This document shows, in pieces, positions 1 through 64,000 of a stretch of 64,000 nucleotides of DNA (positions are counted from its first letter, which is position 1; each line of letters starts with the position of its first letter). Under the pieces are notes generated by a model, which saw only the letters and a program-made list of their open reading frames with translations, was not told where the DNA came from and made no database searches. A program made the translations under genes and the position numbers. This stretch comes from Diprion similis (Eukaryota; Arthropoda; Insecta; Hymenoptera; Diprionidae), in contig NC_060113.1 of NCBI RefSeq assembly GCF_021155765.1, positions 10,803,001 through 10,867,000 of the forward strand, written 5' to 3'.

Positions 1-540
1 ATAGGTAACGCCTAAGTCACGTACAGATGCGACAACCTCCAGCGGTATATTATTGATTTGATATTGCACCCAGTACTGAGAAGTAGAGCGAACAAAATGC
101 ATAACATGGCATTTCAGAACCTTAAGGAACAATTCGTTGAGTTTACACCATACCGCGATATTATTGAGATCCTGTTGAAGTAAAACAGTGTCCTCAATAG
201 ATGAAATTACGCGAAAAATATTTATATCATCCGCGAATAAGAGAACATTAGAATGACGTATGGCCCCAACAATATCGTTATTAAAAATGTTGAAAAGTAG
301 AGGGGACCCAGATGAGACCCTTGAGGCACGCCGGAAATCGCGCTAAAGGAGCGAGACATGGCCGGCTTCACTTTGACAGCTTGCGTACGGCCAACCAAGT
401 AGCTGCGGACCCAATCCAACAATTTACCGGTCGCCCCGAACGAATAGAGCTTAGAGACGAGAATTCTAATATTGTAATAAATGAGAATTTTGTTCAGCGC
501 GTTACCCTCAAGACCATTCTTTAAATGAAGGAATTTTTAT
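1..540 (-). pseudogene. Non-LTR retrotransposon reverse transcriptase fragment
   Basis: On the minus strand the stretch 422-222 encodes a reverse-transcriptase core with the motif SGVPQGSHLGPL, typical of Jockey/CR1/RTE-type non-LTR elements. After a frameshift near 225, another frame continues to position 1 with LLFADDINIF, which is the catalytic [YF]xDD box. Upstream (540-423) is the preceding fingers/palm portion, ending in LLDWVRSYL. The element runs off the left edge of the window. The frameshift makes this copy nonfunctional. The clade cannot be fixed from so short a piece. Confidence 0.8.
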
Positions 541-763
541 AGATTTGTTAAGTCTTCGCGAGAATCGATCATTGTTAGAAATGTGTTTTCAAATGATAGC
601 CACTTCTACATATTACCATTGAACTTCGGTAGTTCAGCAACCGGAATTTAATTCGACGCGTTGCGTCGATCGCGACATAAGTCGAGTTTCTCACGTTTGA
701 AGGTTGCAGCGTTGTCAACGGTAAGTCCGCCTCGATCTTTGTCACGATCGCGTAGAATCGATC
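541..763. other. No recognisable feature
   Basis: AT-rich sequence between the non-LTR fragment and the coiled-coil ORF. I see no coding frame, repeat or signal I can support. Confidence 0.5.
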
Positions 764-1051
764 TTACAACTCATCGAAATCGTTGACCTGGTCCTCTTCT
801 GCTTCAACCAATAACGCGAGTTCATCGTGTAACTCTTCGTATGCGCGAAATTGTTCCTTGAGACGGTCTAAACGTAATTTCATGTTTGCGGAATCTAACT
901 CAGCGTTCTCCGCGATTTTTTCAAGTTTCGTAATTTGCGTCTTTAACGTCGTGCGTTTTTGGTGAATGAACCGCACGCGATTAGCCATTTTCACTGAACT
1001 TGAACCCACTGAATGTTTCCTGAATATTTGATAATGAACACGTATCGACAC
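764..1051 (-). pseudogene. Possible BEL/Pao gag N-terminal fragment
   Basis: A 95-residue open frame, hydrophilic and helical, rich in K/E/L heptad-like spacing (KRTTLKTQITKLEKI, then MKLRLDRLKEQFRAYEELHDE). This resembles the N-terminal coiled coil of BEL/Pao Gag polyproteins (DUF1759-type region). It lies on the strand opposite to the BEL/Pao pol remnant at 1918-3812, so if it belongs to the same family it comes from another copy or an inversion. There is no zinc knuckle or downstream gag part. Family assignment is an inference from composition and pattern. Confidence 0.45.
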
Positions 1052-1917
1052 TTTGAACTGAGAAACGCGATGTGTACGCGTTGAAATATCGTACTCGACC
1101 GATTGTCAACGGAGTCTTTCCGCTCGTAGCGTGTAATTCCGGAAACGTGTATGAAATCGCACGTTCTTGAGATGGATTTGAAGGGATTGGAAGATTAAGT
1201 ACGGGCCCGAGTTAAGTACACAATCCCCCTCCTGTCATGTTCTTCGCACAAGGCGTACATTGACCTTTTGCGCGTAAAAGAATATGGACTAAGCTATTTA
1301 TTCGACTATGTTGAAGGCTGAATCATAGAGAGGATATCTAACGCCAGAAATGATGCGATATAAGGAATTGTACATAGTTGAATACTTATATTCTTGAACA
1401 TGATGATCCTGCAAGTCCGGAGGCGATGGTCGGCTGGTCGTGGAGCATCCCCCTTGTTAGTACGATGCACGTTTGTACGATTTCGTATCTCACTTTTGAC
1501 ACCATTTTTGTGATGCCCTTCACCGAGGATTTGTCAGCTATTGATGTCCTCGTTTGGTAAGGGGCGTAAAGTCAAAGGTCGGAGAATCTAGAACCACACG
1601 GCCGCTCACCTCGACTGAGAGTCGGAGAGTCTAGAACCGCATGGTTGTTCACCTCGACTATTGACCATCGTATACGTATATTTTGCTCGGTAGAGCTGTA
1701 TGTGAAAAGGTCCGGAGCTGTTTCGCCTGTCTGCCACCGACAATCCTCGCTTGGAGAAGGACCGTGATGAACTGAACCAAAATGTAGATTGCGCGCCCCC
1801 CTCTTTGCCTAAACGAGATTTGGAATTCTCGGTGATTCGAATCAATCAAGCGCAGCAGTTAGGAGATTGAAATAGTCCAAACGAAATTATTCTTATTCAC
1901 TAAACAGGCTGTTCGCC
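1052..1917. other. Unassigned spacer, probably decayed retroelement
   Basis: No coding frame with recognisable domains. At 1614-1665 a short phrase (gagagtctagaacc...cacctcgac) repeats the sequence just before it (1583-1614) as an imperfect ~46-bp tandem duplication. Otherwise I see nothing to annotate. Confidence 0.4.
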
Positions 1918-3812
1918 GCGAAAGCGCGTGTCGCACCCAAAAAAGCGACGATTCCGCGACTCGAACTCTTACCCGCTTCGATTGCGAGCTGTCAGAATGC
2001 CGAGATAGTGAGTGTTTTGCGTTATGAAAACGTTCCAACTTACTGTTGGTCAGACTCAACAACTGTTTTAGCATGGTTGCACGCAGATAAGCAATGGGGC
2101 ACATACGTTCGAAATCGTATACAGGAGATACGACGGTTATCGACGGCGTGTAAATGGCAGTATATACCCGGTCCGGAAAACCCAGCTGATCTCCCGTCGC
2201 GCGGATGTCAGGCGAAACAATTGCTCGAATCGCGTTGGTGGGAGGGGCCAGAGTGATTACGCGACTCTCAAAATTGGCTCAATTTAATAGGCACAACAAA
2301 CGAAGCCGAGATAAACAGTGAATGAAAAAATCGGCTCAAATAAAAATTTGATGTCGAGAAGTTGATTTTAACATTATAGGAAACTTCTCATCGTATGCCA
2401 AATTGATAAAATTCTTTACGATAATGTTTAGAATTAGGAATTTTATTGCAAACAAAAAAGCTCCTCAAGATAAATACATATCATATCGAGAAGTGTGTAG
2501 CGTTGAATCTAAATTCTTGAGTTGTGTGCAAAAATTATTGTTTTTACCCAAGAATGATCCGAAGCTGGGCTCACTACAGACCTTTGTACACACGGACGGC
2601 CTACTACGTTTGAAAACAAAAATTAGCGAACGTTATGACAAATTCCCTTTTTTGTATCCGATACTTTTAGATAATAAACATGAAGTTGTAGAGTTGATTA
2701 TACAAGAGGAACACGAACCTTTTTTCCCCAGCAGGTGTACAGTCTGTAATGTGTCGAATAAGAGAAAAATATTGGATTCTGTCAATGCAAAAGACAGTAA
2801 GAAAAGTAATTTTAGCATGCGTTGTTTGTAAACGTTTTTCCGTAGAACCAATGCAGGCAGATCCACCTCCTTTACCACTCAATCGCGTAAAAGACTGTGC
2901 TGCATTTGAAGTAGTAGCTGTCGATTTCGAAGGACCTCTGTTTCTGCGTGGTAAACAGAAGTGTTGGATCTGTCTTTTTACTTGCGCAGTATATCGAGCA
3001 GTACACTTAGAGTTAGTTACGTCTTTATCAACTATGGCTTTTTAATGGCGTTGCACCGCTTTATTGATCGTCGAGGGCGCCCATCTGATATTTATTGCGA
3101 CAACGGGACGAACTTTGTAAAAGTTATTTTACGAAAAGAACTCGGAAAAAGTTGTCTTACGTATGAAGAAATGTGTACAGTTCTTTGCGATTGCGAGAGT
3201 ACTATAAATTCGAGACCTTTGACTTATGTTTCTGATGCTGCGGACGATTCAATACCTTTAACTCCTGCAATGTTTCTTCGGGAAAACAATGGTTTTGAAA
3301 ATTCGGATTTAGACATCATCAATAGAATAGATTCAACTGCTAGCTATCAGAGGAAGCAGCAAATAATGGAGCATTTACGCCAACGTTTTCGCAAAGAATA
3401 TTTGTGTCAACTCATCCTAAGAAGTAATAATAACAAGGAATTTCGTCCGATCCAAAGCGGCGATATTGTTCTAATCGGCGACGATAACAAAAAACGGATT
3501 GATTGGCCTTTAGAGAAAATTGAAAAGTTGATTTAAGAATGCGATGGAGTCGCGCGAGTAGCTGTGTTGAAAACTGAAGATGGATTGATAAAACGTCCGT
3601 TACAGCGTATTTATCCCTTAGAAATTAGTTGCGACGACACAAAAGAGATAGATCCATTGCGAAAAAGGGAGCATTCTAAAAGCGAAAAAATCGTCGTAGA
3701 AAAGGATGAACCCGCGCCAGTCGGCAATATTATAAAAACAAGAAGCGGGCGTATTATTAAGAAACCAGATTATTATAAGTCGGTTGTATTGTTGGTTTCG
3801 TTTCTATTGTAG
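1918..3812 (+). pseudogene. BEL/Pao retrotransposon pol remnant (RNase H, integrase, DUF5641)
   Basis: Reading 1918-2256 gives KARVAPKKATIPRLELL followed by YCWSDSTTVLAWL, the signature end of the BEL/Pao RT and its RNase H-like region. From 2403 the integrase follows: a zinc-binding part ending CVVCKRF (about 2800-2840), the core with VVAVDFEGPLF (first Asp) and YCDNGTNF (second Asp), and the C-terminal part with SGDIVLIGDDNKKRIDWPL, then a basic tail to 3812. Frames change near 2760-2830 and near 3040, and stop codons break it at 3534-3536. After the second Asp the protein jumps straight to LTYEEM, so the segment holding the catalytic Glu has been deleted. This copy cannot encode an active integrase. 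Confidence 0.87.
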
Positions 3813-3910
3813 CGAATATATTTGTGCACAAGTTTAGCGTTTAATTCATAAGGCTTATTCTATGTATTTCATAATCATAATAATGATTTTGATGTTGTTG
3901 AGCCCGAGCC

Positions 3911-4150
3911 TCAAGGCAGGAGGATGTGCGAAATGGTCAAAGGTGGGCCTGTACGTTCTTTCCACGAATAAGTGACGACGATTGTGCAACCGTCGTACGC
4001 GAGTGAACGCGCCGAGCGCGTGAGTCTGGAGAGAGGCACGAGCGAGTGTAAGCACGCCGCACTGACGCGTGTTACGTTAGAGCCAATTAAACTCGTCTTG
4101 TGTTTTAAAAATTGTTACAGAGTGTCTTTTATTTACCCTACTACTCCCCG
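3911..4150 (+). repeat. Candidate 3' polypurine tract and LTR start of the BEL/Pao copy
   Basis: About 100 bases after the end of pol, a purine-rich run (aaggcaggagga) is followed by tgtgcg at 3924, as expected for a polypurine tract followed by an LTR that begins TG. The following sequence is CG-rich, then AT-rich, without open frames of interest. There is no second LTR in the window to confirm the boundary, so the extent is a guess. Confidence 0.3.
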
Positions 4151-5167
4151 TTCCTTATATAAACATTACATTCGGCTAACACAACACGAATTGCACCACG
4201 TATCATACTCTTCTCGTTCTAATTTCATTCTAAAATATTTTGCAATCAGTCTATATCCTGCATACTGTGGATGAGATCACGTCATCCGCTTGATTTTCGC
4301 ACAACACAAATAAACAATACGTTGACGCTCTGATCCCAATTACAAGGTCAATTCAATGAAACAAAGAGAGCAAATAATCCAATTTAATTGCAGATCATTT
4401 TATGGATATTCTTTATGTGCTACTTTCTGCCTTATATCTTACTGCTTCTCTGTAACGAGCATTCGTCATTATTCGAACGTTTCGAGGGATTGAAAACAAC
4501 AATAGTTGTTAAGGAATTTCAAATGTCTTTCAAAATCTGCGCATTGTATACGCGGGTACAATCAAGAAATATGAAAATAATTCAAGTTGAACGAAATTTT
4601 AATGAAATCTTGTATTGAAAGAGTGTAAATATAAAGATAGTGAATGACAATTGAATTCAAATTTTTATTAAATACCATTGTGTCCGATAAATTTATTCGA
4701 AAATGTAGTTTCATTTGCCCTCCAACTGCGTTTGGAACAATTCGTAATAAGACAAGTCAGTTTTAATCGATAAGAAAAATTTGCTGATACTGAAATTTTC
4801 GTCCCAGACGTGTACAAGTATATAGAATATCATGCGGAAAGAAAAATTTTTCAAGTATTGTCCGAATAATTTGTAAATCAATGACAGTAACAATAGCTTG
4901 GTGAGAAAACATGCGATAAATCACCTTGTTTTCTTTTAGTGATACTGTTTGACAACGTATTCGTCGTCTTGACGGAAGAATTGGTAATTTTCAGGAAATT
5001 GACGTTGATGTTATAGCGATTGTTTCTCTAAATATTACGGACAATCGGTAGCACTCACGATGCTGTACCAACAAAACACGATTTTTAGAGATCGGATGGA
5101 CCTTCAAAATGTGCGCAATTTTTTTTTCTTCTTGAATTAATAGTTTGAAACTATATACATACATATA
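4151..5167. other. AT-rich sequence without identifiable feature
   Basis: Short open frames only, none with recognisable domains or composition bias suggesting coding. It ends in a short (TA) run at 5164-5169, where a TA-specific transposon has inserted. Confidence 0.5.
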
Positions 5168-5169
5168 TA

Positions 5170-7186
5170 CCGGGACCATCTCTAGAAACTAAACAGGAAC
5201 TGCGCATGCGCGAATTTAAATCCGCCGTCCGTGCAGTCTGGCCACCCCGAGACCCTGCTGTCAAACTCTGTTTCTGTCGGCGATGTAGTTCACATGCATT
5301 TTTGAGGTTAGAATCTCAAGTCATTGAGATAGTCACTCGAAAAGCTTTTGTTATTGAAAATTGATTGTTCAAAGAACGGTCGGAATTTAATGCTGATGCT
5401 CTTTGAAAATTCGTCCTATTCGATTGAAACAAGAAATCTGTTCAAATGTTGGGTGCTTGGAAGAAACGAAGCAGGTAGGTGGGGACAATTTATTCGATCA
5501 TTTTCATTACTTCATACATTAAGAATAACAATGAAATTTTTTTCTTTCAACAGAAAATACAGCCAAAATAATGGCATCTCTGCTGTTAGCTGATGTCTTC
5601 TCTTCCCATTCAATTCATGACACATGCAGAGATCATCGGCCACTTTTGTTGGTTGGAAAAGGAAGTTGTAGATCTTACGGTTTCTCTCAATTTCAAATCT
5701 AATCTAAAGAAATCTAATCCGAAGAGTGAAACTCAGAAACATGCTGTGACACAAGTTAAAAATCAACATTTTCAAAATGTGCCTCAGTGTCACAATTAAC
5801 TTTGAGGATAATCATGTTTTAGAGTAATGTTCAGAACATTCATATGAAAATATTGACTTATCGGATTCAACATTGTACCCCTTGTTCCTTTGAAACAAAT
5901 GAATATCTAATTTTCACTGAAGTTCATGAAAATATTTACTCAAACCTAAATCCAATACAATATCTTGTTCATAGTGCTCCGAACATCATCCAGTAACATG
6001 AATATCCGGAAGGAATCCCTCTGTCGCAGAAACCGTTATAAGGTTCTTTGTTTTTAACTTGTGCCACTAGATAACTCTTGCATTGCAGATTCCATTGTGT
6101 TCCAGTGTCGTGCTCTTCAATTTTGCCACGACTGATGTTCAGAAGGTGGCGATGACCAGAAGAAATTCCTTCGGATACCTGTTGTCTAATGGAACAACGG
6201 AACAACCAGGTTCGATGGTTGAAACGGTGGCACCAATCGAGAAACTAGGGTCCTAGCCACCAAAACGTTTTGACCATCAGGTAAGGTATGATTGTCATCC
6301 TATTATCCAAACTTGAAACTTCAAGTCTGTCAGAACAAACGAATTTTATCATTGAATACATGTCAAAATATTGTAATATACAAACATCATAGTATCAGAA
6401 ATTTACTTACACGCTTCAACGCCTGACAACTTTAGTCTCGCTTCGATGATGTTTGTTTCCCATCTGAAAATATTAAAAGATATTATCATCAGACAAGAGC
6501 TTCTAATTGTTTTGAATACCACTAATTTTCAATAAATTGCGACAGAAAAACGAATTGCTACTTTTTGTACTCCTAAGCTTTGTGTTTCAAGATACACTAT
6601 TTCTTTCATTCCTTGTTACTGATTTTATTTCAATATTTCATGTTCATTGGCACTGGTTACTGGCTTCCGGAGCACTGCACTGTAACAAATCTACTCTGGA
6701 GCAACCTTCTACTGGGTTTCAACAATCCATTTATTTTTAATTTTATTTAAATAAAGAATCTGTTTGAAGTACACAATATTTTTACTTACCTGCCTCAGTT
6801 TGTCTAGACTCCCACTCGTTGATGACGTTCCACATTTAATTTCAGTTTTCTTCTTTCAATAAATAACTGATCCAATTTCTGTAGCTTTTGATATTTGTTT
6901 CTCCATTGACGCCTTTATTGTGTCGATTGAATATCTTCTAATATCAACTACGGTATTGCTGAATGACACTTTTCTTAGAAAATTCACAATAAGTAGGAAT
7001 AAATATCAACATAACCTCAATACGCTACTTTACGCGCGAGATATTCAGAGCCTTGTCACATTTCATGTACGTTGGTCGCCTTGGTTAGCTGACGAAAATT
7101 ATTCCGCGGGGCAATTTCGCTGACCAATGAAATTGATTCATTTGGCGCATGCGCAGTTCCTGTTTAGTTTCTAGAGATGGTCCCGG
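5170..7186 (+). mobile_element. TA-target DNA transposon, copy 1 (internally deleted)
   Basis: The ends are inverted repeats of about 42 bp: the left starts CCGGGACCATCTCTAGAAAC and continues into ...AACAGGAACTGCGCATGCGC, and the same sequence is inverted at 7145-7186. It is flanked by TA on both sides (5168-5169 and 7187-7188), the duplication expected of TA-target transposons such as Tc1/mariner relatives. Two small overlapping frames at 5348-5593 and 5593-5799 and a frame at 6920-7123 are conserved in the other two copies. GT-AG-like junctions occur in them (for example donor near 5472, acceptor near 5552), suggesting a decayed spliced gene. Compared with copies 2 and 3, about 680 bp are missing near 6100. 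No transposase domain is recognisable, so the superfamily is open. Confidence 0.85.
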
Positions 7187-7191
7187 TATAT

Positions 7192-9207
7192 TGTGACGTG
7201 GCGGGTCTACCAGCCCGTCACCGACCCGCACCTCCACTCCCAGGCGGCCGCGTGAATCACTCCTAGAGAGCAGGGGAGAGTCCTGCCGTGCCGCACCAAT
7301 GACCAGCCAAAGTTAGCTTTAAGATTTATGTATTATTGCTAATGCTTTTTGTTTCTCCCCCGCCAAATTCTCTGAGGTGATCGCCACTGCCGCCGCCACT
7401 GCCGACGCCGTCCTACAACCACCCTGCGCTGCCGTCGCGGGAAATCGGAGGTACCACTGGACGACCGGCGCGGAGTTCGAAGCCCCGGACCCAGTAGTCG
7501 CGCTGTTGCTTGCATGAACATCGACGCCGCCAGAGACATCCTGCTGCTGCCGCCCAGGGGTCGATTTGCGTCCACCTGAGTCTCTGCTAAGCCCGGCCTT
7601 GCCACCCGGCACCCAAAACAACCGGACTCAGCCTCCCCCTGGGTACTCCGATGCCGGAAAAAACGCTACCGCCATCGCATATACCGCCCTCGCAACCTGC
7701 AGCACAGCGCGGAGAACAGACCGGCTGCCTTGGCTCCCGCCGGCCTCTCACCAAAATTCGCCTATCACTCCCCCCTCCCCCGTAGCGCCACCGCGGGATC
7801 GCGATCGACGAGAGCGGGCGGCCACCTTACTCTCTCTTGCGCTTCGCGTGTAGCACGTCATAGATACTCTCCCTTGCGCTGTGCTGTTGAACGCCACGTT
7901 TGTGTAGAATTCGTTTGCTGTATCTTGTGCCTTGCTATTGTATTTGTTTCGTTATTGTTCGCACCGGACTTTTCCAAGGAAAAATCGTGCCGTACGAGAA
8001 ACCGGAGCTAGTTGCCGTAAAAAGGTAGGCCGACGTTACCCCGAATCTCGCTGGCTGTAGCTCCTCGACGGCCTCAGGCCATTTTCTCTTTCTAACAGGT
8101 TGCCGGCCGGCTTCGGTCGGCCATTTTTTGTAAAAGCCCGCGAGCCTCGTGGTGACTAAGCTTTTCTATTAATTATATTTTCGATGTTGATTGCTATTTT
8201 GTTTTATTACTATTACTGTAAGATACTCTGGTTGTTCATTCGGTGATTTTCTGCCGTTTTATTGTAACGTATAACTTGTAATAGATCGAGTACCACCCTG
8301 CCGCTTCCCGACCGCGTACGAAGTACGTGAGTGCAAGAGAGAGAGAGAATCTGTGAGTGAGTGTGTGCGCCCGTGTCGTTGTTGCCGAGCGTAACTACCA
8401 CCGTCAAGCAGCGACAGGCGACCGTGTCGATACCTTAGCGACAAACGAAAGAGGATTATCTTCTAATTGTGGAAACGTTAAACTGCTAGCGAATCTGTTT
8501 TTGAATTGTGTGGCATTGTTCTGAGTTCTGAAATTGTTAACGAATTTGCTGAGCAACGAATCTGTAATTGCACAAGTTATTGAACTGTTAACGATTTTAC
8601 TTCGCTTATTATTCGCCTAGCGTGGTCGCTTGCCGCTCCCCGCTTCTAGCTTATACCGCTTGATTTTGCCGTGTTATATTGAATTGTTTGATTTTGTTGC
8701 GATGTTATATTGAATTTTTATTTTTATTTTAATTGTATCGAAGCGTACCGCCACCGATAAGACCGCTTGCCGTGTAAATATTTTATTTTCTGTGCCTTCT
8801 GCCTTGCCGTAACTGCTTTCTTTGTTGATAAATGCTGATAATTATATCTACAATCATTTGATTGTCATCTATACTATTTCACCTTCGCGCCCACGTTCCC
8901 CTCACCGCTAGCTAGTCGGTTGTTTTTGCGTGCTTGCCCTTGTTATAGTTTTACTTTTCGGATTCAGCTGTGTGAGTTTGGTTCGCCGTTCGAGTCGGAG
9001 AACAATTGCTATAGTCAAGGTAAATTTGAAACTGATAAGAGTATACTCTCTTACGACTCCCTCAAGCCTGGCGCCCAACATCAGTTTCTGCAGTGCCGTT
9101 AATTTTTATTCCATCTATTCTACTGCCGCGTTGGAGAACGCTATTTTTGTAAACAAGCCTCTGTGCCGACCCCGCTTCCCCCCAGGCGAAGCAAAAAGCC
9201 CGTTACA
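7192..9207 (+). repeat. Probable 2.0-kb solo LTR of a Gypsy-type element
   Basis: The segment begins TGTGACGTGGCGGG and ends CCCGTTACA, the TG...CA ends of an LTR, and is flanked by ATAT on both sides (7188-7191 and 9208-9211), consistent with a 4-bp target duplication. The interior is GC-rich at the start, with long stretches of C/G-rich low-complexity sequence, and AT-rich later; open frames there (for example 7566-7853) have compositions typical of noncoding GC-rich DNA. No gag or pol is present, so it would be a solo LTR left by recombination. It sits exactly between transposon copy 1 and Gypsy B, which makes the boundaries credible but not certain. Confidence 0.5.
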
Positions 9208-9210
9208 ATA

Positions 9211-9486
9211 TGTTAAAGACACAGCGTTAGATTTAAGTTAAGCGCGTGTTACTCTAAGATGGCGACCGCTAGAGCGCGTCAGTCGATCGAGAGGTTGATA
9301 ATCGATCGATAGAGAGTAGAAAGTACAGAAGAAAGTGTGCGAGAGTCGATAGGTAGTGAAAGAAAGCGAAAGAGCAAGTAGCTTAATTCAAAATTAATTA
9401 TAATATTTGTAATCTATAAATTAAATAAAGAGGCCATTTTGTTTTCCACAAATAAAGAGAAAAAAAGTCAACCTGAACGAAGAATT
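9211..9486 (+). repeat. 5' LTR of Gypsy B
   Basis: Begins TGTTAAAGACACAGCG and matches 13918-14196 over its whole length with scattered substitutions. An AATAAA-like signal (aaataaagag) lies near 9424 and again near 9451. The primer binding site after it is not obvious. Confidence 0.85.
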
Positions 9487-9586
9487 TAGCATTAACAAAA
9501 TCAAAAGTGGGATGGACTCATTTTCCATGTTGGGATGAACCCGTTTTCAATAACTAAAGCAGTGCGTGAGCGGTCTCGTGTGACAT

Positions 9587-10390
9587 AAGTGGCCAGAAGA
9601 CTACTTACTTGCGGCAGCACGCATGCATTTGAGAGCAGGAGCAAAGGATTGGAGTCAAGCACGTGTAAGCGAACTTCGTACGTGGGAAGACTTTCGTGAA
9701 GCATTTAAAGAGACATTCATGACGCGTGATGATGTATCAACGCGATGGACTCGAATGACAGCGCGACGTCAAGACAGAGGCGAGCCGATCGCAAGATATT
9801 TTCACGCAAAGGTAAAGTTGTGTAGCTCATTAGGATTAACATTTCGTGAAGAAAAGTTTGAAGTGTTGTCAGGATTGTGGTCCCGTGAGTTGTGTAAAGT
9901 TGTGATGCCAGCGCCACAGTATACGTTAGATGGGCTGTTGTATGATTTGTTGTACTATGATAAGTGTTTAAAAAGTCAAAAAGTCGAGCCGAGTCATAAC
10001 TATAGCAATAATAGCAACCGCGAGACAACATTGGGAAAGGGACGCCCGTCGACCAGTACTACTCACAACAACGAAGGCAACAAAAGCCGTGACGGTAAAG
10101 TTAAGAGTGATTCGCGAGGCAAGAGTGTAACGAGCGAACAGCAAAATGGTGAGAGAACGTGCTTCAATTGCAAGAAACCAGGGCATTTGATTCGAGACTG
10201 TCCAGAAGAGCTTCGAATACCTCCTTGCTATAAATGTCACCAGAAGGGTCACATCAGCCGTAATTGTACAAGCGAAGGAAGTGTAGATAAGCGCAGTGAG
10301 ATCAATCGGGAATCAACAACACGATTGTACCGCTGCGAAGTATTTAAAAACAGCGAAGGTAAATGGACGAGAAATGTTGGCGTTTATTGA
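9587..10390 (+). pseudogene. Gypsy B Gag, N-terminally truncated
   Basis: The readable frame contains the retrotransposon Gag core (ARVSELRTWEDFREAFKETF, then FREEKFEVLSGLWSREL) followed by two CCHC zinc knuckles, CFNCKKPGHLIRDC and CYKCHQKGHISRNC, at about residues 180-215. Gag packages element RNA and forms the particle. The matrix part expected upstream of 9600 is missing and the region after the LTR has stops, so the copy has lost the start of gag. The end overlaps the protease frame by about 95 nt, consistent with a programmed frameshift between gag and pol. Confidence 0.85.
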
Positions 10391-13300
10391 TTCAGGTGGT
10401 GCGGAATGTACGATACGCGCTACGCGGGTGTTGCAAGAACAGTTTCCGATGCTACCCGCAAGGACTGAGTTGAAGGCATTTGGACCGCCAGAGTTCGTAG
10501 TGACCAGTGTCGGTGTGATAAGCGCTGGTGTTGTTATTGACGACGTCGAATTAGAAGACGTTACCCTGAGAATAGTACCAGATGATGCAAAGTCAATGGA
10601 TGTGTTGATGTTTCCAACCCAGTGCGAGCCACCGGCATCAATGTTAGCTAGTGCAGAGAATGTCATTATCCGTCAAATTCGATAGCGTTTATTGGCTTGG
10701 TAGATAGTCAGTCGAGCTATACTATTTCTGTGTCAAATTGGGGAGAGCAGGAGTATGCCGTCGCTGAAAAACAGTTGCTGGTACGCGGAGAAGTGTCGAG
10801 CGTGCCAATGGTAGAGCAAAAGTCAACATCAGAGGAAGAATTCCTCTGTGATACGGTCAACGTTGGAGAGGACCAACCACCGGCTGTGCGACAAGACTTG
10901 ATTAGGTTATTGATAGAATTTAGAGATTGTGTGTCGACTAGTTTGTATGATTTAGGGTGTGCTAAGGACGCTGTTATGGATATTAAGGTACCTGAGGATG
11001 CAACTCCTGTGCAGTGTAAGCCTTATTGAGCGACAGATAAGGAACGAAAGGAGATTCGTGGTATTATACGAGAATGGATGCAGGTATTGTTACGGAAACG
11101 CAGTCTGCTTATGCAGGTCTAGTATTACTAGTTCGGAAAAAGACGGGCGAGTCACGTCTTTTTGTAGACTTTAGACGATTGAATGCGATTACTGAGAGAG
11201 TTCATTTCCCCTTGCCTAACATAGATGATCACCTTGCCCAAATAAGAGATAGTTCGTTGTTCGTTGTATCAGATTTGGCTCATGGATATTTGCAGTTGCC
11301 AATTGCAAGGAGTGCACGTCATAAGACAGCAATAATTACACCAGAAGAAACTGTAGAGTATACAAGAATGGTTTTCGGTCTAATGAATGGTCCCGCTTAC
11401 TTTAGCAAGGCGATGCACAAAGCCCTTGGTCTGTTACGTGATAATGTAGCATTATTCTACCTGGATGATATCCTGATACCAGGGAACAGTTGGGACGATC
11501 TGAAGCCAAAATTACGTTTAGTCCTTGAAGCACTGAGAAAGGCAGGATTAACTATTAAGTTAGCTAAGTGTTGTTTTCTGTTTTCAAGAGTGTCTTACTT
11601 AGGACATGAAATATCAGCGAGAGGGATTGAATCAGGACAGCACAAGGTAGCAGCCATTGGAGAGTTTCCGAGGCCGAAGAATGTGCACGAGGTGCGTCGT
11701 TTTCTAGGCCTTACGAGTTATTTTAGAAAATTTGTTCCATCTTTTACACAGATAACTGAACCAATATCAAGATTGTTAAGAGCGAATGAGCCGTTTATTT
11801 GGAGTGAGTCACAACAAACTGCGTTTGAAGAACTTATTCGAAAACTTACTGAAAGCCCAATTTTACAGACATTTAATCCAAGAGCAGAGACAGAGTTGCA
11901 TACGGATGCAAGTGCGCTAGGATCAGCAGGCATGCTAATGCAGAAAGATAAGAAAAGTAAACTTAGACTAGTGTTAGTCGAAGAACGAGCGAGCCAGAAC
12001 GTCATTATCATAGCAGTAAACTTGAACTGTTAGCCATAGTGTGGCTAACAGTCATTACACGACTGAGATCAATGCTAGCAAACATACCGTTCACTGTAAT
12101 CACCGATTGTCAGGCGTTATGCTACTTGATTACGCAGAAGACGTTGAATCCATAGATCATACGTTGAAATGATTTGCTCAGAGAATATGACTATCGTATA
12201 ATGCATAGACCAGGAGGGAAATTGGCGCATGTCGATGCCTTGAACAGAGCACCCGTAGAACATACTGAACCCCACAAAAACTCAATGTGTTGTCAATCAA
12301 CACCGATGACGAGGCGGTAATGTTATATCAGAGTAGTGACGACTTAGTCAAGCTTAAGAAGGATATATTAGAGAAAGCCCGAGGTGTAAGAACAAAGGAT
12401 GAGAAAGGCTATGTAGAAAATTATGAATTGCATAATGGAATATTATATAAAAGACGTAATGATAAGTTATTGTATGTTGTACCTAGAAGTATAAGAAAGA
12501 GTATAGTAGTACGTTTTCATGATATAAAGAGTAACCCAGAACTAGAACGAACGGTAACTAGAATCCTGGAACATTACTATTTTCCTATTATGAGAGCGTA
12601 TGTCAAGAGACATATTAAAGCATGTATCCACTGTATCAGTAGTAAGACAAAGCCAGGTAGACAAGCAGGAGAACTTCACCCGATTCCGCCAGGAAATCGA
12701 CCGTTTTCTGTAATCCATATGGATCATTTAGGCCCCTTTGTTACCAGTGCGCGAGGTAATAAATATGTGTTTGTAATCGTTGATAATTTGACCAAGTTTG
12801 CATACATACGAGCCGTGAAGGACACAAAAACCACCCATGTGTTACGTATCCTTGAAGAGTTTGTAAACGAATATGGCGCGCCAGACAGAATTGTATCAGA
12901 TCGAGGAACATGTTTTACGTCAAAAGCATTCGAATATTTTTGTGAACGCCAAGGAATGAGACATACTGTAAATTCGGCGAGACACCCTCAGGAAAATGGT
13001 CAAGTGGAACGACTAAACGCCACCTTAGTTCCTGCAATCCGCAGCAACCTTGAAGAAGATGATGGTCAAACGTGGGACAAAAGGATGCGAAAGATACAAA
13101 GTAATGTAAACGAGACGAAGAACGCTAGTACCGGATATAGTCCATTCAAATTAGTGTACGGTTACGTACCACGTCGAGATGAAGGAGCGATCAGAAGGTG
13201 CACCCCAGAACAAGAGGCTGTGTATCGAGATCCCGTAGAGCTTCAGCAGGAAGCCTGTCAGAACGTCATCGCCGCTCAACAACGCATGAAACAATGTTAT

Positions 13301-13753
13301 GATGCAGGACGAGCGCAGAATGTCGATGTGAATGTTGGCACGATTGTATATATGAAGACTATACCAGTAGCCACAGGTGAGTCGACTAAGCTGCACCCGA
13401 AGTATCGAGGTCCGTTAGTTGTCGTGAAGAAACTTCCGAGTGACACATACCGAGTGACAGATCTGAACCCAGGTGCTGGAGGACGACAGTATGCGACGAC
13501 AGCTCATGCGAGTCAACTGAAGGTTTGGAAGCCTTCTGTAGAAGAACCCGAAAATGATGACGACGGAGAGGAAGTGTCGTTAGTATCCGATCTAGTTAGG
13601 AAGAGAGTGCAGAGTGCAAAAGTGACAAGTTATAACAATGAAATAAGTGTGCCTGATCAAGAGTGTGAGAGAGAGAATGTGAGTGTCCACAAGGTGAGAA
13701 CCTCGAGTCGTGTGAGAAAGTCACCGCATTATCTTAATGATTATGCAATGTAA
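10296..13753 (+). pseudogene. Gypsy B Pol: aspartic protease, RT, RNase H, integrase
   Basis: The protease (10296-10685) has the catalytic triplet in LAFIDSGGAECTI, and the frame stops at a TAG (10683). RT spans 10697-12033: a TGA at 11027 and a frameshift near 11075 precede the palm, with LFVDFRRLNAI, FGLMNGPAYF and the catalytic LFYLDDIL. Around 12000 a further frameshift leads to an RNase H remnant (YHSSKLELLAIVW, then a broken part to 12286). Integrase (12287-13753, 488 residues) is open throughout: HHCC finger around HYYFPIMRAYVKRHIKAC, DDE core with HMDHLGPF, SDRGTCFTS and HPQENGQVERLN, then a basic C-terminus. Several lesions make the polyprotein nonfunctional, although the integrase frame is intact. 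Confidence 0.9.
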
Positions 13754-13917
13754 AGAGAAAGAGCGGTAGAAGGTAGTCAATGTGAGTTCTTCGAACCGAA
13801 TGTGTTCTATGTAATTGTATGTACCTGAATGTATTCTTTATATAATTAATTATGTGTAAACCTGTGCAATAAATTGTATGCAGTAGCTCGAGGGCGAGCT
13901 AACGCAGGAAGGCCGAA

Positions 13918-14196
13918 TGTTAAAGACACAGCGTTAGATTTAAGTTAAGCGTGTGTTACTCTAAGATGGCGACCGCTAGAGCGCGTCAGTCGATCAAGAG
14001 GTCGATAATTGATCGATAGAGAGTAGACTGTACAAAAGAAAGTGTGCGAGAGTCGAGAGGTAGTGAAAGAAAGCGGAAGAGAAAGTAGCTTAATTCAAAA
14101 TTAGTCATAATATTTGTAATCTATCAATTGAATAAAGACGTCATTTTGTTTTCCACAAATAAAGAGAAAAAAAGTGAACCTGAACGAAGAATTTAG
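13918..14196 (+). repeat. 3' LTR of Gypsy B
   Basis: Direct repeat of 9211-9486. It starts right after a purine-rich tract and ends in a (TA)n run at 14196-14209, which separates it from the next LTR. Confidence 0.85.
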
Positions 14197-14209
14197 TATA
14201 TATATATAT

Positions 14210-14431
14210 TGTTACAAAGGGTAGAATCACCCGTTTTATCCCCCTTTCAAATGATCTAGTAGTCGGCTTGTGACGCAAGAAGTATCAGCGTTCTCATGTT
14301 ATAAAATGAATAGGGTTGCTGCGTCAACCGCTATTACTGTAAAAACAGTCCTGTTTCAGACTTAGAACATGAAACACATATTGCCATTAAAGCAATTTTC
14401 GTCCAAATATTTTACATAACGCCTTTTATTG
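14210..14431 (+). repeat. LTR of Gypsy A, left LTR, first part (split by Foldback-like element)
   Basis: Begins TGTTACAAAGGGTAGAATCACCC and matches the LTRs at 25162 and 40942. It breaks off at ccttttattg (14431) where the Foldback-like element starts, and resumes at 22914 with attccgttaactaagc. The (TA) flank on the left matches the (TA) flank right of the LTR ending at 41219. Confidence 0.85.
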
Positions 14432-15060
14432 ACCTGTGTGAACCTGGCACCCCACTTTGAAATTATTTTTTTTCGTGAATTTGCATCGATTGTGCTTCGT
14501 TTGTACTTGTTTGTACCTGGTTGTTTTTCGTTTGTACCTCATAGGGAAAAAAGATATGGCGTTTTCAAAAAATGACCCGCACCCCACTCTCAAAAATTTC
14601 TTTTTTTTCCAACAGGGATCGCTTCAGAATCGTCTGTACCCGTTTGTACCACCTTCGGTTTCGTTTGTACCTCGACTCAAAAAACGGTAGAGCCATTTTT
14701 GGATTTTCAGAAAGGCTAACTCTTCGGTTTTCAAAGATAATCAAATTCTGCCAACGGGGATCGTTTCAAGATCGTTTGTACCCGTTTGTATCACCTTAGA
14801 TTTCGTTTGTACCTCGACTCAAAAAACAGTAGAGCCATTTTTGGAATTTCAGAAAAGCTAACTCTTCGGTTTGCCCAGATAATTGAATTCTGCCAACGGG
14901 GATCGCTTCACAATCGTTTGTACCCGTTTGTACCACCTTAGACTTCGTTTGTACCTCGACTCAAAAAACGGTAGAGCCATTTTTGGATTTTCAGAAAAGC
15001 TAACTTCCATATCTAATAATTATGAGATCACATGACTCGAAATAAAAATTCAACAATATT
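14432..15060 (+). repeat. Left TIR of Foldback-like element
   Basis: Contains three to four tandem units of about 143 bp, recognisable by gtacctcgactcaaaaaacg at about 14663, 14808 and 14952 and by repeated cgtttgtacc words. The whole block is repeated in inverse orientation at 22112-22904. Confidence 0.88.
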
Positions 15061-15560
15061 TCAGCGTACAAAACAGCCTTCGGTGATCGAAAGAAAAAAT
15101 GTAGTTGATCGCTGCTTAAAATTCTTTGGCATCCTTTGTACGAATAGCTTTAATTTCAAGCCTGTTTGGGCATTCGCTCTATAGTGGCGTCCGCTGGGCA
15201 TCCGTACGGTACGCACGTAGACGCGATCGGCTTGGAGCATGCGTGAAGAGGAGAGAACTTTCGCTTCCACATCATAGATGTCTCCAATTTAAAATACGCT
15301 GAGCGTTCCCGCTATCTCATCCTCTTCACGGTTCTCTTAAAAAGGAGCACTTTCCGCCGCGCCTTACGCGTGTATAGACCTCCACTATTGGAACATAAGT
15401 AGAGATAACTTCGAAGTCGGGTGGTACCGCGTTGACGTCCGGGCCTTATCGTGTAGCAGCTGTACTCTAAAAGCTACGGCGAAACTATAGGTATAGAAGC
15501 GAGATCTTAGCATACTCAATTTTGCCAATAGTAGTTAAAAACTTCAGTCAGTTTAACATC
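15061..15560 (+). other. 5' leader region of the Foldback-like transposase gene
   Basis: Unique sequence between the TIR and the first transposase ATG at 15561. It is CG-richer than the TIR. No clear TATA box decides a promoter; transcription presumably starts here. Confidence 0.4.
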
Positions 15561-17473
15561 ATGCCTAGAAAACCGAAATTATCCGTCGAGCAAATCTTTC
15601 ATGCCCTGAAGGATCTGGAATTTTTGGACGAAGGCGGTAGCATTCGTCCATTAACAGATGATATTTGGCAGAAAGCATCGGACCTGATAAAAGCAGAGAT
15701 GAGCAGGAAATACATTTATTTATATATTACTCAAAATCGTAATAAGATCCTCGATCGACTGATGCCAACGCAATCTCGAATAATTCAAATAACTCTTTAA
15801 AACCGAAACTTGATGACACTGACAGTTCAAACTGGTCACTAAAAGGTAATGACATTTTGCCACCCTTGCGAGAACAAATCGTTATACCCCGCGAGGTTTG
15901 GAGTCAAATTGAACCAAAAATTCGAATATATAAGAATCGCAAACAGGTGGTGTTAAAACAGGGTTGGGCTGATATATTGTACGCCCAGTTGTGGGATACA
16001 TTGAAATTACCTTGTCCTTTCAAGTTTAAAAATGGCAATGTTAATACGGTTCCCGGAGAACTGTTTTTCAAGATCCATGGTACATGTTCTGAATGCGGCA
16101 ACGAAATTAATTTGCATAGTTTAACTGACCCGGAAGAAGACGGTCTACGAGTTCATGTATCAACACACGATACTCGTGATATAGCGCACGAAAAGAAAAG
16201 ACAAATGAAAGGTTTCGAACGCAAAGCTGTTTTGAAAGAGTTACGAGGAACATCAACGTACTGTTGGCGCCGTGATAAAGCGAATGCAGTAATGAAATTC
16301 GGTGACATAGAACCTGCTCATTTGTACGGAGAAGATGTACTGCGTAAGGCAAAGCAGTTGGATCGTGACAATGAATTAGGTGTGAAAGGCATAACAGATC
16401 CAGTCTCATCTATAATCAACCTTAAATATGAGTTGGAATTTGCTGGTTGCTTAAAAGAAATTTGGATCGATAGATTTTTTGTCATGTACTGGAGCCCAGA
16501 ACAAATTTTCATGCATAAAAACGCTTCGAAACTTAGTGGCATTCGAAGCATTAGCATCGATGCAACAGGGTCTTTAATAGCACCTCTTACCAGGCTGGAT
16601 GGTTCTAAGCGTGTGACGTTTCTTTACCAAGCTGTTACCGGATTTAATAAAAAAATATTACCTATTTTCCAGATGGTGTCAGAAAAACATGATACCAATA
16701 TGATATCATATTGGATGCGTGAATGGTTACGCAGTGGTGTGCCCCTCCCTGAACAAGTGATCACTGACTATTCTCTTGCGCTTAATAATGCTGCTTCTTT
16801 ATCATTTAATAACATTGATTTAGGATCCTATGTTGAGCAGTGTCTGGAAACATTGTCACCGGCATCTAGTAGAGTGGCGCCAAAATGTATCTTGCGCATT
16901 GACATAGCGCATTTGATTAAGTTAGTCTGCCGTTGGAAATGCTTCAGCAGAACACCTCAAAGTGTGAAAGATTTTTTTGTACGCTGCGTAGGTCTTCTCA
17001 CTAATCGTACAAGCATCGAAAATTTTTGTACAATCTGTACAGATGTTTTGTCAGTGGCATTTTCGAAAACTGAGGACATTGCTGATGATTCAGACTACTG
17101 TTTTGCGGCACGACAAAGGCTCTTCAGACAGATTAAGGTAATCGAACCACCGGGTGATCCCACAAGCGATGACATATTTGCTGATTTGGAGCAAGAAGAA
17201 TTTACAGATTCTCCAAGATATGGTGGTAGACTTCAAAGCCTATTAGAACAACTTGAAACGGACAGTATAAAACCGCTTTTCGGCAATCGACCAAACCCAT
17301 ATTGGTGTTCCAAGTTTGGAAAAAATCTTTTAAGATTGTGCAAGCATTTCATCCTCTGGACCAACATCATGGTACCCGAAGTTCCTACTTCTGCTCGCAG
17401 TGAAGAGGACTTTCGCGAGGTGAAGAAATTCGTGGCAAAAATGCAAAATCGATCAGAGTTGACAAGTTCCTAA
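15561..17473 (+). CDS. MULE/NOF-type DDE transposase (one frameshift)
   Basis: The protein starts MPRKPKLSVEQIF and, after a one-base shift near 15740-15770, continues open for over 530 residues to 17473. A cysteine pair CSECG lies near residue 170. The DDE-like core reads RSISIDATGSLIAPL, then LPEQVITDYSLALNNA, then LRIDIAHLIKLVCRW, which I take as the acidic catalytic positions of the MULE/NOF group, where the phrase 'DATG...' and a D-x-A-H element occur. Its role would be cutting the Foldback ends. The location inside tandem-repeat TIRs supports NOF-type. The single frameshift at the N-terminus could be real decay or an unrecognised intron. Exact family membership needs a profile search. 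Confidence 0.75.
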
Positions 17474-17502
17474 TTACCCACCTCAGGTCCATAGCTGGTA
17501 CC

Positions 17503-20500
17503 ATGAAGCTCTTAGATGCACCGATTGCGCACAAGAAAAACGGTAATGAACCTACAGGGGAGAATTCGCTCGGGCAAAGTGAATGTCAGGAGCAGGCTAT
17601 GTTGTCATGTACATTACAAAAGCACAAATCAAAGCAAGTGCCTGTCGAAAGTAACGAGCAGTTTTTAGAAGACAGCGTAGCGACTGCAGATGTATCAATA
17701 GTTCACTCATTGTCTATCGCAGAATCAGTAAGTGAAGATTTTTCCGTAGTTGACGAAAGTGAATGTTTGGAGCAAAATGCCGAAATCGCCAGACGATCAT
17801 TATTATTATCTGTTTTAAGGAAGAACAAACAGAAGCAAACTCTGGTTGACAATAACGAGTTTTTAGGAGCCAGTACGGCGGATAAGTATGAAACAGAAGC
17901 TCAATCATCATCGATTGGAGAATTAGTGAGTGAAGACTTTTCTGCAGTTAAGGAAACCAAAGCCCCTGAAGTTCCGTTTCTCAATGAAGTCGGATCGTGG
18001 AGAGGCCTCAATACACCACCGAAAAAACGTGGGAAATATTTGTCGCCGTGTCCAGATGTTGAAAGTATTCACCGGAGGCCAATCTTTCGTCGTGCAATAC
18101 CGGTTCTGCAAAACGGAAACGCATTGCAACCCATAAAATTAGGACAACAGTTTGTAGAGATAGTCAATACATGTCCATTCGATACAATTGTGCAGAGCAT
18201 TTCAGCAGCATACCGAGACTGGGCCATTCACCACACTTATATACCGGGACCATCTCTAGAAACTAAACAGGAACTGCGCATGCGCGAATTTAAACCCACC
18301 GTCCGTGCAGTCTGGCCACCCCGAGACCCTGCTGTCAAACTCTGTTTCTGTCGGCGATGTAGTTCACATGCATTTTTGAGGTTAGAATATCAAGTCATTG
18401 AGATAGTCACTCGGAAAGGCTTTGGAAGCATTTGTTATTGAAAATTGATTGTTCAAAGAACGGTCGGAATTTAATGCTCATGCTCTTTGAAAATTCGTCC
18501 TATTCGATTGAAACAGGAAATCTGTTCAAATGTTGGGTGCTTGGAAGAAACGAAGCAGGTAGGTGGGGACAATTTATTCAATCATTTTCATTACTTCATA
18601 CATTAAGAATAACAATGAAATTTTTTTCTTTCAACAGAAAATACAGCCAAAATAATAGCATCTCTGCTGTTCGCTGATGTCTTCTCTTCCCATTCAATTC
18701 ATGACACATGCAGAGATCATCGGCCACTTTTGTTGGTTGGAAAGGGAAGTTGTAGATCATACGGTTCCTTTCAATTTCAAATCTAATCTAAAAAAATTTA
18801 ATCCGAAGAGTAAAACTCAGAAACATTCTGTGACACAAGTTAAAAATCAACATTTTCAAAATGTGCCTCAGTGTCACAATTAACTTTAAGGATAATCATG
18901 TTTTAGAGTAATGTTCAGAACATTCATATGAAAATATTGACTTATCGGGTTCAACATTGTACCCCTTGTTCCTTTGAAACAAATGAATATCTAATTTTCA
19001 CTGAAGTTTATGAAAATATTTACTTAAACCTAAATCCAATACAATATCTTGTTCATAGTGCTCCGAACATCATCCAGTAACATGAATATCTGGAAGGAAT
19101 CCCTCTGTCGCAGAAACCGTTATAAGGTTCTTTGTTTTTAACTTGTGCCACTAGATAACTTTTACATTGCAGATTCCATTTCCAATCTTAGGATGAGATT
19201 TTTTGTTTCGAACAGTGTTAACATCGGATCCAGAATTAATTGTAATAAATGGAGATTCACAAACTCTCAGTTTCAATGAAGGACCATTGTAAGAGTATAA
19301 AATTGAATCTGGTTTCAAGCTTTCAATAAGTTACCGGATAACTCCCTGATAGAGATTCATCATAAAAAAGTTAGCCAGCAAGTAAGTCCTATTGTAGACA
19401 AAGTGATCATTTGTAACGTGTACCAGTAAGTGAATGCATTCCTCAGACCTTGCTGGGGTTGAACGAGGCTCAAGCACTGATGATAGCTGCAACTAGCTAG
19501 TCAGATGATACTGTCGATTAATATTGACTTTAAAGACATTTTCAACCGAAGTTATCCTACATTTTTAGATTGAGATGGTTCAGTTTACACATCAAAATTC
19601 ATCCTTGGAATCTGATTCAACACTTGAAACACTATTCATCTGAATTGAATACCAAGAGAGTGAAAAATAAAATATCAAAATTGCCGAAAATAAAATTTGA
19701 AAAATAATTCGGGCCAATAATACTGCTTGGATTACAATGGTGCACGGAATGATTGCTCTGTAAAATTAGTTAGCAGCAATTGTTGAATAACAAACTTATT
19801 ACTATTGGCTCGATAGATCTAAAATGATGGAATATTCAAACACCATGATCTGTAGCGTGTCGTGCTCTTCAATTTTGCCACGACTGATGTTCAGAAGGTG
19901 GCGACGACCAGAAGAAATTCCTTCGGATACCTGTTGTCTAATGGAACAACGGAACAACCAGGTTCGATGGTTGGAACGATGGCACCAATCGAGAAACTAG
20001 GGTCCTAGCCATCAAAACGTTTTCTCCATCAGGTAAGGTATGATTTTCATCCTATTATCCAAACTTGAAACTTTAAGTCTGTCAGAACAAACGAATTTCA
20101 TTATTGATTACATGTGAAAATATTGTAATATGCAAATATCATAGTATCAGAAATTTATTCACACGCTTCGACGCCTGACAACTTTAGTCTCGCTTCGATG
20201 ATGGTTGTTCCCACCTGAAAATATTAAAAGATATTATTATCAGACAAGAGCTTCTAATTGTTTTGGATACCACTAATTTTCAATAAATTGCGACAGAAAA
20301 ACGAATTGCTACTTTTTGTACTCCTAAGCTTTGTGTTTGAAGATACACTATTTCTTTTATTCCTTGTTACTGATTTCATTTTAATATTTCATGTTCATCG
20401 GCACTGATTACTGGCGTCCGGAGCACTGCACTGTAACAAATCTACTCTGGAGCAACCTTCTACTGGGTTTCAACAATCCATTCATTTTTAATTTCATGTA

Positions 20501-21653
20501 AATAAAGAATCTGTTCAAAATAAACAATATTTTTACTTACCTGCCTCAGTTTGCCTAGACTCCCACTCGTTGATGACGTTCCACATTTAATTTCAGATTT
20601 CTTCTTTCAATAAATAACTGATCCAATTTCTGTAGCTTTTGATATTTGTTTCTCCATTGACGCCTTTATTGTGTCGATTAAATATCTTCTAATATCAACT
20701 ACGGTATTGCTGAATGACACTTTTCTTAGAAAATTCACGATAAGTAGGAATAAGTATCAACATAACCTCAATACGCTACTTTACGCGCGAGAAATTCAGA
20801 GCCTTGTCACATTTCATGTACGTTGGTCGCCTTGGTTAGCTGACGAAAATTACTCCGCGGGGCAATTTCGCTGACCAATGAAATTGAATCATTTGGCGCA
20901 TGCGCCGTTTCTGTTTAGTTTCTAGAGATGGTCCCGGTAGACGAATCAAGTAACCCGACCTATGATTTTGTAAAAGATCTGTCTGTCAATGGGATTACTC
21001 AAAAAATTTACGCTCGATGAGCAGCACTCTTAAGTAATATTGTGAAGCCAGAAAATGGACAAATCGACTGTCAGGGTAACGTCGCATCCATCGTCTCCCA
21101 TTACCTATTAACAAAGGGGCCATCCTATGAACAGAGCGAACGATGTGCCGCTGATTGCGGTTTCAAGAACCATAAAGTCCATCCCGTGGTTGACGTCCAC
21201 CCATTGCCATTTTACCAAAATCGTATGAAAGGACTACAAAACGCTGTTGCAGAGCGGTCGACCGGCAAATGTCCAAATTGTGGAGATATTCTTATCACCG
21301 ATATAGTTGGTGGACATCATCTTGTGATAGATATTGAATGTCTATCCTGGTCGGAGCTGGCGACTAGGTCAGGTTTTCCCAATGGGCCCATGAAATTTAC
21401 CTTACGTGAACTTCCGATCGAACTACAATTTTGCAACAGCGAATATAAACTGGTATCAGCTATTACTTACAGTGGTTTATCGAATAGAGATGCAAGTACT
21501 GTTGGTCACTATATAGCAAACATTCGGAGAATCACAGGGAAATGGGAAATCCATAATGGGTTGAGTTTTGAGAGAAAACCACTATTAGCGACGATGAGAA
21601 CACTTCTTCAAGAACAAAATATACATGTGCTATTTTATGTACGGGAAAATTAA
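17503..21653 (+). pseudogene. Second ORF of Foldback-like element with ubiquitin-protease-like C-terminus (split by a transposon)
   Basis: The first part (17503-18243) starts MKLLDAPIAHKKNG and contains two copies of a ~60-residue unit ending ESVSEDFSVVDE and ELVSEDFSAVKE. It reaches IVNTCPFDTIVQSI, a Cys-box reminiscent of USP/UCH proteases, and is cut at H-T-Y by the TA transposon. Removing one TA keeps the frame, which goes on at 20940 and ends at 21653. One in-frame TGA lies at 21018-21020. The second part has a CPNCG zinc pair and STVGHYIANIRR...W, like the His box of these proteases. A deubiquitinase-like peptidase acting on host ubiquitin or on itself is an inference; the catalytic layout is suggestive but the family is not proven. 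Confidence 0.65.
18244..20937 (+). mobile_element. TA-target DNA transposon, copy 2 (longer form)
   Basis: Same 42-bp TIRs as copy 1 and same orientation, flanked by TA (18242-18243 and 20938-20939). Length 2694 bp. It contains the ~680 bp (about 19180-19860) missing from copy 1. The small frames at 18432-18677 and 18677-18883 match those in copy 1 residue for residue with few changes, which suggests past coding function or recent spread. It interrupts the second gene of the Foldback-like element. Confidence 0.92.
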
Positions 21654-21723
21654 GATAAAAAATGAACAAGTACATCAGCTGCAAAAAAAGTTTGGGCGGG
21701 GGGGGGGCTGGATTAGCTACCAT

Positions 21724-22160
21724 AGGCGTTTTGGACGCCAAAATATTATTTTATTTTTGTTTCGAGTTATGCGATTCATAATTATTCGATATTAGTGTAT
21801 TAATCGTACTTGGACATAATCGTATGCATATATTGTTTTCTGATCCAAGGCGTTGTGGACGCCAAAATATTATCATATTTTTGTTTCCAGTTATGCGATT
21901 CATAATTATTAGATATAAGTGTACCAATCGTACTTTGACATAATCGTATGAACATATTCTTTTCTGATCCAAGGCGTTGTGGACGCAAAAATATTATCAT
22001 ATTTTTGTTTCAAGTTATGCGATTCATTATTATTAGATATCAGTGTACCAATCGTACTTTGACATCATCATACGCACATACTATTTTCCTATCATAGGCG
22101 TTTCAGACGCCAAAATATTATTATATTTTTATTTCGAGTCATGTGATCTCATAATTATTA
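21724..22160. repeat. Tandem repeat of about 123 bp, 3.5 units
   Basis: The phrase gttgtggacgccaaaatatt and its variants recur at about 21726, 21851, 21973 and 22097. Only one unit end is shared with the left TIR, so the right side of the Foldback-like element is longer than the left. Confidence 0.85.
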
Positions 22161-22904
22161 GATATGAAAGTTAGCTTTTCTGGGAATCAACAAATGGCTC
22201 TAGCGCTTTTTGGGTCGAGGTACAAACGAAATCGAAGGTGGTACAAACGAAATCGAAGGTGGTACAAACGGGTACAAACGATCCTGAAGCGATCCCCGTT
22301 GGCACAATTTGATTATCTTCGGAAACCGAAGAGTTAGCTTTTCTGAAAATCAAAAAATGGCTCCACCGTTTTTTGAGTCGAGGTACAAACGAAATCGAAG
22401 GTGGTACAAACGGGTACAAACGATTGTGAAGCGATTCTCGTTGGCAGAATTTGATTATCTTTGAAAACCGAAGAGTTAGCTTTTCTAAAAATCAAAAAAA
22501 TGGCTCTAGCGTTTTTTGGGTCGAGGTACAAACGAAAAAAAAGATAGTACAAACGGGTACAAACGATCCTCAACCGATCTCCGTTGGCAGAATTTGATTA
22601 TCTTCGGAAACCGAAGAGTTAGCTTTTCTGAAAGTCAAAAAATGGCTCTAGCGTTTTTTGGGTCGAGGTACAAACGAAATTGAAGGTGGTACAAACGGGT
22701 ACAAACGATTCTGAAGCGATCCCCGTTGGAAAAAACGAAATTATCGAGAGTGAGGTGCGGTTCATTTTTTGAAAACGCTATATCTTTTTTCCCTTTGAGG
22801 TACAAACGAAAAACAAACAGGTACGAACAAGTACAAACGAAGCACAATCGATCTCAATTTACGAAAAAAAAAATCGCAAAGTGGGGTGCCAGGTTCATAT
22901 AGGT
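22112..22904 (+). repeat. Right TIR of Foldback-like element
   Basis: Inverse of 14432-15060, with one or two extra ~143-bp units. It ends ggttcatataggt at 22904, followed by the 9-mer aaattattg and the rest of the Gypsy A LTR. Confidence 0.88.
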
Positions 22905-22913
22905 AAATTATTG

Positions 22914-22979
22914 ATTCCGTTAACTAAGCTCACGTATCCACATTTTATTTGAAACGCGAGTCCGTTTCACTGGTGTCAG
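22914..22979 (+). repeat. Left LTR of Gypsy A, second part
   Basis: Continues the LTR begun at 14210 and ends ...gcgagtccgtttca. The next bases, ctggtgtcagaatcggga, recur after the LTR that ends at 25439 and are therefore the likely primer binding site and leader of this family. Confidence 0.85.
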
Positions 22980-23021
22980 AATCGGGATTTCAAGCTTTTC
23001 TTTCGTAAATCAATTCAGTGC

Positions 23022-25156
23022 GTGATTATAATGAGTACCAGCAGAGTAACTCGTTATCGTCGCCGGGAAAGCTGCGGAGACAATCCTCCTTTGAGTGATT
23101 CCCAGCGAGCTCCTGAACCGACTTCAGCGCCGTGTGAGAGCCCGGTCACTCAAACTGATCTGATGAAAATCATTTATCATCAGCAAGAGGCTGCCGCTCT
23201 TCACCAACAGGCTGCTGCCCAACAACTACAGACTGCTGCCCAACAACATCAGCAGCTTCTCCAAATCCTCCCGGAACAGCAAGAACAGAAAACGCGGCCA
23301 GACACCCAGTTCCACGAGCTGTTGCGAGCCACCGTTTCAGCCCTTCAGTAGGCGAGACAGACAAACGGCCCTGGAGCTCCGACCGCCTTTGCCCGACCTA
23401 CTCCTGTTCCTTCCCCGCGTTCTTTTCACCCAGAACCTAACCCAGAACCAAGGTCTGTCCATTTTTCTCATAGAGATGCGAAATTATCTCCAATAGCTAG
23501 ACGAAGAATTCTAGAGGAAGTCACTTTTCCTGTGCCTTCCCCTCGTCCTGTAGCCCCACAAATAAACTTAGACGACTCTTTTCTGAGCGGTCCTGGATAT
23601 CATCACGAGACTATTCCAAACCCTGTTAAAGAAATGTCACATTTCTCGACTTCTAGGCCTTCTGCTCCAATTAAACCACCCACCTTTGACGGTCAAATTT
23701 CTTGGACTGATTTTGAAAACCATTTTTTAGCAGCAGCAAATCATAATCTTTGGGACTCGACTGCAAAAGCAAATAATTTAGCTGTCAGTTTACGAGGTCC
23801 CGCAGTTTCAGTCTTGTCAACTCTTTCTCCTTCTGAGAGATTAAACTACCACAAATTGGGCTCAGCTCTCAGGTTGAGATTTGGTAGTGAGCATTCTAAG
23901 AAGCTCTATTTAACCCAACTACAAAACAGACGACAAAGACGAGACGAAGACTTGGCTACACTTGGCCAAGATTTCGAAAGTTGAGCTCGAACGGCTATCC
24001 CAGATGGAGATACCTTAAGAAATTTCATAGCAGTCGAAGCTTTTGTTAAAGCCATAAATGTCCCTGAAGTTAAGGCCCCGCTGACCTGGCATGTCATATA
24101 TATATTTCGTGACGTCAGAAGCAGGAAAATTGGGTGAAACGCCATTACGAATCCTGCGAGAACGGAAGCACGAATTTTACTCGAGAAATTTTTGAATTGA
24201 AGCTTGAATAAAAGTGTACGTGGCTAACTCAGTCATTGGTCCTGCAAATCGCTGATAATGATTATAATAAAGAATAATGAAGTGAACAAAATCACGCCAA
24301 AACAAACATGGCCGATCGGAGCTACTGCATGTTGAATATTCACTGATTGCACTGTTTCACAATTTCTTTCACCCTCGCCAGACAGTTAGCCACGTACAAA
24401 AGCACTTACTTTATTCGGGAAAACTTATACTATCAGTTATTTTTTTGTGAATATGGCACGATTCGTAACGGCGTTTTTCATGTGACAGCAGCCCGTTTAT
24501 GGTCCACAAGAAGTATGTTCCGATCTGTAACTGACATCATTGGTTGGATCTAACAGAACAAGCCAATGAAATCAGCGGCCTTAGTTCACCGTTCAACGTT
24601 CAGAGGTGCTGCACGTATTTATGACGTCACGATTTAATATTTTCAAGTCAGGTCAGCGGCGCCTTAAATTAGCTGTCAGCACTTCAGGCGTTTCTACTCT
24701 TAGAGAAGCTATAATTAAAGCTCTTGAAATCGAAGCTTTAGGAAAACAATATCTAGGTGTAGCCAAAGTCGGACAAGTTGAAGTCATCGAAAACACCTTG
24801 ACCGAACAGACACAAAAAAGCTCAGGAAAGACTAGACAAGGTAGTCAAAAGAATAATCAAAATTTCAGAAATTACAACAAAAATAGTCGTGGCTCTTCTC
24901 GGCAACAAGGCGGAAAATCTGAATACGCTAAAGAAAGTGTAGATAATAGGTCCGCTCTTACTTGCTTATTTTGTAGAAGAAAAGGCCACGATGCCAATCA
25001 TTGTTTCGCGTTAAAACGCAAAGCACAGGATCCGCCGAAAAATTCGGATTCAGATACTCAAAATTGGCGAAATCAAAGGATAGCCAGGGAAGATAATCCT
25101 CAGGCAGGTACTTCGACGAATACTACAAAAAACTACTACGTAGTAGTAGTGTAGGG
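23022..25156 (+). pseudogene. Gypsy A Gag (two stops and an insertion)
   Basis: One frame runs from MSTSRVTRYRRRES through a Gln-rich stretch (residues about 50-95), a stop TAG at 23349, on to a Gag core (PPTFDGQISWTDFENHFLAAA; length of the region about 150 residues), a stop TGA at 23982, then a small element at about 24076-24660. After it the same frame resumes with RLKLAVSTSG and ends with a CCHC knuckle CLFCRRKGHDANHC and a tail at 25154. Immediately after comes an LTR, so this copy has no pol: it looks like an internally deleted LTR-gag-LTR derivative. Function is particle formation and RNA binding in the intact element. Confidence 0.85.
24076..24660. mobile_element. Small TIR element inserted in gag
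   Basis: Inside the gag frame about 585 bp appear with imperfect inverted ends: CCGCTGACCTG...TTCGTGACGTCA near 24078-24117 and, inverted, TGACGTCACGAT...CAGGTCAGCGG near 24622-24659. No coding frame of note is inside. The target duplication is not certain, because the junction words (gttaaggcc and gcgcctt) are short. Probably a nonautonomous DNA transposon. Confidence 0.65.
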
Positions 25157-25161
25157 AGTAA

Positions 25162-25486
25162 TGTTACAAAGGGTAAAATCACCCGTTTTATCCCCCTTTC
25201 AAATGATCTAGTAGTCAGCTTGTGACGCAAGAAGTATAAGCGTTCTCATGTTATCAAATGAAAAGGGTTGCTGCATCAACCGATACTATTGTAAAAACAG
25301 TCCTGTTTCAGATTTAAAACGAGAAACACCTATTGCCATTAAAGCAATTTTCCTTCGAATATTTTACATAACGCCTTTTATTGATTCTGTCAACTAAGCT
25401 CACGTACCCACATTTTATTTGAAACGCGAGTCTGTTCCACTGGTGTCAGAATCGAGATTAAGAGCTTTTCTTTCGTGAATCAAAAA
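25162..25486 (+). repeat. Gypsy A LTR followed by its leader
   Basis: LTR from TGTTACAAAGGG (25162) to ...gtctgttcca (25439), then ctggtgtcagaatcgagatt, the same leader as after the left LTR. So this is both the right LTR of the gag-only copy and the left LTR of another copy, whose internal part breaks off at about 25486. Confidence 0.85.
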
Positions 25487-25702
25487 AAGGCGTTATGTAG
25501 AATATTTGGAGGAAAATTGCTTCAATGGTAATAGGTGTTTCTCGTTTTAAGTCTGAAACAGGACTGTTTTTACAATAATATCGGTTGATGCAGCAACCCT
25601 CTTCATTTGATAACACGAGAACGCTTATACTTCTTGCGTCACAAGTCGACTACTAGATTATTCGGAAGGGGGATAAAACGGGTGATTTTACCCTTTGTAA
25701 CA
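25487..25702 (-). repeat. Gypsy A LTR, inverted and 3'-truncated
   Basis: Minus-strand LTR starting at 25702. It lacks the last ~70 bp of the LTR and joins directly to the leader of the forward LTR, forming a head-to-head LTR palindrome. It is the downstream LTR of the minus-strand pol copy. Confidence 0.8.
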
Positions 25703-26640
25703 CTACTCCCCCTTGAGGAGAAGAGTCGTCCCGACTCGTACAAATTTAAACAATAGTGATCCTGATCTAACAGACGGTGCTTGAAGGTGAGTCGGAGCTG
25801 TGGCTCTAAAAATTCAAAGACTCCCTTTCTACTATCTGGCATTTGCCCACAGTCTCAAGGTAAACCACAGAAAACCTTGAGCACATAGTCGAGCACTAAA
25901 CTGAACTCTTAAAATCTTATGTGCCGTGTTTTCACAAAGGTCAGTGTAAAAGTGTGTAGTGTACAGCTTCATGTAAAATCCAAAGGAGCGACCAGTTCCC
26001 AAATTTCGGAATCCAGGAAAATCCAAATTGGGTTGGCCAAAATGAATCGGCTTGAAGGACCACGGGGATAGAGGAGAGGTTCAGGCGGGACTCCAAAATC
26101 GGCGGTAGCCTTAGAAAGTTTTTGGGGCCTCTTCTTAACCTTCGGGAACGAGGGAGAGGAAAGGAGGCGGACTGGTCTTTAATTCTTCCGGAAACTGCAC
26201 ACCCTAGATTGGGAGGACAGGCGTAAGTGAAGGCAGACCAATCCGAATTCGATAAGCGAATTTGGGAAAAGCACGGATCGTGTAGATTTTATTTTCATTT
26301 TAAAAGAGAGAAAATAAACGATCTCATCTGGATTACCGTTGAGTGCTTCTTTAAAATCGGGGCTTTCAGTCATTCTCAAGTTCCAGGAGAAGGTAAAGGA
26401 AAATCGGGTTGTCATAAAACAACCTGAAAAAGTGCTGAAAAAAACCAACACATGGGTTAAAAAAATGTGAAAATCAAATAATCGCTTATCGACCATGAAA
26501 AATAACAATCGTGGCTCTGTTCAAACTACAAAGAAATCAGAGCCAATCCGACACAAAACTCGATTTATGAGAAGAATCTTCTAGAAGAAAACAAAAACTG
26601 ACGCGAGAACAAAAGCTTCTTCAGAACAAAACTTGGATCC
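25703..26640 (-). other. 3' untranslated region of the minus Gypsy A copy
   Basis: No sustained coding frame. The first ~250 bases (cttgaggagaagagtcgtcc...) are the inverse of 40650-40941, and segments around 26520-26600 are the inverse of about 40085-40170, so it is the conserved 3' part of the element. It presumably also holds the promoter of the antisense gene at 26657. Confidence 0.6.
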
Positions 26641-26656
26641 TCCAGTCTGACGAAAA

Positions 26657-27116
26657 ATGTCGGGACACAACTTCATCAATGCTGCTATTTTAGTGAAAAA
26701 GTTTTTAATCTCTGATAATAACGAAATTTCAGCTGAAATAATAGAACGCAAATTTGCAGAAGAATGGGCAAAATTAAAGTGTGGACAACTAAACGCCTTT
26801 CATATACGGAGGGACTGCGGCGTAAGGTGCCGACGCTGTTTACTAAGATAGTAAGTCTTAAAGACAAATTCTCGACAGAATAAGGATTCTTTATCTTTCA
26901 ACACTCCGATTTCTCTTTTTTTTTAGTTTCCATTTCGAAGTCTCGGTGGAAGAAATTAAAGAACTGTGCATACACATCACATTTGGAGGAGTTGGACCCC
27001 AATGTATTGATTGTAATGATGAATTGATAACTTTGGAAAGAAATACTGAAATTTGCGAATCTTGTGAGGAAGTGAAAGATTCAATAAGAAAGATTATGGA
27101 AATATCCCATATTTGA
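26657..27116 (+). CDS. Two-exon CxxC zinc-ribbon protein, antisense within Gypsy A
   Basis: Exon 1 (26657-26850, 194 nt) and exon 2 (26927-27116, 190 nt) are joined by a 76-nt intron with gtaagt at the donor and ctttttttttag at the acceptor; the splice is phase 2 and the product is 127 residues. Cysteine pairs are CRRC just before the splice, then CIDC and CESC, 13 residues apart: probably two zinc-binding sites. The middle has FAEEWAKLKCG. It lies opposite to the retrotransposon sense strand, so its intron would not be spliced from the genomic RNA of the element. Homologues are at 48363-48815 (Polinton), 33965-39990 (broken) and, more distantly, 60800-61141. Function unknown; the composition suggests nucleic acid or protein binding. 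Confidence 0.8.
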
Positions 27117-27163
27117 AAGGGACTTTCAATAAAATTAAATTTCATGTGTTCTTTGTTGTTGAG

Positions 27164-27845
27164 TTAACTAGTAGAGATGAAGAGTAGTCTTTCTGCAAAG
27201 TCTAAATAGATCTGTTCAGCCATATTCTCTGCATCGATAACTATCACGGGGGCAGGTGGGGAAGAAAAAATGCCTCTAACTAACCAATCTTCGTGAACTT
27301 CATGAATAGTTCTAAGCAGTTGCAGAGGAATCTCTGATTCTTCCTTGCGTGCACGAGAATGGATCCGAACAAAAGAGGTTTCTGGGGAAACTCGCAAATA
27401 AACTATTAGATCTACTCCGAGTTCGAACGCTTGAATAAGAAGAGCAGAATTTTTTCTGAGTAAATGAGCCTCGAAATCTCGAAAATTTCCTGACCTACGA
27501 TGAGTCTCGACAAAACAATCGCCGCTGAACATCGACCTCTCCATAATTTTGACAGGCCGAGAGGTTAAAAGAAGATGTCTATCGTACATAATCTGTTAAG
27601 CGTAATGCTGAAACTGGTAGCAGTATCTATCCGGGTCTTCATACATCAACTGTCGTAAGTTGACTCCGGCAACATCACGGTACTGATCGAGGGGTTCTAA
27701 CAGGGTGCAAACCCGATGGTCCGACAAGAATCTCTTAGTAAAGGTTGTCTTCCCGCATCCGATGTTTCCTTCGACGATGATAGAAAGTGGCTTCTTCGTA
27801 TGGAGTGAAATTCCGAAGGGAAGGTTATGTTCCCAATTAATTAAA
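27164..27845 (-). pseudogene. Captured deoxynucleoside kinase in Gypsy A (one stop)
   Basis: Minus-strand frame of about 227 residues, the normal length of insect-type deoxynucleoside kinases. It contains the P-loop EGNIGCGKTTF (27743-27775), then LLEPLDQYRDVAGVNLRQLM and YQFQHYA, a TAA at 27596-27598, then PVKIMERSMFSGDCFVE (the ERS motif), and a LID region SRARKEESEIPL followed by HEVHEDWLV. These enzymes phosphorylate deoxynucleosides to supply dNTPs. There is no in-frame Met before the P-loop and the TAG upstream separates it from integrase, so it may be expressed by frameshift, splicing or as a separate unit. It sits right after integrase. Identification rests on several ordered motifs, so I am confident of the family; the stop makes this copy inactive. 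Confidence 0.88.
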
Positions 27846-27876
27846 GGCTAGAAGACAGGAAGACTTGAAGTTCGTG

Positions 27877-30543
27877 TTACTTTTCTGAGGACTGATTCGC
27901 AGGTGATCTAACCTGGGAGGATGTTCCAGGTCCGGGTAATTCCGTTCGAGTTCGTTCTTCGAATGGAGCTAGACTGTCCGGGTGCACTACCTTTTCTCTG
28001 GAGTGAGGCGTTTTTCGGATCCTGTAAACGACATCGTCGATCCGGTCAACTATTTTATATGGACCTTCCCAGTTCCGTTGGAGTTTCGGACATCTTCCTT
28101 TCTGTCTTCTAGGTTGGAAAAGCCAGACAGAATCTCCGGGATTAAATTTTAAATCACTAGCTCGTATATTGTAGCGAGCTTCCAATTTATCCGAAGCCAT
28201 GGAAATTCTTTTCCTTGCAAAATTATGAATTTCTTCTAGGTGCCGTTGTAAATCAGAGGCATAATCTATTTGGGGTTGTGTTTGCACGGAAACAGGGCCT
28301 TTCTCTAAATCTGACGGGAGTCGAAGATTTCTGCCCGTGAGCATACAAGCGGGCGTCTGTTTTGTCGTCTCGTGAATCGCAGACCTATAACATAAGAGGA
28401 AAAAGGGAATCCAGGTGTCCCAATCTCTCTGATTCTGTTCTACGAAGGACGACAAATATTAGAGCAAAGTTCTATTCAGATGTTCTATCATGCTGTCAGA
28501 CTGAGGATGGAGGAGAGTAGTACGAGTTTTTCTAACCCCTAAAATTTGAGTAACATCTTTCATTGAGCTTGACTCAAAATTTCGGCCCTGATCGGTGTGT
28601 ACTTCTAGAGGAACTCCGTGCCTACAGATATACTCTTTAACGAACGCCTGAGCTACAGTAGAGGCTTCCTGACTGGCGAGTGGAATTACTTCGGGCCACT
28701 TGGTGAAATAATTAGCGATGACTAAAGCGTATTTATTCCAGCTGTGGGTTATAGGAAGAGGACCGAGGATATCCATTGCTACCCTCTCGAAAGGAGCTCC
28801 CACGTTGTAAACTTGGAGAGAGCTTTGTCCTTTATCTCAAGATCCTTTCTCTGACGTGCAGACTTGACATCTTCGACACCAGTCTTCTACTTCAGCACGA
28901 CAACGTGGCCAAAAATAACGATCGCGTATCCTGCCTCAAGTTTTATTCGAGGCAAAGTGTCCACCTGCAGGAGAATCATGGTAAAGAGCAAGAATCTCTG
29001 GAACTCGATTTCTGGGAACCAAAAGTTGCCACTTGATCCCTTCTAAGTCCGCGGATTCCCATTTGCGGTATAATATTCCGTCTATCAAAAAAATAGAGTC
29101 CCATTGAGCCCAGTAAATTTTGACGTCAGACTCAGCTGAGGATATTTCTTGCCAGTCCGGGCGAGTTTCCGCTTCTTTCCAAGATTTCACTTGAGACAGA
29201 GTAGAATCTTCATGTTGAGATCTTTTGCAATCTTGAAGGTTTTCTCCAAGAGAAATCTTTCGTATTGTAGGAGGAGAATCTCTGTATTTTTCAAGGCGAG
29301 TACATTGCCTACAATCTGTTATTTCTTCGCAGGGCCTTCGAGAAAGAACGTCAGCGTTTCCATGTTGTAAACCTGCTCGATGACGAATTTCGAAATCGTC
29401 CTGTCCGAGCCTCTCTATCCACCTAGCTATCTGACCCTCGGGGGATTTAAACGAAAGTAACCACCTCAAAGAAGCATGGTCTCTTCTAATCAAGAATTTC
29501 CTCCCGTACAAGTGATGATGAAAGTGGACCACGGTTTTAACAACGGTTGAGAGCTCACGACGGGTAGCGCAATAATTCCTCTCAGTCTCACTAAGAACTC
29601 TGCTGTAATAGCTAATCACTCTCTCTTGACCTTCCTGTATCTGTGACAAGACTTCGCCTATCCCTGACAAAGAGGCGTCTGTATCTTAAATAAAAGGAAG
29701 TTCGACTTCTGGATAGGCTAAAATCGGGGACGAAGTAAGATTTTCTCTCAATTTCTTGAAGGCTTCTTCACATTCCGGAGTCCAGTCGAATGGAATCTTG
29801 ATTCCTGTGAGACGATGCAGGGGCTTGGCTATCGTGGCGAAACCTTTTACGAATCTTCTGTAATAGGTGCAGAGACCCAAAAAGCTCTGAATCTGTTCTT
29901 TGTTTGTCGGTGTCCGCCAAGCAGAGACCTTCTCGATCTTGGAGGGATCGGTCCTCACTCCTTCAGCGGAGACGATGTGGCCGAGAAAGCTGACTTCTCT
30001 CTGGAACAGATGGCATTTCTTTGGACTCATCTTTAGGCCTGCTTGTTTTAACCTGGAGAAGACTTGTTCGAGGTGGTCCACTTCTTCTTCAAAGTCCTTC
30101 CCGAAAACGATTATGTCGTCCAAATAAACGAGGCAAATTTTCCCAGTGATTCCTTTGAGAACAGTCTCCATCATCCGTTCAAAGGTAGCCGGGGCATTAC
30201 TTAAGCCAAAAGGCATTACCTTAAATTGCCATAATACTCCTAGTCCTGTGACGAAAGCTGTCTTTTCCTTGTCCAGGGGATCCATCTTGACCTGCCAGTA
30301 ACCGCTCTGAAGATCAATGGTACTGAACCCGCTTGCGCCAGCAATCAGATCGAGTGTTTCGTCGATTCTGGGGAAAAGATAGGAGTCCTTCTTGGTGATG
30401 TCGTTCAGCTTCCTGTAGTCTATGCAAAATCGCTTGGAGCCGTCCTTTTTGTTGACCAGGACGATCGGAGAAGCCCAGGGGCTGGAAAAAGGCTTGATTA
30501 CGTCGTTGGTCAGCATATCTTCAACGAGTTTCTTCACCTCCAC
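27877..30543 (-). pseudogene. Gypsy A Pol: RT, RNase H, integrase (minus copy)
   Basis: RT (30543-29686) is open through SKRFCIDYRKLND, FGLSNAPATFERMM and the catalytic LVYLDDIIVFG, to a TAA at 29686. RNase H (29670-28936) includes YSRVLSETERNYCATRREL, then stops. Integrase follows from about 28935: WCRRCQVC of the zinc finger, MDILGPL (first Asp), HTDQGRNFES (second Asp), LHPQSDSMIEHLN (Glu), with a TGA at about 28934, one at about 28838, and a TAA at 28457. The C-terminal domain (28455-27877) has GDSVWLFQPRRQKG. Four stops, all point changes relative to the plus copy, disable it. The RT palm is intact here, unlike in the plus copy. Confidence 0.92.
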
Positions 30544-30650
30544 TAAAAAACTAGATACAGATGATTTGGGGGGCGAAAATCATCGCAGGTTGTGAGAGTA
30601 GAAAGCCCTTTTGCAACTCAGTTCTTATTGAGGAGTTTAAGACGGTCTGG
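30544..30650. other. Head-to-head junction of two Gypsy A copies
   Basis: The minus copy (RT 5' end) and the plus copy (protease) meet here. A short unique stretch with no domain lies between; no target duplication or LTR is seen, so this is a rearrangement rather than a clean insertion. Confidence 0.6.
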
Positions 30651-33530
30651 TCTTCACGCGCGCGGAACTGTCAATGGCGTTGACTGCCTCTGGGTAATTG
30701 ATACCGGAGCAGAGGTAACCGTTGTTTGATCGCATCTTTTGAAATCCGATGACCAGACTGTTCCCTCTTTATGTTTGCGAACAGCCACTGGAGACCCGAC
30801 CCCGATTTTAGGAGAGGTTATCGTGCAGATTAACCTCTTTGGATGTGTCGACTCTCCGCACAAGGTTTTTGTCGCAGATATCGAGGATGAAGGTATTTTG
30901 GGTTTAGATTTCCTCACAGCTCATGATTGCGTGATTTCCACTCAGAGGAATTCTCTGCCGTCTAACAGCCGCGAAATCCCTCTCTGCTCTAAGAAAAGAA
31001 GAGTGAACTGGACTCCTCCAAAAGTACGAAAAGTGGAACTCTCTGAAGACAATCACCAAGATCTGCCCCCTCCGCATCTAGGAAATCTTTTCGAAAGATC
31101 GTCAGCCACGCTGAATTTGCAACAGGAAGAATTCTTTAAATCTGTTTTATTCAAGTACGCAGATTCTTTAGCAGTCAACAGCGGAGACAACGGGAGATGT
31201 ACGTCGGTAAAACACAAGATCGACGTCGGAAGCAATCCTCCAATTAAACAAGCTCCCCGGAGGCTCGCCCTCAACGGCAGGGAAAAAGTGAAGAAACTCG
31301 TTGAAGATATGCTGACCAACGACGTAATCGAGCCTTTTTCCAGCTTCTGGGGTTCTCCGATCGTCCTGGTCAACAAAAAGGACGGCTTCTTTTATTTGGA
31401 CGACATAATCGTCTTCGAGAAGGACTTTGAGGAAGAAGTGGACCAGCTCGAACAAGTCTTCTCCAGGTTAAAACAGGCAGGCCTGAAGATAAGTCCATAG
31501 AAATGCCATCTGTTCCAGAAAGAAGTCAGCTTCCTCCGCTGAAGGAGTGAGGGCCGATCCCTCCAAGATCGAGAAGGTCTCTGCTTGGCCGACACCGACG
31601 AACAAGGAGCAGGTTCAAAGCTTTTTGGGCCTCTGCACCTATTACAGAAGATTCGTAAAAGGTTTCGCCACGATAGCCAAGCCCCTGCATCGTCTCACAG
31701 GAATCAAGATTCCATTCGACTGGACTCCGGAATGCCAAGAAGCCTTCAAGAGATTGAAAGAAAATCTTACTTTTTCCCCGATTTTAGCCTATCCAGAGGT
31801 CGAACGTCCTTTTATTTTAGATACAGACGCCTCTTTGTCAGGGATAGGTGGAGTCTTGTCACAGATACAGGAAGGTCAAGAGAGAGTGATTAGCTATTAC
31901 AGCAGAGTCCTTAGTAAGCCTGAGAGAAACTATTGTGTTACTCGTAGAGAACTCTTAGCTGTTGTTAAAACCGTAGTCCACTTTCATCATTACTTGTACG
32001 GGAGGATATTTTTGATTAGAACAGACCATGCTTCTTTGAGGTGGTTACTTTCGTTTACATCCCTCAGGTACCTAGGTAGATAGAGAGGCTCGGACAGTAC
32101 GATTTCGAAATTCGTCATCGAGCAGGTTTACAACATGGAAACGCTGACGCTCTTTCTCGAAGGCCCTGCGAAGAAACAACAGATTGTAGGCAATGTACTC
32201 GCCTTGAAAAATACAGAGATCCTCCTCCTACAATACGAAAGATTTCTATTGGAGAAAACCTTCAAGATTGAAAAAATCTCAACATGAAGATTCTACTTTG
32301 TCTCAAGTGAAATCTTGGAAAGAAGAGGAAACTCGCCCGGACTGGCAAGAAATATCCTCAGCTGACCGCGGACTTAAAAGAGATCAAGTGGCAACTTTTG
32401 GTTCCCAGAAATCGTGTTCCAGAGATTCTTGCTCTTTACCATGATTCTCCTGCAGGTGGACACTTTGCCTCGAATAAAACTTTAGGCAGGATACGCGATC
32501 GTTATTTTTGGCCACCTTGTCGTGCTGACGTAGAAGACTGGTGTCGAAGATGTCAAGTCTGCACGTCGAAGAAAGGACCTCGAGATAAAGGACAAAGCTC
32601 TCTCCAAGTGTACAACGTGGGAGCTCCTTTCGACAGGGTAGCAATGGATATCCTCGGTCCTGTTCCTACAACCTACAGTGGGAATAAATACGCTTTAGTC
32701 ATCGCTGATTATCTCACCAAGTGGCCCGAAGTAGTTTCACTCGCCAGTCAGGAAACCTCTACCGTAGCTCAGGCGTTCGTTAAAGAGTTTATCTGTAGGC
32801 ACGGAGTACCTCTAGAAGTACATACTGACCATGGCCGAAATTTTGAATCAAGCTTAATGAAGGGGGTTACTCAGATTTTAGGGGTTAGAAAAACCTGCAC
32901 GACTCCCCTCCATCCTCAATCTGACGGCATGATAGAGCGTTTGAATCGGACTTTAGTCCAATATTTTTCGTCTTTCGTGAAACAGAATCAGAGAGATTGG
33001 GACACCTGGATTCCCTTTTTCCTCTTATCTTATAGATCTGCAATCCACGAGACAACGAAACAGACGCCAGCTTCCATGCTTACAGGGAGAAATCTTCGAC
33101 TCCCGTCAGATTTAGAGAAAGGCCCTGTTCCCGTGCAAACACAGCCCCAGACAGATTATGCCTCTGATTTACAACGGCGCCTAGAGGAAATTCATAATTT
33201 TGCAAGAGAAAGAATTTCTATGGCTTCGGATAAATTGAAAGCTCGCTACGACATACGAGCTAGAGATTTAAAATTTAATCATGGAGATTCTGTCTGGCTT
33301 TTCCAACCAAGAAGACAGAAAGGACGATGTCCGAAACTCTAACAAAACTGGGAAGGCCCTTACCAGGTGGTTAACCGGATAAACGATGTTGTTTATAGAA
33401 TCCGAAGAGGTCTTCACACAAAAACAAAGGTAGTTCACCTGGACCTGCTTGCTCCTTTCGAAGATGGACATCCATCTGAATCAAACTCACTGAGAGCTGG
33501 AACATCTGATGAGGTTAAACATTGAGAGAA
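30651..33530 (+). pseudogene. Gypsy A Pol: protease, RT with deletion, RNase H, integrase (plus copy)
   Basis: Protease begins with LWVIDTGAEVTVV (about 30692-30730) followed by a TGA. RT (30739-31500) has IVLVNKKDG directly fused to FFYLDDIIVFE: about 270 bp of the palm between these motifs are deleted, so no active RT is possible. The rest of RT and RNase H (31547-32083) has TDASLSGIGGVLSQIQ and then a stop near 32083; a gap of about 300 bp follows. Integrase (32398-33342) is open, with CRRCQVC, MDILGPV, HTDHGRNFES and LHPQSDGMIERLN. The C-terminus breaks at 33342 but continues to about 33525 in another frame. Confidence 0.9.
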
Positions 33531-33863
33531 TTGCTTCTGTCAACCGAGACGAATTTAACCTCTCCACCTGTCAAGTTATGGGAAGATCGATTTTTTCACG
33601 ACAATTGTTTTATTGAAGCTCGTTGCAAATTAGAAAATTTTCGAGACTTTGAGTCTTATTTTCTCAGAGAAAACTCTGCTTTTCTCGTTCAAGTGTTTAA
33701 ACTTGCAGTAGATCTGATAGTTTATTTGCAAGTCTTCCCAGAAACCCAGAAGAGTCGAAGATTCCTCTGTAACCGCTTAGAGCTATTCGGGAGATTCACG
33801 GACATTGGTTGGTTACTCTCAAGTTATTCAATTATTAAATTAATTAACCTAGTTGAAATCTGA
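33531..33863 (+). pseudogene. Deoxynucleoside kinase fragment of the plus Gypsy A copy
   Basis: The stretch PVKLWEDRFFHDNCFIEAR followed by ENFRDFESYFLREN and LAVDLIVYLQVFPET aligns residue by residue with the kinase in the minus copy from its PVKIMERS motif onwards. The P-loop half is missing, so the gene goes straight from integrase into the middle of the kinase. After PET another frame continues with EESKIPL and EIHGHWLV, the LID and following helix. It is a decayed copy, but it proves that the kinase belongs to the family and not to one chance insertion. Confidence 0.8.
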
Positions 33864-34271
33864 TTCAGTAGGACAAGAAATTTTATACAACTCTTTTCAT
33901 TTGAACAAGAAGCAAAAAAAAAGGGGAGAAGAGGAACACGCAATGAATAAAAAGGCATTCATAATTATGGGATGGAAATCTCGTAGATTTTTTCCCCGAT
34001 AATTCGCAGGGCCAGCTTCACCTCCTCACAGTCGGCACAACCCTCCGTACTTCTGACTGTGAGGAGGTCCTTCTTACACATCCGGCATTTGAGCAGTCTT
34101 CCCATGAATGCGCGGGTAGCTCTTCCTGGCGGAGAAAGTTCTTTTCGTCCGCACTAGAAAGCAGTAAAGAACGGTTGACGTCTCCGCTCGAGATTCCAAA
34201 ATTGAATACTGGAAAATAGCTCACCGGGTTATCCAATAGTTCTCGCATAGGAGGCCCATCTCCGAGCTCTA

Positions 34272-34462
34272 TGTTGTTATTATATATATACTCTTTATTA
34301 CATAGGAACTTCTTATTGCACACGTCTCGTCGACAACGGTCACGGACCAACTAATTAGAAATTACCGGGAACGCAAGTAGTGCGCGTCGGCGCCTTAATA
34401 CTAACTTATGCTCACGCATGCGCAGTGAGCCTATCGACGTACGATAACTTTACTTTTCAACA
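34272..34462 (-). repeat. 3' LTR of Copia element
   Basis: 191 bp, nearly identical to the LTR at 39626-39816, differing at only a handful of bases, so the insertion is recent compared with the Gypsy A copies around it. Confidence 0.92.
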
Positions 34463-36059
34463 CTCCCGCCGTTTGAGTGCGTCAAGGAGCTTATGCCTAA
34501 ACCGTTACATAGATGCTGAAATTGTTTCTTTGGAAGTGCTTTGGTAAATATATCAGCTAACTGCTGATCAGTAGGGACATATTCTACCGATATTTCCCCA
34601 CTTTCCACAGTTTCGCGAACATAGTGATGCTTAATGTCTATATGTTTAGTTCGCTTGTGGAACTCCGGATTTTTTATTAATCGGATTGCACTTTGATTGT
34701 CTATTTGTAAAACTGTAGCAGTTTCCGGTGGACACCCGAGATCGTTTAATAATTTCCTCAGCCAAATGGCCTCTTTCGCAGCCGCTGCTGCCGCGACGTA
34801 CTCTGCCTCCGTTGTGCTGAGTGTGACTAGTTTTTGTCGTTGGGACAACCACGTTACAGTCCCGTTTGATAGACAAAACGCATACCTCGTGGTAGATCTT
34901 CGCGTCTCCACGTCACTTGCAAAATCAGAGTCTGAAAACCCTTGCAACTCCGAGTTACTCCCGCCGCTTTTATACATTACCCCGACTTTCATTGTTCCGA
35001 CCAAGTACCTGTAGATTCGTTTCACCGCTTGCCAGTGGCTCTCGTTGTGATGCTTGCCGTGAAGAAAGGCTGTTCTCACATCGAACTGTGTGAGTTCCAT
35101 GTCCTGTTCAGCTACCATAGCCAATAGAACTCTTAACTGAAGGTCTCCGTGTAGTCGAGTCCCTCTTTTTGTTGAAATCCTCGGGCACAAAGTCTCACTT
35201 TGTACCGGTATACGTCGCCTGACGTGTCTCGTATGACCTTGAACACCCATTTCGAATCTATGGGCTTTCGATCAGTGTTCCTTGGTACGATCGACCAAGT
35301 CTCGTTCTGCTCGTGCGCGTCGAACTCTTCCTGAATCGCCTCGGCCCAACTTTCTGCCTCGACACTGTTCATCGCCTCCTGAAATTTGTTTGGCGGATTA
35401 TATTCAGCAAAGTCGAGCTCATACCTTACGGGTCGTCGGATGTTTGCACGGTCCCGTAGTTGTCTGTCATTGGCTGGTTGTTAATTTCTTTCAGGTTCTT
35501 CCTGAGCTTCCTGGCGTTCTTCCTCCGGTTGCTGCTCGACGGATTCTGCCACATCTTCATTTTCGTCCGCTGGGAGAATGTAGTTGAATTCTTCCCATTT
35601 TTCTGCTCCAAGTTGCGACTTCTCGTTGAATGCGACGTCTCTGGATACAGATATTTTCTTATTCTGTGGATTATACAAACGGTAATTCATCGAGTCGTTC
35701 TGATATCCAACTAAGATCAACTTTGTGGCCTTCGGATCTAATTTCTTGCGAAATTGTTTGTCGATATGCATGTACGCATCTGCTCCGAACACTCGAAAAT
35801 GAGACACATCAGGTGGTTTTCCAAACCATATCTCGTATGGTGTCTTCTCTTTACCGGTAGCCAGAACTCGGTTGAGCACGGTCACTGCTGTGCCGACTGC
35901 TTCCGCCCATAGCGATAGAGGAAGTTTCTTTGCCGTTATCATCGTGCGCGCACTCTCGATGATTGTCCTGTTGTCGCGCTCTGCTTTCCCGTTCTGCTGG
36001 GGAGTGTAAGGTGCCGTGTTTACCAGCTCGATACCACGTGCCTCGAGATATCGCTTCAT
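34450..36059 (-). pseudogene. Copia Pol, C-terminal part: integrase end, RT, RNase H
   Basis: The integrase C-terminal half (36059-35481) begins RYLEARGIELVNTAPYT and contains QQNGKAERDNRTI, with the catalytic Glu in AERDNRT. A stop at 35481 follows. RT restarts at about 35372 (AEAIQEEFDAHEQNETW, WVFKVIRDTSGDVYRYK), and the next frame (35250-34450) has QFDVRTAFLHGKH fused directly to WQAVKRIYRYLVGT: the catalytic YVDD part of RT is deleted. RNase H is complete: GFSDSDFASDV, LSTTEAEYVA, DNQSAIRLIKN. So no active RT can be made. Confidence 0.92.
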
Positions 36060-36063
36060 TTCA

Positions 36064-37738
36064 ACCTATGTGAAGCTGGCCTGCAACTTAAGATTTTTTA
36101 AATAATTAATGTACCAAAAAATTGCTCCCGATTTGCTTCTAATTGCTCCGTACTTTTTATTAATTGCTCCCGAATAGATCCGGAGAAAAACTGAAAAAAA
36201 GAAAACCGAAAAAAAACTGAAATCTAGGGATATTCTTTGAACGCGGTTTTTGGCTAAACGGAAGGGATTTGAAGGATCTTCTGTGCGGCAAAAAATTGCT
36301 CCCCGTATACAGTTAATTGCTCCACCATCAGATTTAATGAATTCGCACTCTTTATCGAAAAGAAAAAGGAAAAATGTAATGTGACCATAAAGTAGTGGGG
36401 GGTGGGCCAACTTCACAACCAACTTGAAACAAGTCTGACGAACGAAAATTAAAAAATAATAATACTAATTAATTGCTCCTGATTTGCTCCTAATTGCTCC
36501 GTAGTTTCCATTATTTGCTCCCGCATAGAGCCGGAGAAAAACAAAAAACCGAAAAGAAGAAGAATCTAGGGGAAAATGGCTGGAACGGAGTAGGAAATAG
36601 ATATTTGCGTCTATATGAATGAAATATATCAGAAAACAATTGCATTTGTATTGCTTTAATTTGCTCTACCTTTATTTCTAATTGCTCCCTCGTAATTGCA
36701 GAGTTATGAAATGATTAAGCAAGCTAGATGACGACATAACCCTACTTTTGATCGGACTCCGTTATACGGAATAAAAAAGGGACAATTGGGCATATATGCA
36801 TAAAATGAATCGAAAACGATTGCTTTGCTATTGCTTCAATTTGCTCTATCTTTATTTGTAATTGCTCCCTCGTATTCACAGAGTTATAAGATGATTAACA
36901 AGCTCGATGACGACATAACCCTACTTTTGATTGGACTCCGTTATACGGAGTAAAAAAGGGATAATTGGGCATATATGCATAAAATAAATCGAAAACGATT
37001 GCTTTTTTGTTGCTTCAATTTGCTCCACCTTGATTTTTAATTGCTCCCTCGTAATCGCAGAGTTTTAACATGATAAACAGGCTTGATGACAACATAACCC
37101 TACTTTTTGGTCAGCCTTCGTCATTAGGAGTAGAAAATAGATATTCGCGTCTATGTATAGATAAAATAAATCAGGAAATGACTGAATTTGTGTAGTTTTA
37201 ATTTGCTCCACCTTTATTTCTAATTGCTCCCTCGTAATCGCGGAGTTTTAAGATGATTCTCAAGCACGATGACAACATAACCCTACTTTTGATTACTACG
37301 GAGCAATTAGGAGCAAATCAGGAGCAATTAATTAGTATAATTATTTTTTAATTTTTGTTCGTCAGGCTTGTTTCAAGCCGGTTGTGAAGTTAGCCCACCC
37401 CCCACTACTTTATGGTCACATTGCATTTTTCCTTTTTTTTTCGATAACGAATGCGAATTCATTAAATCTGACGGTGGAGCAATTAAGTGCATACGGGGAG
37501 CAATTTTTTGCCGCACAGAAGATCCTTTAAATCCCTTCCGTTTAGCCAAAAACCGCGTTTAAAGAATTTCCCTAGATTTCAGTTTTTTTTTCGGTTTTCA
37601 TTTTTTTAGTTTTTCTCTGGATCCATGCGGGAGCAATTAATAAAAAGTACGGAGCAATTAAGAGCAAATCGGGAGCAATTTTTTGGTATATCAATTATTT
37701 CAAAAATCTTAAGTTGCAGGCCAGCTTCACGTAGGTTT
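36064..37738. mobile_element. Nonautonomous Foldback-like/MULE element in Copia integrase
   Basis: It starts ACCTATGTGAAGCTGG and ends with the inverse, ccagcttcacgtaggt, and is flanked by a perfect 9-bp duplication ttcatttca (36055-36063 and 37739-37747). The inverted arms reach several hundred bp inward (about 36064-36500 and 37290-37738). The interior has four imperfect repeats of ~230 bp marked by ttgctccctcgtaat. The end sequence ACCTRYRTGAA resembles that of the 8.5-kb Foldback-like element, which also has a 9-bp duplication, so the same transposase type may move both. No gene inside. Confidence 0.9.
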
Positions 37739-39469
37739 CATTTCACGGTTGCAATACTCTAGACCGTTGTCCGTACGTAACACCTTCATCGGCTTGCCGA
37801 ATTTGTTGTGGATCAACTTTTCGTACTTCTTGAATATGTCAAAGACATCGGATTTGTGTTTCATGAAGTGGACGTACCTGAATCCTGACGCGTCGTCCTT
37901 AAAGGTTATGCAAAATCTTGCCCTACCGATCGACTCTGTTGAGAATGGTCCGCATACGTCCGAATGTATGTATTCTCCCGGTTTTGAGGTTCTTTTTGTC
38001 TCGTTCTTCTTGAACGGCAGCCTGTGTGCTTTTCTGAAGGCACACGATTCACAGAAGAAATCGTCAATGTCCGCTAATTTCACACCGCGAATTAGCCCCT
38101 TTTGCGTCATTTCTCGCAAAACTTTATTGTTTACGTGTCCCATTCGTTCGTGCCAGACACGCAAGTTGACAGTTGACACATTTGCTTCTCTCGCAACACT
38201 TGGTTTTCTCACTTTAAAGAGCATTCGGTAAATCTGATTGTCTTGTTGCACACCGACACCGAAAACTTCACTGTCACGGTTAATTGTCACTAGTTTACCT
38301 TTGAACAACACATCGAAACCTTTTTCAGTGCATACGCCGACTGAAAACAAGTTCTTTCGAATCTTCGGAACGTAGAGCACGTTTTCAATTCGAGCTTCGC
38401 ACCATCTACCGTTTACTAGTCTATCGATAAGCACAGTGCCACTGCCGGTAACGTCACACACGCCATTGTCCCCGAGCAAGATAGACTCATCACTGCTTGG
38501 TTCAAACTCACTGTACCAGTCCCGTCGGTAAGTAATATGCCTGGACGCACCGCTGTCGGTGATCCAGACATCGCTTATGTCGACTGCTGTGAGTCTTTCT
38601 ACGACCTCACTACTCGGCGCCGTCTCCGATTTCACTTGTTGCTGTTTTTGTTCACTTGTCGAAGCGACGAACGCACACTCACGAGGGTTTTCACCGGTAT
38701 TGTCTTTGTCCCTTTTCTTTTTCCGGCACTCGCGAGCAAGATGTCCTTTCCTTTTACAATAGAAACACTCGACACTCGTATTTCTACTTTCGCGGTTTTT
38801 CTCACTGTTATTGTTTTGATTCGCGGCTAATTTTTTCTTTTTGTTCCCGCCAAGATTAACAGCGGCTAACGCTCGAGTGACGTCGTCGTCACCTTCAAGT
38901 CTTCTTTCTTCCTTCAATAATCGTTCTAATAGATTCTCAAGGGTTTGTCTTTCTTCGGGTACACTGTCCCATGCTGTCTGGAGCGCGTTGTACTTTGCCG
39001 GTAGGCTGCCAAGGACCTTCGCCATTATGGCCGTGTCTGAAACCGCTTCTCCCAGATCCTTGAGCTGAGACGCCATGTTTTTTACCCGGGAAACGTGTTG
39101 TACAACCGACTCGTTTGATTCCATGCGATGTCCGTGGAACTTTTGTAGCAGGAGCATCTTGTTCGACACTGATTTCTGCTCATGAATTCTAGCTAATTTG
39201 TCCCACATTTGCTTCGCTGTGATGCAGTCGAGCATACAGTCGAGCTGGGAATCCTCTATCGACGAGGAAACTATGCACATGGCCGTCGCGTTGTCTTTCA
39301 CCCACTTTTTGCCATCGGCTGAATCTGCGTCTGCCGGCATCACTCGCACGCTCGTTACGACGTCTTGAATCGCGTTCGCGATAAGCATTGAGTTCATTCG
39401 AAACTTCCACGCTTGAAAGTTCGAGCCATCAAACTTCTTAATGTTCTTTATCAGAGTTGACTCCGCCAT
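37739..39469 (-). CDS. Copia Gag-protease-integrase N-terminal part
   Basis: The ORF starts MAESTLIKNIKKFDGSN at 39469 (the longer frame upstream is LTR/leader). Gag core: FQAWKFRMNSMLIANA and LLQKFHGHRMESNESVVQHV; CCHC knuckle CFYCKRKGHLAREC. Protease: DVWITDSGASRHIT. Pre-integrase zinc region: VWHERMGHVNNKVL and FCESCAFRKAH. Integrase core: YIHSDVCGPF (first Asp) and LRTDNGLEYCNREM (second Asp), where the Foldback-like element cuts it at 37738. The C-terminal half continues at 36059. Apart from that insertion the frame is open over 570 residues, so it was intact until recently. Confidence 0.93.
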
Positions 39470-39625
39470 TTTCGTTCGATTATTTTCCCGTACGCGTTTT
39501 ACCGGTACACTACAATGGCGACCACGTGTCGACCAAAACAAAATTCGAGATAACCGTTTTCTCTCTATCGTTCTCTGACTTCGATAATCGGGTGTTACGC
39601 AGGCTGCTTGCCTGGGCCCATAGCC

Positions 39626-39816
39626 TGTTGTTATTATATATATACTCTTTATTACATAGGAACTTCTTATTGCACACGTCTCGTGGACAACGGTCACGGA
39701 CCAACTAACTAGAAATTACCGGGAACGCAAGTAGTGCGCTCCGGCGCCTTAATACTAACTTATGCTCACGCATGCGCAGTGAGCCTATCGACGTACGATA
39801 ACTTTACTTTTCAACA
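39626..39816 (-). repeat. 5' LTR of Copia element
   Basis: Direct repeat of 34272-34462. The transcript of the element would start here on the minus strand. Confidence 0.92.
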
Positions 39817-39990
39817 CTCTCCCTAATTCCCACTCCTCGGCCGCATTGAACAAAGCTCCAGTCTTCCAGGAAGCGTTGCCGGAACGCGGGGTTTTCCACA
39901 TCTCCATAGTGTTTTCCCACGAAAATTGGGAGACGAGAATCCCCGCGTTCACGAGCGCTGAAGCCGAGGGGGTTGACACGAAAGACATTT

Positions 39991-40941
39991 TTCTCTAGAT
40001 TTTGGTGATCCAGTCACTTGAACTAACTTTATCGTAATGATTTGTTATCTTTGGGTTGCTATTCAATTTCAGAATTGTTTTGTTTTTCATGTTTGATTTT
40101 GTTTCCTTCTAGAAGATTCTTCTTGGAATCGAGTTTTGTGTCGGATCGACTCTGATTTCTTTTAGTCTGTATGGAGTCACGATTATTATTCTTCAGGTCG
40201 TTAAGCGATTATTTGATTTTTGCATTTTTCTAATCCCTGTGTCAGTTTTTGTCAGCACATTTTCAGGTTCCCTGACACAACATCTTTCCTGTGATTCCTT
40301 TCTTCATTCCCGAGAACGACTGGTGATCGACGAGCCGGGTTTTTCTTCTCCAGATTCAGATAAGATCGTTTTTTTTCTTTTAACAGAAATAAACGTTTAG
40401 TGATTTGAAAACGATCTTTATTAATGAATCTTTCTTTAACTAAATTCTTTGAACGAATTTGGAATGTACGATCACCATTGCTCACGTCTGTCCTCCCGAT
40501 CTAGGGTGTGCTGTTTTCGGAGAAATCCCAGAACCGGCCCACCACCTTTCCTCCTCCTTTTTCCAGTGGTGGTATCATAACTCCAGGATCCCTTTTGGAC
40601 TTCCGCTCGAGTCCTTCCTGATTTCCCGGATCCTGTGACACCCTTGGATTCTTTCATGAAGAGGATTTCGTAACACTTATACACTTTACACTAACTTTTA
40701 TAACACATATTACAGAATATTGTGAAAATCTTGATTTTTGGGACTTTTGTTCGGCTATCTGCTCAAGGCTTTCTATGGTTTACCTTGAGACTGTGGGCAA
40801 ATGCCAGATGGTTAAAAAGGGAGTCTTCAAATCTTTACAGCCATAGCTCCGACTCACCTTCGAGCACCGTCTGCTAGATCAGGATCACTATTGCTTCAAT
40901 TGGTACGAGTCGGGACGACTCTTTTCCTCAGGGGGGAGTAG
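39991..40941 (+). other. 3' untranslated region of the plus Gypsy A copy
   Basis: Noncoding. Inverse of much of 25703-26640 in the minus copy, including a cttctagaag word. It ends in a purine run, cctcaggggggagtag, which is the polypurine tract before the LTR at 40942. Confidence 0.65.
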
Positions 40942-41219
40942 TGTTACAAAGGGTAAAATCACCCGTTTCACCCCCCTTTCAAATCATCTAGTGGTCGGCT
41001 TGTGACGCAAGAAGCATAAGCGTTCTCATGTTATAAAATGAATAGGGTTGCCGTGTCAACCGATATTATTGTAAAAACAGTCCTGTTTCAGATTTAAAAC
41101 GAGAAACACATACTGCCATTGAAGCAATTTTCCTCCAAATATTTTACACAACGCCTTTTATTGATTCCGTGAACTCAGCTCACGTACCCACATTATATTC
41201 GAAACGCGAGTCCGTTTCA
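40942..41219 (+). repeat. Gypsy A LTR, right end of the locus
   Basis: Starts TGTTACAAAGGGTAAAATCACC after the polypurine tract and ends gtccgtttca at 41219, followed by a (TA)n run at 41220-41236. The same (TA) context flanks the left LTR at 14210. Confidence 0.88.
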
Positions 41220-41236
41220 ATATATATATATATATA

Positions 41237-43934
41237 CCGGGACCATCTCTAGAAACTAAACAGGAACTGCGCATGCGCCAAATGATTCAATTTCATTGGT
41301 CAGCGAAATTGCCCCGCGGAGTAATTTTCGTCAGCTAACCAAGGCGACCAACGTACACGAAATGTGACAAGGCTCTGAATATCTCGCGCGTAAAGTAGCG
41401 TATTGAGGTTATGTTGATATTTATTCCTACTTATCGTGAATTTTCTAAGAAAAGTGTCATTCAGCAATACCGTAGTTGATGTTAGAAGATATTTAATCGA
41501 CACAATAAAGGCGTCAATGGAGAAACAAATATCAAAAGCTACAGAAATTGGATCAGTTATTTATTGAAAGAAGAAATCTGAAATTAAATGTGGAACGTCA
41601 TCAACGAGTGGGAGTCTAGGCAAACTGAGGCAGGTAAGTAAAAATATTGTTTATTTTAAACAGATTCTTTATTTACATGAAATTAAAAATAAATGGATTG
41701 TTGAAACCCAGCAGAAGGTTGCTCCAGAGTAGATTTGTTACAGTGCAGTGCTCCGGAAGCCAGTAATCAGTGCCGATGAACATAAAATATTAAAATAAAA
41801 TCAGTAACAAGGAATAAAAGAAATAGTGTATCTTGAAACACAAAGCTTAGGAGTACAAAAAGTAGCAATTCGTTTTTCTGTCGCAATTTATTGATAGTTA
41901 GTGGTATCCAGAACAATTAGAAGCTCTTGTCTGATGATAATATCTTTTAATATTTTCAGGTGGGAAACAACCATCATCGAAGCGAGACTAAAGTTGTCAG
42001 GCGTCGAAGCGTGTGAGTAAATTTCTGATACTATGATATTTGCATATTACAATATTTTCACATGTATTCAATGATAAAATTCGTTTGTTCTGACAGATTT
42101 AAAGTTTCAAATTTGGATAATAGGATGAAAATCATACCTTACCTGATGGTCAAAACGTTTTGGTGGCTAGGACCCTAGTTTCTCGATTGGTGCCACCGTT
42201 CCAACCATCGAACCTGGTTGTTCCGTTGTTCCATTAGACAACAGGTATCCGAAGGAATTTCTTCTGGTCATCGCCACCTTCTAAACATCAGTCGTGGCAA
42301 AATTGAAGAGCACGACACGCTACAGATCATGGTGTTTGAATATTCCATCATTTTAGATCTATCGAGCCAATAGTAATAAGTTTGTTATTCAACAATTGCT
42401 GCTAACTAATTTTACAGAGCAATCATTCGGTGCACCATTGTAATCCAAGCAGTATTATTGGCCCGAATTATTTTTCAAATTTTATTTTCGGCAGTTTTGA
42501 TATTTTATTTTTCACTATCTTGGTATTCAATTCAGATGAATAGTGTTTCAAGTGTTAAATCAGATTCCAAGGATGAATTTTGATGTGTAAACTGAACCAA
42601 TCTCAATCTAAAAATGTTGGATAACTTCAGTTGAAAATGTCTTTAAAGTCAATATTATTCGACAGTATCATCTGACTAGCTAGTTGCAGCTATCATCCGT
42701 GCTTGAGCCTCGTTCAACCCCAGCAAGGTCTGAGGAATGCATTCACTGACTAGTACACGTTACAAATGATCACTTTGTCTACAATAGGACTTACTTGCTG
42801 GCTAACTTTTTTATGATGAATCTTTATCAGGGAGTTATCCGGTAACTTATTGAAAGCTTGAAACCAGATTCAATTTTATACTCTTACAATGGTCCTTCAT
42901 TGAAACTGAGAGTTTGTGAATCTCCATTTATTACAATTAATTCTGCATCCCATGTTAACACTATTCGAAACAAAAAATCTCATCCTAAAATTGGAAATGG
43001 AATCTGCAATGCAAAAGTTATCTAGCGGCACAAGTTAAAAACAAAGAACCTTATAACGGTTTCTGCAACAGAGGGATTCCTTCCGGATATTCATGTTACT
43101 GGATGATGTTCGGAGCACTATGAACAAGATATTGTATTGGATTTAGGTTTAAGTAAGTATTTTTATGAACTTCAGTGAAAATTAGATATTCATTTGTTTC
43201 AAAGGAACAAGGGGTACAATGTTGAACCCGATAAGTCAATATTTTCATATGAATGTTCCGAACATTACTCTAAAACATGATTATCCTCAAAGTTAATTGT
43301 GACACTGAGGCACATTTTGAAAATGTTGATTTTTAACTTGTGTCACAGAATTTTTCTGAGTTTTACTCTTCGGATTAGATTTTTTTAGATTAGATTTGAA
43401 ATTGAAAGAAACCGTAAGATCTACAACTTCCTTTTCCAACCAACAAAAGTGGCCGATGATCTCTGCATGTGTCATGAATTGAATGGGAAGAGAAGACATC
43501 AGCGAACAGCAGAGATGCTATTATTTTGGCTGTATTTTCTGTTGAAAGAAAAAAATTTCATTGTTATTCCTAATGTACGAAGTAATGAAAATGATTGAAT
43601 AAATTGTCCCCACCTACCTGCTTCGTTTCTTCCAAGCACCCAACATTTGAACAGATTTCTTGTTTCAATCGAATAGGACGAATTTTCAAAGAGCATCAGC
43701 ATTAAATTCCGACCGTTCTTTGAACAATCAATTTTCAATAACAAATGCTTCCCAAGCCTTTCCGAGGGTGACTATCTCAATGACTTGAGATTCTAACCTC
43801 AAAAATGCATGTGAACTACACCGCCGACAGAAACAGAGTTTGACAGCAGGGTCTCGGGGTGGCCAGACTGCACGGACGGCGGATTTAAATTCGCGCATGC
43901 GCAGTTCCTGTTTAGTTTCTAGAGATGGTCCCGG
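41237..43934 (-). mobile_element. TA-target DNA transposon, copy 3 (inverted, full length)
   Basis: Same TIRs as copies 1 and 2, but in opposite orientation. It is 2698 bp long and lies in a (TA)n stretch, with TA on both sides. The frames at 43744-43499 and 43499-43293 match those of copies 1 and 2. It is nearly collinear with copy 2, including the ~680 bp absent from copy 1. Confidence 0.92.
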
Positions 43935-43948
43935 TATATATATATATA

Positions 43949-43971
43949 TGAGGGTAACAGAATTTAGCGTC

Positions 43972-44008
<37 letters not shown>
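43949..44008. repeat. LTR 3'-end fragment and (AT)n microsatellite
   Basis: gggtaacagaatttagcgtcaca at 43952-43974 is the inverse of the first bases of the segment at 44009, and (AT)17 at 43975-44008 separates the two. The arrangement is a perfect long hairpin around the AT run. Confidence 0.8.
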
Positions 44009-44011
<3 letters not shown>

Positions 44012-46675
44012 GACGCTAAATTCTGTTACCCTCTGACGAGGACTTACCGTTAACACTTTGGTGCGATTCTCCAATTATTCGATACGATATTTGAGATACG
44101 AAAAGATACTCGTTGGGCGCCAGACGCTTCAGCGTCAATTCTTAGAGGAAAGGGAAAGATACGATACGATAATCATAATTAGAGAACCCGTTGTATGGCT
44201 GGCTAGGCTCAGGTACTCACACGAACTGGTAGAGTGGCGGTATCCAAAGGCAGTTACAACAGTTACGGAAATAAGGAAAATAAAGAGATCAAGAAATAAG
44301 CTCGAATCAAGTAAATTAACAAGCCAATCAGTCGTATATTATTGATCAGTTCATAAGCGGTAGATTAGTCAATTTGTTACAGAAAGTTAACAAAAGATAC
44401 TTAGTCAACGAGAGTGATTTACAAGATTTTCGGTTAAAGAAGCTAAGCGATAATTCGCACAAAATGATAGTTGGCAAAAGAAATTAATCGTAGGTCGAGA
44501 GAAGCGATATAATGCAAAAAGTCTACCTAAACTAGACGTCACTGGGCGACGTGATCTTACCCAAATTTCAGAAGCGGCACTACGAGAATTGTTACATTAA
44601 AGCAAGAGTGAAACTTTAGCGAAAATCGGTAGTTGACGGAATTGACGGTAGCTTAGAACTATAGTGACAAGAAAATAATATTTAAATTACGACAAATGGT
44701 AATTAGCGAGAAAGATTGACAGTGATATGCGATTCACAAATATCGGAAGCTTATACGGAAGAATTATTCACAGCAAGCGATTTGATAATTACAACAGTCA
44801 AAATTACGATATTAAATTAACAAGGAAATTCGAAATTACGATAACTAGAGAAAATACAAAAGTTATACGAGATTGAGAGGTTTAGAGAAGGGATTGCAGA
44901 GTAAAAATAATACACTAAATACACCTGGTTACAATAAGCAACTTAAGATAACACAGAAGTACGATATTCGGGAAACAAGAAAATATTACAAGGTAATAAG
45001 AAATGTAAATCAATATAAGCGATAGAAAACAAAGGTGCGGTAGTATTTAGCGGCTTAATCTACGCTCAGCTGTACTCCAAGTAGCTCAATATACGATATG
45101 AAATTTCATGCACAAAGCAAATAATATAAAACAAGCGATACGATACAAAGCGATAGGCAATACTAGTAAGAAAAGTAAAGATAGCGATAGCGATAGACAG
45201 TAGAAATTACACAAGCGTTTCTAGCATAAAATTACGAGAAGCAAAGAAAATCAGAGATACGAAAGATAAGCATTAAGCAAAGAAAATTCAGAAATACAAA
45301 AGATATTCGGTAGTTACGAGGTCGCTCACGATAGTTTTCGGAAATTAATTACGAAACGAAATCATGCAGTCGCACGGCGGCTTACAGCACCTCAATGTCC
45401 GTGGACCATGATTCACAAAGATACTGGCATCATTCGATGCAACCAAAACGATAATTAAGATACGATAAGAGAAACAGAAATTAGAGCAACTTCGTAACGG
45501 TACGATATAAAGGCGAAAGCCTTACCTTAGTCGGTGACGAGATTAGGCACTGATTTTAAATTAAATTAAACTTAAAGAAAGCGAAGAAGGAAGGAAGTGA
45601 AGTTAACGGAAGGAATTGAAGCTAAAGGAAGGAGTGAAGCTAAAAGATCAAAACGGTAGTGGGTGCGAAAAAGGTAACGATAGCGATAGCGGCAGAGGAA
45701 TAAGCGATAAGGTTGAGGATTTCTAACTAAACGAGAGCGAGGTGGTAGCGAAGCTGTCTCCTGGCGGGTTGAGCGTAGAATAGGCAGAGTTCGGAGTCCG
45801 GATCAGCGATCTCGCCGGTGTCGTCAGGTGATTCTTCTTCCCCTTCGGTGGTCATTCAATCCCCACCATAATTGGGTCATTCCTCTGGCGAATATCGGCT
45901 ACGCGTTATCGACGATTACCGCTAGATGAGCGTAGTTGACATCACACGTACTTTTCTTCGTCTGCTGCGTCGTACGGTCCAGGTTGCCTGTCATTGGGGG
46001 TTCCCTCCACGAAGGCAGGTACGTAGGCTACCTCCGGAAGGTTACCGGATGGAGTGCAACTCCACATTGTTTGCCTCCACCGGCTTCGTCGTCTAGGCAG
46101 TGGCCAACTGCCCACGATATATCACGAAGACCATGCAGTCACACGGCGGCTTACAGCACCTCATCGTCCGTGGACCATGACTCACAATGATTGTAGCCCT
46201 TACTGACAGGGAGGCTGCGTCGATCCTCAGGACGAGGGCTTTATCAACTTTGGACGTAGTGTTTAAGGCTCGGTCCGGCTCCTGGCCGGTAAGTCGGTGA
46301 ACGACAGGCTGCGGTCTGCCCTTGATGTCGAACTTACGGCATCCGAAAAAGTAGGCATTCAAAGTTGTACGGGAGATTCATGATTACGAAACGGTAGTTG
46401 AATTCGTCGGTAGCTGGACCTGTAGTTTTCGGTAGTTGTCGATCCCTCGGTGAATCAAAGAAACGTGTTGATCCCTCGATGATCGTGGTCGCGTTACCTG
46501 TTTAGCTTGCGCCAAAGCGCGGGATTACAAAGTTTGTACAGAAAATATTAGTAACTAGTATTTTTCGCCTATATCGTATCGAGCTTGCTTGGAGTACCCC
46601 GCCAGGGACGCGTTTTCGGTAGTTTCCTTTAGATTTTTAGCCTTGTAACGAGCCATTCTGAAATGCCACGTTACA
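44009..46675 (-). repeat. Probable 2.7-kb solo LTR, minus strand
   Basis: On the minus strand it starts TGTAACGTGGCATTTCAG at 46675 and ends AGCGTCACA at 44009, TG...CA ends of a long LTR. It is flanked by AT runs on both sides. The interior is noncoding: long AT/GA-rich stretches, and a ~55-bp phrase (catgcagtc.cacggcggcttacagcacctca) occurring at 45364 and again at 46134 as a direct repeat. The start resembles that of the solo LTR at 7192 (TGTGACGTGG). No gag or pol inside. Confidence 0.5.
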
Positions 46676-46697
46676 ATGTATATATATATATATATAT

Positions 46698-47786
46698 TGT
46701 AACGTGGCATTTTTTTTTAATGCTCGTTACAAGTGGCTCCCGAACCTTGGGCGGAATCTAAATAGGGAATTCGCGATCGATATCGTTAACCAGTTCGTAA
46801 AGAGCGCCAGGACAAGGGTCACGCATCCGAAACTCTGAGAGGGGACACTTTACAGGCTAGCGAGTTGAGCATTACAAGTTCTTTTTGTTTTTGTTTATTT
46901 TTCGAGCATATACGACACCAAACAGGGAATTGGACGACGAATCTGACCACATCGAGACCGTCACGAAGGAGGACCTCGACGGAGGGTACACCGCGAGCAG
47001 AGAATCTCACACGAGGCTACGGAGGGAGCGCCAACGTAGAGCTCTGCCCCGAGGGAAACCGAGGCGGACGGGATTCCCGCTGTTGACCAGCGAACCGTAG
47101 CCTATCTTCCTTGCGACACACCATCCCGTCGACAACCGCACGGTCCACACGTCATTGGCGACGGCAGAGAACCTGGGAGACTGACGGCCAATCAGCGATC
47201 CGCGACAGCGGAAACCTACGTTAGCGATAAGCTAGATTTAAGAATTGCGTAACCGAACACCCAATGGAATGCGAGGAATTTCGGAAACGAGAAGGCTATG
47301 CTGGAATTTCGGCTCCGCACAGTTTCGGTGGTAGTAAAGGGAATTGAAAAGAGAATCAGCATTGAGTTTTTGAGAGTTGCGAGTTGGGTAAGAAGCAAAA
47401 AAAAAAAAAAAAACAAGGACCCAGAAAAGCGAAGGATGTCCGACTGCCAAGTTGGGGGATTTCTGATTTGGATGCAAAACGGTAAGCGCTCTTAAATTTC
47501 TGCGGACAAATTTCGAGAACGGACTAGAACGGCGCTCCGAGTAACGGTTGGCCATTTTGAGGACTGATTGCGAAATTACTCGAAATTCGTTTGCCGATTT
47601 CCTCGTGTGGTGGCCGTAGCTTAATTTTTTTTGCGAAAGCGTATCGAGTCAATTTTGGCTATTGTACATGTTGAGTAGAGTCATTCGTTTCGTTATTTGC
47701 GAGCAGCCCAAATTCCGCTGCACAGGGTCAAGTTGCGCTCGCGTGTTTAGAAAGTGTCACCTCTCGTGTAGGTCGCGTATCGCTAA
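46698..47786 (+). other. LTR-start fragment, PBS-like word and unassigned sequence
   Basis: 46698-46732 repeats the start of the LTR that lies inverted on the left (TGTAACGTGGCATTT...CTCGTTACAAG). Then tggctcccgaacc at 46734 looks like a retroviral-type primer binding site. Short frames (for example 46885-47100) could be a gag start but have no recognisable domain. From about 47100 to 47786 I see nothing but moderately GC-rich unique sequence with a poly-A run at 47398. Confidence 0.35.
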
Positions 47787-47788
47787 GT

Positions 47789-48268
47789 GTGAGCAGTAGC
47801 AGTAGTATGCCGGTTTTGGACCACCGCGTGTGCGTGTGTCCGTGTGAGGTGTGCGTGCGTCCGTGTGACCGGCCTAAGCTGACTTAACGTAGATATGCCG
47901 GTTCTGGACCAACGCATGTGTGTCCTTGTGAAGCGTGTGTGTGTGTGTGAGCGTGTGAGTGTGTGTGTGTGACCGTGGTTCTCAACCCGCGGTTCTCAAC
48001 CCCCGCGGATCTCAACCTCCCTGAGTGTTATCATCAGTGGTTGAATACCATCGCGTGTGATTACCATCAGAGAGTGCAATGGTAAGTAGAACTCCGTTCA
48101 GCTGCATCTGGCCAGCTGTCCAATTAATACACCGAGGCGGATTTCAACTTCCGCATAAACCTGTCGTCCAAAATTACCTTGTTGACACGAAAAACTTACA
48201 ATGTCGCCCGAGTAACCCCTTCGCATAAGCCTGTCGGTTTTTCGCGATTTAGCGCTTCCCAAAATAAC
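47789..48268 (+). repeat. Left TIR of the Polinton
   Basis: Matches the inverse of 62473-62935. It contains two copies of a ~90-bp unit (beginning atgccggttttggacc and atgccggttctggacc), a GT/GC-rich simple-repeat block at 47826-47975, and a unique inner part ending in ttcccaaaataacac. Confidence 0.92.
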
Positions 48269-48362
48269 ACTATCCCTAAGATGTTTCCACCCCACCCTAG
48301 CATTATCGTTGTAAAAAGGCGGTTCACCAGCAAAAATCCACAGTCATAAAATCTCCTTCATC

Positions 48363-48815
48363 ATGTCAGACTTCCACGTGAACAACAACGTTGCTATAGT
48401 TGCGGCCCAACTCGACTGGACCGACCTTAGACGACTAACCAGCGAGCCTCTGCGAGAACACTTTGCCCAGCAGTGGGCGCGAGTTCGTTGCGGTACAGTT
48501 AGTGCCGTCCGTGAAAAAAATGTACCAGGCTACATCTGCCTGCAATGTTTCGTCGTCCAGTGACTATACACAACGCCTTAAAATCATCTACCACCAAAAT
48601 CGCTTACAAAACATCACTTTTGCAGCGCCAACATAGAAGACTTCGACAATAATGTGCTATTCCACATCTCGTTCGTGAAACCTGACTCGTTCACGTGTCG
48701 AGTTTGTGGAGATAGTTTATTTGGAACAACCCGGCCAACAGAGGGTTGTACCAAGTGCGAAGAACTGATGGTCCAATTGAAACACGTTGCTGAGAGTATT
48801 AATTTTTACTTTTAA
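48363..48815 (+). CDS. Two-exon CxxC zinc-ribbon protein of the Polinton
   Basis: Exon 1 (48363-48559, 197 nt) and exon 2 (48626-48815, 190 nt), intron 66 nt with gtgact donor and cttttgcag acceptor, phase 2; product 128 residues. Cysteines: CLQC before the splice, then CRVC and CTKC 13 residues apart. Middle: FAQQWARVRCG. The order of motifs, the intron position and phase and the exon 2 length equal those of the gene antisense in Gypsy A at 26657-27116. First gene inside the left TIR and the only gene on this side pointing inward alone. No stops: this may be functional. Function unknown. Confidence 0.8.
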
Positions 48816-48857
48816 TTCAACGTTGGAACACGCCTCTACACATTCCCTGATTATATA

Positions 48858-49115
48858 ATGGCTGCATTATCATTTCCGACCTCAAGCTCAAAGGTTAGCA
48901 ACTTCCGCCTCCTAATAGTTGATTACCCTACCATTAATTTTCGCAAAAATGTAGGTTTATAATCAGTCATTTATATGCTCTGCTTCCATATGCAACAGAA
49001 TTGCATTGTATGCAGAACGTCCTCACGTGAGTTATTGCTCACAGCCCATCATTGTTTCATACTCCCACTACCAATTTTCCCTGTATATAAAAACTTCATC
49101 ATACACCGCCTGTAG
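48858..49115 (+). CDS. Possible small spliced zinc-finger gene
   Basis: An ATG at 48858 follows ttatata. Exon 1 (48858-48893) MAALSFPTSSSK; donor gttagc; acceptor tgcaacag; exon 2 (48999-49115) starts NCIVCRTSS and has HHC further on, giving a C-x2-C...HxC-like finger. Product about 50 residues. The tail overlaps the TATA region of the next gene. Weak call: short, with an ordinary donor. Confidence 0.3.
49083..49093 (+). promoter_or_regulatory. TATA box of the next Polinton gene
   Basis: tatataaaaac about 90 bases before the ATG at 49172. Followed by a short leader with two copies of cgcaagctgaac. Fits a core promoter in position and sequence. Confidence 0.5.
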
Positions 49116-49171
49116 TCACAATCACTCCGCAAGCTGAACGTTCTCCACGCAAGCTGAACAATCTACACGCA

Positions 49172-49681
49172 ATGGCTGAACTGCAAGAATTGGTAAATAT
49201 ACACCGCGCCGTCGACGTTGATCGCATTCTAACCAATGAATTATATTTTCTCACAGACAAACTTACTCGATGAGCCACCAGCCGCGTCGAACAACTCATT
49301 TTTCGGAGACTTTGGTTTGAGTCAACTGCTACCCGAATGGGATGTATTACCGGAGAACGAGCCGAAGACTGGTATTCCCGAATCCATCAAACTACTCACC
49401 GACACACATTCCTGTTCTCTCAACAACGACGTCGGCAACGGAGAGGTTAAAAAATCCAAATTAAAATCTACAATACCAAGGATATTCTACGAACTGACAA
49501 GACTGACTGGTGGCGAACCGCTCTGTCCAACATGCAGTTCACAATCAACCGAAGCTCTCCCGAATATCAGCTTTTGGGTGACCTGACTGCGAAAGTCATC
49601 TCCCGAATCCGCAAACTCCCCGGCAGAAAACCTGAACGCAAACGCCGAACCACTCAAAAAAACAAATTTAAACCTTATTGA
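49172..49681 (+). pseudogene. Polinton accessory gene, spliced, with basic C-terminus
   Basis: Exon 1 (49172-49192) MAELQEL, intron 49193-49256 (gtaaat...tctcacag), exon 2 from 49257 in phase 0 with NLLDEPPAASNNSFFGDF and PEWDVLPENEPKTGIPES. Near 49450, at an A-run (ttaaaaaatcc), another frame takes over: TDWWRTALSNMQFTINRSS and the Arg/Lys-rich end KLPGRKPERKRRTTQKN to 49681. The shift may be decay or a sequencing error in the homopolymer. Acidic first half and strongly basic tail suggest a nuclear or DNA-binding product. A poly(A) signal (aataaa) follows at 49700. Not recognised otherwise. Confidence 0.55.
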
Positions 49682-49757
49682 TAAAAAAATGTATTGATTG
49701 AATAAACAACTTTATTAAAAATATGATCAAGTTTTTATTTTTCAGTGTGCATTTATT

Positions 49758-50327
49758 TCATTCATCGAAATTACTCTTGTCCTGAAATTCATTGTACCAC
49801 AATCTCATGAGTTGCACGTTTTGAAACGCACAAATCCCTGCATGAAAGCTGCAATCAACGATCTTCTTGTCGTAGGATTTCCTCAATATTTCAATCGCTG
49901 GACAGCCCAGTTCCATCATATCCACCGCATTCAAATTTTCCGCATATTCCTCCAACCAACAAATTTTTTCCAATCCCTTGACAAGCACCAACGGCGTTCT
50001 GCCCAGGTGATCGCGCATAATCCTCCTCAAGTTGCCGGAAGTTGTAAAACCATCAGTCCACTGGAATCCATGATGATTATGCGAAAGATACTTCACTTGA
50101 TGGCCCAGTTCATTCGGCAACAGGTTTCAGGCATATGGATCTCGAAATATGTAATGACCCATAGTCTTGGCTACGTTCTCATAAAATGCGACTTCTTTCA
50201 CCACGAATTTATTCCCAACGCCGATAAATCCCTGCACATCCACGAACATACAATCCATTACAGCAATTTTCGAACAACGTTCGTTAGAGGTGTGTACTCG
50301 ACGATTCGATCGTGCAGTATGAGACAA
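49758..50327 (-). pseudogene. Conserved Polinton protein of unknown function (one TGA)
   Basis: One frame from 50327 to 49758, about 190 residues, broken by a TGA at 50127-50129 between DPYA and NLLPNELGHQ. Upstream part: VMDCMFVDVQGF, KFVVKEVAFYE; downstream: HNHHGFQWTDGF and the Glu/Leu-rich C-terminus. It overlaps the major capsid gene by 70 nt in another frame. I recall proteins of this pattern as typical Polinton accessory products, but have no proven function; acidic residues in DCMFVD and KE could be nuclease-like. Confidence 0.55.
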
Positions 50328-51481
50328 TAAGTAGCTGTGTCATCCTCTATATCCGTTTCGCTCTCAAATTCTATTCGTAGGTCAACTGTAGCACTTTTAA
50401 TAGATTCATTTTGTCGCGAACAATCTATCACTATTATTAATGCATCCTTGATGTAAGTTTGCATATCCAGAATGGGTCTATTCACAGTTCCATAATACGA
50501 ATTCTGGAACTTGGCATATATATCGTACAGTAGAGGAAATTGTTCATTTTTACAGCTTACGTTCAGATTTTCATATGAATATAAATCACTGTTTAGAAAT
50601 AGCTTAACGTTGCGTAAATCGCAATGGTCGAAATAACTCGCATGATTCTTCACGTTTTCCTTCCGATTTCTTTGCAATGCAAATATCACATATCTTGGTT
50701 TTTCCAGTTGCGTTGCTATTTTAATGGGCCAAACTTGCATTTTAGATTTCGGTAAATTTGGATTTTCCTGCAACGACCAAGATCTGAAGCACATCTGTAT
50801 CGGTTGATTTTTCTCCAATATTCTCAATAGCGACAGCTTTTCAACATCCGATGGCATCACATGCGGTATTCTCCATTGTAATTTTGTTATTTCCAAACGC
50901 ATGTCTTCCACAGCCGCACCAGTTTTGTAGCAATTTTTATCGGTTCTGCTTCGTATAAGAATGAGTTCGTGTCGAGCGTTGGCAACAATTTTCTCATAAT
51001 CTTCTGCGAAACCCAGCACGGTATTCAATGGAATACACAGGCTAAAATCACCCGTGTGATGGTTGCTTTTATATCCACCATCCTTCCATCCAAATATTTC
51101 CATGGCGTTTTTCTTACTCTGATCCAGCGAAATATAATTTTTAAACGTTGATGTTATTCCTACATTCTTACAATGATCAATTTCCACAGCATTCAATTCG
51201 GAGCGTATTTCATCGAAAAAAAAACACGGAATGTTTTTTTCCAGCTCAAAATCAATTTGATAATTTCTCACACCCGCAACAATTTTGAAAGCTTTTCCCT
51301 GAATGTAGATGAAACTCTCACTCGGCAGCACACACAAATCCTGCTGTTGTATCGAAATGCGTATCTCGTCGTTATTGTTGTAGGAGGAATTTGCATACGG
51401 ATTATGTGCATGCCCGATCGCCTGGTTGATGCTGTTGTCGTAGACCGGCGATGCATCGATTCTCAGGATGTTGGACATCAT
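50258..51481 (-). CDS. Polinton major capsid protein (double jelly-roll)
   Basis: 407 residues, open throughout, starting MMSNILRIDASPVYDNS. Late motif IIVIDCSRQNESIKS followed by VDLRIEFES, and YVIFALQRNRKEN in the middle, are patterns I associate with Polinton hexon-type capsid proteins. Length is at the short end of this family. It lies on the minus strand downstream of minor capsid and protease, the usual late-gene cluster. It would form the virion shell of a possible Polinton virus particle. No lesions. Confidence 0.8.
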   Translation of the reverse strand: MMSNILRIDASPVYDNSINQAIGHAHNPYANSSYNNNDEIRISIQQQDLCVLPSESFIYIQGKAFKIVAGVRNYQIDFELEKNIPCFFFDEIRSELNAVEIDHCKNVGITSTFKNYISLDQSKKNAMEIFGWKDGGYKSNHHTGDFSLCIPLNTVLGFAEDYEKIVANARHELILIRSRTDKNCYKTGAAVEDMRLEITKLQWRIPHVMPSDVEKLSLLRILEKNQPIQMCFRSWSLQENPNLPKSKMQVWPIKIATQLEKPRYVIFALQRNRKENVKNHASYFDHCDLRNVKLFLNSDLYSYENLNVSCKNEQFPLLYDIYAKFQNSYYGTVNRPILDMQTYIKDALIIVIDCSRQNESIKSATVDLRIEFESETDIEDDTATYCLILHDRIVEYTPLTNVVRKLL

Positions 51482-51638
51482 TTTCGGAGTTTAAACCCCA
51501 GCGAAATCAAAATATTCTTGCTTTTTGAAGTAAGCAACCGTTCGGAATTTAGTGACCCTTTTGTATCCCTCGGTGATTCAGTACTGACCGAAACAGTGCT
51601 GGATGCTTGATTATATGCATTGTTGTATGTTAGCATTT

Positions 51639-52370
51639 TCAATCTCCTTTCAAGTGAAGTCGTATAGTGATTTCTTCCCCTCTGAAATTGACCGGTGCTC
51701 CGCTCTGGTCAACTATACTCAGCGTTATGTTGTCGATCACGCGAACACTCACCGGCATGTAGATGATGCTTCGGGGCGATTCCGAAATTTTATAACCTGG
51801 TGGAACGTATGGCGAAAATTCGTGTATCGTGTGAGCCTGCGAACTATTGCTGAATGCGCCATATGTTACGATACACTCCACTTTGATGGAATTAACTCTA
51901 GATATTTTTATCGGGTTTGTCGACTCGTGCCATTCCCCTGCTTTACGTATCTCACCATCATCAAACCCTCACAATGGCGCTATCGAGTTGTCATTCAAGA
52001 AATCAATGTCCCATTTACACCAAACTTCCGATTTAGGTGTATTATTGTTGGCTCGAATTATTATGTTTAGTGCTTCGACCGCCTTTTTACCAGCGCTAAC
52101 ATTCGGTGAAACATCAATCACGTATTCCATATGTTTTTGCACATATTTGTTTACATCCTCAATGGTATACGACCCCGTCGGTATAGTAATTCGATTATTG
52201 TAATTATAACCCAAGCTGTTGCATGTTTCATCAATGTTGGGTATTGAATTGTATGATTGAAACGTGACCAGCCCCATTGAATAAGATTCGCGGTGATTTA
52301 GAATTATTGGTGGAAAGTAATTCGCACTCAGAGTCGATGTATCACCCATTAACGTGAAGGTTATAGACAT
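51639..52370 (-). pseudogene. Polinton minor capsid (penton) protein, one TGA
   Basis: ATG at 52370 (MSITFTLMGDTSTL) overlaps the protease stop as TAATG. The frame is broken by a TGA at about 51967, then continues to 51639. The C-terminal phrase ITLSIVDQSGAPVNFRGEEI is the characteristic end of Polinton minor capsid proteins (single jelly-roll). About 240 residues with the stop ignored, normal for the family. Otherwise the sequence is well preserved. Confidence 0.8.
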
Positions 52371-52783
52371 TATTCCTTCGCTGCGAGAAATTTCAAACAC
52401 AACTCTCCGCAATTGGATGCGTTGTCAGACTGATGCCTGTCATGATTGTACCAGATAACATTCCTCCCACCGAAGTATCGCACAACTTCGTTCGGCGGTG
52501 ATAAATTACCAAAACTGTCGTAATAATACACGTTCTGTCCAATTTTTTTATAAGCCACCCAATGTGTCCCCACTCCCGCATTACTATCTAAATTCATAAT
52601 TCCGCTCTCGCGAACTCTGATTCGTTTCGGTAAATTGTTCCGCATGAAAATACCCCGGAAATGTGATATTTTCATCTTTTTGGCAAATTTCCACAGTTCA
52701 CGGTCTGTAGTAACCCCTCGCGGAAGTTTCACATTTCGGAGTTTTTTTTTAGCTTGTTGGTTGATTTCAAGAATAGCCCCCAT
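52370..52783 (-). CDS. Adenain-like cysteine protease (Ulp1-type) of the Polinton
   Basis: 137 residues. The catalytic set is in order: His74 in GVGTHWVAY, Asp89 in VYYYDSFGN, Gln118 in NHDRHQSD, and Cys125 in ASNCGELCLKFL. Such proteases process capsid precursors. The 5' end overlaps the pVI-like frame by 55 nt; the 3' end overlaps the minor capsid ATG. Open throughout, so probably active. Confidence 0.88.
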   Translation of the reverse strand: MGAILEINQQAKKKLRNVKLPRGVTTDRELWKFAKKMKISHFRGIFMRNNLPKRIRVRESGIMNLDSNAGVGTHWVAYKKIGQNVYYYDSFGNLSPPNEVVRYFGGRNVIWYNHDRHQSDNASNCGELCLKFLAAKE

Positions 52784-53562
52784 CCTTTCTTGTAAGGGGC
52801 TAAATGAAGTCCCCTACCACGTCCGCTCAATGCGATAGCCTCCATTGTCTTATTGTGACGTTGGTTTTCTTCCAATTTTTTAGCCGCGCTCGACGCATCA
52901 TTTACTGCTTTAGCGATGCCGGCCGCCCCACCTACCAACGATCCCGCGGCCGATAGCCCCGCGAATATGGGTATTAATAGTGGTAGAAAACCACCATGCT
53001 TTGCAACCTTCAACACTCTTGGCAATTTAACATTCTTCTTATCCCCTCCAATTGCCTATTTCGCTGCTCTAAGCGCTATGCGTATCGCGCTCCCTTTGTC
53101 CGTCGGTTTGAACATTTTCACCGCCTGACGTGCAGATGTCATAGCAGCACGTACCAACGGTTTTCTAATACCCATACCAAGTTTGACTTTAGCACGCATG
53201 GTTTTGTTAACTGCCCAACCTGCTGCACGCTCTGTCCACTTTGCTCCCTTGTCACGACTGCGTTGCAACGCTGCCCGAGCCAACCTTCTATCAGCCTCGT
53301 GTCTAAATTTTAGATCTTTGCTTTTCGCATAGGCAATATCATGTTCTCGACAGGCTTTGTCCAACAAATTCACCCCCGTTCGACCGCTGGCAAGACGCTG
53401 CTGCAAACGTGTTCCAGGACCGCAGAACTGATAACCCGGTAGATGTAGCTCAATGGGCAAATTATTGATTGCGGTATTTAACATTCCTCTTCCTCTGGGC
53501 ATGTGTGCTATCAAGCGTCCGGAAAACAACTGATCAGTATGTATTCGCCCACTGAGACTCAT
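52729..53562 (-). pseudogene. Phospholipase A2 / pVI-like virion protein of the Polinton (one TAG)
   Basis: First part (53562-53056, 168 residues): ELHLPGYQFCGPGTRLQQRL with the Ca-binding loop YxxCGPGT and KACREHDIAYA with the catalytic His-Asp pair of secreted-type PLA2s, as in parvoviral VP1. Then basic helices. A TAG at 53056-53058 is followed, in the same frame, by AIGGDKKNVKLPRVLKV and a hydrophobic, Gly-rich segment GGFLPLLIPIFAGLSAAGSL, like the membrane-active adenoviral pVI-type peptide of Polintons. In related elements I expect one fused protein; here the stop splits it. It would breach membranes during entry. Function by family resemblance. Confidence 0.75.
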
Positions 53563-53612
53563 GCAACAACATAAAATTTATAAAACAGTCCGTCACTTGA
53601 CCAATCAAAAAT
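53563..53612. promoter_or_regulatory. Divergent intergenic region of Polinton late and ATPase genes
   Basis: Only 50 bp separate the minus-strand PLA2 start from the plus-strand ATPase; it is AT-rich (aaaatttataaaac), so a shared bidirectional promoter is likely. No defined element beyond this AT-rich core. Confidence 0.4.
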
Positions 53613-54263
53613 TTGGAAAACGATGTGCAACATGTGTCAAAAATTAATCGTCACGGTAAACTATTACCAACATCCGTAAGAAGTATTATTTGCGGACCGT
53701 CCAATTGTGGAAAAACCAACGTAGTTATCAGCCTTCTCATTAATCCCAACGGATTACGTTTCCGGAATGTATACATATATTCCAAGTCTTTGACGCAGCC
53801 AAAATATGAATATTTACGCAAGGTCTTGAATCGTGTGCCTGGTGTGTCCCATCTTACCTATTCCAACAATTGCGACGTAATTCCGGTGGAGCAATCCAAG
53901 CCGAACACGATTTTTATTTTCGATGATATTGCCTGTGATAAGCAGGATGTGGTTAGGGAATATTTCTGCATGGGTCGACATAAATCAGTTGATTGTTTTT
54001 ATCTCTGTCAAACATACACAAGAATCCCCAAACATCTGATTCGTGACAATGCAAACTTCATAATTCTCTTCAAACAAGACGCTAAGAACTTGCGACATGT
54101 ATTCAATGATCATGTGAATACAGATATGAAGTATGCTGAATTTGAAAAATTATGTTCCATCTGTTGGCGTTCGAAGTATGGATTTCTTACGATTGATGAA
54201 GATAGTCCCATGAATTCCGGTCGATATCGCAGAGGGTTCAATGAATTTATCATAAAAACGTGA
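53613..54263 (+). CDS. A32/FtsK-type genome-packaging ATPase
   Basis: About 216 residues with Walker A SIICGPSNCGKTNVV and Walker B NTIFIFDDIACD. It drives DNA into the capsid in Polinton-like and giant viruses. There is no ATG in frame near the start: the frame opens after a TGA at 53598 and TTG at 53615 is the first plausible start, so an ATG has been lost or a short intron precedes it. The body is open, length and motifs normal. Confidence 0.9.
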   Translation: MENDVQHVSKINRHGKLLPTSVRSIICGPSNCGKTNVVISLLINPNGLRFRNVYIYSKSLTQPKYEYLRKVLNRVPGVSHLTYSNNCDVIPVEQSKPNTIFIFDDIACDKQDVVREYFCMGRHKSVDCFYLCQTYTRIPKHLIRDNANFIILFKQDAKNLRHVFNDHVNTDMKYAEFEKLCSICWRSKYGFLTIDEDSPMNSGRYRRGFNEFIIKT

Positions 54264-54322
54264 TGTAACCCGCCTGAGGTTACAGTGTTACGTCTGAATG
54301 TGTGCCCATAACATCTTTAAGT

Positions 54323-55450
54323 ATGCTGAAGACAACGAAATCTGAGACTGATTTGAAGCGCAAGATAGTGGAAGCAAGCGATGCGGTGAGGAAGAAATAT
54401 CAAGCATTGAAAACTGATCGCATAGCCGACAGCAAAGCTATGGAGAGAACTTTTAAACCGATTGTTGAGCCGCTGACTGCTATAGCAAAGGCATCTGAGT
54501 TCAAAGCGGATGCTATAAAGCCTGAAGTGTTTGCTGAAAATGATGATGAATTGGATAATAGTATGGCTTGGGACTATTACAAACAGACTCCAAACTCAGA
54601 ATATCGCATACGAAAACCGAGTCAATCGCTTATCAGGAAATTGTTTCAACGCAGAGGGGGTCTGGAGAAATCTGCACCCAATACGCGTGAAAGCAGTGAT
54701 ATTGAAGATGACGCGAACGTTACGATTGAGCGAACTATTCCCATCTTGCGTGAAACGGTTCACACGACGCCAGTCATCGAATCTCATATGGAATCGCCGC
54801 GGTCGGCGTTGATGGAGCAAATGGCTGACCCTGATACTTTAACGCATATGGAACGCGCGTTCGAGGAAAACTTTGGTACTTTGGCCAAGAATTATATAAT
54901 GAATTCAATTCGCGATACGGCAAATACAATGGATTCGGTTTACGGAATAAGATTTGTGAACAATGATGGAGCCCCTGGTTTCATGATTGGTGACTCACCG
55001 ATTGAATTTGAGCTGGATCATTTTTATGTTAAAAACATGCGATTCAAAGCAACTCCAGGTATATTGGAACTCATGTTTAAGAAAATCCCCGACGAAGATA
55101 TTCACACAGATGATGATCTTCGTGAATATCGCGACATCATAGATTCTACAAATGCCCACAAAAGAGGCTATCTTAAAACTGGTCAAGTATGCGGTAATAA
55201 ATCCTACAAATATCGGAACATCATACGCAAGTTATTTCCAAGTCGCTCGGCACTCGGTGAAGGTCTCAACAGCAGTAAACATATCGTGCGAAAGAATTCT
55301 CGATTAGTGTATACATATTGGGATGATCCAAACGAGTTGGTGGACAGGTTGTGGTTATTGAGTCGTTCCGAGGCTGCTGGTAACACGGCTCACACGAATG
55401 AGATTATCTCAATAGTGGAGAAATTACGCGAAGCTAATATTATTGTTTGA
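54323..55450 (+). CDS. PY-like conserved Polinton protein
   Basis: 375 residues from MLKTTKSETDLKRK (the earlier GTG at 54302 is less likely). The N-terminal half is charged and helical; the C-terminal half has VYGIRFVNNDGAPGFMIGD, ATPGILELMFKKIP and YWDDPNELVDRLWLL, phrases conserved in Polinton proteins called PY or PX, whose function is unknown. It lies between ATPase and integrase on the same strand; only 3 nt separate it from the integrase ATG, so the two are likely co-transcribed. Confidence 0.78.
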   Translation: MLKTTKSETDLKRKIVEASDAVRKKYQALKTDRIADSKAMERTFKPIVEPLTAIAKASEFKADAIKPEVFAENDDELDNSMAWDYYKQTPNSEYRIRKPSQSLIRKLFQRRGGLEKSAPNTRESSDIEDDANVTIERTIPILRETVHTTPVIESHMESPRSALMEQMADPDTLTHMERAFEENFGTLAKNYIMNSIRDTANTMDSVYGIRFVNNDGAPGFMIGDSPIEFELDHFYVKNMRFKATPGILELMFKKIPDEDIHTDDDLREYRDIIDSTNAHKRGYLKTGQVCGNKSYKYRNIIRKLFPSRSALGEGLNSSKHIVRKNSRLVYTYWDDPNELVDRLWLLSRSEAAGNTAHTNEIISIVEKLREANIIV

Positions 55451-55453
55451 AAA

Positions 55454-56416
55454 ATGAGTAGGGAGAAAATACAGCTGGTCAGAGAGCTACATGCACCGGC
55501 TCGTCGTAACTTTAAGCGCCGAAGAGTGATCGTGAAAGGCTTTGATGACTTGTGGCAAGCGGATTTGGTCGAAATGCGGCAGTATGCCAGAATAAATCGA
55601 AATTTTAATTACACTCTAACGGTCATCGACGTGTTATCCCAATTCGCGTGGGCTGTGGCACTGAAAAATAAGAGTGCTCAATCGGTTGTCGACGGATTTA
55701 AAGAAGTTATTCAAAGCGGTCGTTCACCTAAGAATCTTCAATCGGACGATGGTAAAGAATTTTTCAATGTCGAATTTAAAAAGTCAATGAAAAAGCACAA
55801 CATCAACCATTACTCAACCTACAACGCTATGAAGGCATCGGTCATAGAACGTTGGAATCGCACACTCAAGGATAAAATGTGGCGATCATTCAGCCTGAAT
55901 GGATCATACAAATGGATTGATAATATACAACAGTTGGTGGCGGAATACAATAAGCGCAAACATAGTACCACGGGTATGGCACCGATAAAAGTGAATCGTA
56001 AAAATGCAAACCAGTTACTCGCAACAGTCTACAGCAACTTTAAACAAGTTAAGCCAGCAAAATATAAAGTAGGAGATTCCGTGAGAGTGGGCAAGTACAA
56101 GACGATATTCGCGAAAGGTTACACGCCATATTGGTTGACCGAAATTTTCAAGATTCAAAAAGTACAAAACACAAATCCGCGAACTTATATTCTGATAGAT
56201 CAGCAGTCGAACCCAATCCAGGGGGGTTTCTATGAACAAGAAATGCATTCCGTGAAATATCCAGACATATATTTAGTGGAGAGAGTTTTGAAGAAGAAAG
56301 GTGATAAGGTGTTTGTGAAGTGGTTGGGTCTAGATAAATCACACAATTCTTGGATAAATAAAGACAATGCATTGAGTCGTTTTATTCACATCATGTCTAT
56401 ATTTTTTGTTAAATGA
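55454..56416 (+). CDS. Polinton integrase with C-terminal chromodomain
   Basis: 320 residues. DDE core intact: LWQADLVEM (Asp), LQSDDGKEFFNVEF (Asp) and ASVIERWNRTLKDKMW (Glu). Then YKVGDSVRVGKYKTIF, an SH3-like region, and a chromodomain-like end YLVERVLKKKGDKVFVKWLG. The enzyme inserts the element, and the chromodomain may steer it to histone marks. No lesion. It converges with the polymerase at 56426. Confidence 0.93.
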   Translation: MSREKIQLVRELHAPARRNFKRRRVIVKGFDDLWQADLVEMRQYARINRNFNYTLTVIDVLSQFAWAVALKNKSAQSVVDGFKEVIQSGRSPKNLQSDDGKEFFNVEFKKSMKKHNINHYSTYNAMKASVIERWNRTLKDKMWRSFSLNGSYKWIDNIQQLVAEYNKRKHSTTGMAPIKVNRKNANQLLATVYSNFKQVKPAKYKVGDSVRVGKYKTIFAKGYTPYWLTEIFKIQKVQNTNPRTYILIDQQSNPIQGGFYEQEMHSVKYPDIYLVERVLKKKGDKVFVKWLGLDKSHNSWINKDNALSRFIHIMSIFFVK

Positions 56417-56425
56417 ATATTATTT

Positions 56426-59400
56426 CTATACAGATGGTGTAATTTCTACCATCCCCCAGAGTAACGTGTCTGTACTATCGAGTAGTAAATACCGCTTATC
56501 ATCGTGATGGCTTGAAGCAAGTTTCAATTGTCGAATTGAATACACTTTATGCAGAATCGAACGAATGGTCCGCTGCGTTTTTGAAATACTCTCGTGTTGG
56601 TTAAGGCAGTCGAGATAATTTTCGAAAGTTATTTGATGGTTCAATACATTATTTTCCACACCTTTTGCTCTCTTCACGATCTTATTGTCATCCATTCGCG
56701 TCGCATACATTTTGGATCGCAATCCGACAAATTCAGTCATTATTTCGCCATTTCTCTCATTCTTCATTAGTCCTACAACTTTTTTGTTAACCTGAGGGAT
56801 TTTATAAATATTATCCGCAGGATAATCGCTGGTGGCGAATCTGTCAATATTGTTGCGAATTCATAAACGTCGCTAGATTTTATTTCATAAATAAGACTGT
56901 CCGTATCGGTAAACATTAACTTACAATTTGATTTCAACGTCGATAACATAAATGAATAATGAAAGTCGTATACGCAAATTTTGGATAAATCTAGAATGGT
57001 CATTCCGGCGTAAATTGGTTTGTTAAATATCACTTCGAGCCTGTTCAGCTGTATCGCAACGAAATTATCATCGAATATACTTCGACTGTGGAAATTTGGT
57101 TGCGATATCAGTGCTTTGGCACCGCAACGTCCATGCCATTTTTGCGCTAACTTGACGTCTGAATATTTACGAACATTTTCCATTGTTTTACCAAATACCG
57201 CGTTGTTCATCAGTTCGTATAGATTCTGTTCGAATTTGTTGGCACTTTTGGCTCTTAACGTCGTGTTCAAATCAATATAACTCTTCAACGATGCTGATTG
57301 TTTGAATTGCAATATTCTATGAATTTTACGCTATATCGAACCGTTTTTCACACACTGTTGCAAAATACGATAATGTATAACATAACGTGTCTTGTTCTGC
57401 AACGTAGCTAAAAGTTTAGGAGTTTTCCCACCGGGCGGTTCTTGATGATTTGGACAAAAGGGTAAGTCTTGATGTAATACGTGAACATTGGCGGGGTATT
57501 CTAAATCTACCTCCAATATGTATCCATCATCAGACTCTTCACCGACGTGCATGAAATCAAAATCATGTACTCGATGCACCCATTCAAAATTTCTACAAGG
57601 CAGGTACTGAGACATCGCCCGACCATATAAATTATTTACATCCAAGTAGAGCAATGATTTGGTTTCCAACTGTGGATTGTAGTCTGTCATGTATTTATTA
57701 TTTGCTTTACTGTATCGATTCGAGCATTGACTCAATCCTCCACGCAAGCCTACTTCAATGAACAGCAGCATATCAACGTCCGTGAGCAATTCCAGATGAA
57801 TTTTTGTGTGGAAAAGCATGCAATCCCAAGTAAAACCAGGTAAAGTACAGTATTGTGCTGGATCTAGCTTATATATTCGGAGGCAATTATCGCGGAAATT
57901 TTGAAAGACGTCTGCAAGGAGCATGACGTCAATTTTCAGATACAAATCACTATACTCGCCCAATGTTGTGATATTAAAACTACACCAAACGTTCTGTGCA
58001 TGAGCATAGTCTTCGTCTTCAATATTTTGGTCGTTCAATACGTTATAAAATGATTCTTTCGAGGGTAATGAGCGTTCGTTCAGTCGGTCAACTTCGGTCA
58101 CGTAATCATACAGAAATATCCCTTTGCAGGTTAGAAGATTGAATTGCGAATCTGTGGCGTTGGGGCATTGACATTCCAAATTCGTTAAATCATTGTGTCG
58201 CAGGTAAGAACTGAGTTCGGCTAAACTCGAACTCATCTGTCGATAAGAATCGATGAATTGAAGTCTTACGGCGAGGCTGTGAAACGTCTGAGTGAATGCT
58301 ATGTACTTTTCTTTGGTAATTGGAAGAACACTGAGCGAGGATGATTTAATATTAGCCAATTCACCGATGATGAAGTGTGAATCGTAACCACTCAAGTTGT
58401 GAAATACAACGGGTACGGTGCGATTGAGTTTGTAATCCAGATTACAATTTGAATGTGCAGGCCCGCGATATAGTCCTGTAACATGACAATGATCCTCCAC
58501 GCGATCATTTGGATGCACAAATTTTAGCTCGCAAATGTGACATACTTCAGCGTTTTCGAATTCAGTCTGTTGTTGACCGGACAATTAATACATAGGTTTC
58601 TTTTGATTGAAGTATTCAGCTACCCTAACTGCGATTCCGTGTAATTGATGGGCTAAACATTTCTGACAATCGACACCTCGATATGAATTGTAGTATGACA
58701 GCGACTCATCGTGACTACATTTAAAATAATAACCTACGCTATATGGTACATGTTTCTGATATATCTTCGTATGCGATGATTCAGAAGACTGTGAGGAATT
58801 CTCCAACAAACACTCAAAATCTGCGTAAACTATGTATGGTACTTGCATTTTGTTCGAGTAATTCTTAAACTTTAACCACTTGTTGGACTGATCTGGAAGC
58901 GTGAGTTTACAAGGTGTATCTGGACTGCAATCAAGCCTGTGCACAAGCAATTTTGATTCGGAGTAGAAATAATGTAAACATCGATTACAAACATGGATTG
59001 CATTCGTACGTGCATTCAATTGATGATTGACTAGTCGCGATAAATTTTTAATCCAACAGAAGTGTGTTCTTTCATGGGAGAATTCATCATCAAGGTTTTC
59101 ATCGTGTAGCATGAGCAAGTTGATGTGTTCGATACTTGGATTTTCATGCCGACTGATGAGTAGTGATGAGACTTGATGCCGCTTGCCCCGTTTCTCCAGA
59201 ATATATACATTCACGGAAATATTATTGAGTTTTTCAAATTTTGTTATGTCATTCAATTTTGTCGGGAATTTGATACCAGTGAAATTGAATACTTGATTGT
59301 AATGGGAGTAGGAAGTTACTCGATTTGCGTTTGTTGCAGCAGGATGTCAAGCGGATACGCAAGCCCAAGCAAAACAGGCGTTATCGGCATTTTGAACATT

Positions 59401-60114
59401 AACAACCGCTTTTTTCACCTTAATATCGCTCGGCAAGTCCATCCACATTGAACCTACCAGCGGCTCATACTTGTTAATGTTAACTAATAAATTATCTATA
59501 CTAATCAAGGCCCAGCCACTATCGCGCTCCTGAAATTCTTCGATTTGAGCAAGTAGAGGTGATGCAACATACTCGTCGTACCATTCCGCCGGATTGAAGG
59601 TTGTTTGGAGAGTAGCATTCTTCGTATTAAAGAATTTTGTTTCGGATTTCACATCCAGAACAAAAGTTGCAGATAGCGTGGTGTTGACTTTCAGATGGTG
59701 ATGTTGGCGAAGCAATGTGTTGAGTTTGTCGAAAATAACGGTGTATGCAGCTGTTAGGAATAGTTTTAGGTCGCTGATTCGAAAGTTGGTGATTACCCCG
59801 GTGATCAAACGCTTCTCGAACGCAGATTCCAAATCATCCCATTGAATTGCCGGAGCGTCGTGTGAACCACCTCGAATTGAAGGGTTTATCACAGCACGTT
59901 GAGAGGTCAATTTAACAATAAGAGTCTGAATCTTTCGTTTATCGCGAAAACTGGTGATTCGATCTCTGTAAAAGTCGTTGAGGGTTTTTAGAAGTGTGAG
60001 ACTAATAGTGTTCCACTGCGAAGTGAGATCTTCATTGGAGTCCGTAGTGAGTCGCTGGTATGCAATGTCTAATTTATCAATTACGTTATGAAACTCGTCG
60101 AACCGGTTTGGCAT
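56426..60114 (-). pseudogene. Protein-primed DNA polymerase B of the Polinton (three stops, one frameshift)
   Basis: One gene of about 1229 residues, broken at TGA 59347, TAA 58585, TAG 57329 and by a frameshift near 56850. N-terminal part: SGWALISIDNLLVNINKYE. Exonuclease motifs VYADFECLLE (ExoI), NLSGYDSHFIIGEL (ExoII) and LKIDVMLLADVF (ExoIII). Palm: LLYLDVNNLYGRAMS (A), [15 protein letters not shown] (B), [12 protein letters not shown] (C). It replicates the element by protein priming. All motifs are still readable, so decay is recent. ATG at 60114 (MPNRFDEF). Confidence 0.93.
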
Positions 60115-60184
60115 TGTGCCTCCAAAAAATTTTCGAAAATTTTATGAACAGCACTCGTCATACAATGTGCGATTCAACTCGCAG

Positions 60185-60613
60185 CTACTCTTCGCGCACA
60201 GTATTAGCAATTATGCTATAGTTCTCATTAGCAGCTCTAACGTAAATATATTCATCGACTATGGAGAGATCCTGGTGAAAAAAGTATATCGGTTCCCACT
60301 CAATGTCTTCGAATCTGTATATCACTGATGGCTGTAATGGGATGTGTGGTTCACAGTGAGCCGGCTCGTCAGGTTGCGTGAGCAGGGAAATGTGACACTT
60401 GTGACAGTATTGAGGAAAATCAATCAAGTTGTTGAACGTTGATTTGAAATATGCGGTTCCTGGAGATTGCGGTCTGATTGATTGGTCACGTATGACTTGT
60501 TCGTAGCACTGATGGCACACGTTAAGAAAAATTGGTGGATGAAAGAATCGATTATCACCTTGATATATGTCGCAAGCGTAGAACTGATATGCGACGAACT
60601 TGTAGTAATACAT
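60185..60613 (-). CDS. Cys/His-rich accessory protein of the Polinton
   Basis: 142 residues, open. Cysteine pairs VCHQC and YCHKC, then HISLL and an AHC, which resembles CxxC...CxxC-[KN]xxL...C of the zinc-ribbon genes in this window, but with only weak similarity elsewhere. Starts MYYYKFVAYQFYACD, ends in ANTVREE. Unique Tyr/Phe-rich N-terminus. It might be a divergent paralogue. Function unknown. Confidence 0.5.
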   Translation of the reverse strand: MYYYKFVAYQFYACDIYQGDNRFFHPPIFLNVCHQCYEQVIRDQSIRPQSPGTAYFKSTFNNLIDFPQYCHKCHISLLTQPDEPAHCEPHIPLQPSVIYRFEDIEWEPIYFFHQDLSIVDEYIYVRAANENYSIIANTVREE

Positions 60614-60799
60614 TGTAGGGATGCGAGATAGCAGTGCAACATTTTATATTGTATGAGGGGAGTGGAGGGAGAAGCGTTGTATAATTGCATGGTAATAATG
60701 TATTGACATGGGTAGCCTTTTGAATGGCCAGGGTTGAGCGAATGCGGTGGGGAACGGTATCAGAACGTCGTTGCGAAAAAAAATGCTAGATGGATTATC

Positions 60800-61141
60800 A
60801 TGGTGGAACAAAATACGAGCGATTATGAGTCCGAGGATGAGCGATGCAGCAAACATGTGCTTGTAAGATCGGTAGAAATTGGTGCGCTTACCAAACGAAT
60901 GAAGAGACTTTGTCTGGTGACTGCTGGGTACGAGACTGATGAACAGCTGTTGTGTCCAGGTTGTGCGGATGCTTATGATATACCGGTAGAGGATGGATTG
61001 GCATTTATACGTCATACGACTTATAGCAGCGCTGAAGATGCATCAAGTTGGCCAAATCAACCGCAGAATTGTGGATTGTGTAAGGATAGTTTGGATTTAA
61101 TAATACCAAGCAGTATATGTATATATTGCACAACGAAATAA
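60800..61141 (+). CDS. Intronless CxxC zinc-ribbon protein of the Polinton right arm
   Basis: 113 residues from MVEQNTSDYES; earlier TTG at 60734 is possible. Cysteine pairs CPGC, CGLC and CIYC; the last two are 12 residues apart, with CKDSL after the second pair like CGDSL in the gene at 48363. Acidic N-terminus, then basic KRMKRL. It lacks the intron. A partial inverted copy lies at the right end of the window (63920-64000). No lesions. Function unknown. Confidence 0.7.
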   Translation: MVEQNTSDYESEDERCSKHVLVRSVEIGALTKRMKRLCLVTAGYETDEQLLCPGCADAYDIPVEDGLAFIRHTTYSSAEDASSWPNQPQNCGLCKDSLDLIIPSSICIYCTTK

Positions 61142-61299
61142 AGACATATCATAACACTACATTGTTTTTATTAATTTTTTACAGGGACTACAAGTTATTG
61201 AGCGGTAAAAAACGGCTGGAACACGAACTAAAAGTTAATGAGCGGTAAAAATCAATCCCGCTAGAATATGACTACAGTATAGGGGAGGTGAACAAATTA
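61142..61299. repeat. Convergent intergenic region with a ~45-bp duplicated word
   Basis: The phrase ttattgagcggtaaaa...ctggaacacgaactaaaag/ttaatgagcggtaaaaatc holds two copies of a gagcggtaaaa box. In the inverted copy (63780-63900) the same phrase is present (ttttaccgctgaataactt, ttttaccgctcaataactt). Poly(A) signals of both genes (aataaa at 61139) lie here. Confidence 0.6.
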
Positions 61300-62244
61300 T
61301 TAATTTTGATCGGGTGTGGATGTTTGATTCATTTTAAGTCTGGAGATATAATCCATTAATCTACGGTTCTGCTCCATAAGTTGTTGTATGACGACAGTGG
61401 CGTTTTCAGGTTTTGATACATTGCGCTCTGGTTCGATGGTGGTTGTTTGGATGGGAGTGAACGTCGTTGGGGGTGATGTCTGGTCCTCTGTTGAATTGTC
61501 ACAATCTAGATTAAAATGATTCGTCAGTTTTTGGAATGAGCGTATAATAAACTTGAGTTTCGAGTTGATTTTGATCGTAACGAGAGTACGAAAGTAAGAG
61601 GCGATGGTGAAAGGTTTTTCGATTGACTCTGAAAAAATAAGATTGGTATAATATCAAATTTTTGCTAGACCTTCTGCACTCAAAAGTTGATAATTAGGAC
61701 TCACCGGCGGGTTCGGTGGTTGTGGTGATTATTGGGGTGGTGCCGTTTGGCACTGCGATGATTGTTGACGCAGTAGTCGATGATGTCACAGTTCGGGCTA
61801 CAACGGTGATAGCTTACATTACGCATAAAACATGGTAAAAGACTTGCGTGGGTTGAAGATTGAGAATACTCACATCGTGAGGTGGTCGAAATTGTTGTTG
61901 TTGTTGGGCGGTGTAGAAGTTTGTGGGCAGTAGCAAAATGTGCTGTGGAGGGTAATAAAAAAATTGCTTTAAGGTGTGCACAAAAAGGGTATAGTAATGA
62001 GGTGATAGTTACCTCCGGCAAAAGTACGATTGAATTTCATCGTGGTTTTGTGAGGATCGATGCTTTCACTAACGTCAATGTGTACAACTTTTCCATCACC
62101 ATGCATCCTGGCGTCCGGGGAGTGATAGGAGACGTCGAGGTGACTGAAGTTCGACGATACTTGTTCACCGAGCGGTCGAGCAGCCGCTAGGGTGATGAAG
62201 CCGAAGATTGTGACTACGGAGTACATGATCGTGATGCGGTGCAA
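61300..62244 (-). CDS. Four-exon secreted Ser/Thr-rich protein of the Polinton
   Basis: Exons 62244-62013, 61942-61874, 61798-61705 and 61628-61300, with introns of 70, 75 and 76 nt (GT...AG, phases agree at all three). The N-terminus (from 62226, MYSVVTIFGFITLAAA) is a signal peptide; it is followed by a His/Asp-containing globular part (MHGDGKVVHIDVSES), then Ser/Thr/Pro/Val-rich exons 2-3 (TTTTISTTS, TTPIITTTTEP) like mucin-type O-glycosylated stalks, and an exon 4 with IASYFRTLVTIKIN and a C-terminal LMEQNRRLMDYISRL coiled coil. No transmembrane segment seen. Role unknown; an envelope- or extracellular-type protein in a Polinton would be unusual. About 240 residues. An inverted second copy is at 62937-63709. 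Confidence 0.75.
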
Positions 62245-62472
62245 TAATTAGACTGTAAGCATCTGCAGCAAGACTATGCGCTTTATAGTATGAATTTGGC
62301 GGGTGCGGGGAAGTGCATCTCTGATGACTGTGTGCTAATAAGGGTAGGCGAATGTAGAAATAGCAGATTCGCGAGGTGCACGTTACATTGTTAGAAATAA
62401 CTGCAACTTTGTTGGCGGGTGGGAGTAGATGCATTGAAATTGGGCTGCTGGCCAGGTGACATTGTATGCGCT

Positions 62473-62935
62473 GTTATTTTGGGATGCGCTAAATCACGAA
62501 AAACCGACAGGTTTATGCGAAGGGGTTACTCGGGCGACATTGTAAGTTTTTCGTGAAAACAAGGTAATTTTGGAGGACAGGTTTATGTGGAAGTTAAAAT
62601 CCGCCTCGGTGTATTAATTGAACAGCTGGCCAGATGCAGCTGAACGGAGTTCTACTTACCATTGCACTCTCTGATGGTAATCACACGCGATGGTATTCAA
62701 CCACTGATGATAACACTCAGGGGGGTTGAGATCCGCGGGGGTTGAGAACCGCAGGTTGAGAACCACGGTCACACACACACACACACGCACACACCTCACA
62801 CGGACACACACGCGGTGATCCAGAACCAACATATCCACGTTAAGTCAGCTTAGGCCGGTCACACGGACGCACGCACACCTCACACGGACACACGCACACG
62901 CGGTGATCCAGAACCAACATACTACTGCTACTCAC
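62473..62935 (-). repeat. Right TIR of the Polinton
   Basis: Inverse of 47789-48268, including the GT/CA-rich block (62766-62910) and the two ~90-bp units (ccagaaccaacata...). It ends tactgctactcac at 62935, and then directly joins an inverted copy of the gene at 61300-62244. Confidence 0.92.
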
Positions 62936-62936
62936 G

Positions 62937-63709
62937 GTGATGGTAAAGTCGTTCACATAGACGTCAGTGAAGGGACCGACCCTTACGAAACTACGATGAA
63001 ATTCAATTGGACTTTTGCTGAAGGTAGCTATTACCTCATTACTATACCCTTTTTGTGCACACCTTAAAGCAATTTTTTTATGACCCTCCACAGCACATTT
63101 TGGTACTGCCCACAAACTTCTACACCGCCCAACCACAACGACCATTGCGACCACCTCACGATGTGAGTATTCTCAATCTTCAGCCTACGCAAGTCTTTCA
63201 CCATGTTTTTGCGTAATGTGAGCTATTTCCGTTGTAGCCGAAACTGTAATATCATCAACTACTGCTTCAACAATCAGCTCAGTGCCAAACGACACCACTC
63301 CAATAATTAACACAACCGCCGAACCCGCCGGTGAGTCCTAATTATCCGCTATTCAGTGCAGAAGGTCTATCAAAAATTTGATACCATACCAATATTATTT
63401 TTTCAGAGTCATTCGAAAAACCTTTCACCATCGCCTCTTACTTTCAAACTCTCGTTACGATCAAAATCGACTCGAAACTCAAGTTTATTATACGCTCATT
63501 CAAAAACTTACGAATCATTTTAATCTAGATTGTAACAATTCAACAGAGAACCAGACATCACCCCCAACGACGTTCACTCCCATCCGAACAACCACCACCG
63601 AACCGGAGCGCAATGTATCAAAACCTGAAGACGACACTGCCATCATACAACAACTTATGGACGAGAACCGTCGATTGATGGATTATATCTCCAGACTTAA
63701 AATGAATTG
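62937..63709 (+). pseudogene. 5'-truncated second copy of the secreted Ser/Thr-rich gene
   Basis: Same exon-intron order as 61300-62244, in inverse direction. Exon 1 lacks its signal peptide (start lost at the TIR junction); donors and acceptors of the three introns are recognisable, for example gtagct near 63022 and ttttttcag near 63404. Exon 4 ends LMDYISRLKMN with a stop at 63708, and TTTTEPERNVSKPE is conserved. Divergence is mostly synonymous-looking, but I have not counted it. Confidence 0.75.
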
Positions 63710-63742
63710 AACTTCCACACCCGATCAAAATTAATAATTTGT

Positions 63743-63767
63743 CCCCCCCCCCCCCCCCCCCCCCCCC
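63743..63767. repeat. Homopolymer (C)25
   Basis: A run of 25 C. The corresponding site in the other copy (about 61281-61290, aggggaggtg) has only four G, so the run is probably an assembly or sequencing artefact, or a true expansion. Confidence 0.9.
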
Positions 63768-63919
63768 ATACTGTAGTCATATTCTAGCGGGATTGTTTTT
63801 TACCGCTGAATAACTTGTAGCCCGTGTGAAAAATTATCATGTTCCAGCGGTTTTTTACCGCTCAATAACTTGTAGTCCGGGTGAAAAATTAATAAAAACA
63901 ATATAGTGTTATAATATTT

Positions 63920-64000
63920 TTTTATTTCGATGCGCAATATATACATATACTGCTTGGTATTATCAAATCCGAACTATCCTTACACAATCCACAATTCTGC
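63920..64000 (-). pseudogene. 3' end of the intronless zinc-ribbon gene in the inverted arm
   Basis: The minus strand reads QNCGLCKDSSDLIIPSSICI at the window edge, one residue different from the gene at 60800-61141 in this part. It is incomplete only because the window ends. Confidence 0.75.

Follow-up and report, generated by a model that had tools for sequence, protein, structure and literature searches.

In the accessible parts of two reports on plant elements, open reading frames are described that lie antisense between pol and the 3' LTR, and the one of Grande is transcribed from its own promoter (PMC7264820, PMC11963269). In HTLV-1, the hbz gene lies antisense close to the 3' LTR and is spliced, and related genes exist in other deltaretroviruses, according to the available part of the source (PMC10186651). 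For the VANDAL transposons of Arabidopsis, the available portions of two papers describe the VANC proteins as anti-silencing accessory proteins in an arms race with silencing (PMC10398659, PMC5735166). Here, we analysed a 64,000-nucleotide stretch of the Diprion similis genome (the window; all plain coordinates refer to it), in which members of one small gene family, here called Zn genes, are found in retrotransposons of a gypsy family (Gypsy A) and in a Polinton.

The Zn gene of the first Gypsy A copy (gene 1, type G1) is located on the plus strand. Its exon 1 at 26657..26850 runs from the ATG to a phase-2 donor (GTAAGT) and is followed by a 76-nt GT-AG intron at 26851..26926 (GTAAGT...TTTTTTTTTAG) and by exon 2 at 26927..27116, which comprises 190 nt including the stop codon. 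Gene 2 (type P1) in the Polinton consists of exon 1 at 48363..48559, a 66-nt GT-AG intron at 48560..48625 and exon 2 at 48626..48815, all on the plus strand, and its second exon likewise has exactly 190 nt with the stop. The products are 127 and 128 amino acids long, respectively. Both introns are in phase 2 and occupy the same place, which confirms the two-exon structure that had been read from the letters in the original prediction. The homology of the two genes, also claimed there, was borne out by a single BLASTP comparison, which gave 28% identity over 119 aligned positions with E = 3e-15. When every cysteine was held in place and the remaining residues were permuted, none of 2000 shuffles reached the score of the real pair (136 against a maximum of 74, z 13). 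A chance likeness of the cysteines was therefore ruled out.

In an alignment of seven members, 17 columns were invariant, including F33, W37, C42-G43, G55, C58, C61, H81, C91, C94, C108 and C111 in the numbering of gene 1. When 16-17 exon pieces were aligned, F33, W37, C42, C58, C61, C91, C94 and C111 were invariant and G43, G55, H81 and C108 nearly so. The protein pattern F, W, CG, G-CxxC, H, CxxC-x12-14-CxxC is invariant or nearly invariant, and we infer from it two predicted zinc sites, one of which (C42, C58, C61, H81) would straddle the exon junction. A poly(A)-type signal AATAAA is located at 27128..27133 on the plus strand, shortly 3' of the gene 1 stop. Among the copies looked at, AATAAA or ATTAAA was present within ~90 nt 3' of the Zn stop in 9 of 9 gypsy copies and in 0 of 4 Polinton copies.

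The Zn proteins were also compared with databases. Gene 1 and gene 2 gave only sub-threshold Pfam matches, the other members gave weak ones with best E values of 0.0006-0.065, and nothing below E 0.26 was obtained for the family in the PDB. In a protein collection that includes insect proteins, none of 6 candidates for gene 2 reached E 1, and none of 5030 candidates for the family alignment reached E 0.01. Gene prediction for this collection may have passed over small genes borne by repeats. The comparison with viruses that had been proposed as a check yielded no relative in the viral contigs and no match in a phage search.

Gene 1 lies antisense to its element, as had been claimed. The pol of Gypsy A copy 1 is on the minus strand at 27893..30540, with Pfam matches for reverse transcriptase and RNase H on 28936-30579 and the integrase recognised by match. 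Its 3' end occupies 25549..26579, also on the minus strand, and consists of the 3' untranslated region (25703-26579) and a partial 3' LTR (25549-25702). Between pol and gene 1 we found a deoxynucleoside kinase (dNK) region at 27160..27886 (minus strand, sense to the element), where the protein match covers 27179-27790 with one in-frame TAA. Copy 2 is arranged head to head with copy 1, with its pol at 30552..33464 and a dNK remnant at 33554..33746, both on the plus strand. A broken third Zn gene had been noticed in copy 2, and exon remnants were indeed found there on the minus strand: exon 2 at 33983..34117 and a frameshifted exon 1 with approximate ends at ~39820..39990. However, this gene is of type G4 and not G1, and it is split by a Copia element inserted within it (34272..39819, minus strand, LTRs 98% identical), so that an exon remnant flanks the insertion on either side. 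Pieces of the 3' untranslated region and a partial LTR of copy 2 continue past the Copia element at 40114..41095 on the plus strand. The original prediction contained neither the kinase gene nor the exchange of Zn types described below, nor the different type of the third copy. Elsewhere in the window, an open reading frame of 575 amino acids at 15746-17473, which has no Pfam match, adjoins a repeat at ~18232-20939 that recurs at ~5155-7191 and 41232-43949; the region 15746-20939 is an unclassified transposon.

The genome (269 Mb) was then searched with five Zn family members as queries, and dozens of copies at least were found, all copy numbers being lower bounds. Gypsy A integrase sequences at least 69% identical were present at 44 places, taken from the best 126 of 793 candidates that were scored (47 rows, three of them second pieces of a listed element). 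A Zn gene was located within 5 kb of the integrase at 28 of the 44 places and was antisense in all 28, which are related copies and not 28 independent events. The question raised earlier, whether other Gypsy A elements carry the gene in the antisense position, is thus answered positively. A dNK sequence, partly broken, was present on the same strand as the integrase at 42 of the 44 places. The Zn match was absent at 16 of the 44 places; the one that was inspected, L083, is a deletion derivative, 99% identical to a G1 element except that ~1 kb with the Zn start and the greater part of the gene is missing.

Another ten close copies were then retrieved, each in a piece of 10 kb. The Zn gene was antisense beside the same dNK in 10 of 10 and beside the same gypsy integrase in 9 of 10; in the remaining one, L033, no pol was seen within its fetched 10 kb. 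LTR pairs were found in 7 of the 10 copies, 96.8-100% identical over an aligned length of 278-286 bp. Clear 4-bp target duplications with different flanks were observed in 4 of these 7 (ATAT three times, GTAT once). Two of the other three are located within AT repeats, where a duplication is indiscernible, and one is without a duplication. Since four copies have their own target duplications and different flanks, they are separate insertions that carried the intron. The elements show the LTR pairs, the reverse transcriptase before the integrase in sense order and the target duplications of Ty3/gypsy elements, and Pfam RVT_1, RT_RNaseH, Integrase_H2C2 and rve match the Gypsy A pieces of the window. 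We conclude that gene 1 belongs to the regular gene set of a Ty3/gypsy family whose LTRs measure ~280-286 bp. The element contains, in this order, gag, pol, an intronless dNK in sense orientation, the antisense Zn gene with one phase-2 intron and a poly(A)-type signal, and the LTR.

The dNK of Gypsy A was analysed in the L034 copy, where PF01712 was matched with E 3.4e-40 and 138 bits against a cut-off of 27. The closest PDB structure is 1j90, which we take to be the Drosophila enzyme, and the translation shows P-loop, ERS and LID-like motifs. In copies without stops, the element dNK is a single open reading frame of 226 amino acids. The host dNK at C2:13551800-13552704 is of the same family, but was matched in at least three separate pieces, whereas the dNK borne by the retrotransposon is intronless and 44% identical to it. 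A FastTree analysis was run on the host gene, one element copy and 31 of 120 listed proteins (33 sequences in all). In this tree, the gypsy dNK grouped with the metagenome protein P0003 and not with the host gene (support 0.998, long branches). P0003 is a 230-aa dNK on a 2459-bp contig and perhaps belongs to a comparable element in another species. At NCBI, the element dNK copies P0001 and P0002 stand as Diprion similis genes, which should be taken as a warning for annotation; P0001 has PF22938 as a second precomputed Pfam domain. Among the copies L031, L034, L035 and L036, dNK dS was at most 0.021, and dN was 0.017 for the pairs with L031, giving a ratio near 1. In the other 15 pairs, dS was 0.066-0.199 and dN 0.013-0.048. 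A pooled dNK dN/dS of 0.82 was discarded as wrong, probably owing to a register shift from a stop in L040.

The element therefore carries intronless sense cargo and intron-bearing antisense cargo, while the kinase gene of the host is split. This fits the logic of the original prediction that a gene in antisense orientation retains its intron when the element is copied via RNA. The genomic RNA would hold only the complement of the Zn gene splice sites, and for this reason the antisense intron would be copied intact.

Within the Gypsy A family, the Zn genes fall into five diverged types (G1-G5). The nucleotide identity was 47-52% among G1, G2 and G3 and 42-44% to P1, so that the gypsy types compared have diverged from one another as much as from the Polinton type. 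The clearest comparison is that of L028 (G2) with L031 (G1). The two elements share 96.4% identity over the stretch that begins at the LTR and stops 43 nt short of the Zn start, and 96.7% once more from a point close to the 3' end of pol. Between these flanks, the Zn gene was unalignable save for a 36-nt piece, and part of the dNK was 75% identical. The integrases are 99% identical with a dS of 0.021, whereas the Zn genes are 50% identical with a pS of 0.73. The same picture was seen with L029, which is 97.6% identical from the LTR over 655 nt and 93.2% in the next piece, with an integrase dS of 0.036. The same left edge recurs with G3, whose flank keeps 91.6% identity until 42 nt before the G1 start, and with G4, whose flank keeps 96.0% until 61 nt before it. 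For G5, the flank is 84.2% identical up to 112 nt before the G1 start and the integrase 79%; this type possibly represents no more than an older lineage. In the older G2 copies, the flanks have likewise diverged further, with 87-92% identity in L023, L025 and L027 and 72.8% in L030, where the integrase dS is 0.40. Taken together, our results show that the 3' block with the Zn gene and the dNK has been exchanged between close elements, most clearly in L028 and L029. Template switching of the retroviral kind, between co-packaged RNAs, might account for the exchange, as might gene conversion.

The conservation of the reading frame was followed in 43 modelled copies. The phase-2 intron was at the same place in 23 of them, with exons intact and introns of varying length; imperfect among the 23 are L061, which is shortened, L030, which has another start, and L023, which has a poor donor (GTTTTT). 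The pooled dN/dS was 0.18 for 7 distinct G1 copies (leaving out L032 with an unsound model and L036 and L038, which are identical to kept rows; L040 is outside the set), 0.22 for 4 G2 copies from 9 places, and 0.33 for 8 P1 copies, a value that includes L044 with a wrongly modelled exon 2 and is probably an upper bound. For the window copy against other G1 copies, dN/dS was 0.08-0.11 at a dS of 0.7-1.0. Young G1 and G2 copies gave 0.2-0.6, and one P1 pair ~1.1.

Two readings would do without either an exchange of types or a protein under selection. Fast evolution of the types in place would agree with the position, the intron and the strand that all of them share and with the diverged flanks of the older copies (L030, G5). 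We regard it as extremely improbable and rejected it for the clearest pairs, since flanks of 96-97% identity and an integrase dS of 0.02 stand against near-saturated synonymous change of the Zn genes in the same two elements. The Zn gene could also be a passive relic, a decayed insertion that is copied along without selection on its protein. The 20 of the 43 copies that are broken, cut or without a sound gene model point in this direction, as does the higher dN/dS between the youngest copies. Nevertheless, a relic is very unlikely in the light of the pooled ratios of 0.18-0.33, of exons that stay intact around introns of changing length, of the retention of several types and of the two G2 copies that were read (L023, L028), in which the Zn gene is intact and the dNK broken. 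Selection imposed by an overlapping sense gene would be an unlikely cause of these ratios, as the longest stop-free stretch on the sense strand over gene 1 is ~90 codons in the window (over exon 2) and 72 in L034.

The Polinton of the window extends over 47795..62932 and is bounded by terminal inverted repeats at 47795-48269 and 62472-62932. It encodes an A32-type ATPase (53601-54263, Pfam Pox_A32), an integrase (55451-56416, Pfam rve) and a PolB, matched by DNA_pol_B_2 within 57334-58584 and with neighbouring open reading frames at 56773-60141, and was classified on these features as a Polinton/Maverick. A phospholipase A2-like protein (PF08398) is encoded at 53056-53577. Gene 2 sits immediately inside the left terminal repeat. 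In the genome, a gene-2-like copy was present within 16 kb of an integrase of this Polinton family at 20 of 28 places (merged from 30 rows and taken from the best 129 of 737 candidates scored). Conversely, 26 of 38 Polinton-type Zn places were near such an integrase and 12 had none within 16 kb, a few of the 38 being two halves of one split gene. The P1/P2 type is thus a regular constituent of a Polinton family that shares the genome with Gypsy A. At C5:6281112, C5:5717230, C4:6472246 and C3:18662721, gene-2-like copies occur in inverted orientation at both Polinton ends, as though the terminal repeats had been extended over the gene.

How the gene came to be in both element classes was considered with a tree of the Zn proteins, which is unrooted and comprises 16 sequences of ~125 amino acids with long branches. 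In this tree, P1 and P2 group with G4 (UFBoot 88, FastTree 0.95), apart from G1, G2+G5 and G3. The original prediction had proposed that an LTR retrotransposon captured the gene from a Polinton. Stated in this way, the capture is not supported, since the Polinton types join G4 alone, and a transfer from gypsy to Polinton is at least as compatible with the unrooted grouping. Read without an outgroup, the tree would fit a gypsy-to-Polinton transfer and repeated Polinton-to-gypsy transfers alike. That the retrotransposon took the gene from a Polinton agrees with the gene family and the intron being common to both elements and with the Polinton-type copy at C10:1350214, which lies ~1 kb from a G4 copy at C10:1351345. 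We consider this capture doubtful, because four other gypsy types are outside the unrooted Polinton and G4 group and the gypsy sequences are the more diverse set in this genome. It is quite possible, though still short of probable, that the gene is older in the gypsy lineage and that a Polinton gained a G4-like type by DNA recombination after a nested insertion. The five gypsy types against two Polinton types and the grouping of P1/P2 with G4 would be expected in that case; on the other hand, the tree is small and unrooted, and the greater diversity may merely reflect faster exchange. A third source, either an insect virus or a host gene from which both classes took the gene, can be suggested tentatively. 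Viruses commonly encode small accessory proteins of the zinc type, and the gypsy dNK also groups with a metagenome protein rather than with the host kinase. However, the viral contigs and the protein collection held no relative, and the copies whose surroundings were inspected or mapped are embedded in, or adjoin, sequence of gypsy or Polinton elements. Exceptions to this setting are L024, L044 and L045, with little or no such sequence in their 3 kb, and the 12 Polinton-type places mentioned above.

Probably, the locus is best explained as a swappable antisense Zn accessory cassette that accompanies a sense dNK, exchanges its types, keeps its intron and perhaps has a role against the host. Transcription of the Zn gene would start at a promoter in the conserved stretch adjoining the 3' LTR and run in the direction of pol, and the transcript would be spliced and polyadenylated within the element; promoter, splicing and protein are predictions from the sequence. 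The product would be a small zinc-binding accessory protein acting for the element against a host factor that Polintons meet as well, most likely silencing. A role in counter-defence fits best with a zinc protein in two unrelated element classes and with swapped, diverged types. Counter-silencing in particular is a cautious suggestion; alternatively, the protein could regulate transcription in the manner of HBZ or assist replication. Because the antisense transcript is complementary to the genomic RNA, it should serve as a substrate for RNAi, a cost for which the idea of counter-silencing has to account. The dNK would supply dNTPs for reverse transcription, a role for which we see an even case.

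Our results suggest that the Zn gene is a helper gene traded by mobile elements. More generally, and as a speculation that we hold to be on the unlikely side, interchangeable intron-bearing accessory genes may circulate within a single genome between mobile elements that belong to different classes, with alleles being swapped against a common host defence. If this is true, retrotransposons hold such genes antisense, in the orientation where an intron survives the RNA cycle, and the trade of alleles resembles that of phages, which trade anti-defence genes. Gypsy A offers a natural internal control for the travel of genes on reverse-transcribing elements, with intronless sense and intron-bearing antisense cargo in one element, and the swapping of accessory genes is seen inside one retrotransposon family. 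As the Zn gene family also occurs in a DNA transposon, exchange between classes and a possible common counter-defence become testable.

The comparison with the known systems can now be drawn more closely. The antisense frames of Retand and Grande resemble the Zn gene in their place, orientation, retention across many copies and unknown origin, as far as the accessible parts of the reports go (PMC7264820, PMC11963269). They differ in belonging to plants and not to insects, and the Retand antisense proteins carry, in the part available, a TRP28 domain. The Zn proteins do not; TRP28 (PF04195) was not matched at E 0.1 in seven Zn members. The word intron occurs 0 times in either of the two plant-element papers, whereas the Zn gene has one, and their accessible text mentions neither sharing with a DNA transposon nor swapping of types (PMC7264820, PMC11963269). 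What the Zn gene has in common with hbz is its residence in a reverse-transcribing element close to the 3' LTR, its antisense orientation and splicing, which in the Zn gene is predicted from its intron. By the available part of the source, hbz encodes a bZIP factor, and its spliced and unspliced forms differ at their 5' ends (PMC10186651). The Zn gene has instead an internal coding intron between zinc-type motifs, and bZIP was matched neither by gene 1 or gene 2 at E 1 nor by seven members at E 0.1. The likeness to VANC is an analogy only, the element class being different in the accessible portions of those papers (PMC10398659, PMC5735166). The literature that we searched, largely outside subscription journals and by titles and the beginnings of abstracts, yielded neither an antisense gene with an intron that also occurs in a Polinton, nor a gypsy element bearing a dNK, nor an exchange of types of this kind. 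Antisense open reading frames near the 3' LTR in plants and spliced antisense genes in HTLV were thus known from the sources seen in part, whereas an intron-bearing antisense gene shared with a Polinton, the swapping of its types and the dNK of a gypsy element did not appear in the titles and abstract beginnings searched.
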